Position numbers and translations under genes: made by a program. From the NCBI GenBank assembly GCA_003416985.1, contig QVIN01000005.1:591411-655410 (forward strand): 64,000 nucleotides of DNA. Reading direction: 5' to 3'. This document shows positions 1 through 64,000 of the stretch, one piece after another (position 1 is the stretch's first letter; each line of letters begins with the position of its first letter). Under the pieces are notes generated by a model. The model did not search any database. It was not told the origin of the DNA and was given only the letters and a program-made list of their open reading frames with translations. The stretch comes from Duganella sp. BJB480 (GTDB lineage Bacteria > Pseudomonadota > Gammaproteobacteria > Burkholderiales > Burkholderiaceae_D).

Positions 1-1
1 A

Positions 2-451
2 ACCCAATTACGACATCTGATCGAACTGCTCGACGGAGCGGTTCAGCAATCCTATACGGACGCTGGCCTCGATTACCGGCCGCGCTACACGCCGGTGATG
101 CGGGCGCTGGCGCAGCAGCAAAGCGCGACGGTCGGCCAACTAGCCGAACTGGCCGGCATCACCCAACCGGCGGCCACGCAGACGGTGGCGCTGATGAAGA
201 AGGAGGGCCTGCTGCTGGTGGCCGCCGGCGACGAAGACGGTCGCCAGCGCGTGGTGCGCCTGAGCAGCAAGGGCGAGGCCTTGTTGCCGCAACTACAGGC
301 GTGCTGGAAGGCGACCAAGCGCGCGGCCGACAGTCTGGATGCGGAGTTGGAGTTTCCGTTGTCCGAATGCCTGGCCCAGGCCATCGCGGTGCTTGAGCAG
401 CGCTCCTTCGGCGACCGCATCCGCGCGGCGAACAAGAAAGTACGACCTTAA
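2..451 (+). CDS. MarR-family transcriptional regulator (5' end outside window)
   Basis: The reading frame is open from the left edge, so the start codon lies upstream of the window; about 149 residues are visible. A winged-helix pattern of the MarR type is seen: a helix around RPRYTPVMRAL, then VGQLAELAGITQPAATQTVALMKKEGLL (recognition helix) and a wing with DGRQRVVRLS. MarR proteins are dimeric repressors that usually respond to small ligands. The stop codon shares one base with the start of the CPBP protease gene (TAATG), so the two genes are probably translationally coupled. The ligand is unknown. Confidence 0.85.
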   Translation, partial: TQLRHLIELLDGAVQQSYTDAGLDYRPRYTPVMRALAQQQSATVGQLAELAGITQPAATQTVALMKKEGLLLVAAGDEDGRQRVVRLSSKGEALLPQLQACWKATKRAADSLDAELEFPLSECLAQAIAVLEQRSFGDRIRAANKKVRP

Positions 452-1311
452 TGAAAGCGATTATGGATACGACTCTGAACATGGTGGCGAATAAACCGAC
501 CCTGGCATCGCGCCTGATGGCGAACCCGGTGGTGCGTATTGTGCTGGGCCTGGTGCTGACCTTTGCCGCTGTGCCGCTGACGATGATAGTCGCCTCGCAG
601 CTGGTTGCAAAGCCGTACCGGGTCGCGTGGCCGCAATTGCTGGCTGCTGTGTTTGTGTGGTTCGGCTATCGCTTCTATGTGCGGCGTATCGAAAAACGGC
701 AGCCGGCCGAATTGGCGACGCCGGGCATGGCGCGCGAGATGGGCATGGGCCTGTTGCTCGGCGCTGGTCTGGTGGTGTCCAGCTTTGCCGTGCTGGCGGT
801 GTTGGGTGCTTACCGTTTCGATGGCGTCAATCCACTGAGTCTCAAGATGTTGTTACCGCTGGCTGAACTGGTGTTGGTCGGTATGGCGGAGGAGATGATG
901 TTCCGTGGCGTGATATTCGGCGTGGTCGAGCGCTCGCTGGGCAGCAAGGCCGCCATCGTGATTTCGGCGTCGCTGTTCAGCCTGAGCCATCTTCCGAATG
1001 AAGGCATCTCGGTGCTGGCGATTGCTTCGCTTGCCGTGTATGGCGTGTTGCAAGCAGCGCTGTACATGAAGACGCGCCGTCTGTGGGCCTGCATCGGCAC
1101 TCACATCGCGTGGAACTATTGTGTCAGCACGGTGTTCTCGTCGACGGTGTCTGGCCATGCGGCCAGCGATGGCTTGCTGCGCGGCCAACTGGTGGGCGAT
1201 GCGATGTTGACCGGTGGTGTATTCGGCGTGGAAGGTTCGCTGATTGTAGTATTGTTGATTGCCGGCGCCGCAGCGTTCTGGCTGCGTCGGGCTTTTGCCG
1301 GCAAGGCTTGA
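451..1311 (+). CDS. CPBP-family intramembrane glutamic endopeptidase
   Basis: The protein has 286 residues and several hydrophobic segments. The three signature motifs of the CPBP/Rce1 (Abi) family are present: EEMMFR with E147, E148 and R152, then H180 in SLSHLP, then HIAWN with H218 and N222. These residues form the active site within the membrane. Family members process prenylated proteins in eukaryotes and bacteriocin- or stress-related substrates in bacteria; the substrate here is unknown. It follows the MarR gene with a one-base overlap and is probably controlled by it. Confidence 0.85.
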   Translation: MKAIMDTTLNMVANKPTLASRLMANPVVRIVLGLVLTFAAVPLTMIVASQLVAKPYRVAWPQLLAAVFVWFGYRFYVRRIEKRQPAELATPGMAREMGMGLLLGAGLVVSSFAVLAVLGAYRFDGVNPLSLKMLLPLAELVLVGMAEEMMFRGVIFGVVERSLGSKAAIVISASLFSLSHLPNEGISVLAIASLAVYGVLQAALYMKTRRLWACIGTHIAWNYCVSTVFSSTVSGHAASDGLLRGQLVGDAMLTGGVFGVEGSLIVVLLIAGAAAFWLRRAFAGKA

Positions 1312-1352
1312 ACCGCAGGGCCGCCGGCACTCATCAATCGGGGGAGGCGACC

Positions 1353-2204
1353 ATGGTGGCATCGTCGTTGGAAATACGTCAGATGAGCGAGGCTGAGCTC
1401 GACATCGCCCTGGACTGGGCTGCGGTCGAAGGCTGGAACCCCGGCCTGCATGATGCCGCGTGTTTTTATGCGGCAGATCCAGGCGGCTTTCTGATCGGCG
1501 TGCTGGACGGCGAGCCGGTGGCGAGCATCTTTGCGGTCAAGTATGGAGCTGGGTTCGGCTTCATCGGCGGCTACATCGTCAAGCCGGCTTGGCGTGGCCG
1601 TGGTCATGGCTGGGCGATGTGGCAGGCTGCGATGGCGCGGCTGGCCGGTCGCAACGTTGGCCTCGACGGTGTGGTGGCGCAGCAGGCCAACTATGCCAAG
1701 TCGGGCTTCCGGCTTGCGCATCGCAATTTCCGGTATGAAGGGCGGGGCACCGGACGGTCTGGGGATGCGCGCGACATCGTGCCGTTGTCGGCGCTGAGCG
1801 ATGACGAAATTTTCCGGTACGATCACAGCTATTTTCCGGAGGAGCGCGGCAGCTTCTTGCGGTGCTGGGTGCGGCATCCGCACCATATAGCGATTGGCTC
1901 CGTGAGCGCGCAAGGGCTGGCCGGTTATGCGGTGGCGCGGCCCTGTCGCAGCGGTTATAAGATCGGTCCGCTGTTTGCCGATATGCCCGCTGTGGCGGAG
2001 CGGTTGCTTGACGGCTTGCTGGGCAAGCTGGGGCCGGAGCAGCCGGTTTTTCTCGATGTCCCTGAACTCAATCCTGCGGCCGTTGCGCTGGCCGAGCGTC
2101 ATCAGATGCAGCGGTGTTTCGAGACGGCGCGCATGTACACGCGTGAGCAACCCAAGCTCCATATGGACAGGCAGTACGGCATCACGAGTTTCGAGCTCGG
2201 TTAA
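1353..2204 (+). CDS. GNAT-family N-acetyltransferase (tandem GNAT)
   Basis: The protein has 283 residues. The start at 1353 was chosen because GGGGAGGCG lies just upstream. The N-terminal GNAT domain carries the acetyl-CoA loop as RGRGHGWAMW after IVKPAWRG. A second, degenerate GNAT-like half covers about residues 145-283 (GYAVARP, YKIGPLFAD), the arrangement of YitH/Acetyltransf_18-type proteins. The acceptor substrate cannot be told from sequence. The gene ends just before a hairpin shared with aceA, which converges on it. Confidence 0.8.
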   Translation: MVASSLEIRQMSEAELDIALDWAAVEGWNPGLHDAACFYAADPGGFLIGVLDGEPVASIFAVKYGAGFGFIGGYIVKPAWRGRGHGWAMWQAAMARLAGRNVGLDGVVAQQANYAKSGFRLAHRNFRYEGRGTGRSGDARDIVPLSALSDDEIFRYDHSYFPEERGSFLRCWVRHPHHIAIGSVSAQGLAGYAVARPCRSGYKIGPLFADMPAVAERLLDGLLGKLGPEQPVFLDVPELNPAAVALAERHQMQRCFETARMYTREQPKLHMDRQYGITSFELG

Positions 2205-2216
2205 GCACCCACAAAA

Positions 2217-2240
2217 AAAAGCTCGCCGAAGCGAGCTTTT
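2217..2240. terminator. Bidirectional rho-independent terminator
   Basis: A run of A precedes GCTCGC, a CGAA loop, GCGAGC and TTTT. The stem is a perfect inverted repeat with an A tract on one side and a T tract on the other, so it can stop both the acetyltransferase transcript (+) and the aceA transcript (-). Confidence 0.85.
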
Positions 2241-2260
2241 CTGTGACACTGGAACCGTGG

Positions 2261-3841
2261 TTAGAACTGGTTCATGGTGTTGTCTTTACCTGCAGCCTTC
2301 AGCGCCGCTTCGCCGCTGAAGTAATCCTTGTGGTCGTCGCCGATGTCCGAGCCGGACATGTTCTGGTGCTTGACGCAGGCGATGCCTTGACGGATCTCCT
2401 TGCGCTGCACGCCAGCCACATAACCCAGCATGCCCTGGTCGCCGAAGTATTCCTTGGCCAGGTTGTCGGTCGACAGCGCGGCGGTGTGGTAGGTCGGCAG
2501 CGTGATCAGGTGATGGAAGATGCCGGCTTCGCGGGCTGCATCAGCCTGGAAGGTGCGGATCTTCTCGTCGGCGGCGATCGCCAGTTCGGTCGTGTCGTAT
2601 TCCACGCTCATCAGCTGGGCGCGCTCGTAGGCCGAGACGTCCTTGCCTTCGGCTTTCATCGCGTCGTACACCTGCTGGCGGAAGTTCAAGGTCCAGTTGA
2701 ACGATGGGCTGTTGTTGTACACCAGCTTGGCGTTCGGGATGACCTTGCGGATCTCGCTGACCATGCCGCCGATCTGGGCGATATGCGGTTTTTCGGTTTC
2801 GATCCACAGCAGGTCGGCGCCGTTCTGCAGCGAGGTGATGCAGTCGAGCACGCAACGCGCTTCGCCGGTGCCGGCGCGGAACTGGAACAGGTTGCTCGGC
2901 AGGCGCTTGGGACGCAGCAGCTTGCCGTCGCGCTTGATGATGACGTCGCCGTTGCCCAGCGCGTCGGCCGAGACTTCCTCGCAGTCGAGGAAGGAGTTGT
3001 ACTGGTCGCCCAGGTCGCCTGGTTTGGCGGTCACGGCGATCTGCTTGGTCAGGCCGGCGCCCAGCGAGTCGGTGCGGGCGACGATGATGCCGTCGTCCAC
3101 GCCCAGTTCCAGGAAGGCGTAGCGGATGGCGCGGATCTTGGCCAGGAAGTCTTCGTGCGGCACGGTGACCTTGCCGTCCTGGTGGCCGCATTGCTTCTCG
3201 TCGGAGACCTGGTTTTCGATCTGGATGCAGCAAGCACCGGCTTCGATGAATTGCTTGGCCAGCAGGTAGGTCGCTTCGGCGTTGCCGAAACCGGCGTCGA
3301 TGTCGGCGATGATGGGCACGACGTGGGTGACGTGGTTGTCGATCTGCGACTGGATGGCGGCTTTGGCCGGACCTTCGGCGGCGTCCAGCTGGCGGAACAG
3401 GCCGCCCAGTTCGCGGGCGTCGGCCTGGCGCAGGAAGGTGTACAGCTCTTTGATCAGCGCCGAGACGGCGGTTTTTTCGTGCATCGACTGGTCAGGCAGC
3501 GGGCCGAACTCGGAGCGCAGCGCGGCGACCATCCAGCCCGACAGGTAGAGGTAGCGGCGGTCGGTGCTGTTGAAGTGCTTCTTGATCGAGATCATCTTTT
3601 GCTGGCCGATGAAACCGTGCCAGCAACCCAGCGACTGGGTGTACTTGGACGAGTCGGCGTCGTAGGCGGCCATGTCGGCGCGCATGATCTTGGCGGTGTA
3701 CTTGGCGATGTCCAGACCGGTCTTGAATTTGTTCTGGGCGCGCATGCGGGCGGCGGACTCAGGATTGATGGCGTTCCAGGCACTGCCTTGTTGCTCTTTC
3801 AAACCAGCAACCGCCTTGATGTCGTCTTGATATTGGGACAT
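2261..3841 (-). CDS. aceA: Isocitrate lyase
   Basis: The protein has 526 residues, about the length of the longer Pseudomonas-type isocitrate lyases. It cleaves isocitrate to succinate and glyoxylate in the glyoxylate shunt, needed for growth on acetate or fatty acids. IIADIDAGFGN (177-187) supplies magnesium and substrate contacts. The catalytic cysteine is C218 in KQCGH (216-220); this is the KQCGHQDGK variant of the longer subgroup rather than KKCGH. AGGAG lies just before the start codon. A promoter and a 14-bp palindrome lie upstream. No malate synthase gene is in the window. Confidence 0.96.
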   Translation of the reverse strand: MSQYQDDIKAVAGLKEQQGSAWNAINPESAARMRAQNKFKTGLDIAKYTAKIMRADMAAYDADSSKYTQSLGCWHGFIGQQKMISIKKHFNSTDRRYLYLSGWMVAALRSEFGPLPDQSMHEKTAVSALIKELYTFLRQADARELGGLFRQLDAAEGPAKAAIQSQIDNHVTHVVPIIADIDAGFGNAEATYLLAKQFIEAGACCIQIENQVSDEKQCGHQDGKVTVPHEDFLAKIRAIRYAFLELGVDDGIIVARTDSLGAGLTKQIAVTAKPGDLGDQYNSFLDCEEVSADALGNGDVIIKRDGKLLRPKRLPSNLFQFRAGTGEARCVLDCITSLQNGADLLWIETEKPHIAQIGGMVSEIRKVIPNAKLVYNNSPSFNWTLNFRQQVYDAMKAEGKDVSAYERAQLMSVEYDTTELAIAADEKIRTFQADAAREAGIFHHLITLPTYHTAALSTDNLAKEYFGDQGMLGYVAGVQRKEIRQGIACVKHQNMSGSDIGDDHKDYFSGEAALKAAGKDNTMNQF

Positions 3842-3923
3842 GTGTATCTCCTAAAGAATAAAGCAAGTTTGAGAAAATCTTGAGTGCGCCGCTACGTCTT
3901 GTCGAAGCAAACTGCATGACTAA

Positions 3924-3953
3924 ATAGTAGGCCATTCTGGTGCACTGCATCAA
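3924..3953 (-). promoter_or_regulatory. Predicted aceA sigma-70 promoter
   Basis: On the minus strand TTGATG (3953-3948) and TACTAT (3929-3924) are separated by 18 bp, close to the sigma-70 consensus. The -10 box lies about 80 bp before the aceA start codon. Confidence 0.5.
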
Positions 3954-3954
3954 G

Positions 3955-3968
3955 GTCTTATATAAGAC
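3955..3968. promoter_or_regulatory. Perfect 14-bp palindrome upstream of aceA promoter
   Basis: GTCTTATATAAGAC is fully self-complementary and sits one base upstream of the predicted -35 box of aceA. Its position and symmetry suggest an operator for a dimeric regulator. The TCTTATA-type core resembles GntR-family sites, but the regulator is not identifiable here. Confidence 0.5.
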
Positions 3969-4027
3969 ATATAACTAAAATTTATCCGTTTATTTTCAAT
4001 GGCTTGGCTTGTTTGTCTCATAATGTA

Positions 4028-4104
4028 AAATGATTTTTCAAAAAGTGGATGAAATGTGGCGGCCGATTCGTCAGCTGATTTTCACGATATGAAATGATTT
4101 TTCA
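4028..4104. repeat. Two direct copies of AAATGATTTTTCA
   Basis: Exact 13-bp copies lie at 4028-4040 and 4092-4104, 64 bp apart. The second is part of TGAAATGATTTTTCA, whose ends TGAAA/TTTCA are an inverted repeat, so each copy could be a dimer site. They lie between aceA and the lysozyme gene. Confidence 0.5.
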
Positions 4105-4255
4105 GCTTCTGATGTAACGGGGAAAAACGTTACCCGAGGACAGCATGGGCAACCTTGCGCGCGCTCAGAGTCCGGTGCCGCCGGCGGACTAGAGTGAACG
4201 AAGGTTGACCCAGCCGTGGCCGACCGCACTCCAGCCACCCACCCGCGAGGAAGCC

Positions 4256-4786
4256 ATGCCGGACGATGCCCTGAAAGCGCCTGCCGTCGACAACTCCAAG
4301 CTGCGCTTGAGCGCCGCAGCCAAGGCCCGCATACGCCGGTATGAAAATCCCAGGTACTCCTATTACGACGACGGCGGCAAACCCGGCCGGGGCAATTGCA
4401 CCTGGGGCGTGGGCACGCTGGCGCACAAGGGGCCGTGCAGCGTGGCCGAGCTGAAGACCAAGGTGGACACCACCCAGGTCGAGGCGGTCTTCGCCTCCAG
4501 GCTGGCCGACGCCGAGCGCGCCGTGCGCCGCGAGGTCACCAGCCGGGCGCTGAGCCAGAACCAGTTCGATGCGCTGGTCAGCTTTGTCTACAACGTCGGC
4601 GCCACCGGGGCCGGCAATGTGCTCTCGCTGGTCGACGATGGCGATTTCAAGGGCGCGGCGGGCGCCATTTCCCGCACCATCTACATGACACTGCGGACGA
4701 GGCGTGGGGCCAGGAAGGTCATCGCCCGCGGGCTCATCCCCCGGCGCGCGGAGGAGAGCGCGCCGTTCCGGGTGCCGGCGGACTAA
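4256..4786 (+). CDS. GH24-type lysozyme (phage/endolysin-like muramidase)
   Basis: The protein has 176 residues. The ATG at 4256 was chosen over a TTG at 4205 because GAGG lies six bases upstream. It has a T4-lysozyme-like layout: catalytic E30 in RRYEN, D38/D39 in YYDDGG, threonines at T49 and T54 in CTWGVGT, then the helical core with SQNQFDALVSFVYNVG and the C-terminal RGLIPRRAEE. It would cleave the glycan strands of peptidoglycan. There is no signal peptide, so it would need a holin, a secretion system or lysis to reach its substrate. No phage structural gene is nearby. It runs into the next gene with a 4-bp gap. Confidence 0.8.
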   Translation: MPDDALKAPAVDNSKLRLSAAAKARIRRYENPRYSYYDDGGKPGRGNCTWGVGTLAHKGPCSVAELKTKVDTTQVEAVFASRLADAERAVRREVTSRALSQNQFDALVSFVYNVGATGAGNVLSLVDDGDFKGAAGAISRTIYMTLRTRRGARKVIARGLIPRRAEESAPFRVPAD

Positions 4787-4790
4787 GGCC

Positions 4791-5246
4791 ATGCGAGGGC
4801 ACAGCTGGGCGTCGAGTCGCCGCCGCGCCGCCGGCCTTGGCCTGCTGGCGACGTTGCTGTGCACGCCGCCCGCCGCCGCCACGGACAACGCCGACATCTA
4901 CGGCCGCTGGAGCCTCACCCGGTTGCTGGACTCGGCCGACATCGCGGCTATGCCGGAGCGCGAGGCGAGGGCGCTGGTGGGCACGCAGGTCGTCATCGCG
5001 CAGGACCGCTTCGTGATCGACAGCCGCACCTGCAGGCATCCCAGCTACGAACGCAGCGTCGACGACCTGCCCAGGTCGTTCCGCGAGCAGGGGCATGTGA
5101 GCTCCGCCAACATGGGCCTGCCCGATCCGGTGACGGCCATCGACGCCCGCTGCACGCATATCTACCTGAAGGCGCCCGGCCGCATCGTGGTCCAATGGGA
5201 CGGCTACTACTACGACGCGGAGAAGTTGAAGCCCATCGAAAAATGA
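4791..5246 (+). CDS. Small secreted protein of unknown function, paired with lysozyme
   Basis: The protein has 151 residues. An arginine-rich start is followed by a hydrophobic stretch (LGLLATLLCTPPAAA) that looks like a Sec signal peptide. The mature part begins with YGRW, resembling the GxW motif at the start of lipocalin-like barrels, and has two cysteines (in SRTCRHP and DARCTHI) that could form a disulfide. I do not recognise the family. It starts 4 bp after the lysozyme stop codon, so the two are probably co-expressed. A periplasmic partner or inhibitor of the lysozyme is a possibility, not a finding. Confidence 0.6.
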   Translation: MRGHSWASSRRRAAGLGLLATLLCTPPAAATDNADIYGRWSLTRLLDSADIAAMPEREARALVGTQVVIAQDRFVIDSRTCRHPSYERSVDDLPRSFREQGHVSSANMGLPDPVTAIDARCTHIYLKAPGRIVVQWDGYYYDAEKLKPIEK

Positions 5247-5324
5247 ATCTTTAGCAGGGACGTGCAACGACGCCGTCATATTCCCCGGCTATGATCTCCG
5301 GTCCGCCTACCTGGGAGCCATCCG

Positions 5325-7439
5325 ATGACCATCAGCCGCCGCAAGTTCCTGCGCTACGCCGCCGGCGCCAGCGCCACCTCCATGTTCCCCGACCTGATCC
5401 AGCAGGCGCTGGCGGTCCCCGCCAACAACGCCACCGGCACGCTGGCCGATGTGCGGCACGTGGTCATCTTCATGCAGGAGAACCGCTCCTTCGACCATTA
5501 CTTCGGCACCTTGTCCGGCGTGCGCGGCTTCGGCGATCCGCGCGCCATCGACCTTCTTGGCGGCCGTCCGGTCTGGTACCAGCCCGACAACGCGGGCGGC
5601 TACGTGCTGCCGTTCCACTTCGACGCCAAGAACACCAGCGCACTGTCGGTCGGCACCAACCACTCGTGGAAGGGATCGCAGGCCACCTGGCAGGGTTGGG
5701 ACGCCTGGGTCAAGCAAAAGACGCCGCAGACCATGGGCTACTTCGACCGCGGCGACCTGCCGTTCTACTACGCGCTGGCGGACGCCTTCACCATCTGCGA
5801 CGCCTACCACTGCTCGGTGTTCGGCGCCACCGATCCCAACCGCATGTACTCGCTCACCGGCAGCAGCCAGGGATGGCTGGACTCCATGGGCGGCCTGTAC
5901 AACGTCAGCGCGGCCGGCTACTACAACAACGATCCGGCGCTGGACAACATCAGCCCCGGCGTGACCGCCAGCGCGCCCACGTGGCGCACCTATGCCGAGG
6001 TGCTGGAGGCCAACCAGGTCAGCTGGAAGGTCTACCAGGAGTGGGACAATTACGGCGACAACTACCTGGCCTACTTCCGCAACTTCCGCGTCAACGCCGA
6101 CGGCAGCCGGCTCGACCCCGACTCGCCGCTGTACCGCAAGGCGCGCGCGCTGGCGCCCGGATCCACCGCCGCCAACGCCGCCGGCACCACCGGCGACTGG
6201 CTGGTCAATGCCTTCGCCGACGATGTGCGCAACAACCGCTTGCCGCAGGTGTCGTGGATCTGCGCGCCCAACGACTACACCGAGCACGCGCCGAACTCCC
6301 CCAACGCCGGCGAGAACCTCACCGCGCGCCTGCTGGCCGCGCTGGTGGCCAATCCCGAGGTCTGGTCCAAGACCGTGTTCCTGTTGATGTACGATGAAAA
6401 CGATGGCTTCTTCGACCACGTGCCGTCCGACCTCGCACCGCTCAACCCCGGCATGGGCAGGACCACACTGGCCGACATCGGCACGTACGAGAGCTACCAA
6501 GGCGTGCCGATGGGCCTGGGCCCGCGCGTGCCGATGCTGGTGATCTCGCCGTGGAGCAAGGGCGGGCGCGTGTGCTCGCAGCTGTTCGACCACACGTCCA
6601 AGCTGCGCTTCCTGGAGGAGTGGCTGGTGGCCGGCCTCGGCAAGGACCGCGCCAGCGTCCAGTGCGACCTGATCTCGCCGTGGCGCCGCGCCGTGTGCGG
6701 CGACCTGACCTCGGCCTTCGACTTCAGCGCGCCCAACAGCAACTGGCCGGCCAGCGTGCCGAAGACGGCCGCGTATCAGCGCGTGTCCGGCAAGCCGTAT
6801 CCGACGCCGCCGGCGGTGCAGAGCCTGCCGAGGCAGGAGGTCGGCGCGGCCGGCCCGCGCGTGGCCTGCGCGCTGCCGTACGAACTGGCGACGCAGGGCC
6901 GCGTGGCCAGCGCGCGCCAGTTCGAACTGAGCTTCGCCAACAGCGGCAAGGCCGGCGCGGCCTTCATCGTGTATTCCAGCCTGCGCGCGGATGGTCCGTG
7001 GTACTACACGGTCGAGGCCGGCAAGCGGATCGAGCACGAGGTGTGGAACTGGAACACCGGCAATTACGAACTGAGCGTGCGCGGCGCCAATGGCTACGTG
7101 CGCCAGTTCAAGGGCGCGTTCGGCGCCGCGCGGCCGGAAGTGCACACCAGCTACGACCGCAGCCTGGGCGGCATCGCGCTGGTGCTGTCGAACCAGGAAG
7201 GCTTGCATGCCTGCAGCTTCACCATCGCCGACAACGCCTACGGCGCGCGGCCGGCCACCCACCGCGTGGCGGCGGGCGCGACCTTGTCGGTTCTGCGCAA
7301 CCTGTCGGGCAGCTTCGGCTGGTACGACTTCAGTGTTAGCAGCGACGCCGATCCGCAATGGCTGCGCCGGGCCGCGGGCCATGTGGAAACAGGGCGCGCC
7401 AGTCGCACGGACCCGATGATAGGTGCCCAGCGCGGCTAG
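5325..7439 (+). CDS. Phosphocholine-specific phospholipase C (Tat-exported)
   Basis: The protein has 704 residues. It opens with a twin-arginine signal (SRRKFLRYAAG, R5-R6), as in bacterial phosphocholine phospholipases C. The catalytic domain is of the alkaline-phosphatase-like type: HVVIFMQENRSFDHYFG near residue 45, the metal-site MYDENDGFFDHV and MLVISPWSKGG. Two C-terminal beta domains of the DUF756 type (about 520-690) match the family layout. It would hydrolyse phosphatidylcholine or sphingomyelin outside the cytoplasm. It is probably a single gene: there is a 78-bp gap to the preceding gene and a stable hairpin after it. Confidence 0.93.
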   Translation: MTISRRKFLRYAAGASATSMFPDLIQQALAVPANNATGTLADVRHVVIFMQENRSFDHYFGTLSGVRGFGDPRAIDLLGGRPVWYQPDNAGGYVLPFHFDAKNTSALSVGTNHSWKGSQATWQGWDAWVKQKTPQTMGYFDRGDLPFYYALADAFTICDAYHCSVFGATDPNRMYSLTGSSQGWLDSMGGLYNVSAAGYYNNDPALDNISPGVTASAPTWRTYAEVLEANQVSWKVYQEWDNYGDNYLAYFRNFRVNADGSRLDPDSPLYRKARALAPGSTAANAAGTTGDWLVNAFADDVRNNRLPQVSWICAPNDYTEHAPNSPNAGENLTARLLAALVANPEVWSKTVFLLMYDENDGFFDHVPSDLAPLNPGMGRTTLADIGTYESYQGVPMGLGPRVPMLVISPWSKGGRVCSQLFDHTSKLRFLEEWLVAGLGKDRASVQCDLISPWRRAVCGDLTSAFDFSAPNSNWPASVPKTAAYQRVSGKPYPTPPAVQSLPRQEVGAAGPRVACALPYELATQGRVASARQFELSFANSGKAGAAFIVYSSLRADGPWYYTVEAGKRIEHEVWNWNTGNYELSVRGANGYVRQFKGAFGAARPEVHTSYDRSLGGIALVLSNQEGLHACSFTIADNAYGARPATHRVAAGATLSVLRNLSGSFGWYDFSVSSDADPQWLRRAAGHVETGRASRTDPMIGAQRG

Positions 7440-7447
7440 CATGCAAC

Positions 7448-7470
7448 GGCGCGCGGTGCCGCCGCGCGCC
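7448..7470 (+). terminator. GC-rich hairpin after phospholipase C gene
   Basis: A perfect 9-bp stem, GGCGCGCGG / CCGCGCGCC, with a 5-base loop begins 9 bases after the stop codon. There is no T tract, so termination is only probable. Confidence 0.45.
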
Positions 7471-7593
7471 GGACGGCATGTGAATTTGCAGCCACGGCGT
7501 CGTCATCGATTTGATTGACCTGAGGAATGTGCTGGCGGAGAATCTCCGGCAGCAGCAGGCAACTCGTACATAAAAAAGTCATTCGTGGCACTG

Positions 7594-7612
7594 CGTCAAA
7601 CTTGATTTGACG
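7594..7612. promoter_or_regulatory. Inverted repeat upstream of chemoreceptor gene
   Basis: CGTCAAA and TTTGACG form 7-bp perfect arms around CTTGA, about 120 bp before the chemoreceptor start. This may be an operator or a transcript hairpin. Nothing else stands out in the 291-bp gap 7440-7730. Confidence 0.35.
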
Positions 7613-7730
7613 TCAGCTTTTACTTTTTGATCAGATAGTCGAGATGAGCGCGCACATTCCAACCTCTCCTCCAGCACGCCGGCGCGCGCCCGAACCATCT
7701 CTCATGACATAACGTTCCTACCAGGGAGAC

Positions 7731-9629
7731 ATGATGTTTGCAAATATGAAGGTGGCGACCCGTCTGGGTCTGGGTTTTGGCGCCGTGCTGGTTCTGCTGT
7801 TGATCCTGGCGGTGGTGAGCACGATGCGCATGGCGGCGGTCAACGATGGCTTCAGGCGCATCATGGAAGACCGCTATCCCAAGGTCGTGATGGCGAAAGA
7901 TAACATCCGCTACACGGTAGACAGCGGCCGCCAGCTGCGCAGCATGCTGCTCGCCACGAGCGACGATGAGCGCGAAAAATTCCGGCGGCTGGTGGAGGCC
8001 AACCGGGCCAGGATCGCCGAAGCGATGGGCAAGATCGAAAAGCTGCTCAGCAGCGAGAAGGGCCGCCAGATGTTCAAGGAGGTCAACACCAAGAGCGAGG
8101 CGATGGCGCCCAAATATGAGCAGTTGTACACCCTGGCCAAGAGCGACCCGAAGAAGGCGGTCGAGTACATAAAAAACGATTTCGCGGAGGCCAACAACAT
8201 CTACGCCAATTCGCTGGATACGTTCGCCAAGTTCCAGGGCGACCTGATGGATACGGAGGCCCAGACGGCCAACGACACTTATCTGGAAACGCGCAAGGTG
8301 GTGATCCTGCTGTCGATCGCGGCGGTGCTGATCGGCGCTGCGATCGCGTGGCTGATCACGCGGGACCTGGTCAAACGGCTAGGCGGCGAGCCGGTCTATG
8401 CGGCCGACCTGATGGAGCGCGTCTCCAAAGGTGACCTGAGCTGCGAAGTGCAGCTCAAGCGCGACGACCGCGGCAGCATGCTGTATGCCGTCAGCGAAAT
8501 GATCGCCAAGCTGCGCCGGGTGGTCGAGGGCCAGCGCGCCCTGGTGCAGGCCGCCAACCGCGGCAACTTCGATGTGCGCGTGGACCTGACCGGCATGGCC
8601 GGCTTCCAGCAGGAGATGGGCGAGAGCCTGAACCAATTGGCCATCACCACCGGCGCCAGCATCGCCGACGTGGTGCGGGTGATGGGCGCGATGTCCGAGG
8701 GCGACCTGACCAAGACCATCGACAAGCCCTACGAGGGCGCGTTCGGCGAGCTGAAGGAATACACCAACAACACGGTGGCCAAGCTGGCGCAGGTGGTCAG
8801 CGAAGTCAACAACAGCGCCGAGGGCCTGGCCGCCGCGTCCGAGGAAGTCAGCGCGACCTCGCAGTCGCTGGCGCAGGCGGCCAGCGAGCAGGCCTCCAGC
8901 GTGGAGGAGACCTCGGCCTCGGTCGAGCAGATGACCGCCTCGGTGGCGCAGAACACCGACAACGCCAAGGTCACCGACGCCATGGCCAGCCGCGCCGCCA
9001 ACGAGGCGAGCGAGGGCGGCGACGCGGTGCGCTCGACGGTGGCGGCCATGAAGCAGATCGCGGCCAAGGTCCTGATCATCGACGACATCGCCTACCAGAC
9101 CAACCTGCTGGCCTTGAACGCCGCCATCGAGGCGGCGCGCGCGGGCGAGCACGGCAAGGGCTTCGCGGTGGTGGCGGCGGAGGTGCGCAAGCTTGCCGAG
9201 CGCAGCCAGGTGGCGGCGCAGGAAATCGGCCAGGTGGCCAGCGGCAGCGTGGAGCTGGCCGAGCGGGCCGGGCAGATGCTGGGCGCGATGGTGCCCAACA
9301 TTAAGAAGACCTCCGACCTGGTGCAGGAGATCACGGCCGCGTCGGAGGAGCAATCGTCCGGGCTGGCGCAGATCAATTCGGCGATCAGCCAGCTGAGCCA
9401 GACCACGCAGCAGAACGCCTCCGGTTCGGAGGAATTGGCGGCCACGGCGGAGCAGATGAGCAGCCAGGCGGAGGAGCTGCAACAGACCATGGGCTTCTTC
9501 ATCCTGAGCGGCTCCGGCACGCGGCCGATGCGCAGCCGGGACGCGGCCAACACCGGGCGCATGCGGCCGGCGGCGCTGCGCGCCATCAACGCCGAGGCGC
9601 CGGACGAATCGCAGTTCGTGCGTTACTGA
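7731..9629 (+). CDS. Methyl-accepting chemotaxis protein
   Basis: The protein has 632 residues. A membrane segment spans about 11-30, followed by a mostly helical periplasmic four-helix-bundle sensor (about 35-185), a second membrane segment (about 189-209), HAMP (about 210-265) with a second HAMP-like stretch to about 345, and the coiled-coil signalling domain. The conserved tip is [20 protein letters not shown] (451-470) followed by [13 protein letters not shown]. It would transmit ligand signals to CheA/CheW. The ligand is unknown. GGGAG precedes the start; a second ATG follows at once at 7734. No other chemotaxis gene is in the window. Confidence 0.95.
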
Positions 9630-9636
9630 GCCGCCG

Positions 9637-9891
9637 TCAGCTCCTTCCCGCCGGCCCCGCCTTGAGCGAAGCCACGATATCCTGCGCCGCCGCTTCCGCC
9701 GCTGCGCAGGCGCTTTCGGCGTCGGTGAACTGCTGGACCGCCGCCACCCGGTGCTTGCGGCGGACATTCAAACGATGCATCGGCGACCCCGACGGCGCGA
9801 ACACCGCGACGTAGGCGCCCCACAGCTTGCAGCCCTCCAAGCGTTCCGCTGAAAACTCGATTTCAAAGTTGTCGATGTACTTGGTCGGCAC
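9637..9891 (-). CDS. Small conserved hypothetical protein
   Basis: The protein has 84 residues and starts at a GTG preceded by GGAGGGAG, which fixes the start. It begins PTKYIDNFEIEFSAERL and contains WGAYVAVFAPS and a helical alanine-rich end. It has no signal peptide or membrane segment and I do not recognise the family. A much longer open frame continues upstream on the same strand, but that part lies antisense to the MFS gene and is not real. The gene is divergent from the MFS transporter gene. Confidence 0.6.
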   Translation of the reverse strand: MPTKYIDNFEIEFSAERLEGCKLWGAYVAVFAPSGSPMHRLNVRRKHRVAAVQQFTDAESACAAAEAAAQDIVASLKAGPAGRS

Positions 9892-10005
9892 GGCTCCCTC
9901 CCCGATGACTGGCGATACCCGTCCAATGTACGCGCTCCGGGCCGGTAATGTCGCGCAGTTTCTGCAATCCGTTACAATCGGGACAATATCGACATATCGC
10001 CAACA

Positions 10006-11175
10006 ATGACCAATTCCCCGAATGTGCGGCGCCGTTCCCTGATCGCCGCTTGCAGCGCGCACGCCATCCACGATGGCCTGACCGATGTGATCTACGTGCT
10101 GCTGCCCGTGTGGCAGGCGCAATTCGCGATCAGCCTGGCGATGGTGGGCCTGCTGCGCGGCGCCTACTCGGGCATGATGGCGGGCTTCCAATTGCTGGCC
10201 AGCCGCCTGGCGAAACGCTGGGGCCGCGAGCGCATGCTGATCGGCGGCACGGCGCTGGCCGGCATCGCATACTTGATCTCGGGCATGGCCGGCGGCCTGA
10301 CGGTGCTGCTGATTTCGCTGCTGCTCGGCGGCCTGGGCGCCAGCACCCAGCATCCGCTGGCCTCGTCCATCGTCACCGACACGCACGAGGCGGGCGGCGG
10401 CGTGAAGGAGGCGCTGGCGCAATACAACTTTGCCGGCGACATCGGCAAGACGCTGGTGCCGGGCGCCGTCGGGCTGATGCTGGTGGTGGTGAGCTGGCAG
10501 GCCAGCGTGGTCCTGATCGGCTGCCTCGGCCTGGCGGCGGCGGTGCTGCTGTGGTGGCTGCTGCCGACGGCGGCGGAGTCGGCCCATCATCGGGCGCAGT
10601 CGGCCAAGGTGGTGGCCGGCAAGGGCTCGGCCAGCGGCCTGCGCGCGCTCATCGCCACCGGCATGCTCGACAGCTCGGTACGCATGGGCTTCCTGACCTT
10701 CCTGCCGTTTCTGTTGCAAAGCAAGGGCGCCGGCACCGCCGGTATCGGCCTGGCGTTGTCGCTGCTGTTTGTCGGCGGCGCTTTCGGCAAGCTCTCCTGC
10801 GGCTACTTGGGTGCGCGCATCGGCATGATGAGGACGGTGTGGATCACCGAGTCCGCCACGGCCCTGCTGATCCTGTTGTCGGTATGGCTGCCGCTGACCG
10901 CCATGATGGCCATGCTGCCGCTGCTGGGGCTGGCGCTGAACGGCACCTCCTCGGTGCTGTACGGCGCGGTGCCGGAGCTGGCCGAGACGGGCAAGCGCGA
11001 GCAGGCGTTTGCGCGCTTCTATACCGCCACCATCGGCGGCGGCGCGCTGGCGCCGGTGCTGTTCGGCCGGCTCGGCGACGTGGCCGGCGTCCCCAACGCA
11101 TTGATGGCGCTGGCGGCCTTGCTGCTGCTGACGCTGCCTTTGTCGTACCGGGTGCAAAAGTCCCTGGACGGTTGA
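10006..11175 (+). CDS. MFS transporter (Fsr-like)
   Basis: The protein has 389 residues with about 12 hydrophobic segments, typical of the major facilitator superfamily. The opening SAHAIHDGLTDVIYVLLPVWQ and the cytoplasmic loop SRLAKRWGRERML after the second segment recall the fosmidomycin-resistance (Fsr) type of exporters. The substrate is not known. It lies just before the xyloglucan locus but its promoter region lacks the shared motif, so I do not assign it to that system. Confidence 0.85.
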   Translation: MTNSPNVRRRSLIAACSAHAIHDGLTDVIYVLLPVWQAQFAISLAMVGLLRGAYSGMMAGFQLLASRLAKRWGRERMLIGGTALAGIAYLISGMAGGLTVLLISLLLGGLGASTQHPLASSIVTDTHEAGGGVKEALAQYNFAGDIGKTLVPGAVGLMLVVVSWQASVVLIGCLGLAAAVLLWWLLPTAAESAHHRAQSAKVVAGKGSASGLRALIATGMLDSSVRMGFLTFLPFLLQSKGAGTAGIGLALSLLFVGGAFGKLSCGYLGARIGMMRTVWITESATALLILLSVWLPLTAMMAMLPLLGLALNGTSSVLYGAVPELAETGKREQAFARFYTATIGGGALAPVLFGRLGDVAGVPNALMALAALLLLTLPLSYRVQKSLDG

Positions 11176-11200
11176 AGCGCCGCGAATATCATTGGCCCCA

Positions 11201-11245
11201 TTGGTGATTTTCGTAATTGCTAGGCCGGCGGGTAACTTGCAGAAT
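11201..11245 (+). promoter_or_regulatory. Shared operator/promoter, copy 1 (before esterase-GH74 gene)
   Basis: TTGGTGATTTTCGTAATTGC (11201-11220) is followed by a -10 box CAGAAT (11240-11245). Read as a promoter, the -35 is TTGCTA (11217-11222) with a 17-bp spacer. The same layout occurs at 15999 and 23605. The motif overlaps the -35, the usual place for an AraC-type activator. Copies 1 and 3 also share GTAACTTGCA before the -10. Confidence 0.75.
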
Positions 11246-11279
11246 GTAGCGACAAAAAATCTCAACGAGACATTCCCCC

Positions 11280-14200
11280 ATGACCTCTACCCACTGGCGC
11301 CTGGCATTCTGCCTGGCCGCGGCATCGGCATCGGCGTCCGCCTGCGCGGCGCCGACGCACGACCTGAACGTCTATGCCGGCCGCCCGCAGCCCTCATGGC
11401 ATCTCACGCTGACCGGCCTGGACGTGAACATGAAGATGGACGGCGCCAGCGCCGCGATCCCGCCGTCGGCCGCGATCCCGGCCAGCCGCGTCAGCGCCAG
11501 CCAGGACGGCAAGGCGCTGACGCTGAACTTCAAGGATTCGTGGTACGCCGGCGTGCGCCTGGAGGGCGGCAAGCCGCTCGACCTGCGGCCGTACCTGGCG
11601 CACGGCGTGCTGGCGCTGGATGTCAAGGTCGCGGACATGGAGGAGGGCGGGCTGGGCATCGCGGTCGGCTGCGGCGACAAATGCCAGCGCAATGTGCCCT
11701 TCATGCTGCCGGCGCGCGCCATCGCCGGCAAGGGCTGGCAGCACGTGGTGCTGGCGATGAGCTGCTTCGCGCACGACGGCGACGACTTCAGCGCCGTCAC
11801 CCAGCCCTTCGTGCTCAACGCGAACGGCAGCGGCGTGGTCTCGGTGGCCAACATCCGCTACCAGGCCAGCGGCACGCCCAACACCAGCTGCCCGGATTAC
11901 CGCACCGTGTCGGTCACGCCGGACAAGTTGAACGAACCATGGTCGATCAAGTGGTGGACGCCGCGCCACGAGAAGAAGCTGGCCGAGGCGCAGGCGCTGG
12001 GCAAGTCGGCGCAGGTGGTGTTCATCGGCGACTCGATCACCGAGGGCTGGGAGAAGAGCGGCGCGCCGGTCTGGGAGCGCAACTACAAGCCGATGAACGG
12101 CCTGGCGCTGGGCTTCGGCGGCGACCGCACCGAGAACGTGCTGTGGCGCCTGCTGCACGGCGAGGTGGACGGCCTCGCGCCCAAGGTCGCGGTGCTGATG
12201 TTCGGCACCAATAACACCGGCCACCGCCACGAGGATCCGAAGCTGACCGCCGCCGGCATCCGGCGCGACATCGACGAGCTGCGCCATCGCCTGCCGGACA
12301 CCAAGATCCTGCTGCTGGCGATCTTCCCGCGCGGCGAGAAGCCGGACGACGAACTGCGCCAGCTGAACGAGCAGGTCAACGGCATCATCGCCGGCTTCGC
12401 CGACAACAAGAGCATCTACTTCCTGAACATCAACCAGGCCTTCCTGGCGCCGGACGGCACGCTGTCGAAGGACATCATGCCCGACCTGCTGCACCCGAAC
12501 GAGAAGGGCTACGAGATCTGGGCCAAGGCCATGGCGCCGACGCTCAAGCGGCTGATGGGCGGCGACGCCTACGCCTGGGACAACGTCGCCATCGGCGGCA
12601 GCGGCTATGTGTCCGGCATCGTCACCAGCAAGGCCGAGAAGGGCCTGGTCTACGTGCGCACCGACGTCGGCGGCGCCTACCGCTGGGACGGCGCCGCACA
12701 GCGCTGGATACCGTTGCTCGACTGGGTGTCCGACAAGGACACCGGCTTGCTCGGCGTGGAGTCGATCGCCATCGATCCGGGCGCGCCGTCCAGGGTGTAC
12801 CTGTCCACCGGCATCGCCTATTTGAACGGCGGCGCCAGCGCGATCCTGAAATCCAGCGACTACGGCAAGACCTTCACCAGGATCGACGTGACCGGCCAGT
12901 TCAAGGTCCACGGCAACGGCCTGGGCCGCGGCACCGGCGAGCGGCTGCAGGTGGACCCGGCCAACGGCAAGATCCTCTACATCGGCACGCGCGCCGACGG
13001 CATGTTCAAGAGCGCGGACGAAGGCCTGAACTGGCAGCACCTGGACGGCCTGCCGGTGGCGGCCACGCCCAACCGCAACGGCGTGGGCTTCGTGCTGCTG
13101 GACCCGGCCAGCGCGGCCGGCGGCGCCACGCAGAGGATCTTCGCCGGCGTGTCGCGCTACGGCTCGGTGGGCGCGAATATGTACATGTCCAACGACGGCG
13201 GCAAGACCTTCGCGCCGATGAACGGCGGCCCGACCGCCTTGATCCCGCAGCGCGCGGTGCTGGCCAAGGGCAGCCTGGTGGTGGTCTACGCCAATGGCGT
13301 CGGCCCACACGGCGACAAGCACGGCGAGGACATGGACCAGGGCCAGGTGTGGAAGTACGATATCGCCACCGCCAAGTGGAGCAATATCTCGCCGCCGCTG
13401 AACCGCGCCTACGCCGGCATCACGGTCGATCCGGGCAACGAGGATCGCATGATCGTCTCCACCACCAACTACTACCGCAAGCCCGGCACGATGGGCGACC
13501 AGTTCTTTGAAACGCTGGACGGCGGCAAGAGCTGGAAGAGCGTGGTCGACCAGGGCGTGCGTATCGACCCGAACGGCGTGAGCTGGATCGCGGGCAGCTT
13601 CATGCATTGGGCCACCAGCATCGAGTTCGATCCCTTCGACACGCGCACGGTGATGGTCGTCTCCGGCAACGGCATCTTCAAGACGAACGACATCCACGCC
13701 ACGCCGGCGGTCTGGAAATTCGAGGACAAGGGCCTGGAGGAATCGGTGCCGCTGGATATGATCAGCATTCCCGGCGGCCCGGCCATTTCCGCCATCGGCG
13801 ACTACGACGGCTTCCGCCACACCGACGTCACCCAGTACGCACCCATCCACACGCCGACCATGGGCACCACCTGGGGGCTGGACTACGCGGCCGCCAATCC
13901 CAATGTGGTGGCGCGCGTCGGCAGCGCGATGTACGTGTCGCGCGACATGGGCGTGAGCTGGAAGAAGACCGCCAGCCTGCAGGGCAAGCAGGGCCGCCTG
14001 GCGCTGAGCGCGGACGGCAAGGTGATCGTGCACAGCCCGGAAAAATCCGCCACCAGCTACTATTCGGCCGACGGCGGCGACAGCTGGCGCGTGGCCCAGG
14101 GCCTGAACGGCGCGCGGCCGGTGGCCGACCCGGTCAATCCCCGCAAGTTCTACGCGCTGAGCGGCGCCGCGCTGCTGGTCAGCACCGACGCCGGCGCCAG

Positions 14201-14624
14201 CTTCGCGCCGGCCGGCCGCCTGTCCGGCGCCAAGGGCTCGCCGGCAGTGCGCGCCGCGCCGGACCGGGAAGGCGACGTCTGGGTGGCGCTGTACGACGGC
14301 GGCCTGGCCCGTTCCACCGATTCCGGCGCCACGTTCGCCAACCTGGCCAATGTGGGCTACGCGGCGGCGGTCGGCTTCGGCAAGGCGGCGCCGGGCGCCA
14401 GCTACCCAACGGTGTACATCTGGGGCTCTGTGGGCGGCGTGCGCGGCCTGTTCCGCTCCACCGACAGCGGCGCCAGCTGGTTGCGTATTAATGACGATAA
14501 TCATCAATATGGCGGCCCGGGCGATGCGCAATTTGTTATCGGAGATGCAAACACCTACGGCGTGGTGTACATGAGCACGGCGGGTCGGGGCATCGTGACT
14601 GGCAAGCCGATTGTCGCCAATTAG
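11280..14624 (+). CDS. Secreted SGNH esterase - GH74 xyloglucanase fusion
   Basis: The protein has 1114 residues with an N-terminal signal (to about 24). Residues about 35-215 resemble the galactose-binding-like domain found at the C terminus of ExoP-type GH3 enzymes (LTLNFKDSWYAGV). Residues about 240-425 are an SGNH/GDSL hydrolase: GDSIT with S252, GFGGD (278-282), GTNN (309-312) and D402-H405 in DLLHP. From about 430 a GH74 beta-propeller follows, with the signature VRTDVGGAYRWD (D462, first catalytic Asp) and IGDYDGF (D841, probable second). GH74 enzymes cut the xyloglucan backbone; the SGNH part may remove acetyl groups. It opens the xyloglucan locus behind shared-motif copy 1. Confidence 0.9.
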   Translation: MTSTHWRLAFCLAAASASASACAAPTHDLNVYAGRPQPSWHLTLTGLDVNMKMDGASAAIPPSAAIPASRVSASQDGKALTLNFKDSWYAGVRLEGGKPLDLRPYLAHGVLALDVKVADMEEGGLGIAVGCGDKCQRNVPFMLPARAIAGKGWQHVVLAMSCFAHDGDDFSAVTQPFVLNANGSGVVSVANIRYQASGTPNTSCPDYRTVSVTPDKLNEPWSIKWWTPRHEKKLAEAQALGKSAQVVFIGDSITEGWEKSGAPVWERNYKPMNGLALGFGGDRTENVLWRLLHGEVDGLAPKVAVLMFGTNNTGHRHEDPKLTAAGIRRDIDELRHRLPDTKILLLAIFPRGEKPDDELRQLNEQVNGIIAGFADNKSIYFLNINQAFLAPDGTLSKDIMPDLLHPNEKGYEIWAKAMAPTLKRLMGGDAYAWDNVAIGGSGYVSGIVTSKAEKGLVYVRTDVGGAYRWDGAAQRWIPLLDWVSDKDTGLLGVESIAIDPGAPSRVYLSTGIAYLNGGASAILKSSDYGKTFTRIDVTGQFKVHGNGLGRGTGERLQVDPANGKILYIGTRADGMFKSADEGLNWQHLDGLPVAATPNRNGVGFVLLDPASAAGGATQRIFAGVSRYGSVGANMYMSNDGGKTFAPMNGGPTALIPQRAVLAKGSLVVVYANGVGPHGDKHGEDMDQGQVWKYDIATAKWSNISPPLNRAYAGITVDPGNEDRMIVSTTNYYRKPGTMGDQFFETLDGGKSWKSVVDQGVRIDPNGVSWIAGSFMHWATSIEFDPFDTRTVMVVSGNGIFKTNDIHATPAVWKFEDKGLEESVPLDMISIPGGPAISAIGDYDGFRHTDVTQYAPIHTPTMGTTWGLDYAAANPNVVARVGSAMYVSRDMGVSWKKTASLQGKQGRLALSADGKVIVHSPEKSATSYYSADGGDSWRVAQGLNGARPVADPVNPRKFYALSGAALLVSTDAGASFAPAGRLSGAKGSPAVRAAPDREGDVWVALYDGGLARSTDSGATFANLANVGYAAAVGFGKAAPGASYPTVYIWGSVGGVRGLFRSTDSGASWLRINDDNHQYGGPGDAQFVIGDANTYGVVYMSTAGRGIVTGKPIVAN

Positions 14625-14735
14625 GGACGTGATCGCCTTTTTCATCGGTACATGATCGGAAACATGCCACAATACCCGGTACATCCTGCAGAGGGTGTAT
14701 CGAGACGTGCTGTACCGAGATTGAGGTCGTTGAAA

Positions 14736-15968
14736 ATGTCGATGAAGTCCCACCGTATTGCGTTGCTGTTCAACGCCAATAAAATTTTTGACCGCGAGGT
14801 TATTTCCGGCGTGGCCGCTCACCTGAGCAGCACCCGCGCCTCCTGGGATCTGTTCCTGGAAGAAGACTTCCGCCTGCGCCTGCCCGGCATCGAACACTGG
14901 CAGGGCGACGGCATCATCGCCGATTTCGACGATCCCGCCGTGGCCGCCGCGCTCAGCCGCAGCCGCATCCCGGTGGTGGCGGTGGGCGGCTCCTACGCCG
15001 ACGAGAGCAACTACCCGGATTCCATTCCCTACGTCGCCACCGACAATTTCAAGCTGATCAAGCTGGCCCACGACCACCTGATCGAGGCCGGCCTGCGCAA
15101 TTTCGCGATGTTCAGCCTGCCGGAGGCGCAGGAAAACCGCTGGGCGCAGGAGCGCGAGACCGCCTTCCGCACGCTGATGCGCAAGGATAAGATGGAGCCG
15201 CACATCTACCGCGGCCTGGGCACCAGCGCGCCGTCGTGGGACGAGGCGGTGGAGCAGCAGATCAAGTGGCTGCACAGTCTGCCCAAGCCGGTCGGCATCA
15301 TCGCCGTCACCGACGCCCGCGCGCGCCAGCTGCTGCAGGCCTGCATCATGGCCGGCATCGAGGTGCCGGAGCAGGTGGCGCTGATCGGCATCGACAACGA
15401 TCCGCTGGCGCGCATGCTCACCCGCATTCCGCTCAGCTCCGTGATGCAGGGCGCGCAGGAGATGGGCCGCACCGCCGCCCACCTGCTGGACCAGATGCTG
15501 CACGGCGTGCGCCTGGGCGGCACGCGCATCCTGGTGCCGCCGGTCGGCATCAACGTGCTGACCTCGACCCGCCACGAGGCGCCCAAGCATCCGCACGTGA
15601 TGCGGGCGCGCCATTTCATCCGCCAGTACGCCTGCCAGGGCATCAAGACCCACCAGGTGGCCGAGTATGTCGGCATCTCGCGCTCGTCGCTGGAGTCCTA
15701 CTTCCGCCAGGAGCTCGATTGCAGCGTGCATGACGTGATCCTGCGCTTCAAGCTGGACGCCGCCACCGAGATCCTCGCGCGCGGGGAGCGCAGCATCGCC
15801 GACGTGGCGCTCAGCTGCGGCTTCACGTCGGTGCAGTACATGCACGCGGTGTTCAAGCGGGAACTGGGCTGCACGCCGCGCGCCTACCAGGACCGCGCCA
15901 TGCAGGGCCGCGCCGGCGAAGCCGATGGCGACGGCGCCGCCGTGGCGGATTTGCGCAGCGTGGCCTGA
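14736..15968 (+). CDS. xylR: Xylose-responsive regulator XylR (LacI-type sensor, AraC-type DNA-binding)
   Basis: The protein has 410 residues. The start at 14736 is supported by GAGG nine bases upstream and by the match of MSMKSHRIALLFNANK to the start of E. coli XylR. Residues to about 280 form a periplasmic-binding-protein-like sugar sensor (GIIAVTDARARQLL, ALIGIDNDPLA). Residues about 300-400 carry two AraC helix-turn-helix units, the second with IADVALSCGFTSVQYMHAVFK. XylR binds D-xylose and activates xylose genes. It lies between the GH74 gene and xylXB; no copy of the shared motif precedes it, so it may be expressed with the GH74 gene or from a weak promoter. Confidence 0.93.
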   Translation: MSMKSHRIALLFNANKIFDREVISGVAAHLSSTRASWDLFLEEDFRLRLPGIEHWQGDGIIADFDDPAVAAALSRSRIPVVAVGGSYADESNYPDSIPYVATDNFKLIKLAHDHLIEAGLRNFAMFSLPEAQENRWAQERETAFRTLMRKDKMEPHIYRGLGTSAPSWDEAVEQQIKWLHSLPKPVGIIAVTDARARQLLQACIMAGIEVPEQVALIGIDNDPLARMLTRIPLSSVMQGAQEMGRTAAHLLDQMLHGVRLGGTRILVPPVGINVLTSTRHEAPKHPHVMRARHFIRQYACQGIKTHQVAEYVGISRSSLESYFRQELDCSVHDVILRFKLDAATEILARGERSIADVALSCGFTSVQYMHAVFKRELGCTPRAYQDRAMQGRAGEADGDGAAVADLRSVA

Positions 15969-15998
15969 GCGAGGGCGAGGCGTAAAACATGACCGGGA

Positions 15999-16043
15999 TT
16001 GGTGAGTTTCATAATTGCCGTCATGGGTGAATCGGGTCAAAAT
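15999..16043 (+). promoter_or_regulatory. Shared operator/promoter, copy 2 (before xylXB operon)
   Basis: TTGGTGAGTTTCATAATTGC (15999-16018) is followed by CAAAAT (16038-16043). The -35 is TTGCCG (16015-16020) with a 17-bp spacer, as in the other two copies. Outside the motif and -10 box the sequence differs from the others, so the match is not a simple duplication. Confidence 0.75.
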
Positions 16044-16094
16044 CCTCCACGCAGTTTGCTTGCCAGCCTGGAGAGAGAGACCTTGGAAAATAAT

Positions 16095-18038
16095 ATGAGT
16101 ACGATGCTGCCCGACGATGTCGAACGGGCAGTCCTGGTGGGCCGTGTGTGGCGCGATGGCGTCATCAACGGACCTTGCGTGGTCGCCGTGCGCAACGGCG
16201 AGGTGTTTGATATCACCGGCCACGCGCCCACCATGTCCGATCTTCTGGAGCGCGACGACGCCCTTGAGGTGGCGCGCTCCGCCCCCGGCGAGCCGCTGGG
16301 CAGCGTGCGGCAGCTGATGGCCCACGCCCTCGACGCCAAGGCCGCCGTCGGCGCGCCGCGCCTGCTGGCGCCGTGCGACCTGCAGGCGATCAAGGCCTGC
16401 GGCGTGACCTTCGCCGTCAGCCTGCTGGAACGCGTGATCGAAGAACAGGCTGGTGGCGACGCCTCCCGCGCCAGCGCGCTGCGCTCCGAAATCCAGTCCA
16501 TCATCGGCTCCGACCTGTCGGCCATCCGTCCCGGCTCGCCCGAGGCGGCGCGCCTGAAGGCGGACCTGATCGAGCGTGGCCTGTGGTCGCCGTACATGGA
16601 AGTGGGCATCGGCCCGGACGCCGAGGTGTTCTCCAAGTCGCAACCCATGTCGGCGGTGGGGCAGGGCGCGGACGTCGGCCTGCACCCGGATTCGAAATGG
16701 AACAATCCCGAGCCGGAGATCGTCCTGGCGGTCAACAGCCAGGCGCGCGTGCTGGGCGCCACGCTGGGCAACGATGTCAACCTGCGCGACATCGAAGGCC
16801 GCAGTGCCCTCCTGCTGGGCAAGGCCAAGGACAACAACGGCTCCTGCGCCATCGGCCCGTTCATCCGCCTGTTCGACGAACACTTCACCATCGACACCAT
16901 CCGCAACGCGGAAGTGAGCATGCTGATCGAAGGCGAGGACGACAACTTCCACCTGGCCGGCGCCAGCCGCATGCGCGAGATCAGCCGCGATCCGCTGGAC
17001 CTGGTGAGCCAGGTCTGCGGCCGCCATCACCAATACCCGGACGGCTTCATGCTCTTCCTCGGCACGATGTTCTCGCCGATCAAGGACCGCGACACCGCCG
17101 GCGGCGGTTTCACGCACCATCTGGGCGACCGTGTCAGCATCTCGACGCCGTCGCTGGGCAAGCTGGTGAACCATGTGCAGCGCAGCGACGCCATCGCGCC
17201 GTGGACCTTCGGCGTGCGCGCCTTGCTGGGCCGCGCGCGCGGCGCCAGCGCGGTGCGCGCGGCGCCGGCGGTGCAGGCCAGGATGCAGCATGCGACCTAC
17301 CCTAGCCTGGCCGGCAAGCGCGTGGTGGTCACGGGCGGCGGCAGCGGCATCGGCGCGGGCATGGTGGAGGCGTTCGCGCAGCAGGGCGCGCAGGTGCACT
17401 TCCTCGACGTGGCGGAGAAGGATTCGCTGGCGCTGCAAAGCCGCCTCGCCACGCTGGCGACTCCGCCGGTGTTCATGCGCTGCGACCTGACCGATCTCGA
17501 GGCGCTGGAAGCGGCTTTCAAGGGCATCGGCGAGGTCGATATCCTGATCAACAACGCGGCCAACGACGACCGCCACAAGCTGGCCGACGTCACCCCCGAA
17601 TACTGGGAGCAGCGCATGGCCGTCAACCTGCGCCACCAGTACTTCTGCGCCCAGGCCGTGGCCGAGGGCATGCGGCAGCGCGGCGGCGGCGTGATCCTGA
17701 ACTTCGGTTCGATCTCGTGGCACCTGGCTTTGCCGGAACTGACCCTGTACATGACGGCGAAGGCCGCCATCGAGGGCATGACGCGCGGCCTGGCGCGCGA
17801 CCTCGGTCCGCACAACGTCCGCGTCAACTGCATCATCCCGGGTGCGGTGCGTACGCCGCGCCAGGAAGCCCTGTGGCATACGCCGGAAGAGGAAGCGCGC
17901 ATCCTGGCGGGCCAATGCCTGCCGCAGCGAGTGCAGGTGGACGACGTGGCCGCGCTGGCGCTGTTCCTGGCCTCCGACAACGCAGGCCGCTGCACCGGCC
18001 GCGATTACTTCGTCGATGCGGGATGGTACGGCGCATGA
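16095..18038 (+). CDS. xylXB: Fused 2-keto-3-deoxy-xylonate dehydratase / D-xylose dehydrogenase (XylX-XylB)
   Basis: The protein has 647 residues. Residues 1 to about 385 closely resemble Caulobacter XylX, a fumarylacetoacetate-hydrolase-fold dehydratase (WNNPEPEIVL at 202-211, GNDVNLRDIEGRSALLLGKA, HHQYPDGFMLFLGTMF). Residues about 400-647 resemble Caulobacter XylB, a short-chain dehydrogenase: TGGGSGIG (413-420), NNAAN, GSISWH (538-543) and Y552-x3-K556. In Caulobacter these are separate genes. One uninterrupted frame joins them by a linker of about 20 residues. An internal ATG at 17283 has no good ribosome site. A TTG at 16083 behind GGAGAGAGAG is an alternative start. It makes the first and a later step of the Weimberg pathway. 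Confidence 0.9.
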   Translation: MSTMLPDDVERAVLVGRVWRDGVINGPCVVAVRNGEVFDITGHAPTMSDLLERDDALEVARSAPGEPLGSVRQLMAHALDAKAAVGAPRLLAPCDLQAIKACGVTFAVSLLERVIEEQAGGDASRASALRSEIQSIIGSDLSAIRPGSPEAARLKADLIERGLWSPYMEVGIGPDAEVFSKSQPMSAVGQGADVGLHPDSKWNNPEPEIVLAVNSQARVLGATLGNDVNLRDIEGRSALLLGKAKDNNGSCAIGPFIRLFDEHFTIDTIRNAEVSMLIEGEDDNFHLAGASRMREISRDPLDLVSQVCGRHHQYPDGFMLFLGTMFSPIKDRDTAGGGFTHHLGDRVSISTPSLGKLVNHVQRSDAIAPWTFGVRALLGRARGASAVRAAPAVQARMQHATYPSLAGKRVVVTGGGSGIGAGMVEAFAQQGAQVHFLDVAEKDSLALQSRLATLATPPVFMRCDLTDLEALEAAFKGIGEVDILINNAANDDRHKLADVTPEYWEQRMAVNLRHQYFCAQAVAEGMRQRGGGVILNFGSISWHLALPELTLYMTAKAAIEGMTRGLARDLGPHNVRVNCIIPGAVRTPRQEALWHTPEEEARILAGQCLPQRVQVDDVAALALFLASDNAGRCTGRDYFVDAGWYGA

Positions 18039-19807
18039 GTACCCAACGCCGCTTCCGCTCGCAGGACTGGTTCGACAATCCGGACCACATCGACATGACG
18101 GCGCTGTACCTCGAGCGCTTCATGAACTACGGGATCACGCCGGAGGAGCTGCGCTCCGGGCGCCCCATCATCGGCATCGCGCAGAGCGGCAGCGACATCA
18201 GTCCCTGCAACCGCATCCACCTGGAGCTGGCCAAGCGCGTGCGCGATGGCATCCGCGATGCGGGCGGCATCGCGATGGAGTTCCCGCTGCATCCGATCTT
18301 CGAGAACTGCCGGCGTCCGACCGCCGCCATCGACCGCAACCTGGCCTATCTGGGTTTGGTGGAGATCCTGCACGGCTATCCGATCGACGCGGTGGTGCTG
18401 ACCACCGGCTGTGACAAGACCACGCCATCGCAGCTGATGGCTGCGGCGACGGTCGACATTCCCGCCATCGTGCTTTCTGGCGGGCCGATGCTGGACGGCT
18501 GGTTCGAGGGCGAACTGGCGGGTTCCGGCGCGGCGATCTGGAAGGGCCGGCGCCAGCTGGCCGCCGGCGAGATCGACAACGAAAAATTCCTGCAGATCGC
18601 GGCCGCCTCGGCGCCGTCGGCGGGACACTGCAACACCATGGGCACCGCCTCCACCATGAACGCGATGGCCGAGGCGCTGGGCATGTCGCTGACCGGCTGC
18701 TCGGCGATCCCCGCGCCCTACCGCGAACGCGGCCAGATGGCGTATGAAACCGGCAAGCGCATCGTCGAGATGGCGCGGCTGGACATCAAGCCTTCCAGCA
18801 TTCTGAATCGCGAAGCCTTCCTGGACGCGATCGTCGTCAACGCGGCGATCGGCGGCTCCACCAACGCGCAGCCGCACATCATGGCGATGGCGCGCCACGC
18901 CGGCGTCGAGCTGCATTCGAGCGACTGGATGGAGTACGGCCACGCAGTGCCGCTGCTGCTGAACATGCAGCCGGCCGGTAAGTTCCTCGGCGAGCGCTTC
19001 CACCGCGCCGGCGGCGTGCCGGCCATCATGTGGGAGCTGGAGCAGAAGGGCATGCTGCGCTCGGACCGTCCGACCGTCACCGGCCGCACCATGCGCGACA
19101 ACCTGGCCGGGCGCGAGACGCACGACCGCGAGGTGATCTACCCGTTCGACCAGCCGCTGAAAAAGGATGCCGGTTTCTTCGTCCTGAAGGGCAACCTGTT
19201 CGACTTCGCCATCATGAAAACCAGCGTGATCTCGGACGCCTTCCGCGCCCGCTATCTGAGCACGCCGGGCAGCGAGAACATCTTCGAATGCCGCGCCATC
19301 GTGTTCGACGGCTCCGACGACTACCACGCCCGCATCAACGATCCGTCGTTGAACATCGACGAGGACTGCATGCTGGTGATACGCGGCGCGGGCCCGGTGG
19401 GTTGGCCCGGTTCGGCCGAGGTGGTGAACATGCAGCCGCCCGATGCATTGGTCAAGCGCGGCATCAACGCGCTGCCGACGCTGGGCGACGGCCGCCAGTC
19501 CGGCACCTCGGACAGCCCGTCGATACTGAACGCGTCGCCGGAGAGCGCGGTCGGCGGCGGCCTCGCATGGCTGCGCACGGGCGACCGTATCCGCGTGGAC
19601 CTGAACGCCGGCCGTTGCGATGTGCAGGTGGGCGAGGCGGAATGGGAAGAGCGCAAGAAGGACGGCCTTCCGCCCATCCCGGCCAGCCAGACGCCGTGGC
19701 AGGAGATTTACCGCAGCACCGTTGGACAGATGGAAAACGGCGCCTGCATGGAACTGGCTGTACCATACCGGGGAGTGGTTAACAACCAGGCACGTCACAA
19801 TCACTAA
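18035..19807 (+). CDS. xylD: D-xylonate dehydratase (IlvD/Edd family)
   Basis: The protein has 590 residues and is very like Caulobacter XylD throughout (RFRSQDWFDNPDHIDMTAL at the start, PRHNH-like end). Iron-sulfur cluster cysteines are C58 (ISPCNR), C126 (TTGCDKT) and C199 (GHCNTMG). It dehydrates D-xylonate to 2-keto-3-deoxy-D-xylonate, the step between the two activities of the fused upstream enzyme. Its ATG overlaps the xylXB stop (ATGA), giving translational coupling. Confidence 0.94.
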   Translation: MSTQRRFRSQDWFDNPDHIDMTALYLERFMNYGITPEELRSGRPIIGIAQSGSDISPCNRIHLELAKRVRDGIRDAGGIAMEFPLHPIFENCRRPTAAIDRNLAYLGLVEILHGYPIDAVVLTTGCDKTTPSQLMAAATVDIPAIVLSGGPMLDGWFEGELAGSGAAIWKGRRQLAAGEIDNEKFLQIAAASAPSAGHCNTMGTASTMNAMAEALGMSLTGCSAIPAPYRERGQMAYETGKRIVEMARLDIKPSSILNREAFLDAIVVNAAIGGSTNAQPHIMAMARHAGVELHSSDWMEYGHAVPLLLNMQPAGKFLGERFHRAGGVPAIMWELEQKGMLRSDRPTVTGRTMRDNLAGRETHDREVIYPFDQPLKKDAGFFVLKGNLFDFAIMKTSVISDAFRARYLSTPGSENIFECRAIVFDGSDDYHARINDPSLNIDEDCMLVIRGAGPVGWPGSAEVVNMQPPDALVKRGINALPTLGDGRQSGTSDSPSILNASPESAVGGGLAWLRTGDRIRVDLNAGRCDVQVGEAEWEERKKDGLPPIPASQTPWQEIYRSTVGQMENGACMELAVPYRGVVNNQARHNH

Positions 19808-19846
19808 TCGGCCGGGCATGGACCCGTGCGATAACAGGAGACGACA

Positions 19847-20851
19847 ATGAAGAAATTACTGAACGCCGCGGCAGTCGCCGTCATGCTGGTTTGCGCCGGC
19901 GGGAACGCCATGGCCGACGCCAAGAATCCGAAGATCGGTTTTTCGATCGACGATCTGCGGCTGGAGCGCTGGGCGCGCGATAGGGATTACTTCGTTGCGG
20001 CGGCCGAGCAGCAGGGTGCCAAGGTCTTCGTGCAGTCGGCCGACGCCAGCGAGCAGCGGCAGATCGCGCAGATCGAGAACCTGATTTCGCGTGGCGTCGA
20101 TGTGCTGGTGATCGTCCCGTATAACGCCACGGTGCTCAACAACGCCGTGCGCGAGGCCAAGAAGGCCAAGATCAAGGTGGTTTCCTACGACCGCCTGATC
20201 CTCAACGCCGATATCGACGCCTACATCTCCTTCGATAACAAGATGGTCGGCGAGATGCAGGCGCAGGGTGTGGTGGCCGTCAAGCCGAAGGGGAATTACT
20301 ACCTGCTGGGCGGCGCGCCGACCGACAACAACGCCAAGATGCTGCGCGAGGGCCAGCTGAAGGTGCTGCAGCCGCTGATCGACAAGGGCGACATCAAGGT
20401 GGTGGGCAAGCAGTGGGTCAAGGACTGGAATCCGGCCGAGGCCATGTCCATCGTCGAGAATGCGCTGACCGCCAACGCCAACAAGCTCGATGCGGTGGTC
20501 GCGTCGAACGACGCCACCGCCGGCGGCGCGATCCAGGCGTTGGCTTCGCAGAAGCTCGATGGCAAGGTGGCCGTGTCTGGGCAGGACGCGGACCTGGCGG
20601 CGGTGCGCCGTGTGATCGCCGGCTCGCAGACCATGACAGTCTACAAGCCGTTGAAGGTGATCGCCACCGAGGCGGCCAAGCTGTCGATCCAGCTGGTGCG
20701 CAACGAGAAGCCGGCCTTCAACGGCGAGTACCAGAACGGCTTCAAGCAGGTCCCGACGCTGCTGCTGAAACCGACCATGCTGACCAAGGCGAATGTCGAC
20801 CTGGTGGTGACGGACGGCTTCTACACCAAGGCTCAATTGGCTGCCAAGTAA
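19847..20851 (+). CDS. xylF: D-xylose ABC transporter, periplasmic binding protein
   Basis: The protein has 334 residues with a signal peptide ending near AMADA (about residue 24). It matches E. coli XylF along its length: GFSIDDLRLERWARDRDYF, DVLVIVPYN, YISFDNKMVGE, GAPTDNNAKM, VASNDATAGGAIQAL and SGQDADLAAVRR. It captures D-xylose and delivers it to XylGH. AGGAG precedes the start. It follows xylD by 39 bp and is probably in the same operon. Confidence 0.95.
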   Translation: MKKLLNAAAVAVMLVCAGGNAMADAKNPKIGFSIDDLRLERWARDRDYFVAAAEQQGAKVFVQSADASEQRQIAQIENLISRGVDVLVIVPYNATVLNNAVREAKKAKIKVVSYDRLILNADIDAYISFDNKMVGEMQAQGVVAVKPKGNYYLLGGAPTDNNAKMLREGQLKVLQPLIDKGDIKVVGKQWVKDWNPAEAMSIVENALTANANKLDAVVASNDATAGGAIQALASQKLDGKVAVSGQDADLAAVRRVIAGSQTMTVYKPLKVIATEAAKLSIQLVRNEKPAFNGEYQNGFKQVPTLLLKPTMLTKANVDLVVTDGFYTKAQLAAK

Positions 20852-20866
20852 GCGGCGGGATCCCGC

Positions 20867-22390
20867 ATGTCCGCCTATCTGCTGGAAATGAAGGGCATCG
20901 TCAAGAAATTTGGCGGTGTGCCCGCGCTCGACGGCATCGACTTGCAGGTCCGGCCCGGCGAGTGCATCGGCTTGTGCGGCGAGAACGGCGCCGGCAAGTC
21001 CACTTTGATGAAAGTGCTGTCCGCCGTCTACCCGCACGGCACCTGGGACGGCGAGATCCTGATGGACGGCCAGCCGCTGCGCGCGCAGTCGATACGCGAG
21101 AGCGAGGCGGCAGGCATCGTCATCATCCACCAGGAGCTGATGCTGGTGCCGGAATTGTCGGTGACGGAAAATCTCTTCCTTGGCAACGAGATCACGCTGC
21201 CCGGCGGCCGCATGGATTATCCGGCCATGAACCGCCGTGCGGAGACGCTGCTCAAGGAGCTGAAGCTCAACGACGTCAACGTGGTGCTGCCGGTGATGAA
21301 CTACGGCGGCGGCCATCAGCAACTGATCGAAATCGCCAAGGCGCTGAACAAGAACGCGCGCCTGCTGATCCTGGACGAGCCGTCGTCGTCGCTGACGGCG
21401 TCGGAAATCGAGGTGCTGCTTGAGATCATACGCGGCCTGAAGGCCAAGGGCGTGGCCTGCGTCTACATCTCGCACAAGCTCGATGAGGTGGAGGCAATCT
21501 GCGACACCATCGTCGTCATCCGCGACGGCAAGCATATCGCCACCACGCCGATGCGGCAGATGGATGTGCGCCAGATCATTTCGCAGATGGTGGGGCGCGA
21601 GATGAACCAGCTGTATCCCAAGCTGGAACGCACGCAGGGTGAGGTGATCTTCGAAGCCCGCAACGTGGTCTGCTACGACACCGAAAAGCCGGACCGCAGG
21701 AAGGTGGACAACGTCTCCTTCACGCTGCGGCGCGGCGAGATCCTCGGCATCGCGGGGCTGGTGGGCGCCGGGCGCACGGAGCTGGTGTCGGCGCTGTTCG
21801 GCGCCTACAACGGCCGCAGCGAGGCCGAGGTGTGGCTCAACGGCGAGAAGATCGATACCCGCACGCCGCTCAAGGCGATCCGCGCGGGGCTGGCGCTGGT
21901 GCCGGAGGACCGCAAGCAGCACGGCATCATCCGCGACCTGGACGTGGGCCAGAACATCACGCTGGCGGTGCTGGGCCGCTATGCGCGCTTCACCCGCATC
22001 GACCGCGAGGCCGAGCTGAAAACCGTCAGCGAGGAGATCGCGCGCCTGGGCCTGAAGACGGCCAGCCCCTTCCTGCCGATTACTTCGCTCTCCGGCGGAA
22101 ACCAGCAGAAGGCGGTGCTGTCCAAGATGCTGCTGACGCGGCCCAAGGTGCTGATCCTCGACGAACCCACGCGCGGCGTGGACGTCGGCGCCAAGTACGA
22201 GATCTACAAGCTGATGCTGGAACTGGCCAGCCAGGGCGTGTCCATCATCATGGTGTCGTCGGAGCTGGCCGAGGTGCTGGGCGTGTCCGACCGCGTGCTG
22301 GTGATGGGCGAAGGCCAACTGCGCGGAGACTTCATCAACCGGGACCTGACCCAGGAAATGCTGCTGTCGGCGGCGCTCGACCACTCATGA
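20867..22390 (+). CDS. xylG: D-xylose ABC transporter, ATP-binding protein
   Basis: The protein has 507 residues with two fused ABC ATPase domains, as usual for sugar importers of the CUT2 type. The first has Walker [10 protein letters not shown] (38-46), a signature loop [15 protein letters not shown] typical of XylG, and [12 protein letters not shown]. The second has GLVGAGRTE and [14 protein letters not shown] with [11 protein letters not shown]. It powers xylose uptake through XylH. There is a 15-bp gap after xylF, and an ATGA overlap with xylH. Confidence 0.95.
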
Positions 22391-23541
22391 TGCATCCTAT
22401 GCCAACCACCAAACTAAAACAGCTCTTCACCCAATACAAAATCCTCGCGCTGCTGATCGCCATCGCCATCATCTGGAGCTTCTTCAGCTGGAAGACTGAG
22501 GGCGGCTTCATCTCGGCGCGCAACCTGTCCAACCTGATGCGGCAGATGTCGGTGACCGGCGTGGTGGCCTGCGGCATGGCCTTCGTCATCATCTCCGGCG
22601 AGATCGACCTCTCGGTCGGCTCGCTGCTTGGCCTGTTGGGCGGCGTGGCTGCGGTGCTCGACGTGAACCGCCACATGCCGCTGCCCGTGACGGTGGCGGC
22701 GGTGCTGGCCTGCGGCCTGGCGCTTGGCCTGGTCAACGGCTACCTGACGGCCTACAAAGGCATCCCGTCCTTCATCGTGGGCCTGGGCGGGATGCTGGCG
22801 TATCGCGGCATCGTGCTGGGCGTGACGGACGGCGTGACGGTGGCTCCCGTGTCGGAGGCGATGGTGCAGGTGGGGCAGGGCTATCTGTCGCCGGAGCTGG
22901 GTGTGACGCTGGGCGTGGCGCTGTTCGCGCTGGCCGCCGTGCTGACCTGGCGCCAGCGCCTGAACCTGGGCCGCCACGGTCTGCCGGTGCCGCCGATGTG
23001 GCGCGACGGCGTGCGCCTGGCCGCCATCGGCGCGGTGCTATTCGCTTTCGTGCGGACCCTGAACAGCTACGAGGGCATACCGCTGCCGGTGCTGCTGTTG
23101 CTGGTGCTGCTGGGCGCCTTCAGCTACGTCGCCACGCAGACCGTGTTCGGCCGCCGCATCTACGCGGTGGGCAGCAATATGGAGGCGACCCGCCTGTCCG
23201 GCGTGAACGTGCAGGCGGTGAAGCTGTGGATCTTCGGGATCATGGGCCTGATGTGCGCCCTGGCGGGCCTGGTCAACACGGCGCGGCTGGCTGCGGGGTC
23301 GCCGTCGGCCGGCACCTCCGGCGAGCTCGATGCCATCGCGGCCTGCTTCATCGGCGGCACGTCGATGCGCGGCGGTTCCGGCACAGTCTACGGCGCCTTG
23401 ATCGGCGCGCTGGTGATGGCCAGCCTGGATAACGGCATGTCCATGCTGGACGTGGACACCTACTGGCAGATGATCGTCAAGGGCTGCATTCTGACGCTGG
23501 CCGTGTGGGTCGACGTGGCGACGCGCTCAAGCCGCCGCTGA
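22387..23541 (+). CDS. xylH: D-xylose ABC transporter, permease
   Basis: The protein has 384 residues with about ten hydrophobic segments. It starts at the ATG overlapping the xylG stop; a second ATG follows directly. Permease signatures of the RbsC/XylH family are present: [54 protein letters not shown] and [22 protein letters not shown]. It forms the membrane channel for xylose with XylF and XylG. Confidence 0.95.
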
Positions 23542-23554
23542 TGTCGTTTTTTGT

Positions 23555-23580
23555 GCACGGTCCGCCGCGCCGGGCCGTGC
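23555..23580 (+). terminator. Hairpin after xylH
   Basis: GCACGGTCC pairs with GGGCCGTGC (one G-T wobble) around an 8-base GC-rich loop, starting 13 bases past the xylH stop. No T tract follows, so terminator function is uncertain. Placed before the next promoter, it would separate the two operons. Confidence 0.4.
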
Positions 23581-23604
23581 GCTTGCTCATTATCATTCCA
23601 CGCC

Positions 23605-23649
23605 TTGGTGAATTTCGCAATTGCGGCCCGCTGTCGTAACTTGCAAAAT
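23605..23649 (+). promoter_or_regulatory. Shared operator/promoter, copy 3 (before TonB receptor-glycosidase operon)
   Basis: TTGGTGAATTTCGCAATTGC (23605-23624) is followed by CAAAAT (23644-23649). The -35 is TTGCGG (23621-23626) with a 17-bp spacer. It drives the receptor and the four glycosidase genes, if the reading is right. Confidence 0.75.
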
Positions 23650-23866
23650 GGTTTCATAAGTCGTATGACCTGGCACCCCGCCAGCAAGTCATCACGAAAA
23701 AAAAACCAAGAGCGAGACACTATCAATGAATCTCAAAATTCCGCGCTGCCCAGCGCCTGCGGGCCCGTTCGCCTGACGATTTCCCAAACCAACACTACAA
23801 CACTAAAACACAAATAGTAAATGGCCAAAGAGCCGTGAATTATTCGCACAACCCTGGAGAGTGTAA

Positions 23867-26821
23867 ATGAAACAGTTCAAAAAAACGGCGATCGCGCTGG
23901 GCCTGGCCCAGATGGCGTCCATGGCGATGGCGCAGACAGCTCCCGCCACCGATACCGGTGCGACCGTGATCGTGACCGGCCAGCGCGCAGCGCTGCAGTC
24001 GGCGCAGAAGATTAAACAGAATGCCGATGAAATCGTCGATTCCATCGTCGCCGACGATATCGGCAAGCTGCCGGACCGCTCGGTGACGGAGGTGTTGCAG
24101 CGCATCGTGGGCGTGACCATCGACCGCACCATGGCCAAGGGCGACCCGGAGCACTTTTCGGTTGAAGGTTCGGGCGTGTCGATCCGCGGCTTGAGCTATG
24201 TGCGCTCCGAGCTTAATGGCCGCGATTCGTTCTCCGCCAACGGCGGCCGTTCGCTGAACTTCGAAGACGTGCCGCCAGAGCTGATGGCCGGCGTCGACAT
24301 CTACAAGAACCCGTCGGCCGAGCAGGTCGAAGGCGCCATCGGCGGCCTGGTGAACCTGCGCACCGCGATGCCGTTCGATTACAAGGGCTTCAAGGCCGCC
24401 GTCTCGGCCGACCGCACCTGGTCGGAACTGAAGAAGGGCAAGACCTCGCCATCGTATTCGGGCCTGGTGTCCAACCGCTGGAAAACCCCTGTCGGCGAAG
24501 TCGGCGCCTTGCTGGACCTGGCGTACTCGGAAAGCGCAACCCGCACCGACGCCTTCCAGGTCGAGCCTTACTATCCGATGAAAGACGCCAACGGCAATCC
24601 GGTCTTCGCACCGAAGGGCGCGCAATGGCGCACATTGCAATTCGACCGCAAGCGCGAAGGCGCATACGGCGCGCTGCAATGGAAGAAGGACGACTGGTCC
24701 AGCTCCCTGACCATGTTCAAATCGAAGTATGAGATGAAGTGGGACGAGCAGGCGATCTTCGCTCAATCGAGCCCGTACAACATCCGCCTGTCCCCGGATT
24801 CGACCTTCAACTCGCGCGGCGCGCTGCTGACCGGCACCCTGACAGATTCCACCGGCGCCGGCATCAACTTCGGCGACGACACCCGCGCCGCCAGCCGCAA
24901 GTCCGACACCACCGACCTGTCGTGGAACCTGCGCTGGCGTCACGACAGCTGGACCGTCACCACCGATCTGCAGCACATCAAGGCCAAGACCAACAGCTTC
25001 GATTCGACCGTGGCGACCGGCGTCCAGATGCCGAAGGAGCAGCTTGACCTGACCGGCAGCGTACCGAAGCTGATCTTCAGCGACGCGGACCGCGCCTACC
25101 TGGCGAATCCGAACAACTACTACTGGGCGTTCACGATGGAACACCTGGACCGCGCCAAGGCCGATGAAACCGCGTGGAAGACGGACGTCAAGTACGACTT
25201 CGATCATCCGGTGCTGCGCGACGTGCGCTTCGGCGTGCGCCTGACGGACCGCTCGGCGACGACGACGAAATCCAACCCGGACTACAATTGGGCCGCCATC
25301 ACCCAGCCATGGCAGGGCGAGATTTCGCACCTGGCCTACCTGGGCGATCCTCGCTTCGCCGGCAATACCAACCTGCATAGCTTCAATAACTTCTTCAACG
25401 GCGGCGTGTCCGTGCCGTCGGTGGTGTTCCCGAACGCCTCGCTGGCGCAGGGCTACCCAGATTCCTACGCCCAGCTGCACACCTATCACGACATCCTGTG
25501 CGCGGAAAAAGGCAATACCTGCTCGCCATGGACGCCGGCCAGTTTCGGCACCAATCCTATCGGCACCAACGACCAGACGGAAAAGACCAAGGCGCTGTAC
25601 GGCCAGTTGCGCTTCGGCTGGGATAACCTGAAATATCCGGTGGACGGCAACGTCGGCCTGCGTTATGTGCAAACCGATTCGACCGCGCACGGCTACACGG
25701 TATTCAGCTCGACCGCGCCGACCGGCGCCACGCAGGGCGTGCCGGTTCCGATCATCGCGCCGTTCGCCAAGGCGCAGGACTTCGACAACAGCTACCACAA
25801 CTTCCTGCCTAGCCTGAACCTGCGCCTGAAGGCCTCGGACACGCTGCAGTTCCGCTTTGCCGCCGCCGCTGCATTGTCGCGACCTGATTTCGACAAGCTG
25901 CAGGCCTACACCACGCTGTCGCAGACCGCCGATTCGACGACCAAGAACGGCGTCACCACCATCAACACCTTGACCCAGGACGGCACCGGGTCGGGCAATC
26001 CCAACCTGCGTCCGACCACCTCCAAGCAGCTCGACCTGACGATGGAATGGTACTTCGCGCCTACCGGCTCGTTCACTGCGGCGGTGTTCAACAAGCAGCT
26101 GAAAGACATCGTCGTCAACCAGGTGTACAACTATCAGTTGACCGACGTGAACGGCAAGCCGCAGAACTTCAACGTGACTGGCCCGATCAACGGCGCCAGG
26201 GGCCATGCGCGCGGTATAGAGCTGGCCTTCCAGCAGTACTTCGACAAGCTGCCTGGCGTATGGTCGGGGTTCGGCATGCAAGCCAACTTCACTTTCGTCG
26301 ACAGCAAGCGCGAACTGTATAACCCTGTGTTCTCGAAATACTGCACCGGCGGCGACAACGCCGGCAACGTCAACCTGAACCTGAACGGCTGCGACACCAA
26401 CGGCACCACCTTCGGCAATCTGCCGCTGGAGAACCTGTCGCGCCAGTCGTACAATCTGGCGCTGCTGTATGACAAAGGCCCAGTGTCGGGACGCCTGGCC
26501 TACAATTGGCGCTCCAAGTCGCTGCAGGGCGTGAACGTCAACGGCACCAAGGGCGGCGACGCCACGGACAGCAATCCGGCCAGCCCGGGCTTCGGCCAGA
26601 CCAATGTGGCATGGGCGCTGCCTACCTGGGCGGATTCGTACGGCCAGCTGGATGCGTCGGTGTTCTATAAATTCAGCGACAAGGTGCAACTCGGCCTGGA
26701 AGCGCAGAATCTGACCGATTCGACGTTCAAGCAGCTGATGCAGCAAAATATCGGGATGATGGGGCGCGCATGGTTCAAGACCGGCCGCCGCGTGGTCGCG
26801 AAACTGAGCTACGACTTCTAA
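23867..26821 (+). CDS. TonB-dependent receptor (probable xylogluco-oligosaccharide transporter)
   Basis: The protein has 984 residues with a signal peptide ending near MAMAQ. A plug domain follows (TVIVTGQRAALQSAQKIKQ, DDIGKLPDRSVTEVLQRIVGV, GVSIRGLSYVRSELNGRD), then a 22-strand-type barrel ending in an aromatic residue (KLSYDF). The plug features match the Xanthomonas/Caulobacter carbohydrate-uptake class. It would pull oligosaccharides across the outer membrane using TonB energy. It heads a tight operon with GH35, GH31, GH95 and GH2 genes, as in the Cellvibrio japonicus xyloglucan locus, which supports the substrate. GGAGAG precedes the start. Confidence 0.92.
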   Translation: MKQFKKTAIALGLAQMASMAMAQTAPATDTGATVIVTGQRAALQSAQKIKQNADEIVDSIVADDIGKLPDRSVTEVLQRIVGVTIDRTMAKGDPEHFSVEGSGVSIRGLSYVRSELNGRDSFSANGGRSLNFEDVPPELMAGVDIYKNPSAEQVEGAIGGLVNLRTAMPFDYKGFKAAVSADRTWSELKKGKTSPSYSGLVSNRWKTPVGEVGALLDLAYSESATRTDAFQVEPYYPMKDANGNPVFAPKGAQWRTLQFDRKREGAYGALQWKKDDWSSSLTMFKSKYEMKWDEQAIFAQSSPYNIRLSPDSTFNSRGALLTGTLTDSTGAGINFGDDTRAASRKSDTTDLSWNLRWRHDSWTVTTDLQHIKAKTNSFDSTVATGVQMPKEQLDLTGSVPKLIFSDADRAYLANPNNYYWAFTMEHLDRAKADETAWKTDVKYDFDHPVLRDVRFGVRLTDRSATTTKSNPDYNWAAITQPWQGEISHLAYLGDPRFAGNTNLHSFNNFFNGGVSVPSVVFPNASLAQGYPDSYAQLHTYHDILCAEKGNTCSPWTPASFGTNPIGTNDQTEKTKALYGQLRFGWDNLKYPVDGNVGLRYVQTDSTAHGYTVFSSTAPTGATQGVPVPIIAPFAKAQDFDNSYHNFLPSLNLRLKASDTLQFRFAAAAALSRPDFDKLQAYTTLSQTADSTTKNGVTTINTLTQDGTGSGNPNLRPTTSKQLDLTMEWYFAPTGSFTAAVFNKQLKDIVVNQVYNYQLTDVNGKPQNFNVTGPINGARGHARGIELAFQQYFDKLPGVWSGFGMQANFTFVDSKRELYNPVFSKYCTGGDNAGNVNLNLNGCDTNGTTFGNLPLENLSRQSYNLALLYDKGPVSGRLAYNWRSKSLQGVNVNGTKGGDATDSNPASPGFGQTNVAWALPTWADSYGQLDASVFYKFSDKVQLGLEAQNLTDSTFKQLMQQNIGMMGRAWFKTGRRVVAKLSYDF

Positions 26822-26842
26822 CCTACGAAAGGCTTTAATCAG

Positions 26843-28489
26843 ATGAAGCATACCGCCCGCCAGTTTGTCTCCGTTTTGACTTTCGCGGCCCTGGCCGCAA
26901 CTGGCGCGGCGGCTGCCGATCTGCCGCAGCTTGTGAAGAAGGACGGCCGCCACGCCCTGATGGTCGATGGCGCGCCGTTTGTGATGTTCGGCGCACAGGT
27001 GCACAACTCCAGCAATTATCCGCTGGCGTTGAACAAGGTGTGGCCGGCCATCAAAGACATGAACGCCAACACCGTCGAGATTCCCGTGGCATGGGAGCAG
27101 ATCGAGCCGGTCGAAGGCAAATTCGATTTCAGTTACGTCGACACCTTGCTGGCGCAGGCGCGCGAGCACAAGGTGCGCCTGGTGCTGCTGTGGTTCGGCA
27201 CCTGGAAAAACACCGGCCCGCAGTACACACCGGAGTGGGTCAAGTTTAATAACAAGCGTTTCCCGCGCATGGTCGACAAGGACGGTAAGACCATCTACTG
27301 CCTGTCGCCGAACAGCGAGGAAACGATGAAGGCCGACAGGAAGGCGTTTGTCGCGCTGATGGAACACATCAAGAAAGCCGATTCGGCGCAGCGCACCGTC
27401 ATCATGATGCAGGTCGAGAACGAGGTAGGCACCTACGGCTTTGTGCGCGACTTCGCGCCGAAGGCGCAGGCGGCGTTTGAGCAGAACGTGCCGCAGGCCG
27501 TGCTGGATCATAAAAAATCTCCGGTGGCGCTGGCGGCCAGCGGCACCTGGAAGCAGGTCTACGGCGATTACGCCGACGAGTACTTCCACGCTTATTCCAT
27601 CGCCAGCTACATCGAGGAAATCGCCAAGGCGGGCCGCGCGGTCTACAACCTGCCGATGTACGTGAACAACGCGCTGCGCGATCCGCTGGAGTCGCCGGTG
27701 ATGCCGTGGAAGGGCAACTTCTCGAGCGGCGGGCCGACCTTCGACGTGATCGATATCTACAAGGCCGCCGCGCCGCATATCGACCTGGCCGCGCCGGATG
27801 TCTACGCTCCGGAGTCGGACAAATTCCACGCCACGCTGGACCGCTTCCAACGGCCGGACAACGCGCTGATGGTCCCGGAGATGAGCAACGCCTCGCAGTA
27901 TGTGCGCTATGCCTACCTGGTGCTGGGCCGCGGTTCGCTGGCGTTCTCGCCGTTCGGTATCGACTACGCGGACTACAGCAACTTCCCGCTCGGTTCCAAG
28001 GCGACCGACAAGACCATGGTGGCGCCGTTCGGAAAAATCTACGCCGCCTTCCGGCCGATGGAACGCCAGTGGGCCAAGTGGGCGTTTGAGGGCCGCACCT
28101 ACGGCGTGGCCGAGGGCGACGACCGCAAGCCGCAAACCGTCGCGATGAAGAACTGGAAGGCCACCGTCAGCTTCCGCATGTGGCAGTTCGGCGACGCCGA
28201 CTGGCTGGCCAAGATCAAGGACCTGCCGGCGGATACCGAGCAGCCCAACGGCGGCGCGTCGATCGCGCAGATCGGCGACAATGAATTCATCGTGGTGGGC
28301 CAGCATGCGCGCGTGAGCTTCGACAGCGCGGATGGCAAGCCGTCCATGCTGGCGCGCGTGGAAGAGGGACATTTCGACCCTTCCGGCAAATGGATCATGG
28401 AGCGCAACTGGAACGGCGACCAGACAGATTACGGCTTGAACCTGACCGGCAATCCGGTGGTCCTCAAGGTCAAGCTGGGTACCTATTAA
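26843..28489 (+). CDS. GH35 beta-galactosidase (Bgl35A-like)
   Basis: The protein has 548 residues and a signal peptide (to about residue 25). The GH35 barrel covers about 28-360 and is followed by a C-terminal domain of the DUF5597 type. The acid/base is E194 in QVENE (190-194) and the nucleophile E346 in VPEMSN. The closest known type is the Cellvibrio xyloglucan beta-galactosidase Bgl35A, which removes galactose capping xylose side chains. It probably works in the periplasm on imported oligosaccharides. It lies 21 bp after the receptor gene. Confidence 0.92.
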
Positions 28490-28505
28490 AAAATACGGAG
28501 ATTAG

Positions 28506-31382
28506 ATGCGATTCAAATCGATAGTGCCCGCGGCGTCGTGCCTGGCGGTGATGGTGTCGGGCCACGCGTTGGCCGGCACGTTTGAGAAGACCGCCACCGG
28601 CGTCGTGGTCAAGCCTGATACCGGTGCGGCGAAAGAGGTGCGCCTCGAGGTCATGGCCGACAATATCATCCACGTGGTGAAGCTCGACCAATCGGGCAAG
28701 GATCTCACGCCTTCGCTGATGACGGTGGCCGCTCCTGTTAGCGGTATCTTCAGCGTCGCGGCATCGGGCAAGGACAAGGTCACGCTGAAGGCGAAGAAGA
28801 TCTCGGTGGCGGTATCGCTGGCGACGGGGCAGGTCCAGTTCTTCAACGCGGCCGGCAAGGCGTTCCTGAGCCAGGCCTCGGAGAGCATGGCGCCGGTCGA
28901 TATCGGCGGCAAGCCGTTCATGGCGGTCAAGGAAGGCTTCAACCACGGCACCAGGGACGCCTACTACGGCCTGGGCCAGCACCAGAACGCGCAGATGAAC
29001 CTCAACGGCGAAGACGTGCTGCTCATGCAGCACAATATGGCGATCGCCGTGCCGTTCGTGGTCTCGGACAAGAACTACGGCGTTTTGTGGGATAACAATT
29101 CGATCTCGCGCTTCGGCGACGCCAAGCCGTATGGCCCGATGGTGCGCGACCTGAAGGTGGTCGACGACGAAGGCAAGGCAGGCGGCCTGACGGCGCGCTA
29201 CTACATCGGCGGCAAGCTGGCGTTGACCCGCCACGAGAAGGACATCGCCTATCAGTACCTGAAGGACGTGGCCGAGAACTGGCCGAAGGAACTGGGCGAC
29301 ATCAAAACGCTGAAGGACGTCAAGGTGGTCTGGGATGCGACGCTGAGCTCCGACAAGCCGGGCGTGCACAAGATGCAGCTGTATTCGTCGGACTACGCGA
29401 CGCTGTCGGTGGACGGCAAGCAGGTGATGGACGTGTGGCGCCAGGGCTGGAATCCGTGGTATCACAACTTCGAGGTGAAGTTCGAGACCGGTAAGCCGGT
29501 CAAGCTGCACCTGGAGTGGAAGCCGTCCGGCGGCATGGTCGCGATCACGCACAACGATCCGCTGCCCGAACCGGAACGTCACTCGCTGACCTTCTCGTCG
29601 GAAGTCGCACAGAGCATCAACTACTACGTCGTCAGCGGCGACAGCATGGACAAGGTCATCGCCGGCTATCGCCACCTGACCGGCCAGGCGCCGATGATGC
29701 CGAAGTGGGCCTACGGCTTCTGGCAGTCGCGCCAGCGCTACGAAACGCAGGAGCAGCTGCTTGGCGTGCTGCGCGAATATCGCAAGCAGGGCTGGCCGGT
29801 GGATAACATGGTGCAGGACTGGTTCTACTGGCCGCAGGACCAATGGGGCTCGCACGATTTCGACAAGGCGCGCTTCCCCGATCCGAAAGGGATGCTGGAC
29901 GAGGCCCACAAGGCGCATGCGCGCGTGATGATTTCGATCTGGGGCAAGTTCTATTCGAACACCGACAACTACAAGGAGCTGGCGGCCAAGGGCCATATGT
30001 GGACCAAGAACGTCGAAGACGGCGCGCTTGACTGGGTGGGCCCAGGCTACAAGAACAGCCACTACGACCCGTACACCAAGGAAGCGCGCGACATCTACTA
30101 TCGCCAGATGAAGCCGAAGCTGATCGACCTGGGCTTCGACGCCTGGTGGATGGATAACACCGAGGCGGACGTGCTGTCCAATTCCCGGCCGGAGGACTTC
30201 AAGAAGCTGATCGGGCCAACCGTGTATGGTTTGGGCGAGATCACCTTCAATCCGTATAGCCTGGCGCATACCGAGGGCTTCTACCAGGGCCTGAAGCGCG
30301 ACCAGCCGGACAAGCGCCAGTTCATCCTGTCGCGTTCCGGCTTCGCAGGCATCCAGCGCAATGCCACCGCGGTGTGGAGCGGCGATACGGCCAGCCGCTG
30401 GAACAACCTGTACGACCAGATATCGGCCGGCGTGAGCATTTCGATGTCGGGCATCCCGAACTGGACGCACGATATCGGCGGCTATGCGCAGGAAGAGCGT
30501 TACCAGGTCGGCGAAGTCGGTTCGGCGCAGGAAAACCGTGCCACCGGCGCGGCCAAGGGCAACCCGGAGGACATGAAGGAATGGCGCGAGCTCAATCTGC
30601 GCTGGTTCCAGTTCGGCGCGTTCTCGCCGCTGTTCCGTTCCCACGGCGAGGTGGTCAAGCGCGAGATCCACGAGATCGCACCGGAAGGCTCGCCGATGCG
30701 CGACTCGATGGTCTGGTACGACAAGCTGCGTTATCGCATGATGCCTTACATTTACTCGGCCGCCGCCGATATCCATTACGAGTCCGGCTCGATCATGCGC
30801 GGGCTGGTGATGGATTTCCCGAACGACGAAGCGGTCAAGGATATCAAGGACCAGTACCTGTTCGGCCATAACCTGATGGTGGCGCCGGTGTATGTGTACG
30901 GTGCGCGCGAGCGCAGCGTCTACATGCCCAAGGGGGCGAGCTGGTACGACTTCTACACCGGCGAACTGCACAAGGGGGGCGGCACGGCGACGATCAAGGC
31001 GCCTGAGACACGCATGCCATTGCTGGTGAAAGCCGGTTCGATCCTGCCGATGGGACCTGTGACGCAGTATGTGGATGAGAAACCGGATGCGCCGATCACC
31101 CTCAACATCTACACCGGCGCCGACGGCAAGTTCAGCCTCTATGAGGACGATGGCGTGAGCAATGCCTACCTGCGCGGAGAGTTCAGCCGCATCCCGTTGA
31201 GCTACAACGACAAGACCGGCGTGGTCACCATCGGCGAGCGCGTGGGGCAATACAAGGGAATGGTGGCCAAGCGCCAGTTCAAGCTGCGCTTCATCAAGGC
31301 AGGCGTATCGAGTTCGGATGATTTCGATGCGGCCGACAAGGTGGTCGCATACGAAGGCAAGTCGATCACGGTCAGGAAATAA
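28506..31382 (+). CDS. GH31 alpha-xylosidase with PA14 insert (Xyl31A-like)
   Basis: The protein has 958 residues with a signal peptide (to about residue 23). An N-terminal beta domain is interrupted by a PA14-like insert at about 225-355, the arrangement of Cellvibrio Xyl31A. The catalytic barrel follows: nucleophile D550 in WWMDNTE and probable acid/base D627 in WSGDTASRW. It would remove alpha-1,6-xylose from the non-reducing end of xylogluco-oligosaccharides, releasing the xylose used by the rest of the locus. There is a 16-bp gap after the GH35 gene. Confidence 0.92.
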
Positions 31383-31383
31383 G

Positions 31384-33729
31384 ATGTTTCGACACGCGAT
31401 GGTGGCGGCGGGCTTGCTCGCCGCGCAGCTGTGCTACGCAGCAGAGGTCCGCGACCTCGCGCTGCGCTACGACCGGCCAGCGCCGGATACGGCGCAAGGC
31501 TGGGAGCAGGAGGCGCTGCCGATCGGGAATGGCCGCATCGGCGCGATGATCTTCGGTCAGCTGGCGCGGGAACGCATCCAGTTCAACGACATTACGCTGT
31601 GGACCGGCGACGACAAGGTGATGGGCTCCTACCAGCCGTTCGGCGACGTCTACATCAACCTGCCGGGGCACGAGCAGGCCACCACGGCCTACACGCGCCA
31701 GCTGGATATCGACAAGAGCCTGCACAGCGTCAGCTACACGCACGGCGGCGTCAAGTTCAAGCGCGAAGCCTTCGCCAGCTTCCCGTCGCAGGTGATCGCG
31801 ATGCGCCTGAGCGCCGACAAGCGCGGGCAGTACACCGGTTCGATAGAACTGACCGATATGCACGACGCGCAGATCAACGTCGTGGGCAACCGGATTGTCG
31901 CCACGGGTTCGCTGCGCGGCAAAGGCGACGCCTCCAGTAATGCGATGGACTACGCCAGCGAACTGCAGGTGCTGAACGAGGGGGGCGTGATCGCGGTCGA
32001 AGGCAACCGGATCACGTTCACCGGCTGCGACGCGGTGACCTTGATACTGGGCGCCGGCACCAGCTACGTCCTTGACCCGGCCAGGAAGTTCCAGGGCGAG
32101 CATCCGCTGCCGCGCGTGACGGCGCAGGTGAGTGCGGCCGCGCGTCCATGGGCGGCGCTGCTGGCCGAGCACCAGAAGGATTTCGATGCGCAGTTCAAGC
32201 GCATGAGCGTGGACTTCGGCGCCGCCGCGCCGGCACGCCGCGCGCTGCCGACCGACCAGCGCATCGCCACCTACACGGCGGAGGGCAACGATCCCGGACT
32301 TGAGGCGCAGTTCTTCCAGTTCGGCCGCTATCTGCTGATCTCCAGTTCGCGCGATTCGCTGCCGGCCAATCTTCAGGGCCTCTGGAACAACAGCCTCACG
32401 CCGCCGTGGAAGTCGGACTATCACACCAACATCAACATCCAGATGAACTACTGGCCGGCGGAACCGGCCAACCTGTCGAAGAACGCGTTGCCGTTCTTCG
32501 CGCTGGTGCAGGGCGTGGCGCCCGTGTATCGGCAGCTGGTCGCCGATACGGCGGCGCAGGCGCTTGCGCATCCCGAAGCTGTGCAGATGGCGAAGCCTGA
32601 CCTGAGCGGCAATGCCGTCCAGCGTGAGGAGACCTTCATCGGTAATGCCGGCAAGCCGGTGCGCGGCTGGACCGTGCGTACCGAGTCGAATCCGTTCGGC
32701 GCGATGGGCTATGTGTGGAACAAGACCGGCAACGCCTGGTATGCCCAGCACTTCTGGGAGCACTACGCCTACACGCAGGACAAGACCTTCCTGCGCAACG
32801 TCGCCTATCCGATGATGAAGGAGGCGGTGCACTTCTGGCAGGACTACCTGAAGCAGCTGCCGGATGGGCGGCTGGTTGCGCCGCTGGGCTGGTCGCCGGA
32901 GCATGGGCCGATCGAGGACGGCGTCACCTACGACCAGGAGATCATCTGGGACCTGTTCAACAACACCGTGGAGGCGGCGGATGTGTTGGGCGACGACCAG
33001 GCCTTCCGCGCGCAGGTCGCCGCCATGCGCGACAAGCTGGCCGCGCCGCGCGTGGGCAGCTGGGGCCAGCTGCTGGAGTGGATGGAGGAAAAAAAAGATC
33101 CGGTGCTCGATACGCCGGGCGATACGCATCGCCACGTGTCGCATCTGTTCGGGCTTTATCCCGGGCGCCAGATCTCGCCGACGCAAACGCCGGAGCTGGC
33201 GGCTGCGGCGCGCAAATCGCTGGAAGGACGCGGCGATGCCGGCACCGGCTGGTCGATGGCTTGGAAGACGGCTTACTGGGCGCGCTTGCTGGATGGCGAC
33301 CATGCCTACAAGATGCTGCGCGGGCAGTTGGCCAAGCCGGGCGTGCGTGCTGCGCAGCAGAGCGGCAAGGGCAGCGAGGGTAACAACGCCGGCGGCACTT
33401 ATCCGAACATGCTGGACGCGCATCCGCCGTTCCAGATCGACGGCAATTTCGGCGCGGTGGCGGCGATCTGCGAGATGCTGGTGCAGTCGCAGACCGGCGA
33501 AATCCATCTGCTGCCGGCGCTGCCGTCCGCGTGGCCGGCCGGCTCGGTCAAAGGGCTGCGCGCGCGCGGCGGCTACGAGGTGGATGTGGCATGGGCGGGC
33601 GGCAAGCTGACTTCCGCCACGATACGCCGCACGGCGGGCTCCGGCGCCGGCAAGGTGCGTTACGGCGGCAAAGTCATTCCGCTAAACCTGAAGGCCGGCG
33701 AAAGCAAGCGCCTGGGCGCGCAGCTGTGA
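31384..33729 (+). CDS. GH95 alpha-L-fucosidase (Afc95A-like)
   Basis: The protein has 781 residues with a signal peptide (about 1-20). It has the GH95 layout: an N-terminal beta domain ([14 protein letters not shown] near 46-58), an (alpha/alpha)6 barrel and a C-terminal domain. The asparagine pair activating water is N349/N351 in [14 protein letters not shown]. The acid is E506 in PEHGP, and DGNFGA follows near residue 695. It would remove alpha-1,2-fucose from galactose in fucosylated xyloglucan, as Cellvibrio Afc95A does. The gene starts one base after the GH31 stop codon, and its own stop overlaps the GH2 start. Confidence 0.92.
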
Positions 33730-36497
33730 TGCGCGGCCTGTTGTGCTGCCTGCTGCTGGCGCTGAGCAGGTTGTGCATGGCGGATGCCACGCAGGTCCAG
33801 TACCTGAGCGGCACGGACAAGGACCATCGCGTCGACTGGGAATTCATGGTCAACGGCGGGCGCAATAGCGGGACGTGGAAGACCATACCCGTGCCCTCGA
33901 ATTGGGAGATGGAGGGCTTCGGCACCTACCGTTACTACAGCGACTGGCAGGACGGCCCGGCGCCGGACAAGACCGGCATCTACCGCCACACCTTCAAGGT
34001 GCCGGCCGATTGGCGGGGCAAGCGGATCGATATCGTCTTCGGCGGCGCCATGACGGATACGCTGGTGAAGATCAACGGCCAGCCGGCGGGGCCGGTGCAC
34101 CAGGGCGGATTTTATGAGTTCCGCTACGACGTTTCGGCGCTGCTGAAGCTTGGCGCGGACAACCAGCTGGAGGTGACGGTCGACCGCTACTCCGCCGATG
34201 CATCGGTCAACCGCGCCGAGCGCGCCGGGGACTACTGGCTGTTCAGCGGCATCTACCGGCCGGTGTGGCTGGAGGCCAAGCCACAGCACAACATCGAGCG
34301 CGTAAGCCTGGACGCGAAACACAACGGCGACTTCGACGCGGATGTATTCATCGATGGCAGCCAGGTCGGCAAGGTGGTCGCTCGCGTGTTCACGCTGGAC
34401 GGAAAGCCGCTGGGCGCGGACATGGGCGCCGCCGTGGCGGACGGCAAGGCGCATGTGCGCGGGCATCTCGACGGAATAGCTCCGTGGTCGGCCGAATCGC
34501 CGCAGCGGTACCGGGTGCGCTTCCAGCTGCTCGACGGCGGCCGCGTGGTCCACGAAACCAGCAAGGTGATTGGTTTTCGTACGGTCGAACTGCGCAAGCG
34601 CGATGGCCTGTACGTCAACGGCGTGAAGGTGCGCCTCAAGGGGGCGAACCGCCATTCGATCTGGCCGACTTCCGGCCGGACCACCAGCAAGGAACTCAGC
34701 TACCTCGATGCGAAGCTGATGAAGGACATGAACATGAACGCGGTGCGGATGTCGCACTATCCGCCGGACGCGCACTTCCTCGACGTGGCGGACGAACTTG
34801 GCCTGTATGTGATCGATGAGCTGACCGGTTGGCAGAAGGCTTACGGCACCGGCGTCGCCACGCCGCTGGTGAAGGAGCTGGTGCAGCGGGACCAGCATCA
34901 TCCGTCGATCATCCTCTGGGCGAATGGGAACGAGGGCGGCTTCAATCTTGAACTGGACCGGCTGTATCCGATGTGGGATGCGCAGCGGCGGCCCGTGATC
35001 CATCCATGGGCGAACTTCGGCGGCATCGACACCGCGCACTATCCCACCTACGATTGCTGCGCGACGTCGCTGTTCCATGGCCGTGATGTGTTCATGCCGA
35101 CCGAGTTCCTGCATGGCCTGTACGACGGCGGCGCCGGCGCGGGCCTGGACGACTGGTGGAGGGCGATGCTGGCCAATCCACTCAGTGCTGGCGGATTTAT
35201 CTGGTCCTTCGTGGACGAGGGCATCGTTCGCGACGACAAGGGCGGCATGGTCGATGTGGCGGGCAACCAGGCACCGGACGGTATCCTCGGTCCGTACCGG
35301 GAGAAGGAAGGCAGCTATTATGCGATCAAGAAGATCTGGTCGCCGGTGTATTTGCCGTTGGCTGAGTTGTCCTCGCTGGCGCCGACGTTCGACGGCGGCA
35401 TCGTGATGGAGAACCGCTACGACTTCAGCAACCTGAATCGGCTCAAGCTAAGCTGGAAGTTGGTGAAATTCGGCGCGGGCGCCGGCCACACGGTTGTCGC
35501 GCAGGGCAGCGCCAAGGCGCCGGATGTCGCCGCCGGCATGCGCGGTGTGACCCGCATCGCCTTGCCGCAGGATTGGGCGCGGCAGGATGCGCTGTACTTC
35601 ACCGCGATGGACGCCGGCGGCCGCGAAATCTATACGTGGTCGTGGATGATCTCCAGCGCGGAAAAGGTCGCGTTGCGCATGCAGCCGGAACGCCCAGCGG
35701 CTGGCGCGGCCAGGCTGACGGAGAGCGCGGGCAGCTTCCTGCTGCAGGCAGGGACGGTGAGCGCCGCCATCGACAAGGCGACCGGCTATCTGCGTGAGCT
35801 GAAGAAGGGCGATGTCGTGGCGCCGCTGTCGAACGGTCCACGGCTGGTGGCTGGCAGCGCCACGTTGAAATCCATACAGGCGGCGGTCGAAGGTGGCGAC
35901 GTGGTGGTGAGGGCTGAATATGCTGGTAATCTGCGCAGGATTAACTGGTGCTTGAACGCGGCGGGCACGCTGAGTGTGAACTATGCGTACTCCGTCGAAG
36001 CCGGCAAGCAGGTCGATGCGCTGGGCGTCAGTTTCGACTATCCCGAACAGCAGGTGCGTTCCGTGCGCTGGCTGGGAAGGGGGCCTTACCGCGTATGGAA
36101 GAACCGCCGGCAGGGCGTGGAGTTCGATGTGTGGGACAAGGCGTATAACGATACCGTCTCCGGCTTGTCGTGGAACTACCCGGAGTTCAAGGGCTTCCAC
36201 GACCAGGTCTACTGGGCGCGGCTGGCGACGGCCAATCTGCCGCTCACCTTCATCAACCACGCCGACGACATCGCGCTGCGCCTGTTCACGCCGCGCGAGG
36301 CGAGCGGCGAAGGCTCCGAGCCGAAGGCCACGCATGTGGACTTCCCTCCGGGCGATATCTCGTTCCTGAACGCGATACTGCCCATCGGGACCAAGTTCCA
36401 TGCGCCGGATGAAATGGGGCCATCAGGCCGCCGCGCCCACACGCCCAACCTTGGCATCTGGCTGGAGAACACCATCGATATCGTGGTGGGCGATTAG
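33729..36497 (+). CDS. GH2 glycosidase (probable beta-galactosidase)
   Basis: The protein has 922 residues with a signal peptide (to about residue 18). GH2 domains occur in order: jelly-roll with PVPSNWEMEGFG (55-65), Ig-like domain, barrel with acid/base E402 in WANGNEGG and nucleophile E459 in MPTEFLHG, then further beta domains including a small-chain beta-galactosidase-like end. TGATG overlap with the GH95 gene shows coupling. Bacteroides ovatus uses a GH2 beta-galactosidase in its xyloglucan locus. A beta-glucosidase-like role cannot be ruled out, because no GH3 gene is seen here. Confidence 0.88.
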   Translation: MRGLLCCLLLALSRLCMADATQVQYLSGTDKDHRVDWEFMVNGGRNSGTWKTIPVPSNWEMEGFGTYRYYSDWQDGPAPDKTGIYRHTFKVPADWRGKRIDIVFGGAMTDTLVKINGQPAGPVHQGGFYEFRYDVSALLKLGADNQLEVTVDRYSADASVNRAERAGDYWLFSGIYRPVWLEAKPQHNIERVSLDAKHNGDFDADVFIDGSQVGKVVARVFTLDGKPLGADMGAAVADGKAHVRGHLDGIAPWSAESPQRYRVRFQLLDGGRVVHETSKVIGFRTVELRKRDGLYVNGVKVRLKGANRHSIWPTSGRTTSKELSYLDAKLMKDMNMNAVRMSHYPPDAHFLDVADELGLYVIDELTGWQKAYGTGVATPLVKELVQRDQHHPSIILWANGNEGGFNLELDRLYPMWDAQRRPVIHPWANFGGIDTAHYPTYDCCATSLFHGRDVFMPTEFLHGLYDGGAGAGLDDWWRAMLANPLSAGGFIWSFVDEGIVRDDKGGMVDVAGNQAPDGILGPYREKEGSYYAIKKIWSPVYLPLAELSSLAPTFDGGIVMENRYDFSNLNRLKLSWKLVKFGAGAGHTVVAQGSAKAPDVAAGMRGVTRIALPQDWARQDALYFTAMDAGGREIYTWSWMISSAEKVALRMQPERPAAGAARLTESAGSFLLQAGTVSAAIDKATGYLRELKKGDVVAPLSNGPRLVAGSATLKSIQAAVEGGDVVVRAEYAGNLRRINWCLNAAGTLSVNYAYSVEAGKQVDALGVSFDYPEQQVRSVRWLGRGPYRVWKNRRQGVEFDVWDKAYNDTVSGLSWNYPEFKGFHDQVYWARLATANLPLTFINHADDIALRLFTPREASGEGSEPKATHVDFPPGDISFLNAILPIGTKFHAPDEMGPSGRRAHTPNLGIWLENTIDIVVGD

Positions 36498-37720
36498 CCG
36501 GCGGCGGCCAGCCAGGCCCGATAGCGCCTGGTCAGCAGCGCCAGGCGGAATTGGCCGATCAGCATCGTCATCAGCGGAGAGTAACGGCGCGCCTGCGTGG
36601 CGCCGTTCCCCAATGCGCGCAACCTGCGCTTGACCAGCGCCATCATGGCGACCGACACCATCGTCTTATCCTTCCACTTCACAGGCGGCGGCAGCGCGGC
36701 CGGATCGCGGCCTGCGCGCCATTGCAGCGGCAGGTCCGGCACTTCGGCCAGCGCCGTGGCGATGCCCGCCACGGCGACGCCGCTGGCCAATACCTGTTCG
36801 GCCACGGCCTTGCGGGCGATGCCGCCGGTGGTCATCACCGGCATGCGCGCCACGGCGGCAAGCTCCTTGGCGAATTCCAGGAAGTAGGCTTCGCGCGCCA
36901 GTGTGCGGCCGTCGACGGTGCGGCCCTGCATGGCGGGGCTTTCGTAGCTGCCGCCGGACAGTTCGATCAGGTCCACCGGCAGTTCGTTCAGCAGCAGCAC
37001 GACCTGCTTCGCGTCGTCCTCGGAGAAGCCGCCGCGCTGGAAGTCGGCGGAATTCAGTTTGACGGACACGCAGAAGCCGGGCGAGACGCGTGACCGCACG
37101 GCGCGCACCACCTCCAGCAGCAGGCGCGCCCGATTGGCCAGGTCGCCACCCCAGTTGTCGCGGCGGCGGTTGGTCAGCGGCGACAGGAACTGCGAGATCA
37201 GGTAGCCGTGGGCGGCGTGGATTTGCACGCCGTCGAAGCCCGCCTGTTCGGCGGCATGGGCGGTGGTTGCGAAGCGCGATATGACTTCTTCGATCTGCGC
37301 GGTGCTCATCTCGACCGGTTGCGCGAACAGTTTGCTGTGCTTGCCCATGTCCAGCGCCACCGCCGACGGCGCCCAGGCGTTGCCGCCCATGTTGGCCATC
37401 ACTTGGCGGCCGGGGTGGTTAATCTGCATCCACACCTGCGCGCCTTGCTGGCGCGACGCCTGCGCCCAGCGCTGGAAAGGCTCCAGCGGCGTGCCTGCTT
37501 CCAGTGCCACTGTTCCCGGTCCCGTCATCGCGCGGCGGTCGACCATCACGTTGCCGGTGATGATCAGGCCCACGCCGCCTTCGGCCCAGCTTTGGTATAA
37601 ACGGTTTAGCGCGGGGCCGGGAAGCTGGCCGGCGTCGGCCATGTTTTCCTCCATCGCGGCCTTGGCCAGGCGGTTGGGGAGGGTGCTGCCGTTCGGTAGT
37701 GCCAGTGCGGTGTACATCAT
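36494..37720 (-). CDS. NADH:flavin oxidoreductase (Old Yellow Enzyme family)
   Basis: The protein has 408 residues: an FMN-binding TIM barrel with MQINHPGRQ near 96-104, GFDGVQIHAAHGYLISQFLSP with the substrate-binding histidines, and the phosphate-binding MTTGGIA. A C-terminal tail follows the barrel. Such enzymes reduce activated double bonds in electrophiles such as quinones or nitro compounds with NAD(P)H. It starts at 37720; a second ATG lies at 37717. Its promoter contains a MerR-type site, so the divergent MerR gene probably controls it. Its stop codon overlaps that of the GH2 gene on the other strand. Confidence 0.9.
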   Translation of the reverse strand: MMYTALALPNGSTLPNRLAKAAMEENMADAGQLPGPALNRLYQSWAEGGVGLIITGNVMVDRRAMTGPGTVALEAGTPLEPFQRWAQASRQQGAQVWMQINHPGRQVMANMGGNAWAPSAVALDMGKHSKLFAQPVEMSTAQIEEVISRFATTAHAAEQAGFDGVQIHAAHGYLISQFLSPLTNRRRDNWGGDLANRARLLLEVVRAVRSRVSPGFCVSVKLNSADFQRGGFSEDDAKQVVLLLNELPVDLIELSGGSYESPAMQGRTVDGRTLAREAYFLEFAKELAAVARMPVMTTGGIARKAVAEQVLASGVAVAGIATALAEVPDLPLQWRAGRDPAALPPPVKWKDKTMVSVAMMALVKRRLRALGNGATQARRYSPLMTMLIGQFRLALLTRRYRAWLAAAG

Positions 37721-37752
37721 GTCGGGTCCGGGCGTGGTGTGGAAAATAATGT

Positions 37753-37783
37753 ATGCTAAGGTTGAAGTTCACTTCAAGGTCAA
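37753..37783 (-). promoter_or_regulatory. MerR-type promoter with 19-bp spacer and dyad
   Basis: On the minus strand -35 TTGACC (37783-37778) and -10 TAGCAT (37758-37753) are 19 bp apart, the long spacing typical of MerR-activated promoters. The spacer contains the perfect dyad TTGAAGTTCACTTCAA (37762-37777). It points towards the flavin oxidoreductase gene, and the MerR gene starts 14 bases beyond the dyad on the other side. Confidence 0.75.
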
Positions 37784-37790
37784 GCGAAAT

Positions 37791-38174
37791 ATGAAAATAG
37801 GCGAACTGGCGGAGCGCTCGGGCATCGCGGCGTCGGCGATCCGCTATTACGAGCGCGCGGGCTTGCTGCCCAAGGCGGCGCGCGGCGTCAATGGCTATCG
37901 CACGTATAAGGAGGCGGCGCTGGAGCGCCTGCAGCTGATCCAGATCGGCCAGAACCTCGGCTTCACGCTGGAGGCGATCCGCGCGGTGACCGCGCTTGAA
38001 GGCGCGGCCTTCCACGATGGCCTGCTGCACAACCTCGATGCGCGGCTGGGCGAGATCGAGCAGATGATGGCCACGCTGAGCGCGCAGCGCGAGTCGCTGC
38101 TGTGCACGCGGCGGAAGCTGCAGGAATCCTGCGCGAACAATGACTGTCCGCAGGCGGAACTGAAACGCCTCTAG
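37791..38174 (+). CDS. MerR-family regulator
   Basis: The protein has 127 residues. The winged helix MKIGELAERSGIAASAIRYY and GYRTY is typical of MerR. A coiled-coil helix follows, with three cysteines near the C-terminal end (LLCTRR, ESCANNDC). They do not form the SoxR iron-sulfur motif. Thiol-based sensing of electrophiles would fit control of an Old Yellow Enzyme, but this is inference. The start is supported by homology; the frame also runs further upstream. Confidence 0.9.
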   Translation: MKIGELAERSGIAASAIRYYERAGLLPKAARGVNGYRTYKEAALERLQLIQIGQNLGFTLEAIRAVTALEGAAFHDGLLHNLDARLGEIEQMMATLSAQRESLLCTRRKLQESCANNDCPQAELKRL

Positions 38175-39340
38175 AAGCCGACGATGTCGCCGTCCAGCGG
38201 CATGCGGCGGCGCAGCCTGGGCGCTTGCGGCGACAGCTTAATCGTCGAGGTGTTGTTCAGCGCCTCGCCTTCGCTGCTGCGGCCTGCGGGCGTGTAGCTG
38301 TCGAACACAAAGGGCAGCCCTTGCGAGTCGGCGAAGCTGGCCTTGTCCGATACATGGAAGTGCAGGTGCGGCGCGCCGGCGCTGCCCGTCAGGCCCAGGT
38401 GCGCCAGCAGCGCGCCGCGCTTGACGCGTTGGCCCGACCTGACTTGAATGCTGCCCTGGCGCAGATGGGCGTAGTGGACGAAGACCCCGGGCGCTATCTC
38501 CAGCACCACGAAGTTGCCGTACAGGGCGCGCGTGCTCAGCTCCGCCGGCTCTTCCTGCGGCGACAAGGGCTTGCGGTCGGCGACGCCGTCCCGCATGTCG
38601 CGCACCACGCCGTCGGCGGCGGCCAGCACGTCGCTGTTCCAGCCTGCCCAGTCTTCGACGCGGCTCTCCGCCAGCTTCTCCACCGGCGCGTGGACGGCGT
38701 GGCCTTGCGCGTCCAATCCGAAGAAGTCGATGGCGTAGCGCTGCGGGATGGTCAGGCGGCCGTTCTGCGCGATCACGCCGCCCCAGTGGTGCGATTGCGC
38801 GTGGCCCGGTCCTTCGTCGGCCAGCCACAGGCCGCCGCGAAGCGGGGCGCCCAGCGTGACCGGCGGCCTGGCGTCGACCGGCACGGGAATGTCGCCGGCG
38901 GTTTGCGTTTCGCCCTTGGCGGTTTTGAAGGTGAGCGTGTGGCGCAGCGTGCGGGGTGGCTTGCGGCCCGCCGGCAAAGGCGCGGCGATCAGCAGCAGCG
39001 CGTGCGTGCCGCCGGCGATGGCGAGGCTGTTGTCGGCTTCCAGTTCCTTGTTGGGCCGCAGCAGGCTTGCCAGCGCGGGACCGCTGAAGGTGGCCAGCGG
39101 CCGGGCGTCGCCGTCGGCGTAGACTGCCGCCTCGGTCAGTTTCAGTACGCCGGTATCGGCGTAGAAATTGCCGATGTCCAGTTCATAGTACAGGCGGCGC
39201 ACGCCGTCGGTGCCGGTCACTGCCTGCGGCGCATGCGGGACGTGTGCCTCGACCGGTGCCTGTGCGGGCGCGGCATGGGCGATGGTGAACGCTGCCGCCA
39301 GTAGGGCGGCCAGGGACTGCTGCAAGGATGGGCTGCGCAT
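38171..39340 (-). CDS. M23-family metallopeptidase, secreted
   Basis: The protein has 389 residues from the ATG at 39340, which places a good signal peptide (LAALLAAAFTIAHAAPAQA) at the start; a GTG at 39382 is also possible. The C-terminal third is a LytM/M23 zinc domain with HYAHLRQGS and the closing HLHFHV motif, plus RYAIDF. The N-terminal part is a beta-rich domain of unknown role. M23 enzymes cut peptidoglycan cross-links, though some act only as scaffolds. Its stop and that of the MerR gene share the palindrome CTAG. Confidence 0.85.
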   Translation of the reverse strand: MRSPSLQQSLAALLAAAFTIAHAAPAQAPVEAHVPHAPQAVTGTDGVRRLYYELDIGNFYADTGVLKLTEAAVYADGDARPLATFSGPALASLLRPNKELEADNSLAIAGGTHALLLIAAPLPAGRKPPRTLRHTLTFKTAKGETQTAGDIPVPVDARPPVTLGAPLRGGLWLADEGPGHAQSHHWGGVIAQNGRLTIPQRYAIDFFGLDAQGHAVHAPVEKLAESRVEDWAGWNSDVLAAADGVVRDMRDGVADRKPLSPQEEPAELSTRALYGNFVVLEIAPGVFVHYAHLRQGSIQVRSGQRVKRGALLAHLGLTGSAGAPHLHFHVSDKASFADSQGLPFVFDSYTPAGRSSEGEALNNTSTIKLSPQAPRLRRRMPLDGDIVGF

Positions 39341-39398
39341 GTGTGACGTTTCCGGCTGGTGGCGAAGCACCGACAGTGTCACATCGCCGCCGTCCTTG

Positions 39399-40187
39399 TC
39401 AATCGGCGGTGACTTCGGCGTCGGCCAGGAAGTTGACGATGGCGGGGTTGACCACGGCGCCGTGGGTGATCGGCGCCATGTGGCCGCCGCGCGTTTGCAG
39501 CGCGATGGCGTCGGGCAGGGCGGCGGCCAGCGCCTCGGCCAGCAGGCGCGTGGAGGCCGGACTATGCGCGCCCGACATCACCAGCGACGGCATGGTCAGC
39601 GCCGACAGGTCGTCCAGCGTGGCCGCTTCGCCCAGCAGCGCCTGGAAGTCCAGTCGCACCTTGGCGATCATGCCGGCCATCTTGTCCTGCGCCGCCGGCG
39701 GCGCGGCGTCGAAGGCGCCGGCGCGGTTCCAGTAGTCGATGAAGATGCGGGTGGCGTCGCGGTCCTGCTGCGGGCCGCAGGCGTTGATGCGCTCCACCAC
39801 GCCGACGATTTCGGCGCGCGCCGGGTGCTGCGCCGGCAGCAGGTGGAAGGCCACCGGCTCGAACAGCGTGAGCGACAGCACGCGCCCAGGCATGCGGCGC
39901 GCCATGTGCAGCGCCGAGGCGCCGCCGAAGGAATGGCCTATCAGGTGGAAGGCCTCGCCTGGCTCCAGGCGCGAAGCGATGGCGGCGTTGACGGCGTCGA
40001 CTTCGTGCGCCAGCGTGTGGACGTAGCCGGCGTCGACGTCGGCCGGGAAGGGCGAGGCGCCGTAGCCCAGAAGGTCGACGGCGATGCAGCGGAAGCCGTC
40101 TTCAAGTTGCGACATCAGGTCGGCCCACTGGGCCTTGGAACTCATGGAGCTATGCAGCAGTACGACAGCAGGTTTCATTATTGGCAT
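39399..40187 (-). CDS. Alpha/beta hydrolase
   Basis: The protein has 262 residues with an alpha/beta-hydrolase fold. The nucleophile S86 lies in GHSFGG, an oxyanion-hole strand VVLLHSS near the start, and a likely catalytic histidine in RGGHMAP near residue 235. There is no signal peptide, so it is cytoplasmic. The substrate is unknown. It is divergent from a second hydrolase gene across 130 bp. Confidence 0.88.
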   Translation of the reverse strand: MPIMKPAVVLLHSSMSSKAQWADLMSQLEDGFRCIAVDLLGYGASPFPADVDAGYVHTLAHEVDAVNAAIASRLEPGEAFHLIGHSFGGASALHMARRMPGRVLSLTLFEPVAFHLLPAQHPARAEIVGVVERINACGPQQDRDATRIFIDYWNRAGAFDAAPPAAQDKMAGMIAKVRLDFQALLGEAATLDDLSALTMPSLVMSGAHSPASTRLLAEALAAALPDAIALQTRGGHMAPITHGAVVNPAIVNFLADAEVTAD

Positions 40188-40317
40188 GCTTGAAAAACGG
40201 AGCGCGTATTATACCGGCACTTGTGTAAACGGCCATGTGCCGCCATCTGTGGCCTATACCACGCACGTGGCGATTTTTCATTACCGTGCCAGCATGGAAC
40301 GAAGGTAGAGTAGAGGC

Positions 40318-41160
40318 ATGAAACATTCTAAAAAAGTGGCTGGATTGGCCGGGCTCGCCAGCGTGTTGTGGATGGGGCTGACCGCAGCGGTCGCCGCCAA
40401 CCAGAAGCGGCTGTTGTTCAATCCGCTTGGCAGCAAGCGCGAGGTGCTCAAGCCCTACAGCAGCGGCCACCGCACGCGGCCGATCGTGGTGCGCTCCAAC
40501 GACGGCACGCGGCTGTCCGGCTGGCTGATGACACCGCCGGTGGCGGGGCCGCATCCGGGCGTGATTTATTTCGGCGGGCGCTCGGAGGAGGTGTCTTGGG
40601 TGGCGCGCGACGCCGGCAAGCTGTTTCCCGGCATGGCCGTGCTGGCGGTGAATTACCGCGGCTACGGCGATTCGCACGGCGATCCGGCCGAGGAGCATTT
40701 CGTCGACGACGGCCGCATGCTGTTCGACTGGCTCAGCGAGCGCCATCACGTCGATTCCAAGCGCATCGCGGTGGTCGGCCGCAGCCTCGGTTCCGGCGTG
40801 GCGGTGCAGGTGGCGATGGAGCGCGACGCCAATTCCATCGTGCTGATCACGCCCTACGATTCCATCCTGGCCCTGGCCCAGCGCAAGTTCAAGGCGATCC
40901 CGGTGGAGTATGTGCTGCGGCATAAATTCGAGTCGGTCAAGTACGCGCACCACCTGAAGGCGCCGACCTATGTGCTGCGCGCCGCCTTCGACGACGTGGT
41001 GCCGCATTCGCACACCGACCTGCTGGTCGAGAAGCTCGGCCAGCTGCATGCGGACGAAATCGTGCCCGACTCCGACCACATGAACATCCCCTACCTGGAG
41101 GCGACGCAGCAGCGCATCGCCAGCTTCCTGGCCAGCCGCTTCAACCAGCCGCAATCCTGA
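40318..41160 (+). CDS. Alpha/beta hydrolase, membrane-anchored
   Basis: The protein has 280 residues. A hydrophobic N-terminal helix (about 8-27) could be an anchor or signal. S156 in GRSLGSG is the nucleophile, with an Asp near residue 228 (AAFDDVVP) and a His near residue 254 (SDHMNIP), as in the BEM46/ABHD13-like group. The substrate is unknown. Its 3' end overlaps the convergent DUF3422 gene by 20 bp. Confidence 0.86.
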   Translation: MKHSKKVAGLAGLASVLWMGLTAAVAANQKRLLFNPLGSKREVLKPYSSGHRTRPIVVRSNDGTRLSGWLMTPPVAGPHPGVIYFGGRSEEVSWVARDAGKLFPGMAVLAVNYRGYGDSHGDPAEEHFVDDGRMLFDWLSERHHVDSKRIAVVGRSLGSGVAVQVAMERDANSIVLITPYDSILALAQRKFKAIPVEYVLRHKFESVKYAHHLKAPTYVLRAAFDDVVPHSHTDLLVEKLGQLHADEIVPDSDHMNIPYLEATQQRIASFLASRFNQPQS

Positions 41161-42589
41161 CCGGCTTCTCGGTCAGCTGCTTGTGCAGCCGGCGCAAGCC
41201 CATCCACACGCCGATGAACACCAGCGGCGCGGCCAGCCCGGTGAGGATGTCGGGATTGACCGGGATGTTGCTGGCCTTCAGCGCCTTGCCCGCGTAGCCG
41301 ATCAGGCCCAGCGTGTAGTACGAGATCGCCACCGCCGACAAACCTTCCACCGCCTGTTGCAGGCGCAGCTGCTGGGCCGCGCGCGCGTCCAGCGATTGCA
41401 GGATCTTGCGGTTCTGCCGCTCCTGCTCGATGCCGACGCGCGTGCGCAGCAGGTCGTTGCTGCGGGCGATACGCTTGGCCAGCGTCTCCTGCCGCTGCGA
41501 CACCGAGGTGCAGGTGTGCATGGCCGGCGCCAGGCGGCGGCCCATGAACTCGGCCAGGGTCGGCATGCCGGCGATGCGGACCTCGCGCAGCTCCTGGATG
41601 CGCGATTGCACCAGGCTGAAGTAGGCCTGCGCCGCCGCGAAGCGGTAGCTGTTGTTGACCGACAGCTTTTCCAGCCGCGCGGCCAGGCTGGTGATACGGT
41701 GCAGCAGCGCCTGTTCCTCGCGCGCCTCGTTGGCCACGCCCTCGGGCAGGTCGCCCTGCACCAGCGTGGCGGTCAGGTCGGCCAGTTCGTTCTCGATGCC
41801 GTTGAGCAGCGGCTGGCTGGCTTCCGCCTGCGGCAGGCCCAGCAGGGCCATCATGCGGTAGGTTTCGATTTCCAGCAGGCGGCCGACCAGGCGGCCGGCC
41901 TGGAACTCGCGCAGGCTCAGGTCGCGCACCACGAAGCGGCTGAAGCCGTCGGGCTGGATCAGGAAATCGGTCCACACCTCGGCGCCGCTGCCGACGCTGC
42001 TGCCGACCAGCGATTTGCCCTGGAACAGTTCACGGATGGCATCGGTCGCGCCGGCGTCGTCAGGCTGGCCCTGGCACAGCAGCACATGGGCGGCCACGAT
42101 GATCTTGCCGTGCAATCCAGCCAGCCACTCCTGCGGCACATGCCGCAGCGGCATGCGCTCAAACGCCGGGGTCAAGTCTGACATTCGGACACGAGCGCTG
42201 CCGTTGTCGTCGCTACTGCCGACCTCGTGTCCGAATGTCAGACTTGACCCCACCGGGTCTTGGCGCTCGACGAAGGTGTAGGTGGCGAATTCGGTGTGGC
42301 ATTCCCATTTCAGGCGGAAACGGTCGAAGTCGTGGAAGAAGTAGCGCGCCTGCGGGGCGGGCGCGGCCACGCCGTAGTGCAGGCACAGCTGCTCCAGGAT
42401 CTGGTGCTGGGTGCTGCGGTGGTATTTTTGCGACGGCTGGTCCTGCTGCACGTACAGCGCGAAATGGGTCAGGCCTTCCGGCGCTTGCAGTTGCAGGAAG
42501 GGCCGCGAGTGGATTTCCGCCGACAGCGGCACCCGCATCGGATGGTTTAACTTGGCGAAATCGGCATTGGCGCGGTAAGCGAGAGACAT
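41141..42589 (-). CDS. DUF3422 membrane protein with in-frame palindromic insert
   Basis: The protein has 482 residues. The start at 42589 is supported by GGAAGG. It matches the DUF3422 family: HPMRVPLSAEIHSRPF near the start, long coiled-coil-rich helices and two C-terminal hydrophobic segments (about 415-465). The function is unknown. Residues about 113-140 are encoded by an 84-bp palindromic element (42168-42251) that also occurs twice elsewhere in the window. Since 84 is a multiple of three and the frame has no stop, the protein is extended by 28 residues rather than broken. Whether it still works is unknown. Confidence 0.88.
   Translation of the reverse strand: MSLAYRANADFAKLNHPMRVPLSAEIHSRPFLQLQAPEGLTHFALYVQQDQPSQKYHRSTQHQILEQLCLHYGVAAPAPQARYFFHDFDRFRLKWECHTEFATYTFVERQDPVGSSLTFGHEVGSSDDNGSARVRMSDLTPAFERMPLRHVPQEWLAGLHGKIIVAAHVLLCQGQPDDAGATDAIRELFQGKSLVGSSVGSGAEVWTDFLIQPDGFSRFVVRDLSLREFQAGRLVGRLLEIETYRMMALLGLPQAEASQPLLNGIENELADLTATLVQGDLPEGVANEAREEQALLHRITSLAARLEKLSVNNSYRFAAAQAYFSLVQSRIQELREVRIAGMPTLAEFMGRRLAPAMHTCTSVSQRQETLAKRIARSNDLLRTRVGIEQERQNRKILQSLDARAAQQLRLQQAVEGLSAVAISYYTLGLIGYAGKALKASNIPVNPDILTGLAAPLVFIGVWMGLRRLHKQLTEKPVRIAAG
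42168..42251. repeat. REPIN-like palindromic element, copy A (inside DUF3422 gene)
   Basis: The element is 84 bp long. Perfect 28-bp inverted arms beginning GGGGTCAAGTCTGACATTCG flank a 28-bp centre. Copies B (61310) and C (62605) share the outer 26 bp of each arm but differ in the centre. It lies in frame within a coding sequence. Confidence 0.9.
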
Positions 42590-42734
42590 GACCTTCCCCG
42601 GATTTGGACTGCGATCGAATGTGAAGAAACGTGCATGTTGCAGTGCAGTATAGCCAGCCGGCCTCGGCCGCACAACCATGCATTCCGCATACCTGTCATG
42701 CGGAACGCTGATGTTACCGGGGAAAAGATGTGCC

Positions 42735-42755
42735 GGCGATCATTTTTTGATCGCC
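42735..42755 (-). terminator. Hairpin after binding-protein gene
   Basis: GGCGATCA and TGATCGCC form a perfect 8-bp stem around five Ts, 11 bases beyond the stop of the minus-strand lipoprotein gene. There is no T tract after the stem on that strand, so this is only a probable terminator. Confidence 0.45.
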
Positions 42756-42766
42756 ACCGATGCCGT

Positions 42767-44062
42767 TCAGCGCGGCAGGCCGATGATCAGCTGCTCGCTG
42801 GCGTCCCAGCTGCGGGCCGCCGTATCGAGCCGGAACACGGTGAACGGCACCTGGCCGACGATGTCGCCCACGCCGTCCCAGTCGATGTCGGCATAGGCGC
42901 CGGCGTAGTCGACGTCCTTGCCGGCCCGGACCAGCGCCAGTGCGGCGCCGATGGTTTCCGGCCGCACCTTCTCGCCCGGCGCGTTCATCACGAAGCGCAG
43001 GCTGTCGCGCACCATCAGGCCGGTGGGGCTCTTGCTGTTGTTGACCAGGCCGGCGCGCTCGATGGCCAGCGCCATCACCATCGCGATGTCGTAGGTGGGC
43101 GCGGTGAAGTCCTGCGGCTCGCTGCCGTACTGGGCGGTGTAGCCGGTGCGGAAGCTCTGGTAGGAGCTGTTGCCGTAGGCGCCGATGGTGGCGGCCGAGC
43201 CGCGCGCGCCGCCAATCAGCTTGCCCGGGTCGGCCAGGTTGTCGAGGAAGGTCTGGTTGCCGGCGGCGGTGCCGGGCAGCAGCCACATGGCGCCGCTCTG
43301 GAACGGCAGCGATTCGTTGAGCACATTGGCCGAGATGTCGGCCGCCAGGATGCCGTTCAGGATCACGTCCGGCTTGGCGTCGTAGACTTGCTTCAGGTAG
43401 CCGGCGAAGCCGTTCTTCAGGCCGAACGGGATGGTGACCGTGGCCACCACCTGCCCGCCCAGCTTCTGGAACGCCGGCGTGAACAGGCTGGCCAGGCCGG
43501 CGCCGAAGGCGTCGCCGGCGTTGATCAGCACCACGGCGCGCCGCTTGTCCGCCTCCCACGCGACCTTGGCCAGCACCGGCGTGGCGTCGACGTCGGAGAC
43601 GCCGATGCGGTACACCAGGTCGTTGTCGGCCACCGTGCTCAGCGTGGGCGAGGAGCTCGATTCGGTCAGGATGGGCACGCCCTTGGCCAGCGCCTGCGGC
43701 AGCAGGTTGAGCACGCGGGTGGAGGTGGAGACGTTGAGCGCGATGACGCCGGCGTCCAGCAGCTGCTGGCCCATGTCCTGCGCCTCGGCGTTGTCGCGCG
43801 CGACCAGCGCGATGGCGTTCAGGCGCTTGCCCAGCACGCCGCCGGCGTCGTTGATCTGTTTGGCCGCCAGCAGGAAGGCGTCGCGGGTCGAGGTGCGCCA
43901 GCCCACCGAGGCGATGTTGATGGCGGACGGATCGATCATGGCCTTGATCGGATTGGCCGGCAGCGGCGTGGTGGCGTCGCCGGTGCCGCCGCCCCCGCCG
44001 CCGCAGGACGCCAGCAGGGACAACGCGGCGGCGGCCAGCAGGCGGCTAGTAGCGGTATTCAT
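42767..44062 (-). CDS. Leu/Ile/Val-binding-like substrate-binding lipoprotein
   Basis: The protein has 431 residues. It starts at 44062 with a lipoprotein signal whose lipobox is LASC (C about residue 19), followed by a glycine run. The mature part is a type-I periplasmic binding protein: INDAGGVLGKRLNAIALVARDN, GVIALNVSTSTRVL, VPILTESSSSPTLS, YRIGVSDVDATPVLA and TYDIAMVMALAIERAG. No ABC permease or ATPase gene lies nearby, so it may sense rather than transport. It overlaps the end of the upstream TonB receptor gene by 17 bp and is probably co-expressed with it. Confidence 0.88.
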   Translation of the reverse strand: MNTATSRLLAAAALSLLASCGGGGGGTGDATTPLPANPIKAMIDPSAINIASVGWRTSTRDAFLLAAKQINDAGGVLGKRLNAIALVARDNAEAQDMGQQLLDAGVIALNVSTSTRVLNLLPQALAKGVPILTESSSSPTLSTVADNDLVYRIGVSDVDATPVLAKVAWEADKRRAVVLINAGDAFGAGLASLFTPAFQKLGGQVVATVTIPFGLKNGFAGYLKQVYDAKPDVILNGILAADISANVLNESLPFQSGAMWLLPGTAAGNQTFLDNLADPGKLIGGARGSAATIGAYGNSSYQSFRTGYTAQYGSEPQDFTAPTYDIAMVMALAIERAGLVNNSKSPTGLMVRDSLRFVMNAPGEKVRPETIGAALALVRAGKDVDYAGAYADIDWDGVGDIVGQVPFTVFRLDTAARSWDASEQLIIGLPR

Positions 44063-46205
44063 ATTGCACTCCATAGCGGCGGCCCAGCGATGGATAGTCG
44101 ATGCCGCCGACGCCGGGATCGACATACTGGCTGTTCCACAGGTCGCGCACCTGCACGCGCAGGCTGGCGCGGGCGTTCAGGCTCCAGCGCGCGCTGAGCG
44201 TGGTGTCGACGTAGCTGGCCAGGTGGTAGCTCTGGTTGGCCAGCAGCACGTTGGCGGTGGCGGCCGGGCGCGGGCCGACGTAGCGGTTGTCCAGGCTGAG
44301 CAGCAGCTTCTGTCCCATCAGGCTGGCGCTGGCGCCGGCGTTGGCGCTGTTGGTGGGGAACAGCTCGCCGTCGCTGCGCTGGGCCAGCGGCGCCAGCGTG
44401 TAGCGGTTGATGCCGCGGCTGCCGTTGGCGCGGCTCAGGTTGGCGTAGGCGTTGAACCAGTCGCGCTGGTAGCGCAGCTCCAGCTCCACGCCGTTGACCT
44501 TGCTGTCGCTGGTGTTGCGCGCCACCAGGTTGAAGAAGGCCTGCTCCAGCGTGACCAGCTCGCTGACCTTGGTGTGGTAGACCGTCAGCGCGCCGTTCCA
44601 GCGCGGATGCGGCGGCGTGCTCAGTTGCAGTTCGAGCGTGCGCGATTTCTGCGGCGCCAGCTCGGGGTTGCCCTTGATGTCGCCCGGCTGCACGGCGGTG
44701 CGGTACAGCAGCTCGGCCGACGGCGCCTGGAAGGCGGTGCCGCCCAGCACCTTCAGGCCCCACTCGCCCGGCAAGGTGCCGACCACGCCGGCGCGCAGCG
44801 ATTCCTGCGTGCCGTAGACCGAGTGCCGGTCCTGGCGGCCGCCGAGGATGGCCTGCCACTTGCCGACCAGGGGAAACTGCCATTGCGCGTACAGGCCGGT
44901 GTTGCGCAGCGTTTTCTCGCCCGGCTGGCTGAGCTGGAAGTCGCTGCCGTCGACCAGGCTGTGGCGGCGGAACGATTCCAGCGTCTCGCGGTCGCGCAGC
45001 GCGTCCGCGCCCAGCAGCAGGCTGGTCTGCGGGCCGGGTTGCCACAGCCATTCGACGCTGCCGTCCACCGCCTTGTAGCCGAAGTCGCGCAGCAGGTAAT
45101 AGTCGGCGGCGCCGGTGCGCAGGCGGTCGCCGCTGCCGGGCTCGCCCTGTCCGTAGTTCAGGCTGGCGCGCAGCGTGTGCTGCTCGTTGAAGCGGTGGTT
45201 GGCGCCCAGGTGCACAAAGCCCTGTTCCAGCACCACGCGGCTCGGCGGGCGCAGCAGGGGATTGAGGCTGGCGAAGACGTTGTCGCTGTCCTGCCGCTGC
45301 CAGAAGACGCTGGCCTGCACTTCGTCGGCCGCGCCGCGCCAGCCGCCGCGCAGGTACAGGCTGCGCGGGTCGGCGTCGTCGGCCGGGGCCGGGCTGAGGG
45401 CGGCGTAGCGCTGGTAGTCGGGCGAGATGCGCGGCAGCGCCAGGCCGGCGCGGTCGGCCTTGGCCGCCTGCACGCCCCAGGCCAGCCAGTAGGGCGACGG
45501 CGCGCCCTCGGCCGCCGTGCCGAACTGCGCGCTGCCGCTGGCGGCCAGCAGGTCGGCGCTGCGGCCGCCGCCGGACCATTCGTGGCCCAGCGCCAGGCGC
45601 TGCTCGGTGCCGTCGCGCCGGGTGATGACGTTGACCGCGCCCAGCAGCGCGTCGGCGCCGTACAGCACCGACACCGGCCCGCGCACGATCTCGATGCGCT
45701 CGACCATGTTCATCGGGATGAATTCCAGCCCGGTCAGCTGCTGCTGGGTGCTGCGGAAGGCGATCGGCTGGCCGTCCAGCAGGATCTTGATGGCGCGGCT
45801 GGCCGACTGCGCGCCGGCGCTGATGCCGCGCACGCCGAAGTTGTGGTTGAGGCGGTCGTCGCTCTCGACAAAGCCGGCCACGTGGGACAGCGCCTCGGCC
45901 AGCGTCTGGTAGCCGTAGCGGGCGATGTCGTCGGCCGTGACCAAGGTGACCACGGCGGGCGTGGCGTACAGCGGGGTGGCGGTCTTGGTGGCGGTGAGCA
46001 CCTTGACGTTGCGCAGCTGGTCGAGGCTGAGGTCGAACAATGTGTCGTCGCCGCCGGCGCCATCGGCGGCGGCAGCAGTAGCAGCGGCAGCGGCCAGGGG
46101 CAGCAACAGCAGCGCCGTCGCGCAGGCGGACGGCAGCCGCGCCCGGGGCCAGCGCGCCGGCCCGGCCGGGGCCTGGATGCTGCGATGCTGTGTGCTCCCG
46201 ATCAA
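44046..46205 (-). CDS. TonB-dependent receptor (signalling-cluster type)
   Basis: The protein has 719 residues. The start is a TTG at 46205 with GGGGAA upstream; no ATG is available before the plug. A signal-like stretch (ATALLLLPLAAAAATAAAA) is followed by a TonB-box-like DLSLDQLRNVKVLTATK, a plug (VRGISAGAQSASRAIKILLDG, VRGPVSVLYGADALLGAVNVI) and a barrel ending in EYRY. The ligand is unknown. It is divergent from a YfiR-like gene and a histidine kinase gene, suggesting a joint signalling role. Confidence 0.88.
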   Translation of the reverse strand: MIGSTQHRSIQAPAGPARWPRARLPSACATALLLLPLAAAAATAAAADGAGGDDTLFDLSLDQLRNVKVLTATKTATPLYATPAVVTLVTADDIARYGYQTLAEALSHVAGFVESDDRLNHNFGVRGISAGAQSASRAIKILLDGQPIAFRSTQQQLTGLEFIPMNMVERIEIVRGPVSVLYGADALLGAVNVITRRDGTEQRLALGHEWSGGGRSADLLAASGSAQFGTAAEGAPSPYWLAWGVQAAKADRAGLALPRISPDYQRYAALSPAPADDADPRSLYLRGGWRGAADEVQASVFWQRQDSDNVFASLNPLLRPPSRVVLEQGFVHLGANHRFNEQHTLRASLNYGQGEPGSGDRLRTGAADYYLLRDFGYKAVDGSVEWLWQPGPQTSLLLGADALRDRETLESFRRHSLVDGSDFQLSQPGEKTLRNTGLYAQWQFPLVGKWQAILGGRQDRHSVYGTQESLRAGVVGTLPGEWGLKVLGGTAFQAPSAELLYRTAVQPGDIKGNPELAPQKSRTLELQLSTPPHPRWNGALTVYHTKVSELVTLEQAFFNLVARNTSDSKVNGVELELRYQRDWFNAYANLSRANGSRGINRYTLAPLAQRSDGELFPTNSANAGASASLMGQKLLLSLDNRYVGPRPAATANVLLANQSYHLASYVDTTLSARWSLNARASLRVQVRDLWNSQYVDPGVGGIDYPSLGRRYGVQYEYRY

Positions 46206-46420
46206 GAGTGTTCCCCTTTGTCGCGCGATTTAACAAAGTATTCACCAATTTCCGCATGATCACAAGCTGCAAGCCGGCCGTGGGCGGCGCGCGTTGTGTT
46301 TCGAGAACAAGTCCTTGCGGACTAGCGAAAAAAACTTGCTCCTGGAGCTATTCGGATAAAATCGAGAGGCGTTCCAGCCCTGGAAACACGCGGCGGCGCT
46401 ACTTGGAGGCAGAGGGCACG

Positions 46421-46984
46421 ATGAAGCGACAGCGCATGGCGGGATACCGGATGCTGGCCGTTCTGGCCTGCCAGCTGGCGGCCCTGGCCGGCGTTGCCGT
46501 GCGCGCCGAGCAGGCCATGCCCGAGCAGCAGGTCAAGGCCGCCTACATCCTCAACTTCACCCGCTACGCCAGCTGGCCGGCGCCGACGCTGGCCGATCCG
46601 CACGCGCCGCTGGTGGTGTGCATGGTGGGCGCCGGCGCGGCCGACATGGCGCGCCAGCTGCAGAAGCGCGCGGCAGGCAGCCATCCGCTGGAACTGCGCA
46701 TCGTCAGCCGCATGGAGGAAACCGATCCCTGTCACGCGGTCTACCTGGCGCTGCCCGAACGCAGCCGCCAGAGCGCGTGGCTGACCCGCATGCGCGAGCA
46801 GGCCATCCTCACCATCGGCGACTCCGCCTCCTTCCTGGCCGACGGCGGCATGATCAACATGCTGCTGGTGGACGGCAGCATCCGTTTCGAAGTCAACCTG
46901 ACGGCGGCCAAGCATTCCGGCGTCGGCCTCAATCCCCGCATGCTGGCGCTGGCCGAACGCGTGGTCGGTGGAGACGCCAAGTGA
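46421..46984 (+). CDS. YfiR-family (DUF4154) periplasmic protein
   Basis: The protein has 187 residues. GGAGG precedes the ATG at 46421. After a signal peptide (about 1-30) the mature part starts with the family signature QQVKAAYILNFTRYASWP, followed by LVVCMVG and, near the end, GGMINMLLVDGSIRFEVNLTAAKHSGVGLNPRMLALA. In Pseudomonas YfiR controls a diguanylate cyclase. Here its stop overlaps the start of a sensor kinase gene (GTGA), so the kinase is the likely partner. Confidence 0.9.
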   Translation: MKRQRMAGYRMLAVLACQLAALAGVAVRAEQAMPEQQVKAAYILNFTRYASWPAPTLADPHAPLVVCMVGAGAADMARQLQKRAAGSHPLELRIVSRMEETDPCHAVYLALPERSRQSAWLTRMREQAILTIGDSASFLADGGMINMLLVDGSIRFEVNLTAAKHSGVGLNPRMLALAERVVGGDAK

Positions 46985-48939
46985 GCGTGATCCCGCACCG
47001 CTGGAACGACCTGGCCTTGCAGCGCAAGCTGCTGATCGTCACGCTGTTGACGGCGCTGGCGGCGATGCTGGTGGCGCTGGCGGCGCTCATCGCCTACGAC
47101 ATCAGCGTGGTGCGGGTGCGGCTGGTGCAGGACCTGGCCAGCCGCATGGACCTGGTGTCGCTCAACCTCGACGTCGACCTGAACTTCGGCGACCGCAGCG
47201 CCGCCACCCGCACGCTGTCGGCGCTGCGCGGCACGCCGGACATCGACAGCGCCTGCCTGTTCGACGCGCACCACCAGCCGTTCGCCAGCTATGCCCGGCG
47301 CGGCGCGGCGCGCTGCACGTGGCCGGAGGAGATGGCGCCGTCCGGCCACAGCTTCCACGGCGACTTCCTGTCGATGCTGGCGCCGGTGCGCTTCCAGCAC
47401 GAGGAGGTCGGCTCGCTGCAGGTGGAATACGCCTTGCAACCGCTGACCGAACGCCTGAGCAAATACGGCCTGGTGCTGGCGGTGGTGTTGATGACGCTAT
47501 TGATCGGCGGCGCGCTGCAGGCGATCGGCCTGCGGCGGCTGGTGACCCAGCCGCTGGTGGCGCTGTCGAAGGTGGCCGACCAGGTCACGCGCGAGCAGCG
47601 CTACGACCTGCGCGCGCCGCACTTCTCCAACGACGAGGTGGGGCGGCTGTCGGCCGCCTTCAACACCATGCTGGCCACCGTCGCCGCGCGCGACGCGGCG
47701 CTGCGGGTGAGCCAGTCGCTGCTGACCAATATCGCCGACAAGTCCTCGGCGGTCATCTACGTCAAGGACCTCGAAGGGCGCTACCTGATGGTCAACGAGC
47801 GGCTGCGCAAGGTGCTGCCGCCAGGCTCGCCCGACCCGATCGGCCACAAGGACGCCGACATCTTCGACGACGACACCGTGCAGGTGATACGCGAGGGCGA
47901 CCGCCGCGCGCTGGAGTCCTCCCATTCCTACATCTACGAGGAGGGCGTGCCGGATGCCGAGGGCGTGGTGCGGACCTATATCTCGGAAAAATTCTGCCTG
48001 CGCGACGAGCAAGGCAAGACATGGGCGATGGGCGGCATCTCGACCGACATCACGGACCGCAAGAAGAGCGAGGTGGAGCTGATCCAGTACCGCGATAAAT
48101 TGGAGGAGCTGGTGCAGCTGCGCACCGCGCAGATGGTGGACGCCAACAAGGAGCTGGCCGAATCGCTGGAGACGCTGCGCCACGCGCAGGATGAGCTGGT
48201 GCGCAGCGAGAAGCTGGCGGCGCTGGGATCGCTGGTGGCGGGCGTGGCGCACGAGTTGAACACGCCGATCGGCAACAGCCTGCTGGCGGTCAGCACGCTG
48301 ATCGACCAGACGCGCGCCTTCACGCGCCTGACCGCCGACGGCATGAAGCGCTCGACGCTGCAGGCCTTCGTCAACGACATCGCCAGCGGCGGCGAGATCG
48401 TGCTGCGCAACCTGCACCGGGCGGTGGACCTGGTGTCGAGCTTCAAGCAGGTGGCGGTGGACCGCACCACGTCGCAGTGCCGCGAGTTCCAGCTGTGCGA
48501 CCTGGTCGACGAGATCCTGTTGCTGCTGCTGCCGACGTTTAAGAAGAGCGGCATCACGGTGCGCCAGGATATCCCGCCGACGATACAGATGAAGAGTTAT
48601 CCGGGGCCGTTCGGGCAGGTGCTCATCAACTTGATCAACAACGCCCTGACGCACGGCTTCGAAGGCCGCACCGAAGGCGAGATCCTGGTCACCGCCCGCA
48701 TGCTCGACGCGGAGCGGGTGCAGGTGGTCATCAGCGACAACGGCTCCGGCATCGCGCCGGAGAACATGGGCCGCATCTACGATCCGTTCTTCACCACCAA
48801 GCTGGGGAAGGGCGGTTCGGGGCTGGGGCTGAACATCGTCTACAACATCGTGTACGGCGTCTTGCGCGGCAAGATCGATGTGGAGAGCGAGCTCGGTACG
48901 GGCACCCGCTTCGTCCTGACGCTGCCGGTTACGAGCTAG
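46981..48939 (+). CDS. Membrane sensor histidine kinase (HAMP-PAS-HisKA-HATPase)
   Basis: The protein has 652 residues from a GTG that overlaps the upstream stop. Membrane segments lie at about 16-38 and 163-185 with a periplasmic sensor domain of about 120 residues between them. HAMP follows (about 186-240), then PAS (about 245-360), a coiled coil, the phospho-acceptor H424 in GVAHELNTP, and an ATPase domain with LINLINNALTHGF, ISDNGSGIAP, PFFTTKLGKGGSGLGL. No response regulator gene is adjacent. The YfiR-like protein may modulate the sensor domain in the periplasm. Confidence 0.93.
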   Translation: MSVIPHRWNDLALQRKLLIVTLLTALAAMLVALAALIAYDISVVRVRLVQDLASRMDLVSLNLDVDLNFGDRSAATRTLSALRGTPDIDSACLFDAHHQPFASYARRGAARCTWPEEMAPSGHSFHGDFLSMLAPVRFQHEEVGSLQVEYALQPLTERLSKYGLVLAVVLMTLLIGGALQAIGLRRLVTQPLVALSKVADQVTREQRYDLRAPHFSNDEVGRLSAAFNTMLATVAARDAALRVSQSLLTNIADKSSAVIYVKDLEGRYLMVNERLRKVLPPGSPDPIGHKDADIFDDDTVQVIREGDRRALESSHSYIYEEGVPDAEGVVRTYISEKFCLRDEQGKTWAMGGISTDITDRKKSEVELIQYRDKLEELVQLRTAQMVDANKELAESLETLRHAQDELVRSEKLAALGSLVAGVAHELNTPIGNSLLAVSTLIDQTRAFTRLTADGMKRSTLQAFVNDIASGGEIVLRNLHRAVDLVSSFKQVAVDRTTSQCREFQLCDLVDEILLLLLPTFKKSGITVRQDIPPTIQMKSYPGPFGQVLINLINNALTHGFEGRTEGEILVTARMLDAERVQVVISDNGSGIAPENMGRIYDPFFTTKLGKGGSGLGLNIVYNIVYGVLRGKIDVESELGTGTRFVLTLPVTS

Positions 48940-49924
48940 CAGGCAGCAGGTTGGCGCAGGGCGTGCCGTTCATGTGGCAGGCCAGGTTGTCGAAGGTGAC
49001 GGCGGCGATCTCGCGCATCGCCTCGATGGTGAAGAAGCCCTGGTGGCCGGTGACCAGCACGTTGGGGAAGGTCATCAGGCGCTGGAACACGTCGTCGGCG
49101 ATGATGTCGCTGGAGTGGTCATGGAAGAACAGGTTGGCCTCCTGCTCGTAGACGTCGATCGCCAGCGCGCCCAGCTGGCGCGACTTGAGCGCGTCGATCA
49201 CGGCGGCGGTGTCGATCAGCGCGCCGCGCGAGGTGTTGACCAGCATCGCGCCGGGCTTCATGCGCGCCAGGCTGGCGGCGTCGATCATGTGGCGCGTGGC
49301 TTCCATCAGCGGGCAATGCAGGGAGACGATGTCCGACGCGGCCAGCAGCTCGTCGAGGCTGGCGCGCGTGGCCACGCCGTCCAGCTGCGGCGTCGGCGCC
49401 GGATCGCTGACCAGCACCGTGCAACCGAGTCCCTTGAAGATGCGCGCCGCCGCCGTGCCGATCTGGCCGGCGCCGACGATGCCGACCGTTTTCCCGTTCA
49501 AGGTCATGCCGAGCAGGCCGTCCAGCGAGAAATTGCCCTCGCGGACGCGCGCGTAGGCGCGGTGCGTGTGGCGGTTGAGCGTCATCGCCAGCGCCAGCGC
49601 GTGTTCGGCCACCGCTTCCGGCGCGTAGGCCGGCACGCGCGCCATGAACAGGCCGAGGTTCGCGGCGGCGCGCAGGTCGACCTGGTTGAAGCCGGCGCAG
49701 CGCAGCAGCACGGCGCGCACGCCCAGCGCATGCAGCGCTTGCAGCACGGCGGCGTCCAGCTGGTCGTTGACGAACACGCAGACGGCGGCGCAGCCCTGCG
49801 CCAGCGGCACCGTGTCCAGCGTCAGCGGATCGGAGAAGTAGGCCGCGTCGACCGCGTATCGTTGGCGCGCCTCGTCGAGGAAGCGGCGGTCGTAGGGCTG
49901 GGCGCTGTAGACGGCGATCTTCAC
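48929..49924 (-). CDS. D-2-hydroxyacid dehydrogenase (D-lactate dehydrogenase type)
   Basis: The protein has 331 residues from a GTG overlapping the DinB stop (GTGA). The NAD site is GAGQIG (151-156). Catalytic residues of the LdhA group are R233 (NTSRGALID), E262 in YEQE and H294 in VTGHQGFFT. It probably interconverts pyruvate and D-lactate. Its 3' end overlaps that of the convergent kinase gene by 11 bp. It is the last gene of a three-gene minus-strand operon. Confidence 0.9.
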   Translation of the reverse strand: MKIAVYSAQPYDRRFLDEARQRYAVDAAYFSDPLTLDTVPLAQGCAAVCVFVNDQLDAAVLQALHALGVRAVLLRCAGFNQVDLRAAANLGLFMARVPAYAPEAVAEHALALAMTLNRHTHRAYARVREGNFSLDGLLGMTLNGKTVGIVGAGQIGTAAARIFKGLGCTVLVSDPAPTPQLDGVATRASLDELLAASDIVSLHCPLMEATRHMIDAASLARMKPGAMLVNTSRGALIDTAAVIDALKSRQLGALAIDVYEQEANLFFHDHSSDIIADDVFQRLMTFPNVLVTGHQGFFTIEAMREIAAVTFDNLACHMNGTPCANLLPASS

Positions 49925-50460
49925 GGCGCTTCGATGTCCGGGACCATGGCCAGCAAATCGGTGACGCCGATGTCGACGCCGGCCTGCGTCAGCAGCGTGC
50001 TGACCTGGCCGCGATGGTGGGTCTGATGGTTGAAGAAGTGCAGCACCAGGCTGCCGAAGTGCTTGCGATACAGGTCGCCCCTGGTGCTGCGGTATTCCAT
50101 GGTTTGCGCCAGGTGCTCCGCGCTGACCTGCGGCGCCCATTCGGTGACGATGGCGTCCAGCCGGTGGCGGTGGGCCAGCAGGGACGGCAGGTAGTCGCCG
50201 AAGCTGTGCGTCAGGCTGGAGGGCGCCGGCAGGTCCAGCATCGGCGCCAGCGCGCTGTAGCGGGCCGGATGCGTGGCGAAGCGGCCCAGCCAGATGGTGT
50301 CGGCGGCCAGCAGGTGGTTCATGGTGCCGAGGATGGAACCGAAGAAGGCGTTGCGGTCGGCGGTCAGGTCGGCGTGCGGCAGGCGTGCGGCGGCGGCGTA
50401 CATCTTCTGGTTCATCGAGGCGTTGTAGGCCGCCATCAGCACTGTGGATTCTGGAGTCAT
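49921..50460 (-). CDS. DinB-family protein
   Basis: The protein has 179 residues forming a four-helix bundle of the DinB/YfiT type. Metal-binding histidines are H49 in MNHLL and H145/H149 in FNHQTHHRGQ. Many members are thiol S-transferase-like or damage-inducible, but the reaction is not known here. Both ends overlap neighbours by 4 bp (ATGA and GTGA), giving tight coupling. Confidence 0.88.
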   Translation of the reverse strand: MTPESTVLMAAYNASMNQKMYAAAARLPHADLTADRNAFFGSILGTMNHLLAADTIWLGRFATHPARYSALAPMLDLPAPSSLTHSFGDYLPSLLAHRHRLDAIVTEWAPQVSAEHLAQTMEYRSTRGDLYRKHFGSLVLHFFNHQTHHRGQVSTLLTQAGVDIGVTDLLAMVPDIEAP

Positions 50461-52010
50461 TGGGGAAGTAAGCCTGGTTCCGGTTGCAGGGTGATCATCT
50501 GGTTGACCGCGTCCAGCGTGCGGCGGCGTTGATCCTCGTCGGGTTTGATCCTGGGCGCCAGCAGCTCGAGCAGGTCGCGGGTGTGGCTTGCGTTGAACGG
50601 CACGGTGTAGTCGTCGACCACCTTGTCCATCAGGTATTTGACGGTGCGCGTCGACTGGCTGGCCGATTGCTCCAGCGTGGCCTTGGACAATGCGCCCTCG
50701 TCGTACGCCAGCGCGGCGTTGCTGCTGGCGCTGTCGTCGACCGTGATGTAGTTGTAGTTCTGCGATGCCGGATCGACCAGCAGCTCCAGTATGCCGCCCG
50801 GCTTGTTGGGCAGGTGGTAGCTGGCCTTGAGCTGCGATTGCTGTTGCTGCGATATCGAGCGGTCCAACTGGGTGCGGCCTTGCACGCTGGTGCTTTGCGA
50901 GGTCTGGTAGTCGAAGGTGTCATGCTCGCCGGGGCGCAGCGGGTTGGGCGAGGTTTCGGTTTGCGTGAGCGAGGCGCTGAAGTCGGCCAGGCCGGTGAGG
51001 ATGGCGTGGTCCTCGCCGGTCAGCTTGATCCTTTGCGACGGCGCGGCGGGCTGCTGGCCGTAGTCGCTGTGCATCTGGCTGACGGCATCCTTGAACAGGC
51101 CGGCCATCGCGGCGTCGCCGTGGCCGCGCGTGGCGGCCTGGTCGAACTGGTGCAGGTAGTTGGCCAGCGCCTTGGCTTGCTGCTCCTTGCCGCCCCAGCT
51201 TGCGGGCTGGCTCAGGTCCACGCTGATCTTCGCTTCGCCGGCCGGGCCGTTGAAGCGCACCGTGCGTTGTTTGGCGTCGGCGTGGAAGTCCAGCTGCTGC
51301 GTGTCGGTTTCGTTCAGCTTGAGCGTCGAGCGCAGGTCCACCGAGGACAGCACCGATGGATCGAATCCGGTCAGGCCGGCCAGGTCGATTTTCGGCGGCA
51401 CGGCGGCCAGGCCGTCGATCGCTTTTTGAAAGGCGGTCGAGAGTCCGGCCAGCGCCGCGCGTTCGTCGTCACTGAGCTTGCCGCTGCTTTGCACTTGCAC
51501 GGCGATGCCGTTGTCCGAGCTGTCCAGCGCCAGGGTGACCTTGACGCCGCTTTTGGTGGTGACGGTGAGGCCGGCCTGGTTGTCGCCGAGGCGGTGCAGC
51601 GGCGGCAGCTGGGCGTACAGCAGCGCGTCGTAGGTGCCGGTGTTCAGATCCTGCGGCACTTGCTGCAGCGATTGCGAGAAGTTCGTATCGTCGGTCTTGA
51701 AGCGCTCCAGCAGGGCGGCGCCCAGGTTCTTGAAGCTGCTGGTGGGCGGCAGGTAGTTGTAGTTGCGGGCGATGAGGGCGGAGACGGCATCCTTGCCGCT
51801 GCGTTCCCACACCAGCGGCAGCGGCGCGCGCCCAACGCCATCGATGGCCGGCGCGCCGGCGCCGCTGAGCCGCACCACCGAAGCCGGCGTGGGAGGCGTC
51901 GTGGTGTTGGCGGCGGCCGCGTTGGCGACCGCAATGCCGGGCGCCTCCACCGTTGCGGGCGGAGGCGCTGCCTGGCTGGTTTTGCTTAACGAAGTTAAGG
52001 TTGTCATCAC
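50457..52010 (-). CDS. Hypothetical protein, 517 residues
   Basis: I do not recognise this protein. It has no signal peptide or membrane segment. Residues 1-60 are rich in Ala, Pro and Thr and probably disordered. The middle contains beta-rich stretches (GLTVTTKSGVKVTLALDSSD, DFHADAKQRTVRFNGPAG), and a QQQQSQLKAS segment lies near residue 390. It is the first gene of an operon with DinB and the hydroxyacid dehydrogenase. The two adjacent ATGs at 52010 and 52007 are equally possible starts. Confidence 0.75.
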   Translation of the reverse strand: MMTTLTSLSKTSQAAPPPATVEAPGIAVANAAAANTTTPPTPASVVRLSGAGAPAIDGVGRAPLPLVWERSGKDAVSALIARNYNYLPPTSSFKNLGAALLERFKTDDTNFSQSLQQVPQDLNTGTYDALLYAQLPPLHRLGDNQAGLTVTTKSGVKVTLALDSSDNGIAVQVQSSGKLSDDERAALAGLSTAFQKAIDGLAAVPPKIDLAGLTGFDPSVLSSVDLRSTLKLNETDTQQLDFHADAKQRTVRFNGPAGEAKISVDLSQPASWGGKEQQAKALANYLHQFDQAATRGHGDAAMAGLFKDAVSQMHSDYGQQPAAPSQRIKLTGEDHAILTGLADFSASLTQTETSPNPLRPGEHDTFDYQTSQSTSVQGRTQLDRSISQQQQSQLKASYHLPNKPGGILELLVDPASQNYNYITVDDSASSNAALAYDEGALSKATLEQSASQSTRTVKYLMDKVVDDYTVPFNASHTRDLLELLAPRIKPDEDQRRRTLDAVNQMITLQPEPGLLPQ

Positions 52011-52032
52011 CGCATTATACGGCGATTACACC

Positions 52033-53307
52033 TCACGACAGCTTCACCGGCGGCTGAATTTTCGCCCGCAACCAGTCGACCAGCGCCTGGGTCGCCACGC
52101 GCGCGGTGCCGTGCAGGTTGAGCAGGTGCTTCTGGTACAGCAGCTGATACAGCAGGCTCGCCGTGGCGCCTGCCACACGGATGCTCTTGCCGGTGATGGC
52201 GCCGGTCAGCACGCCCACTGCGGTCTGCGGTCCCAGCGAAACGAGGGAGCCGTAGTCGTGGTAGCGGAAGTCCGGACGCGGCGTGCCGTTGCGGCGGGCC
52301 AGCAGGTCGGCCAGGAACATCGCCTGCTGGTGCGCCACCTGCGCGCGCGGCGGCGCCGCGCCCTTGATCGGGCAGACGTAGCTGGCGCAGTCGCCCAGCG
52401 CGTACACCTGGCTGTCGTTGGCCGAGCACAGGCTGGCGTCCACAATAATCTGGCGCAGATTGTTGACGGCCAGTCCAAACGTCGCGCACAGCTGCGGCGC
52501 TTCCACGCCGGCCGCCCACAAGGTCAGGTCGGCGCGGTGGACGTTGCCGGCGGCGTCGATCACGGCGTCCTGCGTGACCTCGGCGACGGCGGTGCCGGTC
52601 AATACTTCGATGCCGAGCGCGCGCAGCTCGCGCGCGGCGCGGTTGGCCTGCTGCGGATGCAGTTGCGGCAGCAGGTGCTGGCCCCGTTCGATCACGCTGA
52701 TGCGGATATCGGTCTCCGGGTCCAGCGTGTGCACGCGGTAGGCGGCCAGCGCGCGGGCGCTGTTGCTCAATTCCGCCGCCAGCTCCACGCCGGTGGCGCC
52801 GCCGCCGACAATGACCACGTTCACCTGGGTCTTCTGTTCTCCGGCCTTGATGCAGGCATCGAGGAAGCGGCGGCGGAAGGATTCGGCGTCGTCCACGTTG
52901 TCGAGCGTGAGCGCGTGTTCGGCGGCGCCGGGCACGTTGTAGAAATTGGTGATGGCGCCCAGTGCCAGCACCAGCTTGTCGTAGTTGATGGTGCGGCATA
53001 CGCCGTCGCTGCCGTTGCCCTTGCGCGGTGCCAGCGTGACGGTTTGGTGCGCGCGGTCCATGCACAGCACCTCGCCCTGCACGAATTCGAAATCATGCTC
53101 CACCGCCTGGGCGGGGAAGGACAGCTCCTCCACGCGGGGATCGCATTTGCCGGAAGCGACCGTGTGCAGCAGGGGCTTCCAGAAATGGCCGGGATAGCGG
53201 TCCACCAGCAGGATGCGGGCACGCTTGCTGGCGCCGAGGGTGTCGCCCAAACGGGTGGCGAGCTCGAGTCCGCCCGCACCGCCTCCTACGATGACGATGG
53301 TTTCCAT
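52033..53307 (-). CDS. ndh: Type II NADH dehydrogenase
   Basis: The protein has 424 residues. FAD-binding IVIVGGGAGGLELA is at the start and NAD-binding VVIVGGGATGVELAAEL near residue 165. The second FAD motif is VYALGDCAS near residue 315, and a C-terminal amphipathic region (LLYQLLYQKHLLNLHG) suits membrane attachment. It oxidises NADH and reduces quinone without pumping protons. Confidence 0.93.
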   Translation of the reverse strand: METIVIVGGGAGGLELATRLGDTLGASKRARILLVDRYPGHFWKPLLHTVASGKCDPRVEELSFPAQAVEHDFEFVQGEVLCMDRAHQTVTLAPRKGNGSDGVCRTINYDKLVLALGAITNFYNVPGAAEHALTLDNVDDAESFRRRFLDACIKAGEQKTQVNVVIVGGGATGVELAAELSNSARALAAYRVHTLDPETDIRISVIERGQHLLPQLHPQQANRAARELRALGIEVLTGTAVAEVTQDAVIDAAGNVHRADLTLWAAGVEAPQLCATFGLAVNNLRQIIVDASLCSANDSQVYALGDCASYVCPIKGAAPPRAQVAHQQAMFLADLLARRNGTPRPDFRYHDYGSLVSLGPQTAVGVLTGAITGKSIRVAGATASLLYQLLYQKHLLNLHGTARVATQALVDWLRAKIQPPVKLS

Positions 53308-53362
53308 GATGCGCCTCCAGATAGTTAAGAAATCTGTGCTGCGGCTCTGCGGCCGCGTCGCC

Positions 53363-54064
53363 CTACGCGGCCAGTTCGTGCTTGGCGCGCTGGTCGGGCG
53401 TGTAGGGGCTTGAACGCAGCTCGCGCAGCGCGTCGTAGGTGATGAACTGGCGCGGACGCACCACGTCGTTGCCGTATGGGGCGACCGAGACGGTCCACAG
53501 GCCCGCCTCCTCGGCGGCGCGCAGGCCCGGCACGGCGGTGTCGATGGCGATGGCGTCCTGCGGCGAGACGCTCATGGCGTTCAGCGCGCGGGCATATGGG
53601 CCGGTGCCTGCGGGGCCGTCGAAATTGGCGCCGCCGGTGACCACCGCGAACAGGCTGTTGACATCGGCGTCGAAGCAGCCGCTCAGCAGCGCCGAGGTGG
53701 CGGGCGCCGGCAGGTCGGTCAGCACGCAGATCTTGCAGCCGTCGTTGAGCGCGTCGTCGATCAGGGCCAGCGCGGCCGGCAGGGCCTTGGGCGGCCGTGC
53801 GCTGATCGCCTGGTGGAACTGGCGGTGCTTGTCGGCGAACAGTTCGGCCACGCGGGCCTTGTCGCGCGAGAGCGGCTCGCAGGCGATGGCGGAACCGATG
53901 GCGCGGGCGTATCCATGGGTGGCGGCGGCAGCGCGCAGCGCCGGCAGCGTCCAGCGTACCGACAGGCCGGCGTTGGCGAACGCCGCGTTGCAGGCTGCAA
54001 GGTGCAGCGCTTCGGTGTCGAACAGTACGCCGTCCAGGCCCAGGAAGATTACGTCGATGCTCAT
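53363..54064 (-). CDS. HAD-superfamily CbbY-like protein lacking the nucleophile
   Basis: The protein has 233 residues resembling CbbY/phosphoglycolate-phosphatase-like HAD enzymes. Motif I reads FLGLDGVLFDTE where FDLDG is expected, so the nucleophile Asp is Gly (G9, codon GGC). Motif II is VLTDL, and motif IV is AIDTAVPG instead of a D-D/E-D pair. It is probably not a phosphatase; a binding or regulatory role is possible. It is divergent from a LysR regulator across 99 AT-rich bp, a common arrangement for a regulator and its target. Confidence 0.8.
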   Translation of the reverse strand: MSIDVIFLGLDGVLFDTEALHLAACNAAFANAGLSVRWTLPALRAAAATHGYARAIGSAIACEPLSRDKARVAELFADKHRQFHQAISARPPKALPAALALIDDALNDGCKICVLTDLPAPATSALLSGCFDADVNSLFAVVTGGANFDGPAGTGPYARALNAMSVSPQDAIAIDTAVPGLRAAEEAGLWTVSVAPYGNDVVRPRQFITYDALRELRSSPYTPDQRAKHELAA

Positions 54065-54163
54065 GTCGGTCTCGCTTAAAACGATGTCAGATGATTATGA
54101 ATATACGGGTACAATGAACAAAAGAAAAATTAAACATATTCGATAATTGATAAGGAATAGCTT

Positions 54164-55120
54164 ATGTATCCAGCCAGCTTTCGCCAGCTACAGGCGCTGA
54201 TACTGGTGGCGCGCCACGAAAGCGTGTCGCGCGCGGCCGATGCGCTGCACGTCACGCAGCCTGCGGTTTCGTTGCAAATCCGCACACTGGAGGAGATCGC
54301 CGGCATTCCGCTGACGCGCAAGGTGGGCCGCAACATCCAGCTGACCGCCGCCGGCGAGGTGATGGTGGAGTTCTCCGAGCGTATCCTGCGCCTGTGGGAG
54401 CAGGCCAGCGACGAGCTGGCGGCGCTGCAGGGCGTCACCAGCGGTACGCTGCGCATCGGCGCGGTGACGACGGCGGAGCATTTGCTGCCGCCGTTGCTGG
54501 TGCCGTTCACGATGAAGCGGCCCGACGTTCGACTCAAGCTGCAGGTGGGGAACCGGGCGGAGATCGTGCAGATGCTGGCGCGGCACGAGATCGAGCTGGC
54601 CATCATGGGCACGCCGCCGCGCGAGCTGCGCACCAACGCCGCCAAGTTCGCGCGCCATCCGATGGCGTTCGTGGCCAGCCCCGCGCATCCGCTGATGAAG
54701 AAGAAAAAGATCACGCTCAACGATGTGATGGCCGCCAACCTGCTGGTGCGCGAGCGCGGTTCGGGCACGCGCACGGCGGTCGAGAAGCTGCTGCGCGAGG
54801 CGGGGCATCCGCTGGAATTCGGCTCAGAGGTGTCGAGCAACGAGGCGATCAAGCGCATGGTGTCGGCGGGGCTGGGGCTGGGCTTCCTGTCGGTGCACGC
54901 GTGCGGCCTGGAGTTCGAGGCCGGCCTGCTGGCGGTGCTGCCGATGCACGAGAGCCCGGTGGAGGCGGACTGGCACATCATGCACCTGAGCGGCCAGCCC
55001 ATCCCCAAGGTGGCGGCGGCGTTCCAGGATTTCGTGATCGAGAACGGGCAGGACCTCGTGCGGCGCGAGCTGGAGAGCTTCTACAAGCTGCTGGGCCGCC
55101 AGGGCAAGCGCAAGCTTTGA
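54164..55120 (+). CDS. LysR-family regulator (CbbR-like)
   Basis: The protein has 318 residues. Helix-turn-helix: FRQLQALILVARHESVSRAADALHVTQPAVSLQIRTLEE. The effector domain has RIGAVTTAEHLLPPLL, RERGSGTRTAVEKLL and EVSSNEAIKRMVSAGLGLGFL, as in CbbR and CysB-like members. The effector is unknown; no RuBisCO gene is in the window. It is divergent from the CbbY-like gene, which it may control. Confidence 0.9.
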   Translation: MYPASFRQLQALILVARHESVSRAADALHVTQPAVSLQIRTLEEIAGIPLTRKVGRNIQLTAAGEVMVEFSERILRLWEQASDELAALQGVTSGTLRIGAVTTAEHLLPPLLVPFTMKRPDVRLKLQVGNRAEIVQMLARHEIELAIMGTPPRELRTNAAKFARHPMAFVASPAHPLMKKKKITLNDVMAANLLVRERGSGTRTAVEKLLREAGHPLEFGSEVSSNEAIKRMVSAGLGLGFLSVHACGLEFEAGLLAVLPMHESPVEADWHIMHLSGQPIPKVAAAFQDFVIENGQDLVRRELESFYKLLGRQGKRKL

Positions 55121-55186
55121 AGGGACGGCGCGCGCCGGTGCGGGAGTATGCACAGGGGTGCTCCTCCGCGCTCCTTCTAGCTAAGC

Positions 55187-55292
55187 TTCGATTTTCTGTT
55201 CGATTTTCTTCGATTTTTTCAAGCTTTGAACTATTCCCGGATTTCCCGGTCTAAATATGGAAATGCCGAAGAAAATAGGGGAGAAAATCGAA
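55187..55292. promoter_or_regulatory. TTCGATTTTC repeats before ribbon-helix-helix gene
   Basis: Three direct copies lie at 55187-55196, 55199-55208 and 55209-55218 (the last ends in T), spaced 12 and 10 bp. An inverted copy, GAAAATCGAA, lies at 55283-55292 and ends on the A of the ATG. The roughly one-turn spacing suits cooperative binding by a ribbon-helix-helix protein. The region is AT-rich compared with its surroundings. Confidence 0.6.
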
Positions 55293-55948
55293 TGAATACC
55301 ACAATGAGCGTGCAACTGCCCACCGATACCCTGCTCAAGCTGATCGAGAAACTTCGCCGCCGTGGCGGCTCGCAAGACCTGTCGGAAGCCATGGCCCAGG
55401 CCATCGAATGTTGGCTGTCGGACCCGGCCAGATTCGAGCCGGGCGCGGACTTGTCGGGCATGCACGGCTACCAATGGAAATCCCTGTTCCTTCCCGAAGG
55501 CACTGTGTTGAAATCCTGGAGCTACGGCGAAAACAACTACGCGCGCGTCGAAGGCGACCAGATCATCCACAACGGCCAGGCTGTTTCGCCGAACCAGTTC
55601 GCCCAGTCGTTCGCCCGCTCGACACGCAATGCATGGCAGGATTTATACGTTCGCCGTCCGGGTGATAAGACGTTCAAATCCGCGCGCAGACTGCGCGACG
55701 AACTGATCGCCGCAGCGAAGGCGCCTGCGGCAACGCCAGTCTCCACGCCGGCCGCCACGCAGGGAGCTCCGATCATGCCCATCCCCGCCGCTGCTCCTCC
55801 ATTGCCTGTCGCACCAGTGCCGGCGTTGCCCGCGCCACAGGCCGCGCCCCCGGCCAACACACCCCCGCGCAACGCCGACCGCGAGCCCGGATGGGACTTG
55901 CCTGAGCGCAGAAAATTCCGCTACCGGCTGGAAGACGTCGCCTATTAG
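55292..55948 (+). CDS. Ribbon-helix-helix protein with RAMA-like middle domain
   Basis: The protein has 218 residues with GGGGAG before the start. Residues 1-45 (MSVQLPTDTLLKLIEKL, SQDLSEAMAQAIECWL) fit a ribbon-helix-helix DNA-binding fold. Residues about 60-135 (SYGENNYARVEGDQIIHNG, SPNQFAQSFARSTRNAWQDL) resemble the RAMA domain linked to DNA modification systems; this match is tentative. Residues about 145-200 are rich in proline and alanine and probably disordered. No methylase or nuclease gene is adjacent. The upstream repeats suggest self-regulation. Confidence 0.65.
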   Translation: MNTTMSVQLPTDTLLKLIEKLRRRGGSQDLSEAMAQAIECWLSDPARFEPGADLSGMHGYQWKSLFLPEGTVLKSWSYGENNYARVEGDQIIHNGQAVSPNQFAQSFARSTRNAWQDLYVRRPGDKTFKSARRLRDELIAAAKAPAATPVSTPAATQGAPIMPIPAAAPPLPVAPVPALPAPQAAPPANTPPRNADREPGWDLPERRKFRYRLEDVAY

Positions 55949-55964
55949 CCTTCGCAGCGAAGGC
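55948..55964 (+). terminator. Hairpin overlapping end of ribbon-helix-helix gene
   Basis: GCCTTC and GAAGGC form a stem around GCAGC directly at the stop codon. There is no T tract; terminator function is uncertain. Confidence 0.35.
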
Positions 55965-55988
55965 GAGTCGTATCGGTCGAACACCCAA

Positions 55989-56019
55989 TACACTTACACA
56001 CAGTTATCGCATAAGTGTA
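55989..56019. promoter_or_regulatory. Inverted repeat upstream of LysE gene
   Basis: TACACTTA and TAAGTGTA are perfect 8-bp arms separated by 15 bases, about 60 bp before the exporter start. A -10-like TACAAT lies at 56045-56050. This may be an operator. Confidence 0.4.
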
Positions 56020-56080
56020 CTGGTACAGTTTGGGGCGCGTCCAATACAATGGCTACTCCTCCCAGCCACCGGATAAGCCC

Positions 56081-56680
56081 ATGTCCCCCGATCTGTTGCT
56101 CCCTTTGTGTACTTTCGCCACCATCAGCACGATCACGCCGGGGCCGAACAACGCCATGATGCTGGCCTCGGGCCTGAACCACGGCTTTACGCGCTCGCTG
56201 CCGCATCTGTTCGGCATCTGCTGCGGCTTTGCGTTCATGATCTTCGCCACCGGCCTGGGCCTGCACGCGGTGTTCGACCAGGTGCCGATGCTGCAGGTGA
56301 TCCTGAAGTATGCCGGCGCGCTGTACTTGCTGTGGCTGGCGTGGAAGCTGGCGCATGCGGCGCCGATGAGCGCCGGGCAGGCCGGCCTGTCCAAGCCCAT
56401 GAGTTTTTTCGGCGCGGCGGCCTTCCAGTGGATCAATCCCAAGGCCTGGGTGATGGCGGTCGGCGCGTTGACCACCTATCTGCCGCCGGGCTTCTCGACG
56501 CTGGACGTGGCGATGCTGGCGAGCGTGTTCGGCTTGATCGGCATCTTCTGCGTCGGCTCGTGGGCGCTGTTCGGCGTGGCGATGCGGCGCGTGCTGCAGG
56601 ATGCGCGCTCGGTGCGTATCTTCAACCTGGTGATGGCGTTGCTGTTGGTCGGCAGCCTTTATCCTATCCTGCTAACATGA
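56081..56680 (+). CDS. LysE-family amino-acid exporter
   Basis: The protein has 199 residues with about six membrane segments. The family signature TPGPNNAMMLASGLNHG occurs near residue 20, then FQWINPKAWVMAVGAL. LysE/RhtB proteins export amino acids or related metabolites; the substrate is unknown. The ATG at 56081 fits the family start. It is followed after 27 bp by a small secreted-protein gene. Confidence 0.9.
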   Translation: MSPDLLLPLCTFATISTITPGPNNAMMLASGLNHGFTRSLPHLFGICCGFAFMIFATGLGLHAVFDQVPMLQVILKYAGALYLLWLAWKLAHAAPMSAGQAGLSKPMSFFGAAAFQWINPKAWVMAVGALTTYLPPGFSTLDVAMLASVFGLIGIFCVGSWALFGVAMRRVLQDARSVRIFNLVMALLLVGSLYPILLT

Positions 56681-56707
56681 CGCTTTAACGTCTTCCGAGG
56701 AATGCCG

Positions 56708-57097
56708 ATGTCGCGTCAAATTGTCTCCGCGCTGTTGTTGTGCGCCCCGTTGATGGCCGCCGCCGCCACCGTGCCGTCGGACCTGATGCGCCCGGTGCCG
56801 GAGGAGGCCGCGCGCGGCTATGCCGTCAACTGGCTGCTGAAGATCGAGCTGGAGTCGGACAACCTGAGCGACATCGAGCCGTGCCGCAAGGTGCTGGCCG
56901 ATCGCGGCTTCCTGCCGACGCTGTCGAAGACGGCCAGTTCCGCCATGCCGCAGCTGCATTTCAAGATCGCCGGCGTCAAGCAGTACGAGCAGGCCGACGC
57001 CGACGCCGACGCGGCGCTGGCGGCGATACAGCATGCGGCTTGTCCCGCCGTGCTGACCTGGACGGTGGAGTCCAAGCACCGTCCGCTGGTGCGCTAG
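56708..57097 (+). CDS. Small secreted hypothetical protein
   Basis: The protein has 129 residues with a signal peptide (QIVSALLLCAPLMAAAA). The start at 56708 is preferred over 56702 because GAGGA is then properly spaced. The mature part has two cysteines (IEPCRKV, HAACPAV) and a helical middle. I do not recognise the family. It probably shares a transcript with the LysE gene. Confidence 0.65.
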   Translation: MSRQIVSALLLCAPLMAAAATVPSDLMRPVPEEAARGYAVNWLLKIELESDNLSDIEPCRKVLADRGFLPTLSKTASSAMPQLHFKIAGVKQYEQADADADAALAAIQHAACPAVLTWTVESKHRPLVR

Positions 57098-57106
57098 GCC
57101 CGGCGA

Positions 57107-58603
57107 TTACGGCAGCCGCAAGGCGTGCAGTTCGGCGCGGATCGCGTCCAGGTCCGGCGGCTGCGTGGCCTGCAGCGCTTGCAGGTAGCCGCGCGCGAAC
57201 TGGATGGTGGGCGCCGCCGCGTCGTTGTCCTGGGCCAGTTCCCGTAGCAGCCGGTCGGCGACGACCAGGTCGTTGTGCCGGCCCAGTTCCTCCTGCATGG
57301 CGGACAGCGTTTTCAGATAGCGGCGCGGCCCCTTGCCGTGGTAGAGCGATTGGAAGAACTCCAGCGCGTACCTGGCCCGCTTGGCGGCGATGCGCGTGCC
57401 GTGGACGGTGTCAGGCTCGCCGTCGTTCATGCGGCGCGACCGCTTGAGCAGCTTCTTGTGCAGGCGCTGCATGGTGCTCCCGGCGAAATCGGCGGCCGGT
57501 TCGCCGGTGTCGTCGGCCGGCTGCTGCATCCATAGCCCCATCGCCAGCAGCAATCGCGTGTAGCGTTGCGAGAGCAGCGCTTGCGCCGCCGCGCGCCGCT
57601 TGTCGTGGGCCGTCTTGAGCGCCAGCGCCTGCAGGTCCAGCACGCCGTTGCGGCTGCCGGGGTGGGCCTGGATGTGCGTCAGCGTGGACGCCAGCAGCAC
57701 ATCCCAGTCGCGCGCCGCGCCCAGTTCCGAGCCGAGCCAGCGGATGTCTTCCAGGATCCCGGCCGGGCAGGGCGCGAGCGGCTCGAACAGCTTGAGCGCC
57801 GACCGCAGGCGGCGCACGCCCACGCGCATCTGGTGCAGGGTTTCGGCGTCGTCGCCTTCGATGACGGCGTTTTCGTTGCGCTGGATGTGCTGCAGGCAGT
57901 TGTTGAGGATGGCCAGCCGCGCCTCGGCGGCGGTGGCGTCCGGCGCCAGCTGAACGGCGGTCGCGCGCACGGGCACGGTGCCGGTCTGGCGGCACAGCAT
58001 GTAGCCGCGCTCGGCCTTGTTGGTGTTGCTGAGGCGCTGGGGGATGTGCTCCTGCAGACGCAGCGCGAAGGCGAACAGGCTGGCCGGGTCGCCGTCTTTC
58101 AGTTCCAGTTCGATTTCGTTGACCGGCACCTGCCGGCCGTGGCGCTCGATGTGGCCGTGGTCGAGCACCAGCTCGATCTGGTTGCCGTCGACCTCCAGGT
58201 CCCAGGTGTGGCGCTCCACCGCCACCACGAACAGCGGCTCCAGCCGGGCTTTCAGGTTGTCGGCGGCCAGCACTTGCAGCCATTGCGGATCGTCGCCGAT
58301 CAGCTTGCGCAGCTTGCCCAGGCGCGGCCAGGGGCGGTCCACCGGGCCTTCCCATTCGTTGCGCTGGTGCAGGCCGTTCTGCACGCTGCCGCCGGCCTTC
58401 ATCGTTTGCATCCAGACGCCGTCGACCTTGCGCACGCGCAGGCCGGCGCCGTGGCGCAGCAGGTGCAGGTCCGGCGTGTCGAAGTAGCGCGCCGACAGTT
58501 GCTGCGTTCGCACCGGCGCGCGCGCGTGCGCGGCGATCAGCGGGTGCCGGAGCAGCTTGTCGTTGTCGGCCGGCGAGAGCAGCAGTTTGAGTTCGACTTC
58601 CAT
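57107..58603 (-). CDS. CYTH-CHAD protein (inorganic triphosphatase type)
   Basis: The protein has 498 residues. The CYTH domain (1 to about 200) begins MEVELKLLL, the ExExK motif of triphosphate tunnel enzymes, with RYFDTPDLHL and EIELELKDG. The CHAD domain (about 215-495) is helical with conserved histidines in LHQMRVGVRRLRSALKLF and VHGTRIAAKRARYALEFF. E. coli YgiF of this layout hydrolyses inorganic triphosphate; CHAD binds polyphosphate. The start at 58603 is fixed by the CYTH motif. Confidence 0.92.
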   Translation of the reverse strand: MEVELKLLLSPADNDKLLRHPLIAAHARAPVRTQQLSARYFDTPDLHLLRHGAGLRVRKVDGVWMQTMKAGGSVQNGLHQRNEWEGPVDRPWPRLGKLRKLIGDDPQWLQVLAADNLKARLEPLFVVAVERHTWDLEVDGNQIELVLDHGHIERHGRQVPVNEIELELKDGDPASLFAFALRLQEHIPQRLSNTNKAERGYMLCRQTGTVPVRATAVQLAPDATAAEARLAILNNCLQHIQRNENAVIEGDDAETLHQMRVGVRRLRSALKLFEPLAPCPAGILEDIRWLGSELGAARDWDVLLASTLTHIQAHPGSRNGVLDLQALALKTAHDKRRAAAQALLSQRYTRLLLAMGLWMQQPADDTGEPAADFAGSTMQRLHKKLLKRSRRMNDGEPDTVHGTRIAAKRARYALEFFQSLYHGKGPRRYLKTLSAMQEELGRHNDLVVADRLLRELAQDNDAAAPTIQFARGYLQALQATQPPDLDAIRAELHALRLP

Positions 58604-58671
58604 GGGTCCAGTGTAGATGAAAGGCCGGGGCGCGCGGCGCGCGTCTGTGCCTGTGTTGATCGATGTCGCTT

Positions 58672-59583
58672 CTAGGTCGGTTTCGGCGGATTCCGCAGAA
58701 CTTCCGCCCAGGCGGGCACGGCGTCGCGCCAGAAAGCGTCGATGCTGTCGGCTTGCAGCTCCATGCCGAGGAAGCGGGCGGCGGGCAGCATGGCGTCCCG
58801 CAACAGCTGTTGCGGCGCGGCGCCGTTGTCGAAGGCCTGGGCGCCGGTCTGCTTGGACAGTTTCTCGCCCAGCTCGTTGACCACCACCGGCACATGCAGA
58901 TAACTCGGGCGCGGCAGGCCCAGCACCTGCTGCAGGTAGAGCTGGCGCGGCGTGGAGTCGAGCAGGTCGGCGCCGCGCACGATGTCGGTGATGCCCTGGG
59001 CGCCGTCGTCCACCACCACGGCCAGCTGGTAGGCCCAGAAGCCGTCGGCGCGCTTGATGACGAAGTCGCCGACGTCGTCGGTCAGGTCCTGGCTGACGTG
59101 GCCGGCCCAGCGGTCGTCGAATTGCAGCACACAGTGCGGCGACTGCGGCACTTTCAGGCGCAGCGCGCGGGCGCTCTTGCCGGGCGCGAGGCCGTGGCGG
59201 CAGGTGCCCGGATAGATCAGCGCCTGCGCCTGGCGGCCGGTCAGGCTCAGTTGCGAATCGGCGATCTCCTTGCGCGAGCAGCCGCAGGGGTAGACCAGCT
59301 CCCCCAGCTGCAGCAAGGCTTGCTGGTACAGCGCGGTGCGCTGGCTTTGCCAGGTGACGTCGCCATCCCAGTGCATGCCGCAGCGGCGCAGCGAGGCCAG
59401 GATGTGCTCGTCCGCGCCGGCCACGTTGCGGTCGCCGTCGACGTCCTCGATGCGCACCAGCCACTGGCCGTGGTGGACTTTGGCGTCGAGGTAGCTGGCG
59501 ATGGCGGCCACCAGCGAGCCGATGTGCAGGGGGCCGGTGGGCGACGGGGCGAAGCGGCCGATGTAGGGAGTGCGGTCAGTCAT
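58672..59583 (-). CDS. gluQ: Glutamyl-Q tRNA(Asp) synthetase
   Basis: The protein has 303 residues, a shortened glutamyl-tRNA synthetase without the anticodon domain. FAPSPTGPLHIGSL carries the HIGH-type motif at 20-23, and EKLSKQTG is the KMSKS-type motif. The zinc site is YPCGCSRKEI and YPGTCR. It attaches glutamate to queuosine in tRNA(Asp). Confidence 0.95.
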   Translation of the reverse strand: MTDRTPYIGRFAPSPTGPLHIGSLVAAIASYLDAKVHHGQWLVRIEDVDGDRNVAGADEHILASLRRCGMHWDGDVTWQSQRTALYQQALLQLGELVYPCGCSRKEIADSQLSLTGRQAQALIYPGTCRHGLAPGKSARALRLKVPQSPHCVLQFDDRWAGHVSQDLTDDVGDFVIKRADGFWAYQLAVVVDDGAQGITDIVRGADLLDSTPRQLYLQQVLGLPRPSYLHVPVVVNELGEKLSKQTGAQAFDNGAAPQQLLRDAMLPAARFLGMELQADSIDAFWRDAVPAWAEVLRNPPKPT

Positions 59584-59669
59584 GCCGCCATTTTAGCGTG
59601 GCTATCGCATACAATGTACGCGCGGCAAATTTGATGGACCGCGACCACCTTTTACGTCTCCAGGAAATC

Positions 59670-61301
59670 ATGCAAAAAATGACCCCCTCCTATGTTGCCT
59701 CCGCCTTGGCCATCAGCCTGGCGCTGGCATTCCCCGCCCACGCCGGCAGCGCCAAGAACGCCGCCGTTGTGAAGGAAGCTCCGCTGCGCGCCCACCTCGC
59801 CTTCCTCGCCAGCGATGTGCTGGAAGGCCGCGGCACCGGCCAGCGCGGCGCCGATCTGACGGTTGCCTATCTGGAAACGCAGGCGCTGGCGCTGGGCCTG
59901 AAGCCGGGCAACGGCGACAGCTATCGCCAGTCGGTGCAGATCGCCGGCGTCAAGACGCAGCCGGCCGAGAGCACGCTGAAACTGGAAGCGGGCGGCCAGG
60001 CGCTGCCGATCAGCTTTGGCAAGGACTGGGTGTTCGCGCCGGGCGATGCGAGCGCGTCGCACAGCTTCAACGCGGACCTGGTGTTCGTCGGCTACGGCAT
60101 CACCGCGCCGGACGAGCAGTGGAACGATTACAAGGGCATGGACCTCAAGGGCAAGATCCTGGTGATGATGGTCAACGATCCGCAGCCGACCGCCGCGCAG
60201 CCCAACCGCTTCAACGGCAAGGGCCTGACCTACTACGGCCGTTGGACCTACAAGTTCGAGGAAGCCAAGCGCCAGGGCGCCGCCGGCGTGCTGCTGATCC
60301 ACACCACGCCGACCGCGTCGTATGGCTGGAGCGTGATCCAGAACAGCTGGTCGGGCGTGGAGCGCTTCCAGCTGGCGTCGGGCACGCTGGGCACGCAGCT
60401 GCAGGGCTGGATGACCGACGACACGGCGCGCGCGCTGTTCAAGGCTGCCGGCCAGGATATCGACGCGCTGCGCACCGCCGCCGAAGGCAAGGACTTCAAG
60501 CCGGTGCCGCTGGCCGCCAAGCTGAGCGGCGAGATGAAGGCCGCCGTGCGCAAGGTCGAGCAGTTCAACGTGGCTGCGGTGGTGCCGGGCACGGATCCCA
60601 AGCTGAAGGATGAAGTGGTGATCTACAGCGCGCACTGGGATCATCTGGGCAAGCAGGGCGATACGGGTGACACGATCTTCAACGGCGCGGTTGACAATGC
60701 TTCCGGCTCGGCGGCCTTGCTGGCGATGGCGCAGGAGGCGGTGCGCGCACCGGCCAAGCGCAGCCAGATGTTCCTGTGGGTGGCTGCGGAAGAGCAGGGC
60801 CTGCTGGGCAGCGCGGCGTATGCGTCGGCGCCGCTGTGGCCGCTGGAGAAGACCGCCGCCAACCTGAACCTGGATAGCTTGAACTTCGTCGGCGCCACGC
60901 GCGACATCGGCACGCAGGGCAGCGAGCGCACCGAACTGGGTAAGCTGGCCGAGACGGCGGCCAAGGCCATGGGCATGCACATCGCCGAAGCGGAGCCCGA
61001 CCTGGCGGGCGGCTACTTCCGCAGCGACCACTTCAACTTCGCCAAGAACGGCGTGCCGGCGTTCTCGATCGAATCGGGCCGCGAGTATGTGAAGGACCCG
61101 GCCGGTTCGAAAGCCAAGGCCGCCGCTTACGACAAGCGCTACCATCAGGTGAGCGATGAGTACGATGCGAGCTGGGATTTGTCGGGCATGGTACAGACGG
61201 CACAATACACGCTGAACCTGGGCCGCCTGATCGCCAACGGCGCCAAACTGCCAGAATGGAAAGCCGGCGACGCCTTCGCCAAGCCGCGCAACGCCAAGTA
61301 A
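59670..61301 (+). CDS. M28-family metallopeptidase with PA domain, secreted
   Basis: The protein has 543 residues. AGGAA precedes the ATG at 59670 and a signal peptide follows (SALAISLALAFPAHA). A PA domain occupies about 130-260 within the N-terminal half. The zinc site is that of M28 aminopeptidases: H322 (YSAHWDHLG), D342 (GAVDNASG), E374/E375 (AAEEQGLLG), an Asp in NLNLDSL and a His in RSDHFNFA. It probably removes amino acids or splits dipeptides outside the cytoplasm. About 180 bp of its 3' end is repeated at 62702-62881. Confidence 0.93.
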   Translation: MQKMTPSYVASALAISLALAFPAHAGSAKNAAVVKEAPLRAHLAFLASDVLEGRGTGQRGADLTVAYLETQALALGLKPGNGDSYRQSVQIAGVKTQPAESTLKLEAGGQALPISFGKDWVFAPGDASASHSFNADLVFVGYGITAPDEQWNDYKGMDLKGKILVMMVNDPQPTAAQPNRFNGKGLTYYGRWTYKFEEAKRQGAAGVLLIHTTPTASYGWSVIQNSWSGVERFQLASGTLGTQLQGWMTDDTARALFKAAGQDIDALRTAAEGKDFKPVPLAAKLSGEMKAAVRKVEQFNVAAVVPGTDPKLKDEVVIYSAHWDHLGKQGDTGDTIFNGAVDNASGSAALLAMAQEAVRAPAKRSQMFLWVAAEEQGLLGSAAYASAPLWPLEKTAANLNLDSLNFVGATRDIGTQGSERTELGKLAETAAKAMGMHIAEAEPDLAGGYFRSDHFNFAKNGVPAFSIESGREYVKDPAGSKAKAAAYDKRYHQVSDEYDASWDLSGMVQTAQYTLNLGRLIANGAKLPEWKAGDAFAKPRNAK

Positions 61302-61304
61302 TCC
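61125..61304 (+). repeat. Direct repeat, copy 1 (3' end of M28 gene)
   Basis: This 180-bp segment matches 62702-62881 with about six mismatches. Nearly all are synonymous (for example GTA/GTG, GCA/GCG, AAA/AAG); one changes Asp to Gly. Similarity ends right after TAATCC. Confidence 0.92.
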
Positions 61305-61309
61305 AAATT

Positions 61310-61394
61310 GGGGTCAAGTCTGACATTCGGACACGGCCTCTGCCGTAGCGTGCCGCTACAGCAGAGGTCGTGTCCGAATGTCAGACTTGACCCC
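61310..61394. repeat. REPIN-like palindromic element, copy B
   Basis: The element is 85 bp long. The outer arms match copies A and C for 26 bp. The centre contains further pairing (CCTCTGC/GCAGAGG and GTAGCG/CGCTAC), so nearly the whole element can fold into one hairpin. It starts 9 bases after the M28 stop codon. Confidence 0.9.
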
Positions 61395-61431
61395 ATCGAA
61401 TGACCCCATCGAACCATCGAATCCCATCGAA
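61393..61431 (+). repeat. Four copies of CCATCGAA
   Basis: Copies start at 61393, 61406, 61414 and 61424, between element B and the end of the PEP-CTERM gene. They may be a slippage product at the edge of the insertion. Confidence 0.6.
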
Positions 61432-61433
61432 GG

Positions 61434-62429
61434 TCAGCCGAGGCGCCTGCGGGTCAGGCTCAGCAGCACGATGCCGGTGCAGGCCAGCAGCAGCGTACCG
61501 GGCTCCGGGATGGCCCTGGCACTGCCGCCATCGTCGATGCCGATGCTCACCAGCGGGTTCGCTCCCCCCAGGCTGCCGAAGTCATAGTCCACGGTCAGCT
61601 CGTTGCTGAACGGCGTGCTGAAGGCGGCGCCGCTGCCAACCATCGGCAGCAAGCCGGCGAAGATGCCGGTGGCCGTCGAGGTCGTCACGATGCCGCCACT
61701 GATCCTGAAATCGACCGTGCCGCGCTCGCCGGCGGCAATGAAGGGGCTGTCCAGATCCAGGTTGAACGCGAAGTCCGTCGCATCAACGGTGAACAGATTG
61801 TCGGCCCACGTAAAGGAACCGGTGCCGTTGAGCTCGGCGTCGATGTTTTCCAGCCTGCCCCGCGTGTGCAAACCCGTGTCGCTGTCGAGAATGTCGAAGG
61901 TGACAGGATCGAACAACGCGGTGCTGGCAAGGCCCAGGGCGAAGGCGAAGAACTTCGGTGTCAGCACGAGTTGGCCGTTGAGCATCAAGCGGTCGCCGTT
62001 GATCGTGACGCCTGAAGTCGCTTCCGATAGCGCGAAGCCCTTGTCGGGCGGCACGCTGACATCGCCGAACGCGCGGATCTGGCCCGCCACGTTGCGCGGC
62101 GTGAGCGCCGTGGTCGCGACGGACGCCGCCGCGTCCGCGTTGCCCTCTTTTGGGGTGGGGGAGTGGCAGGCGACCAGCCTGGTCGGCGGCAGGGGAGCGG
62201 AGTTGGCGAAGGGGCCGCAGTTGTTGAGCGGCGCGGCGGCGATGGTATGGACCAAGTATTCCCAGCTGGCCGCATTGACGCCGCCGGCCGGCGCGAAGTT
62301 GAATTTTTTCGTCACGTCGAAGCTGGCGGCCGGGTCGTCGATCGGCGAGGCCAGCACAGGGCCGGCGGCGGCGATCCCCAGCGCCGCGGCGAGCAGTGAG
62401 CGGTACAACATCAAGTGTATGGTTTTCAT
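61434..62429 (-). CDS. PEP-CTERM sorting domain protein
   Basis: The protein has 331 residues. GAGGGA precedes the ATG at 62429. It has a signal peptide (SLLAAALGIAAAGPVLA) and a C-terminal sorting signal IPEPGTLLLACTGIVLLSL ending in RRR. The EpsH-type exosortase recognising it is not in the window. The mature part is beta-rich (DFAFNLDLDSPF, GTVDFRISGG) and of unknown role, probably surface or matrix associated. The gene lies between two palindromic elements. Confidence 0.85.
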   Translation of the reverse strand: MKTIHLMLYRSLLAAALGIAAAGPVLASPIDDPAASFDVTKKFNFAPAGGVNAASWEYLVHTIAAAPLNNCGPFANSAPLPPTRLVACHSPTPKEGNADAAASVATTALTPRNVAGQIRAFGDVSVPPDKGFALSEATSGVTINGDRLMLNGQLVLTPKFFAFALGLASTALFDPVTFDILDSDTGLHTRGRLENIDAELNGTGSFTWADNLFTVDATDFAFNLDLDSPFIAAGERGTVDFRISGGIVTTSTATGIFAGLLPMVGSGAAFSTPFSNELTVDYDFGSLGGANPLVSIGIDDGGSARAIPEPGTLLLACTGIVLLSLTRRRLG

Positions 62430-62604
62430 GGTGGATTCCCTCTCGGATAGGATGGTGAACGACGGTGCTGCCACCGGTCCTGAGCGAAATCCATGCCCAG
62501 TTTTTTTGCGTTGCGAATCAAACGCTTGGCAAGCTGCGCCGACGCCCGCGACCCCTGCTGTAAGAAGCGTCGACGGGCGGCGTCCGCGGTCCGCCGTGCA
62601 AGTT

Positions 62605-62688
62605 GGGGTCAAGTCTGACATTCGGACACGAGCTCAACTCTAGTTGACGCTACGGCCCAGCTCGTGTCCGAATGTCAGACTTGACCCC
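62605..62688. repeat. REPIN-like palindromic element, copy C
   Basis: The element is 84 bp with 30-bp inverted arms and an inner CAACT/AGTTG pair. It separates the PEP-CTERM gene's upstream region from the duplicated peptidase fragment. Confidence 0.9.
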
Positions 62689-62701
62689 ACCGGGTTTCGA
62701 G

Positions 62702-62881
62702 GCCTACGGCAAGCGCTACCATCAGGTGAGCGATGAGTACGATGCGAGCTGGGATTTGTCGGGCATGGTGCAGACGGCGCAATACACGCTGAACCTGGGC
62801 CGCCTGATCGCCAACGGCGCCAAGCTGCCCGAATGGAAAGCCGGCGACGCCTTCGCCAAGCCGCGCAACGCCAAGTAATCC
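62702..62881 (+). pseudogene. 3' fragment of M28 peptidase gene (direct repeat, copy 2)
   Basis: It encodes the last 58 or so residues of the M28 peptidase in the correct frame to the same stop codon (62876-62878), but without the catalytic part. An ATG inside element C (62672) could start a 68-residue peptide, though this is probably not functional. The real terminator of the peptidase unit lies after this copy. Confidence 0.85.
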
Positions 62882-62904
62882 CGCTACGGCATCAGCCACA
62901 CACC

Positions 62905-62928
62905 AAGCAGCCTTCGGGCTGCTTTTTT
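62905..62928 (+). terminator. Rho-independent terminator
   Basis: AAGCAGCC, a TTCG loop, GGCTGCTT and a T tract. It sits after the peptidase fragment, where the intact gene presumably once ended. Confidence 0.9.
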
Positions 62929-63004
62929 ATTGATACAGCCCACAGGGGCCGCCTGCTTTGTCCGCTAGATTCGTGCATTGACACGGTTTGGTGCATCGAC
63001 AAAA

Positions 63005-63334
63005 ATGAGTTATCAAATTCTGCATTATTTCTCATCGACTGGCCACGATGAGTTCGGTGAATGGCTAAGGAGCCTTCGCGATCCCCGAGCGCGAGGCAGC
63101 GTGAGCGCACGCTTGAACCGTCTCGCCCAGGGGAATTTTGGCGATCACCGATATTGCCGTGATGGTGTGTGGGAGTTGCGCGTGAATGTAGGCGCTGGGT
63201 ATCGGATCTACTATGCGTTGGCTGGTGGCGATATCGTTTTACTTCTGGCGGGAGGCGGCAAGGCCACGCAGGCGGGCGATATCGTTCGTGCTTGTGATAA
63301 TTGGAAGGATTGGCGTAAGAGGAAAAGGAAATGA
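63005..63334 (+). CDS. RelE/ParE-family toxin (HigB/Gp49-type)
   Basis: The protein has 109 residues. It matches the addiction-module killer group: FGEWLRSLRDPRARGSVSARLNRLAQGNFGDH, GVWELRVNVGAGYRIYYA, VLLLAGGGKATQAGDI, RACDNWKDW. Toxins of this fold cut mRNA at the ribosome or act on gyrase. The ATG at 63005 fits the family. Its stop overlaps the antitoxin start (ATGA), the toxin-first order of higBA-like pairs. Confidence 0.88.
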   Translation: MSYQILHYFSSTGHDEFGEWLRSLRDPRARGSVSARLNRLAQGNFGDHRYCRDGVWELRVNVGAGYRIYYALAGGDIVLLLAGGGKATQAGDIVRACDNWKDWRKRKRK

Positions 63335-63717
63335 GAGACAGAACAGATAGGCCGCACGACGAGGCAATGGCTGAATTGTTCCGCGATGACCCCGCCTACG
63401 GCGCTGATGTACTTTGCTATGTGCTTGCTGACGGGGATGAGCTGGATCTGGCGCTGTTGCTGCCACAGCTGGACGAAGCATTCAATGCGGTCTGGGCACT
63501 GGTTCCCGATCTAAATAGCCGCTTGAGAACATTTAGCTCCGGATCCGGTCGGTTGCACTGGGCGCCGGGAGCGACCGATGGATGGTACTGCGTTTCCGTT
63601 GAAAACGGCTACGACGTCTACCACCAGCAACATGGCCGGCAAGAACGGTTTATACAGTTTTCGTCGGAGAGCGAGGCGATGCTGTTTGCGCTGAAGTCAG
63701 CTTTCCCCAAGGCTTGA
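63331..63717 (+). CDS. Antitoxin-like protein with atypical C-terminal domain
   Basis: The protein has 128 residues. The first 50 (PHDEAMAELFRDDPAYGADVL, LADGDELDLALLLPQLDEAF) match the N-terminal part of HigA-type antitoxins of this toxin group. The helix-turn-helix that normally follows is missing. In its place is a domain with WYCVSVENGYDVYHQQ and FSSESEAMLFALKSAF that I do not recognise and that recalls small immunity proteins. It may neutralise the toxin without binding DNA. Confidence 0.7.
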   Translation: MRDRTDRPHDEAMAELFRDDPAYGADVLCYVLADGDELDLALLLPQLDEAFNAVWALVPDLNSRLRTFSSGSGRLHWAPGATDGWYCVSVENGYDVYHQQHGRQERFIQFSSESEAMLFALKSAFPKA

Positions 63718-63731
63718 TTTGCAAGCTGGGG

Positions 63732-64000
63732 TCAGATACCGTCTTGAATGGCAAGCCCTTTCGATAAGTAATTAGGATCGAAAGGCTTGTCATTGTGTAT
63801 CACCCCATAAATCAGGTGAGCCAGTTTGTGCATGACTGCGCCGATCACGGCTTTCTGTGCCATGCCAGTCGCAGCAAGCCGCTCGGCGAATTGGCGCAGG
63901 ATGGGGTTATGACGGCGCGCCACCAGGCTAGGCATATACAGCGCAGCGCGCAATGATGTATTGCCTGTTCGACTGATGGTCGTTCGTCCCCTCACTGAGC
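63732..64000 (-). CDS. IS110-family transposase, C-terminal part (runs off window)
   Basis: About 89 residues are visible and the frame stays open to the right edge. GRTTISRTGNTSLRAALYMPSL, RRHNPILRQFAERL and KAVIGAVMHKLAHLIYGV match the C-terminal transposase_20 region of IS110/IS116/IS902 transposases. The catalytic DEDD domain lies outside the window. The element's end was not located. Confidence 0.85.
   Translation of the reverse strand, partial: SVRGRTTISRTGNTSLRAALYMPSLVARRHNPILRQFAERLAATGMAQKAVIGAVMHKLAHLIYGVIHNDKPFDPNYLSKGLAIQDGI

Follow-up and report, generated by a model that had tools for sequence, protein, structure and literature searches.

A 64-kb window (the whole stretch of DNA that was analysed) contains, on the plus strand, a line of genes for xyloglucan degradation and xylose use. 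At 11280..14624, a GDSL esterase is fused to a GH74 endo-xyloglucanase, as assigned with Pfam; residues 431-1107 match solved GH74 xyloglucanases. After 27 bp, xylR (14652..15968) encodes a LacI/PBP-like sensor with an AraC DNA-binding domain, the proposed binder of the motif described below; because homology to E. coli XylR begins at residue 29, its true start may lie further downstream. The xylose genes comprise a FAH-family domain fused to D-xylose 1-dehydrogenase (16095..18038), an IlvD/EDD-type dehydratase (18038..19807, extent as given by homology) that from its context is probably a D-xylonate dehydratase, the xylose-binding protein gene xylF (19847..20851, TIGR02634 above cut-off), the xylose transporter ATPase gene xylG (20867..22390, TIGR02633 above cut-off) and a xylH-like sugar permease with a BPD_transp_2 domain (22390..23541, start approximate, within a longer frame 21832-23541). 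They are followed by genes for a TonB-dependent receptor (23867..26821), a GH35 beta-galactosidase (26843..28489), a GH31 alpha-xylosidase (28506..31382; best solved relatives are the alpha-xylosidases 2xvg, 7kmp and 5jou), a GH95 alpha-fucosidase (31318..33729) and, last in line and with transcript membership assumed, a GH2 glycosidase (33531..36497). The role of the GH31 enzyme would be xylose release from xyloglucan oligosaccharides. A first-pass annotation had correctly named the genes downstream of three promoters: GDSL-GH74 at 11280, xylose genes from 16095, and receptor and glycosidases from 23867.

That annotation had also placed a shared 20-bp motif at 11201, 15999 and 23605. Scanning the 64-kb window, we found TTGGTGANTTTCNNAATTGC at exactly these positions on the plus strand with zero mismatches, and no further match even at up to 3 mismatches; 100 dinucleotide shuffles gave 0.05 on average. 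Only positions 8, 13 and 14 vary among the three copies, which makes 17 of the 20 positions invariant, rather than 16 as previously counted. The spacing was as described: TTGCNN serves as the -35 and is followed after exactly 17 bp by CAGAAT, CAAAAT and CAAAAT, respectively, which leaves 19 bp between the end of the 20-mer and the -10-like CANAAT. The sequence around the motif had been said to differ, and in part it does, but an AT-rich element occupies -16 to -8 ahead of every motif (AATATCATT, TAAAACATG and ATTATCATT). This element is an upstream, ATCATT-like distal half-site, forming a direct repeat with TTGGTGANTTTCNNAATTGC at a distance of 22 bp. The 20-mer is the promoter-proximal half of a larger composite site, with the distal half-site, the 20-mer over a weak -35 (TTGCNN), 19 bp and the -10 box in this order.

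Composite site 1 (11185..11245, plus strand) consists of the distal half-site at 11185-11193, the motif at 11201-11220 over the -35 TTGCTA and CAGAAT at 11240-11245, and precedes the GDSL-GH74 gene and xylR. Site 2 (15983..16043, plus strand; distal half-site 15983-15991, motif 15999-16018, CAAAAT 16038-16043) precedes the xylose catabolism/uptake operon, and site 3 (23589..23649, plus strand; 23589-23597, 23605-23624 and CAAAAT 23644-23649) precedes the TonB receptor/glycosidase operon. Sites 1 and 3 have GTAACTTGCA(G/A)AATG at the -10 in common; site 2 differs there. In a consensus promoter scan, none of the three window promoters matched sigma-70 at 9 of 12 positions, as would be expected if they are activator-dependent. 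An Rfam search of 11000-24500 returned no matches.

A genome-wide scan, which the first-pass annotation had proposed, returned 12 sites with no more than 2 mismatches. With the -10 included, the 45-bp pattern matched 15 times in the genome, versus 0 for the reversed pattern. We accepted 14 sites at 13 promoters, one site being a tandem pair 50 bp apart with both copies before one gene. Ten of the 13 promoters lie outside the window; a second hemicellulose locus, which also encodes a XylR paralogue, holds 8 of these. Not counted among the members were the 45-bp-pattern matches C32:41913 and C32:296579, which were inspected for sequence and frames, and 6 of the 7 matches with 3 mismatches (C2:95586, C11:73649, C11:258858, C31:72026, C32:367570 and C32:477133). 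Of these, C32:367570 is doubtful rather than excluded, because ATTTCGGT upstream of it resembles the distal half-site; two PEP-CTERM adhesin-like genes stand behind it. The uncounted site C32:296579 recurs almost unaltered in three named relatives. Viral contigs gave no matches to the extended exact pattern.

Both XylR paralogues of this genome combine a PBP1_XylR N-terminal domain, a PBP-like domain and an AraC HTH in one protein, with PF22177, PF13377 and PF12833 above cut-off. XylR shares 46% identity over 386 residues with E. coli XylR (full-length homology), and its best solved relatives are 4fe7 and 4fe4. Among 369 genomes drawn from the class, PF22177 was found in this genome only. The motif, at no more than 1 mismatch, was present in 51 of 57 XylR-bearing genomes versus 2 of 91 without XylR, and within the genus in 50 of 55 versus 0 of 19; the genomes are related, so Fisher values for this association overstate independence. 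The two XylR-lacking genomes with the motif carry one site each. Four of the six XylR-bearing genomes without a site at 1 mismatch have a 2-mismatch site about 2.3 kb or less from xylR; the other two are G044 and G087.

At named XylR loci, matrix hits were found in 78 of 80 (none in the other 2), with 227 hits versus 5 in reversed sequence. The sites precede xylose operons, xylA, xylF, xylR itself and glycosidase genes; in Undibacterium, GH3 and GH115 genes are preceded by sites as well. A single full site, located before the xylose operon, occurs in each of four Janthinobacterium genomes and in Rugamonas apoptosis. In Collimonas the site lies before xylA, adjoining xylR, and the 20-mer is kept while the downstream box is TAGTAT; the 45-bp pattern was not found in Collimonas G524. 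Out of sample, the distal half-site was present at 156 of 160 sites versus 3.1 at control offsets, and at non-redundant sites of other genomes (98 sites with <62% identity over 180 bp) at 95 versus 2.2. At sites of other genomes, CA.AAT peaked at +19 only. In a tree of XylR from 48 of the 80 loci, the two own proteins and E. coli, its root depending on the very long branch to E. coli, the XylRs of the Duganella/Massilia group formed one clade (35 rows, 100/98), apart from those of Janthinobacterium/Collimonas.

Co-occurrence, footprinting of the loci, site placement and tandem geometry all support XylR, the candidate originally put forward, and the motif is very probably its docking site. A tandem direct repeat abutting the -35 is the usual geometry of AraC-type activators. 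We computed the composite site, its fixed spacing, the target genes and the co-occurrence with XylR, and infer binding, xylose as the ligand, and activation over repression. We consider it highly likely that XylR, an AraC/PBP activator, binds the tandem operator beside the -35 and with xylose activates both xylose catabolism and xyloglucan degradation. A XylR dimer with bound xylose would occupy both half-sites, the proximal one overlapping the poor -35 (TTGCNN) 17 bp from the -10-like CANAAT, and would contact RNA polymerase, activating intrinsically weak promoters. Within the window it would control the xylose catabolic/uptake operon, the receptor/GH35/GH31/GH95 operon and GH74-xylR, the last as positive feedback; outside the window, about ten more promoters, mostly for hemicellulose, would be targets. 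Xylose freed by GH31 may then induce both its own catabolism and continued xyloglucan degradation. The same site stands before xylose-use and xyloglucan genes, in relatives too, so one sugar probably induces the whole degradation programme. The proposal that a xylose regulator has taken over a polysaccharide locus is supported in substance, but a single locus and a single regulator were too narrow a frame: the genome has some 13 such promoters and encodes two XylR paralogues.

XylR might bind and mainly repress, with xylose lifting the repression, since a protein on the proximal half-site, which overlaps the -35, could block polymerase. This is unlikely: the -35 and -10 are both poor, and tandem half-sites against the -35 are the family's usual activator layout. 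E. coli XylR, moreover, is an activator with xylose in the available portion of PMC5766520. Slightly less probable still is a different regulator, for example a 385-aa protein encoded beside the second XylR. It is AraC-type, its own gene in the second cluster is preceded by a site (C21:434023), and its relatives follow motif sites in other genera too (8 of 161 sites). However, 11 of 17 named genomes lack it (at E up to 1e-25), 8 of them with good sites, whereas XylR is present in all 17; on this distribution we rejected it as the general binder.

Two conserved boxes at fixed spacing could also mark promoters of an alternative sigma factor, with no activator site. We regard this as very improbable, because the conserved DNA also takes in the distal direct repeat, 22 bp away, the tandem pair stands before one gene, the Collimonas downstream box changes with the 20-mer unchanged, and motif presence follows XylR. 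Finally, the shared -10 stretch of sites 1 and 3 would fit three promoters that are recent copies of each other, with the motif unselected, but site 2 differs there, and the divergent non-redundant sites keep the motif, distal half-site and spacing. Unless the alignment of those sites is wrong, this explanation is refuted on current evidence, and we give it almost no weight.

With XylR as the activator, the findings would provide a precise, predicted operator for a non-enteric sugar regulator of the AraC type and, in common bacteria of soil and roots, would couple polysaccharide attack outside the cell to a single sugar signal inside it. More tentatively, and with somewhat more doubt than conviction, we suggest that whole hemicellulose programmes of the Duganella/Massilia group, with as many as about 20 sites in a genome, may have a monosaccharide sensor as their master activator, its two or more paralogues reading a near-identical rigid tandem operator. 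It would replace oligosaccharide sensors, the regulon ranging from one promoter (Janthinobacterium) to a dozen or more (GH74-bearing relatives). If so, the graded regulon sizes form a natural series in which the growth (or shrinkage) of a regulon can be followed. Counts of this one rigid site, from a single copy to a dozen or more across dozens of related genomes, provide a clean example of how a regulator's promoters are gained or lost and how its paralogues share them.

Judging from the literature consulted, systems of this kind are known; the content and scale of the regulon appear new. In the accessible text of PMC8245568, the Xanthomonas XyGUL carries GH74, GH31, GH35, GH95, esterase and TonB transporter genes beside xylose-use genes, co-induced by xyloglucan oligosaccharides. 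The same set is present here, as judged from the genes, but that text gives xylose isomerase and xylulokinase for Xanthomonas, whereas an oxidative route (dehydrogenase, dehydratase) is encoded here; a reference cited there describes the xylan/xylose XylR of Xanthomonas oryzae as LacI-type, in contrast to the AraC-type protein here. XygS/XygR of Ruminiclostridium cellulolyticum, to judge by the title of a reference cited in PMC10766802, exerts dedicated positive control of xyloglucan degradation, as proposed here, but as a two-component system instead of an intracellular xylose sensor. Closest is E. coli XylR, with the same domain architecture and with xylose transport and catabolism as targets in both. 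Three traits of a XylR-type operator were found by computation: a 22-bp direct repeat, a fixed -10 distance and xylose operons as targets. Two XylR sites are present in the xylA promoter of E. coli (PMC8534289, in the text available); the xylA-xylF region matched our 20-mer matrix weakly (P 0.05), the best hits in the 9.5-kb locus lying outside that intergenic region, and matched weakly a two-block model chosen afterwards (P 0.03). The E. coli targets described in the available parts of PMC5766520 and PMC8534289 are xylose genes, whereas here secreted/periplasmic polysaccharide enzymes and receptors are included as well, and the number of promoters (about 13) and the presence of two XylR paralogues set this system apart from that of E. 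coli.

The first-pass annotation of this DNA described three promoters sharing a 20-bp motif over the -35 box. The window contains exactly three copies, at 11201, 15999 and 23605 on the forward strand (sites 1, 2 and 3), with none further at up to 3 mismatches, and TTGCNN, 17 bp and CANAAT are present at all three. Variation is confined to positions 8, 13 and 14, so 17 of the 20 positions, not 16, are invariant. The surroundings were said to differ, which is partly right: a short AT-rich element lies equidistantly upstream of every motif. Site 1 precedes the genes for an esterase-GH74 xyloglucanase and, 27 bp further on, XylR (14652..15968); site 2 those for a D-xylose dehydrogenase fusion, a dehydratase, XylF, XylG and a permease; site 3 those for a TonB receptor, GH35, GH31 alpha-xylosidase, GH95 and GH2. 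The GDSL esterase-GH74 fusion occupies 11280-14624; its halves are neighbouring separate frames in Duganella radicis. The dehydrogenase fusion (16095-18038) joins an FAH-family domain and D-xylose 1-dehydrogenase in a single protein, and relatives (68-98%) lie downstream of a site in many named loci among the best 80 of 421 XylR loci. If the FAH part is, as we infer, the keto-acid dehydratase, a single chain would combine two steps of oxidative xylose use.

Scanning the whole genome (7.27 Mb), as that annotation proposed, yielded 19 matches when 3 mismatches were allowed, of which 12 had no more than 2 (reversed pattern, 3). Alignment of these 12 and C31:19420 (contig C31; n = 13) revealed that a second stretch, from -16 to -8 relative to the motif, is also conserved. 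Self-similarity peaked at 22 bp among offsets of at least 20 bp, with all 20 columns comparable, which indicates a direct repeat; sums at offsets 12 and 13 were comparable but came from fewer columns. A 45-bp pattern including the -10 box gave 15 matches against 0 for its reverse and added C21:453712. We accepted 14 sites at 13 promoters in this genome. Outside the window, those on contig C21 precede genes for an esterase, GH31 and a symporter (410045); GH3 (421611); GH29, then a TonB receptor (426365); a GDSL-esterase (429279); a 385-aa AraC-type protein, then the second XylR (434023); GH42 (434097); and GH5, then a TonB receptor, GH35 and an arabinofuranosidase (453712). Two tandem copies 50 bp apart (465221 and 465271; L023:5221-5290 in the extracted locus) precede a single GH29 gene; only the nearer has a -10 box at +19, and the pair is possibly a four-half-site operator. 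The remaining sites precede GH43 (C34:443802) and acetylesterase and GH27 genes (C31:19420). The +19 box is CANAAT at 9 of the 13 promoters, one letter off at two (GACAAT, CACCAT), shifted by one base at 434097, and AATGAT at 410045.

The distal half-site was scored in other genomes, with a matrix built from own-genome sites, at 160 of 161 sites from the best 80 of 421 XylR loci (one, at a locus end, was left out). It exceeded 3 bits at 156/160 sites (95/98 non-redundant), compared with 3.1 (2.2) when control offsets were scored. The box CA.AAT was prominent at +19 only. One further sequence, TTGACCTGTTTAACAATAGC-N19-CAAAAT (L212:4579-4623; 3 mismatches), nearly identical in three named relatives, is by its sequence a predicted conserved promoter and was left out of the regulon count. 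Two PEP-CTERM adhesin-like genes are preceded by a motif copy that ends differently (AATGCT) and has ATTTCGGT upstream (L027:7570-7589); whether this copy belongs to the regulon is doubtful.

The genome encodes two PF22177 XylR proteins, one per hemicellulose locus, 69% identical; judged from the XylR sequence, Rugamonas sp. A1-17 is the closest named relative (98%). Among 148 related genomes including this one, 57 carry XylR and 53 the motif (at most 1 mismatch): 51 of the 57 with XylR versus 2 of the 91 without, counts on which the Fisher test ignores relatedness. Within the genus, the motif occurs in 50/55 genomes with XylR versus 0/19 without, and in four of the five exceptions a site with 2 mismatches lies no more than about 2.3 kb from xylR. 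The reversed pattern matched once over all 148 genomes.

Matrix matches were found in 78 of the best 80 of 421 loci (227 in total versus 5 reversed). A stricter threshold left 161 sites in 75 loci, whose first genes, assigned by similarity, were the xylose operon (38), GH74 (29), TonB receptor (22), GH3 (11), xylR (10), GH42 (8), the AraC gene (8), XylF (3), xylA (3) and others (10); 19 were unassigned, and the five of these that were inspected proved to be aldose epimerase (2), GH115 (2) and GH97 (1). All 14 sites from the Janthinobacterium group, which comprises 13 Janthinobacterium loci plus that of Rugamonas apoptosis, lie upstream of the xylose operon; a further locus in the group, L151, has no site.

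The 45-bp pattern was also run against 17 named genomes, allowing as many as 3 mismatches. Eight genomes with a clear GH74 gave 4-20 matches (20, 16, 12, 4, 4, 18, 17, 10), the larger counts being upper bounds because 3-mismatch matches are included. Five without GH74 (four Janthinobacterium and R. apoptosis) gave one perfect match each. Undibacterium gave 5, its similarity to the GH74 query lying in the esterase part only; two Collimonas and Herbaspirillum gave 0, 2 and 1 weak matches, and the Collimonas with 2 has a GH74 35% identical. The reversed pattern gave 4 over all 17. In the XylR tree, the two own-genome proteins fall in sister clades (support 99/97 and 100/100), the second on a long branch. 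Positions 1, 5 and 12 are less strictly kept in sites at second-clade loci; therefore, the paralogues may be partially specialised. The 385-aa AraC-type regulator (L021:12602-13759), without a Pfam match in its first 300 residues, follows a XylR-type site in this genome, as it does at several loci of the Massilia group. This neighbour of the second XylR is present in 6/17 named genomes (XylR, 17/17) and is possibly a second regulatory tier.

A leader of roughly 210 nt (23650-23866), conserved among Duganella relatives, precedes the receptor operon of site 3; it comprises a hairpin (CTGGCACCCCGCCAG), a GAGCGAGAC block, predicted stems and a mini-ORF (23727-23777, MNLKIPRCPAPAGPFA). The mini-ORF start is comparably placed in 18/23 loci, most ending AP(A/S/V)x; for 8 of the 28 predicted pairs, one or more sequences carry changes in both partners. 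An Rfam search covering the leader gave no match. It could be a regulatory leader.

AraC-family activators bind tandem direct half-sites, the nearer abutting or overlapping the -35 box, and recruit RNA polymerase. The weak -35 and -10 boxes fit activator dependence. Xylose would be the putative signal, given the homology to E. coli XylR and the GH31 alpha-xylosidase predicted to free xylose. The position of xylR downstream of GH74, or in other loci after a site of its own (10/161), makes positive feedback likely.

The literature matches listed, partial in coverage, included no AraC-type XylR regulon for xyloglucan in the host's family, and the available part of a Burkholderia sacchari xylose paper (PMC5952831) contains no XylR-site description. 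XylR also names an unrelated Duganella GH10 xylanase (PMC8147214, in part), and a review of hemicellulase regulation presents XylR as LacI-type (PMC10766802, excerpt). In E. coli, XylR is an activator that works with xylose and CRP (PMC5766520), and two sites for it lie in the xylA promoter (PMC8534289). In Xanthomonas the xyloglucan locus adjoins xylose genes and is co-induced with them (PMC8245568).
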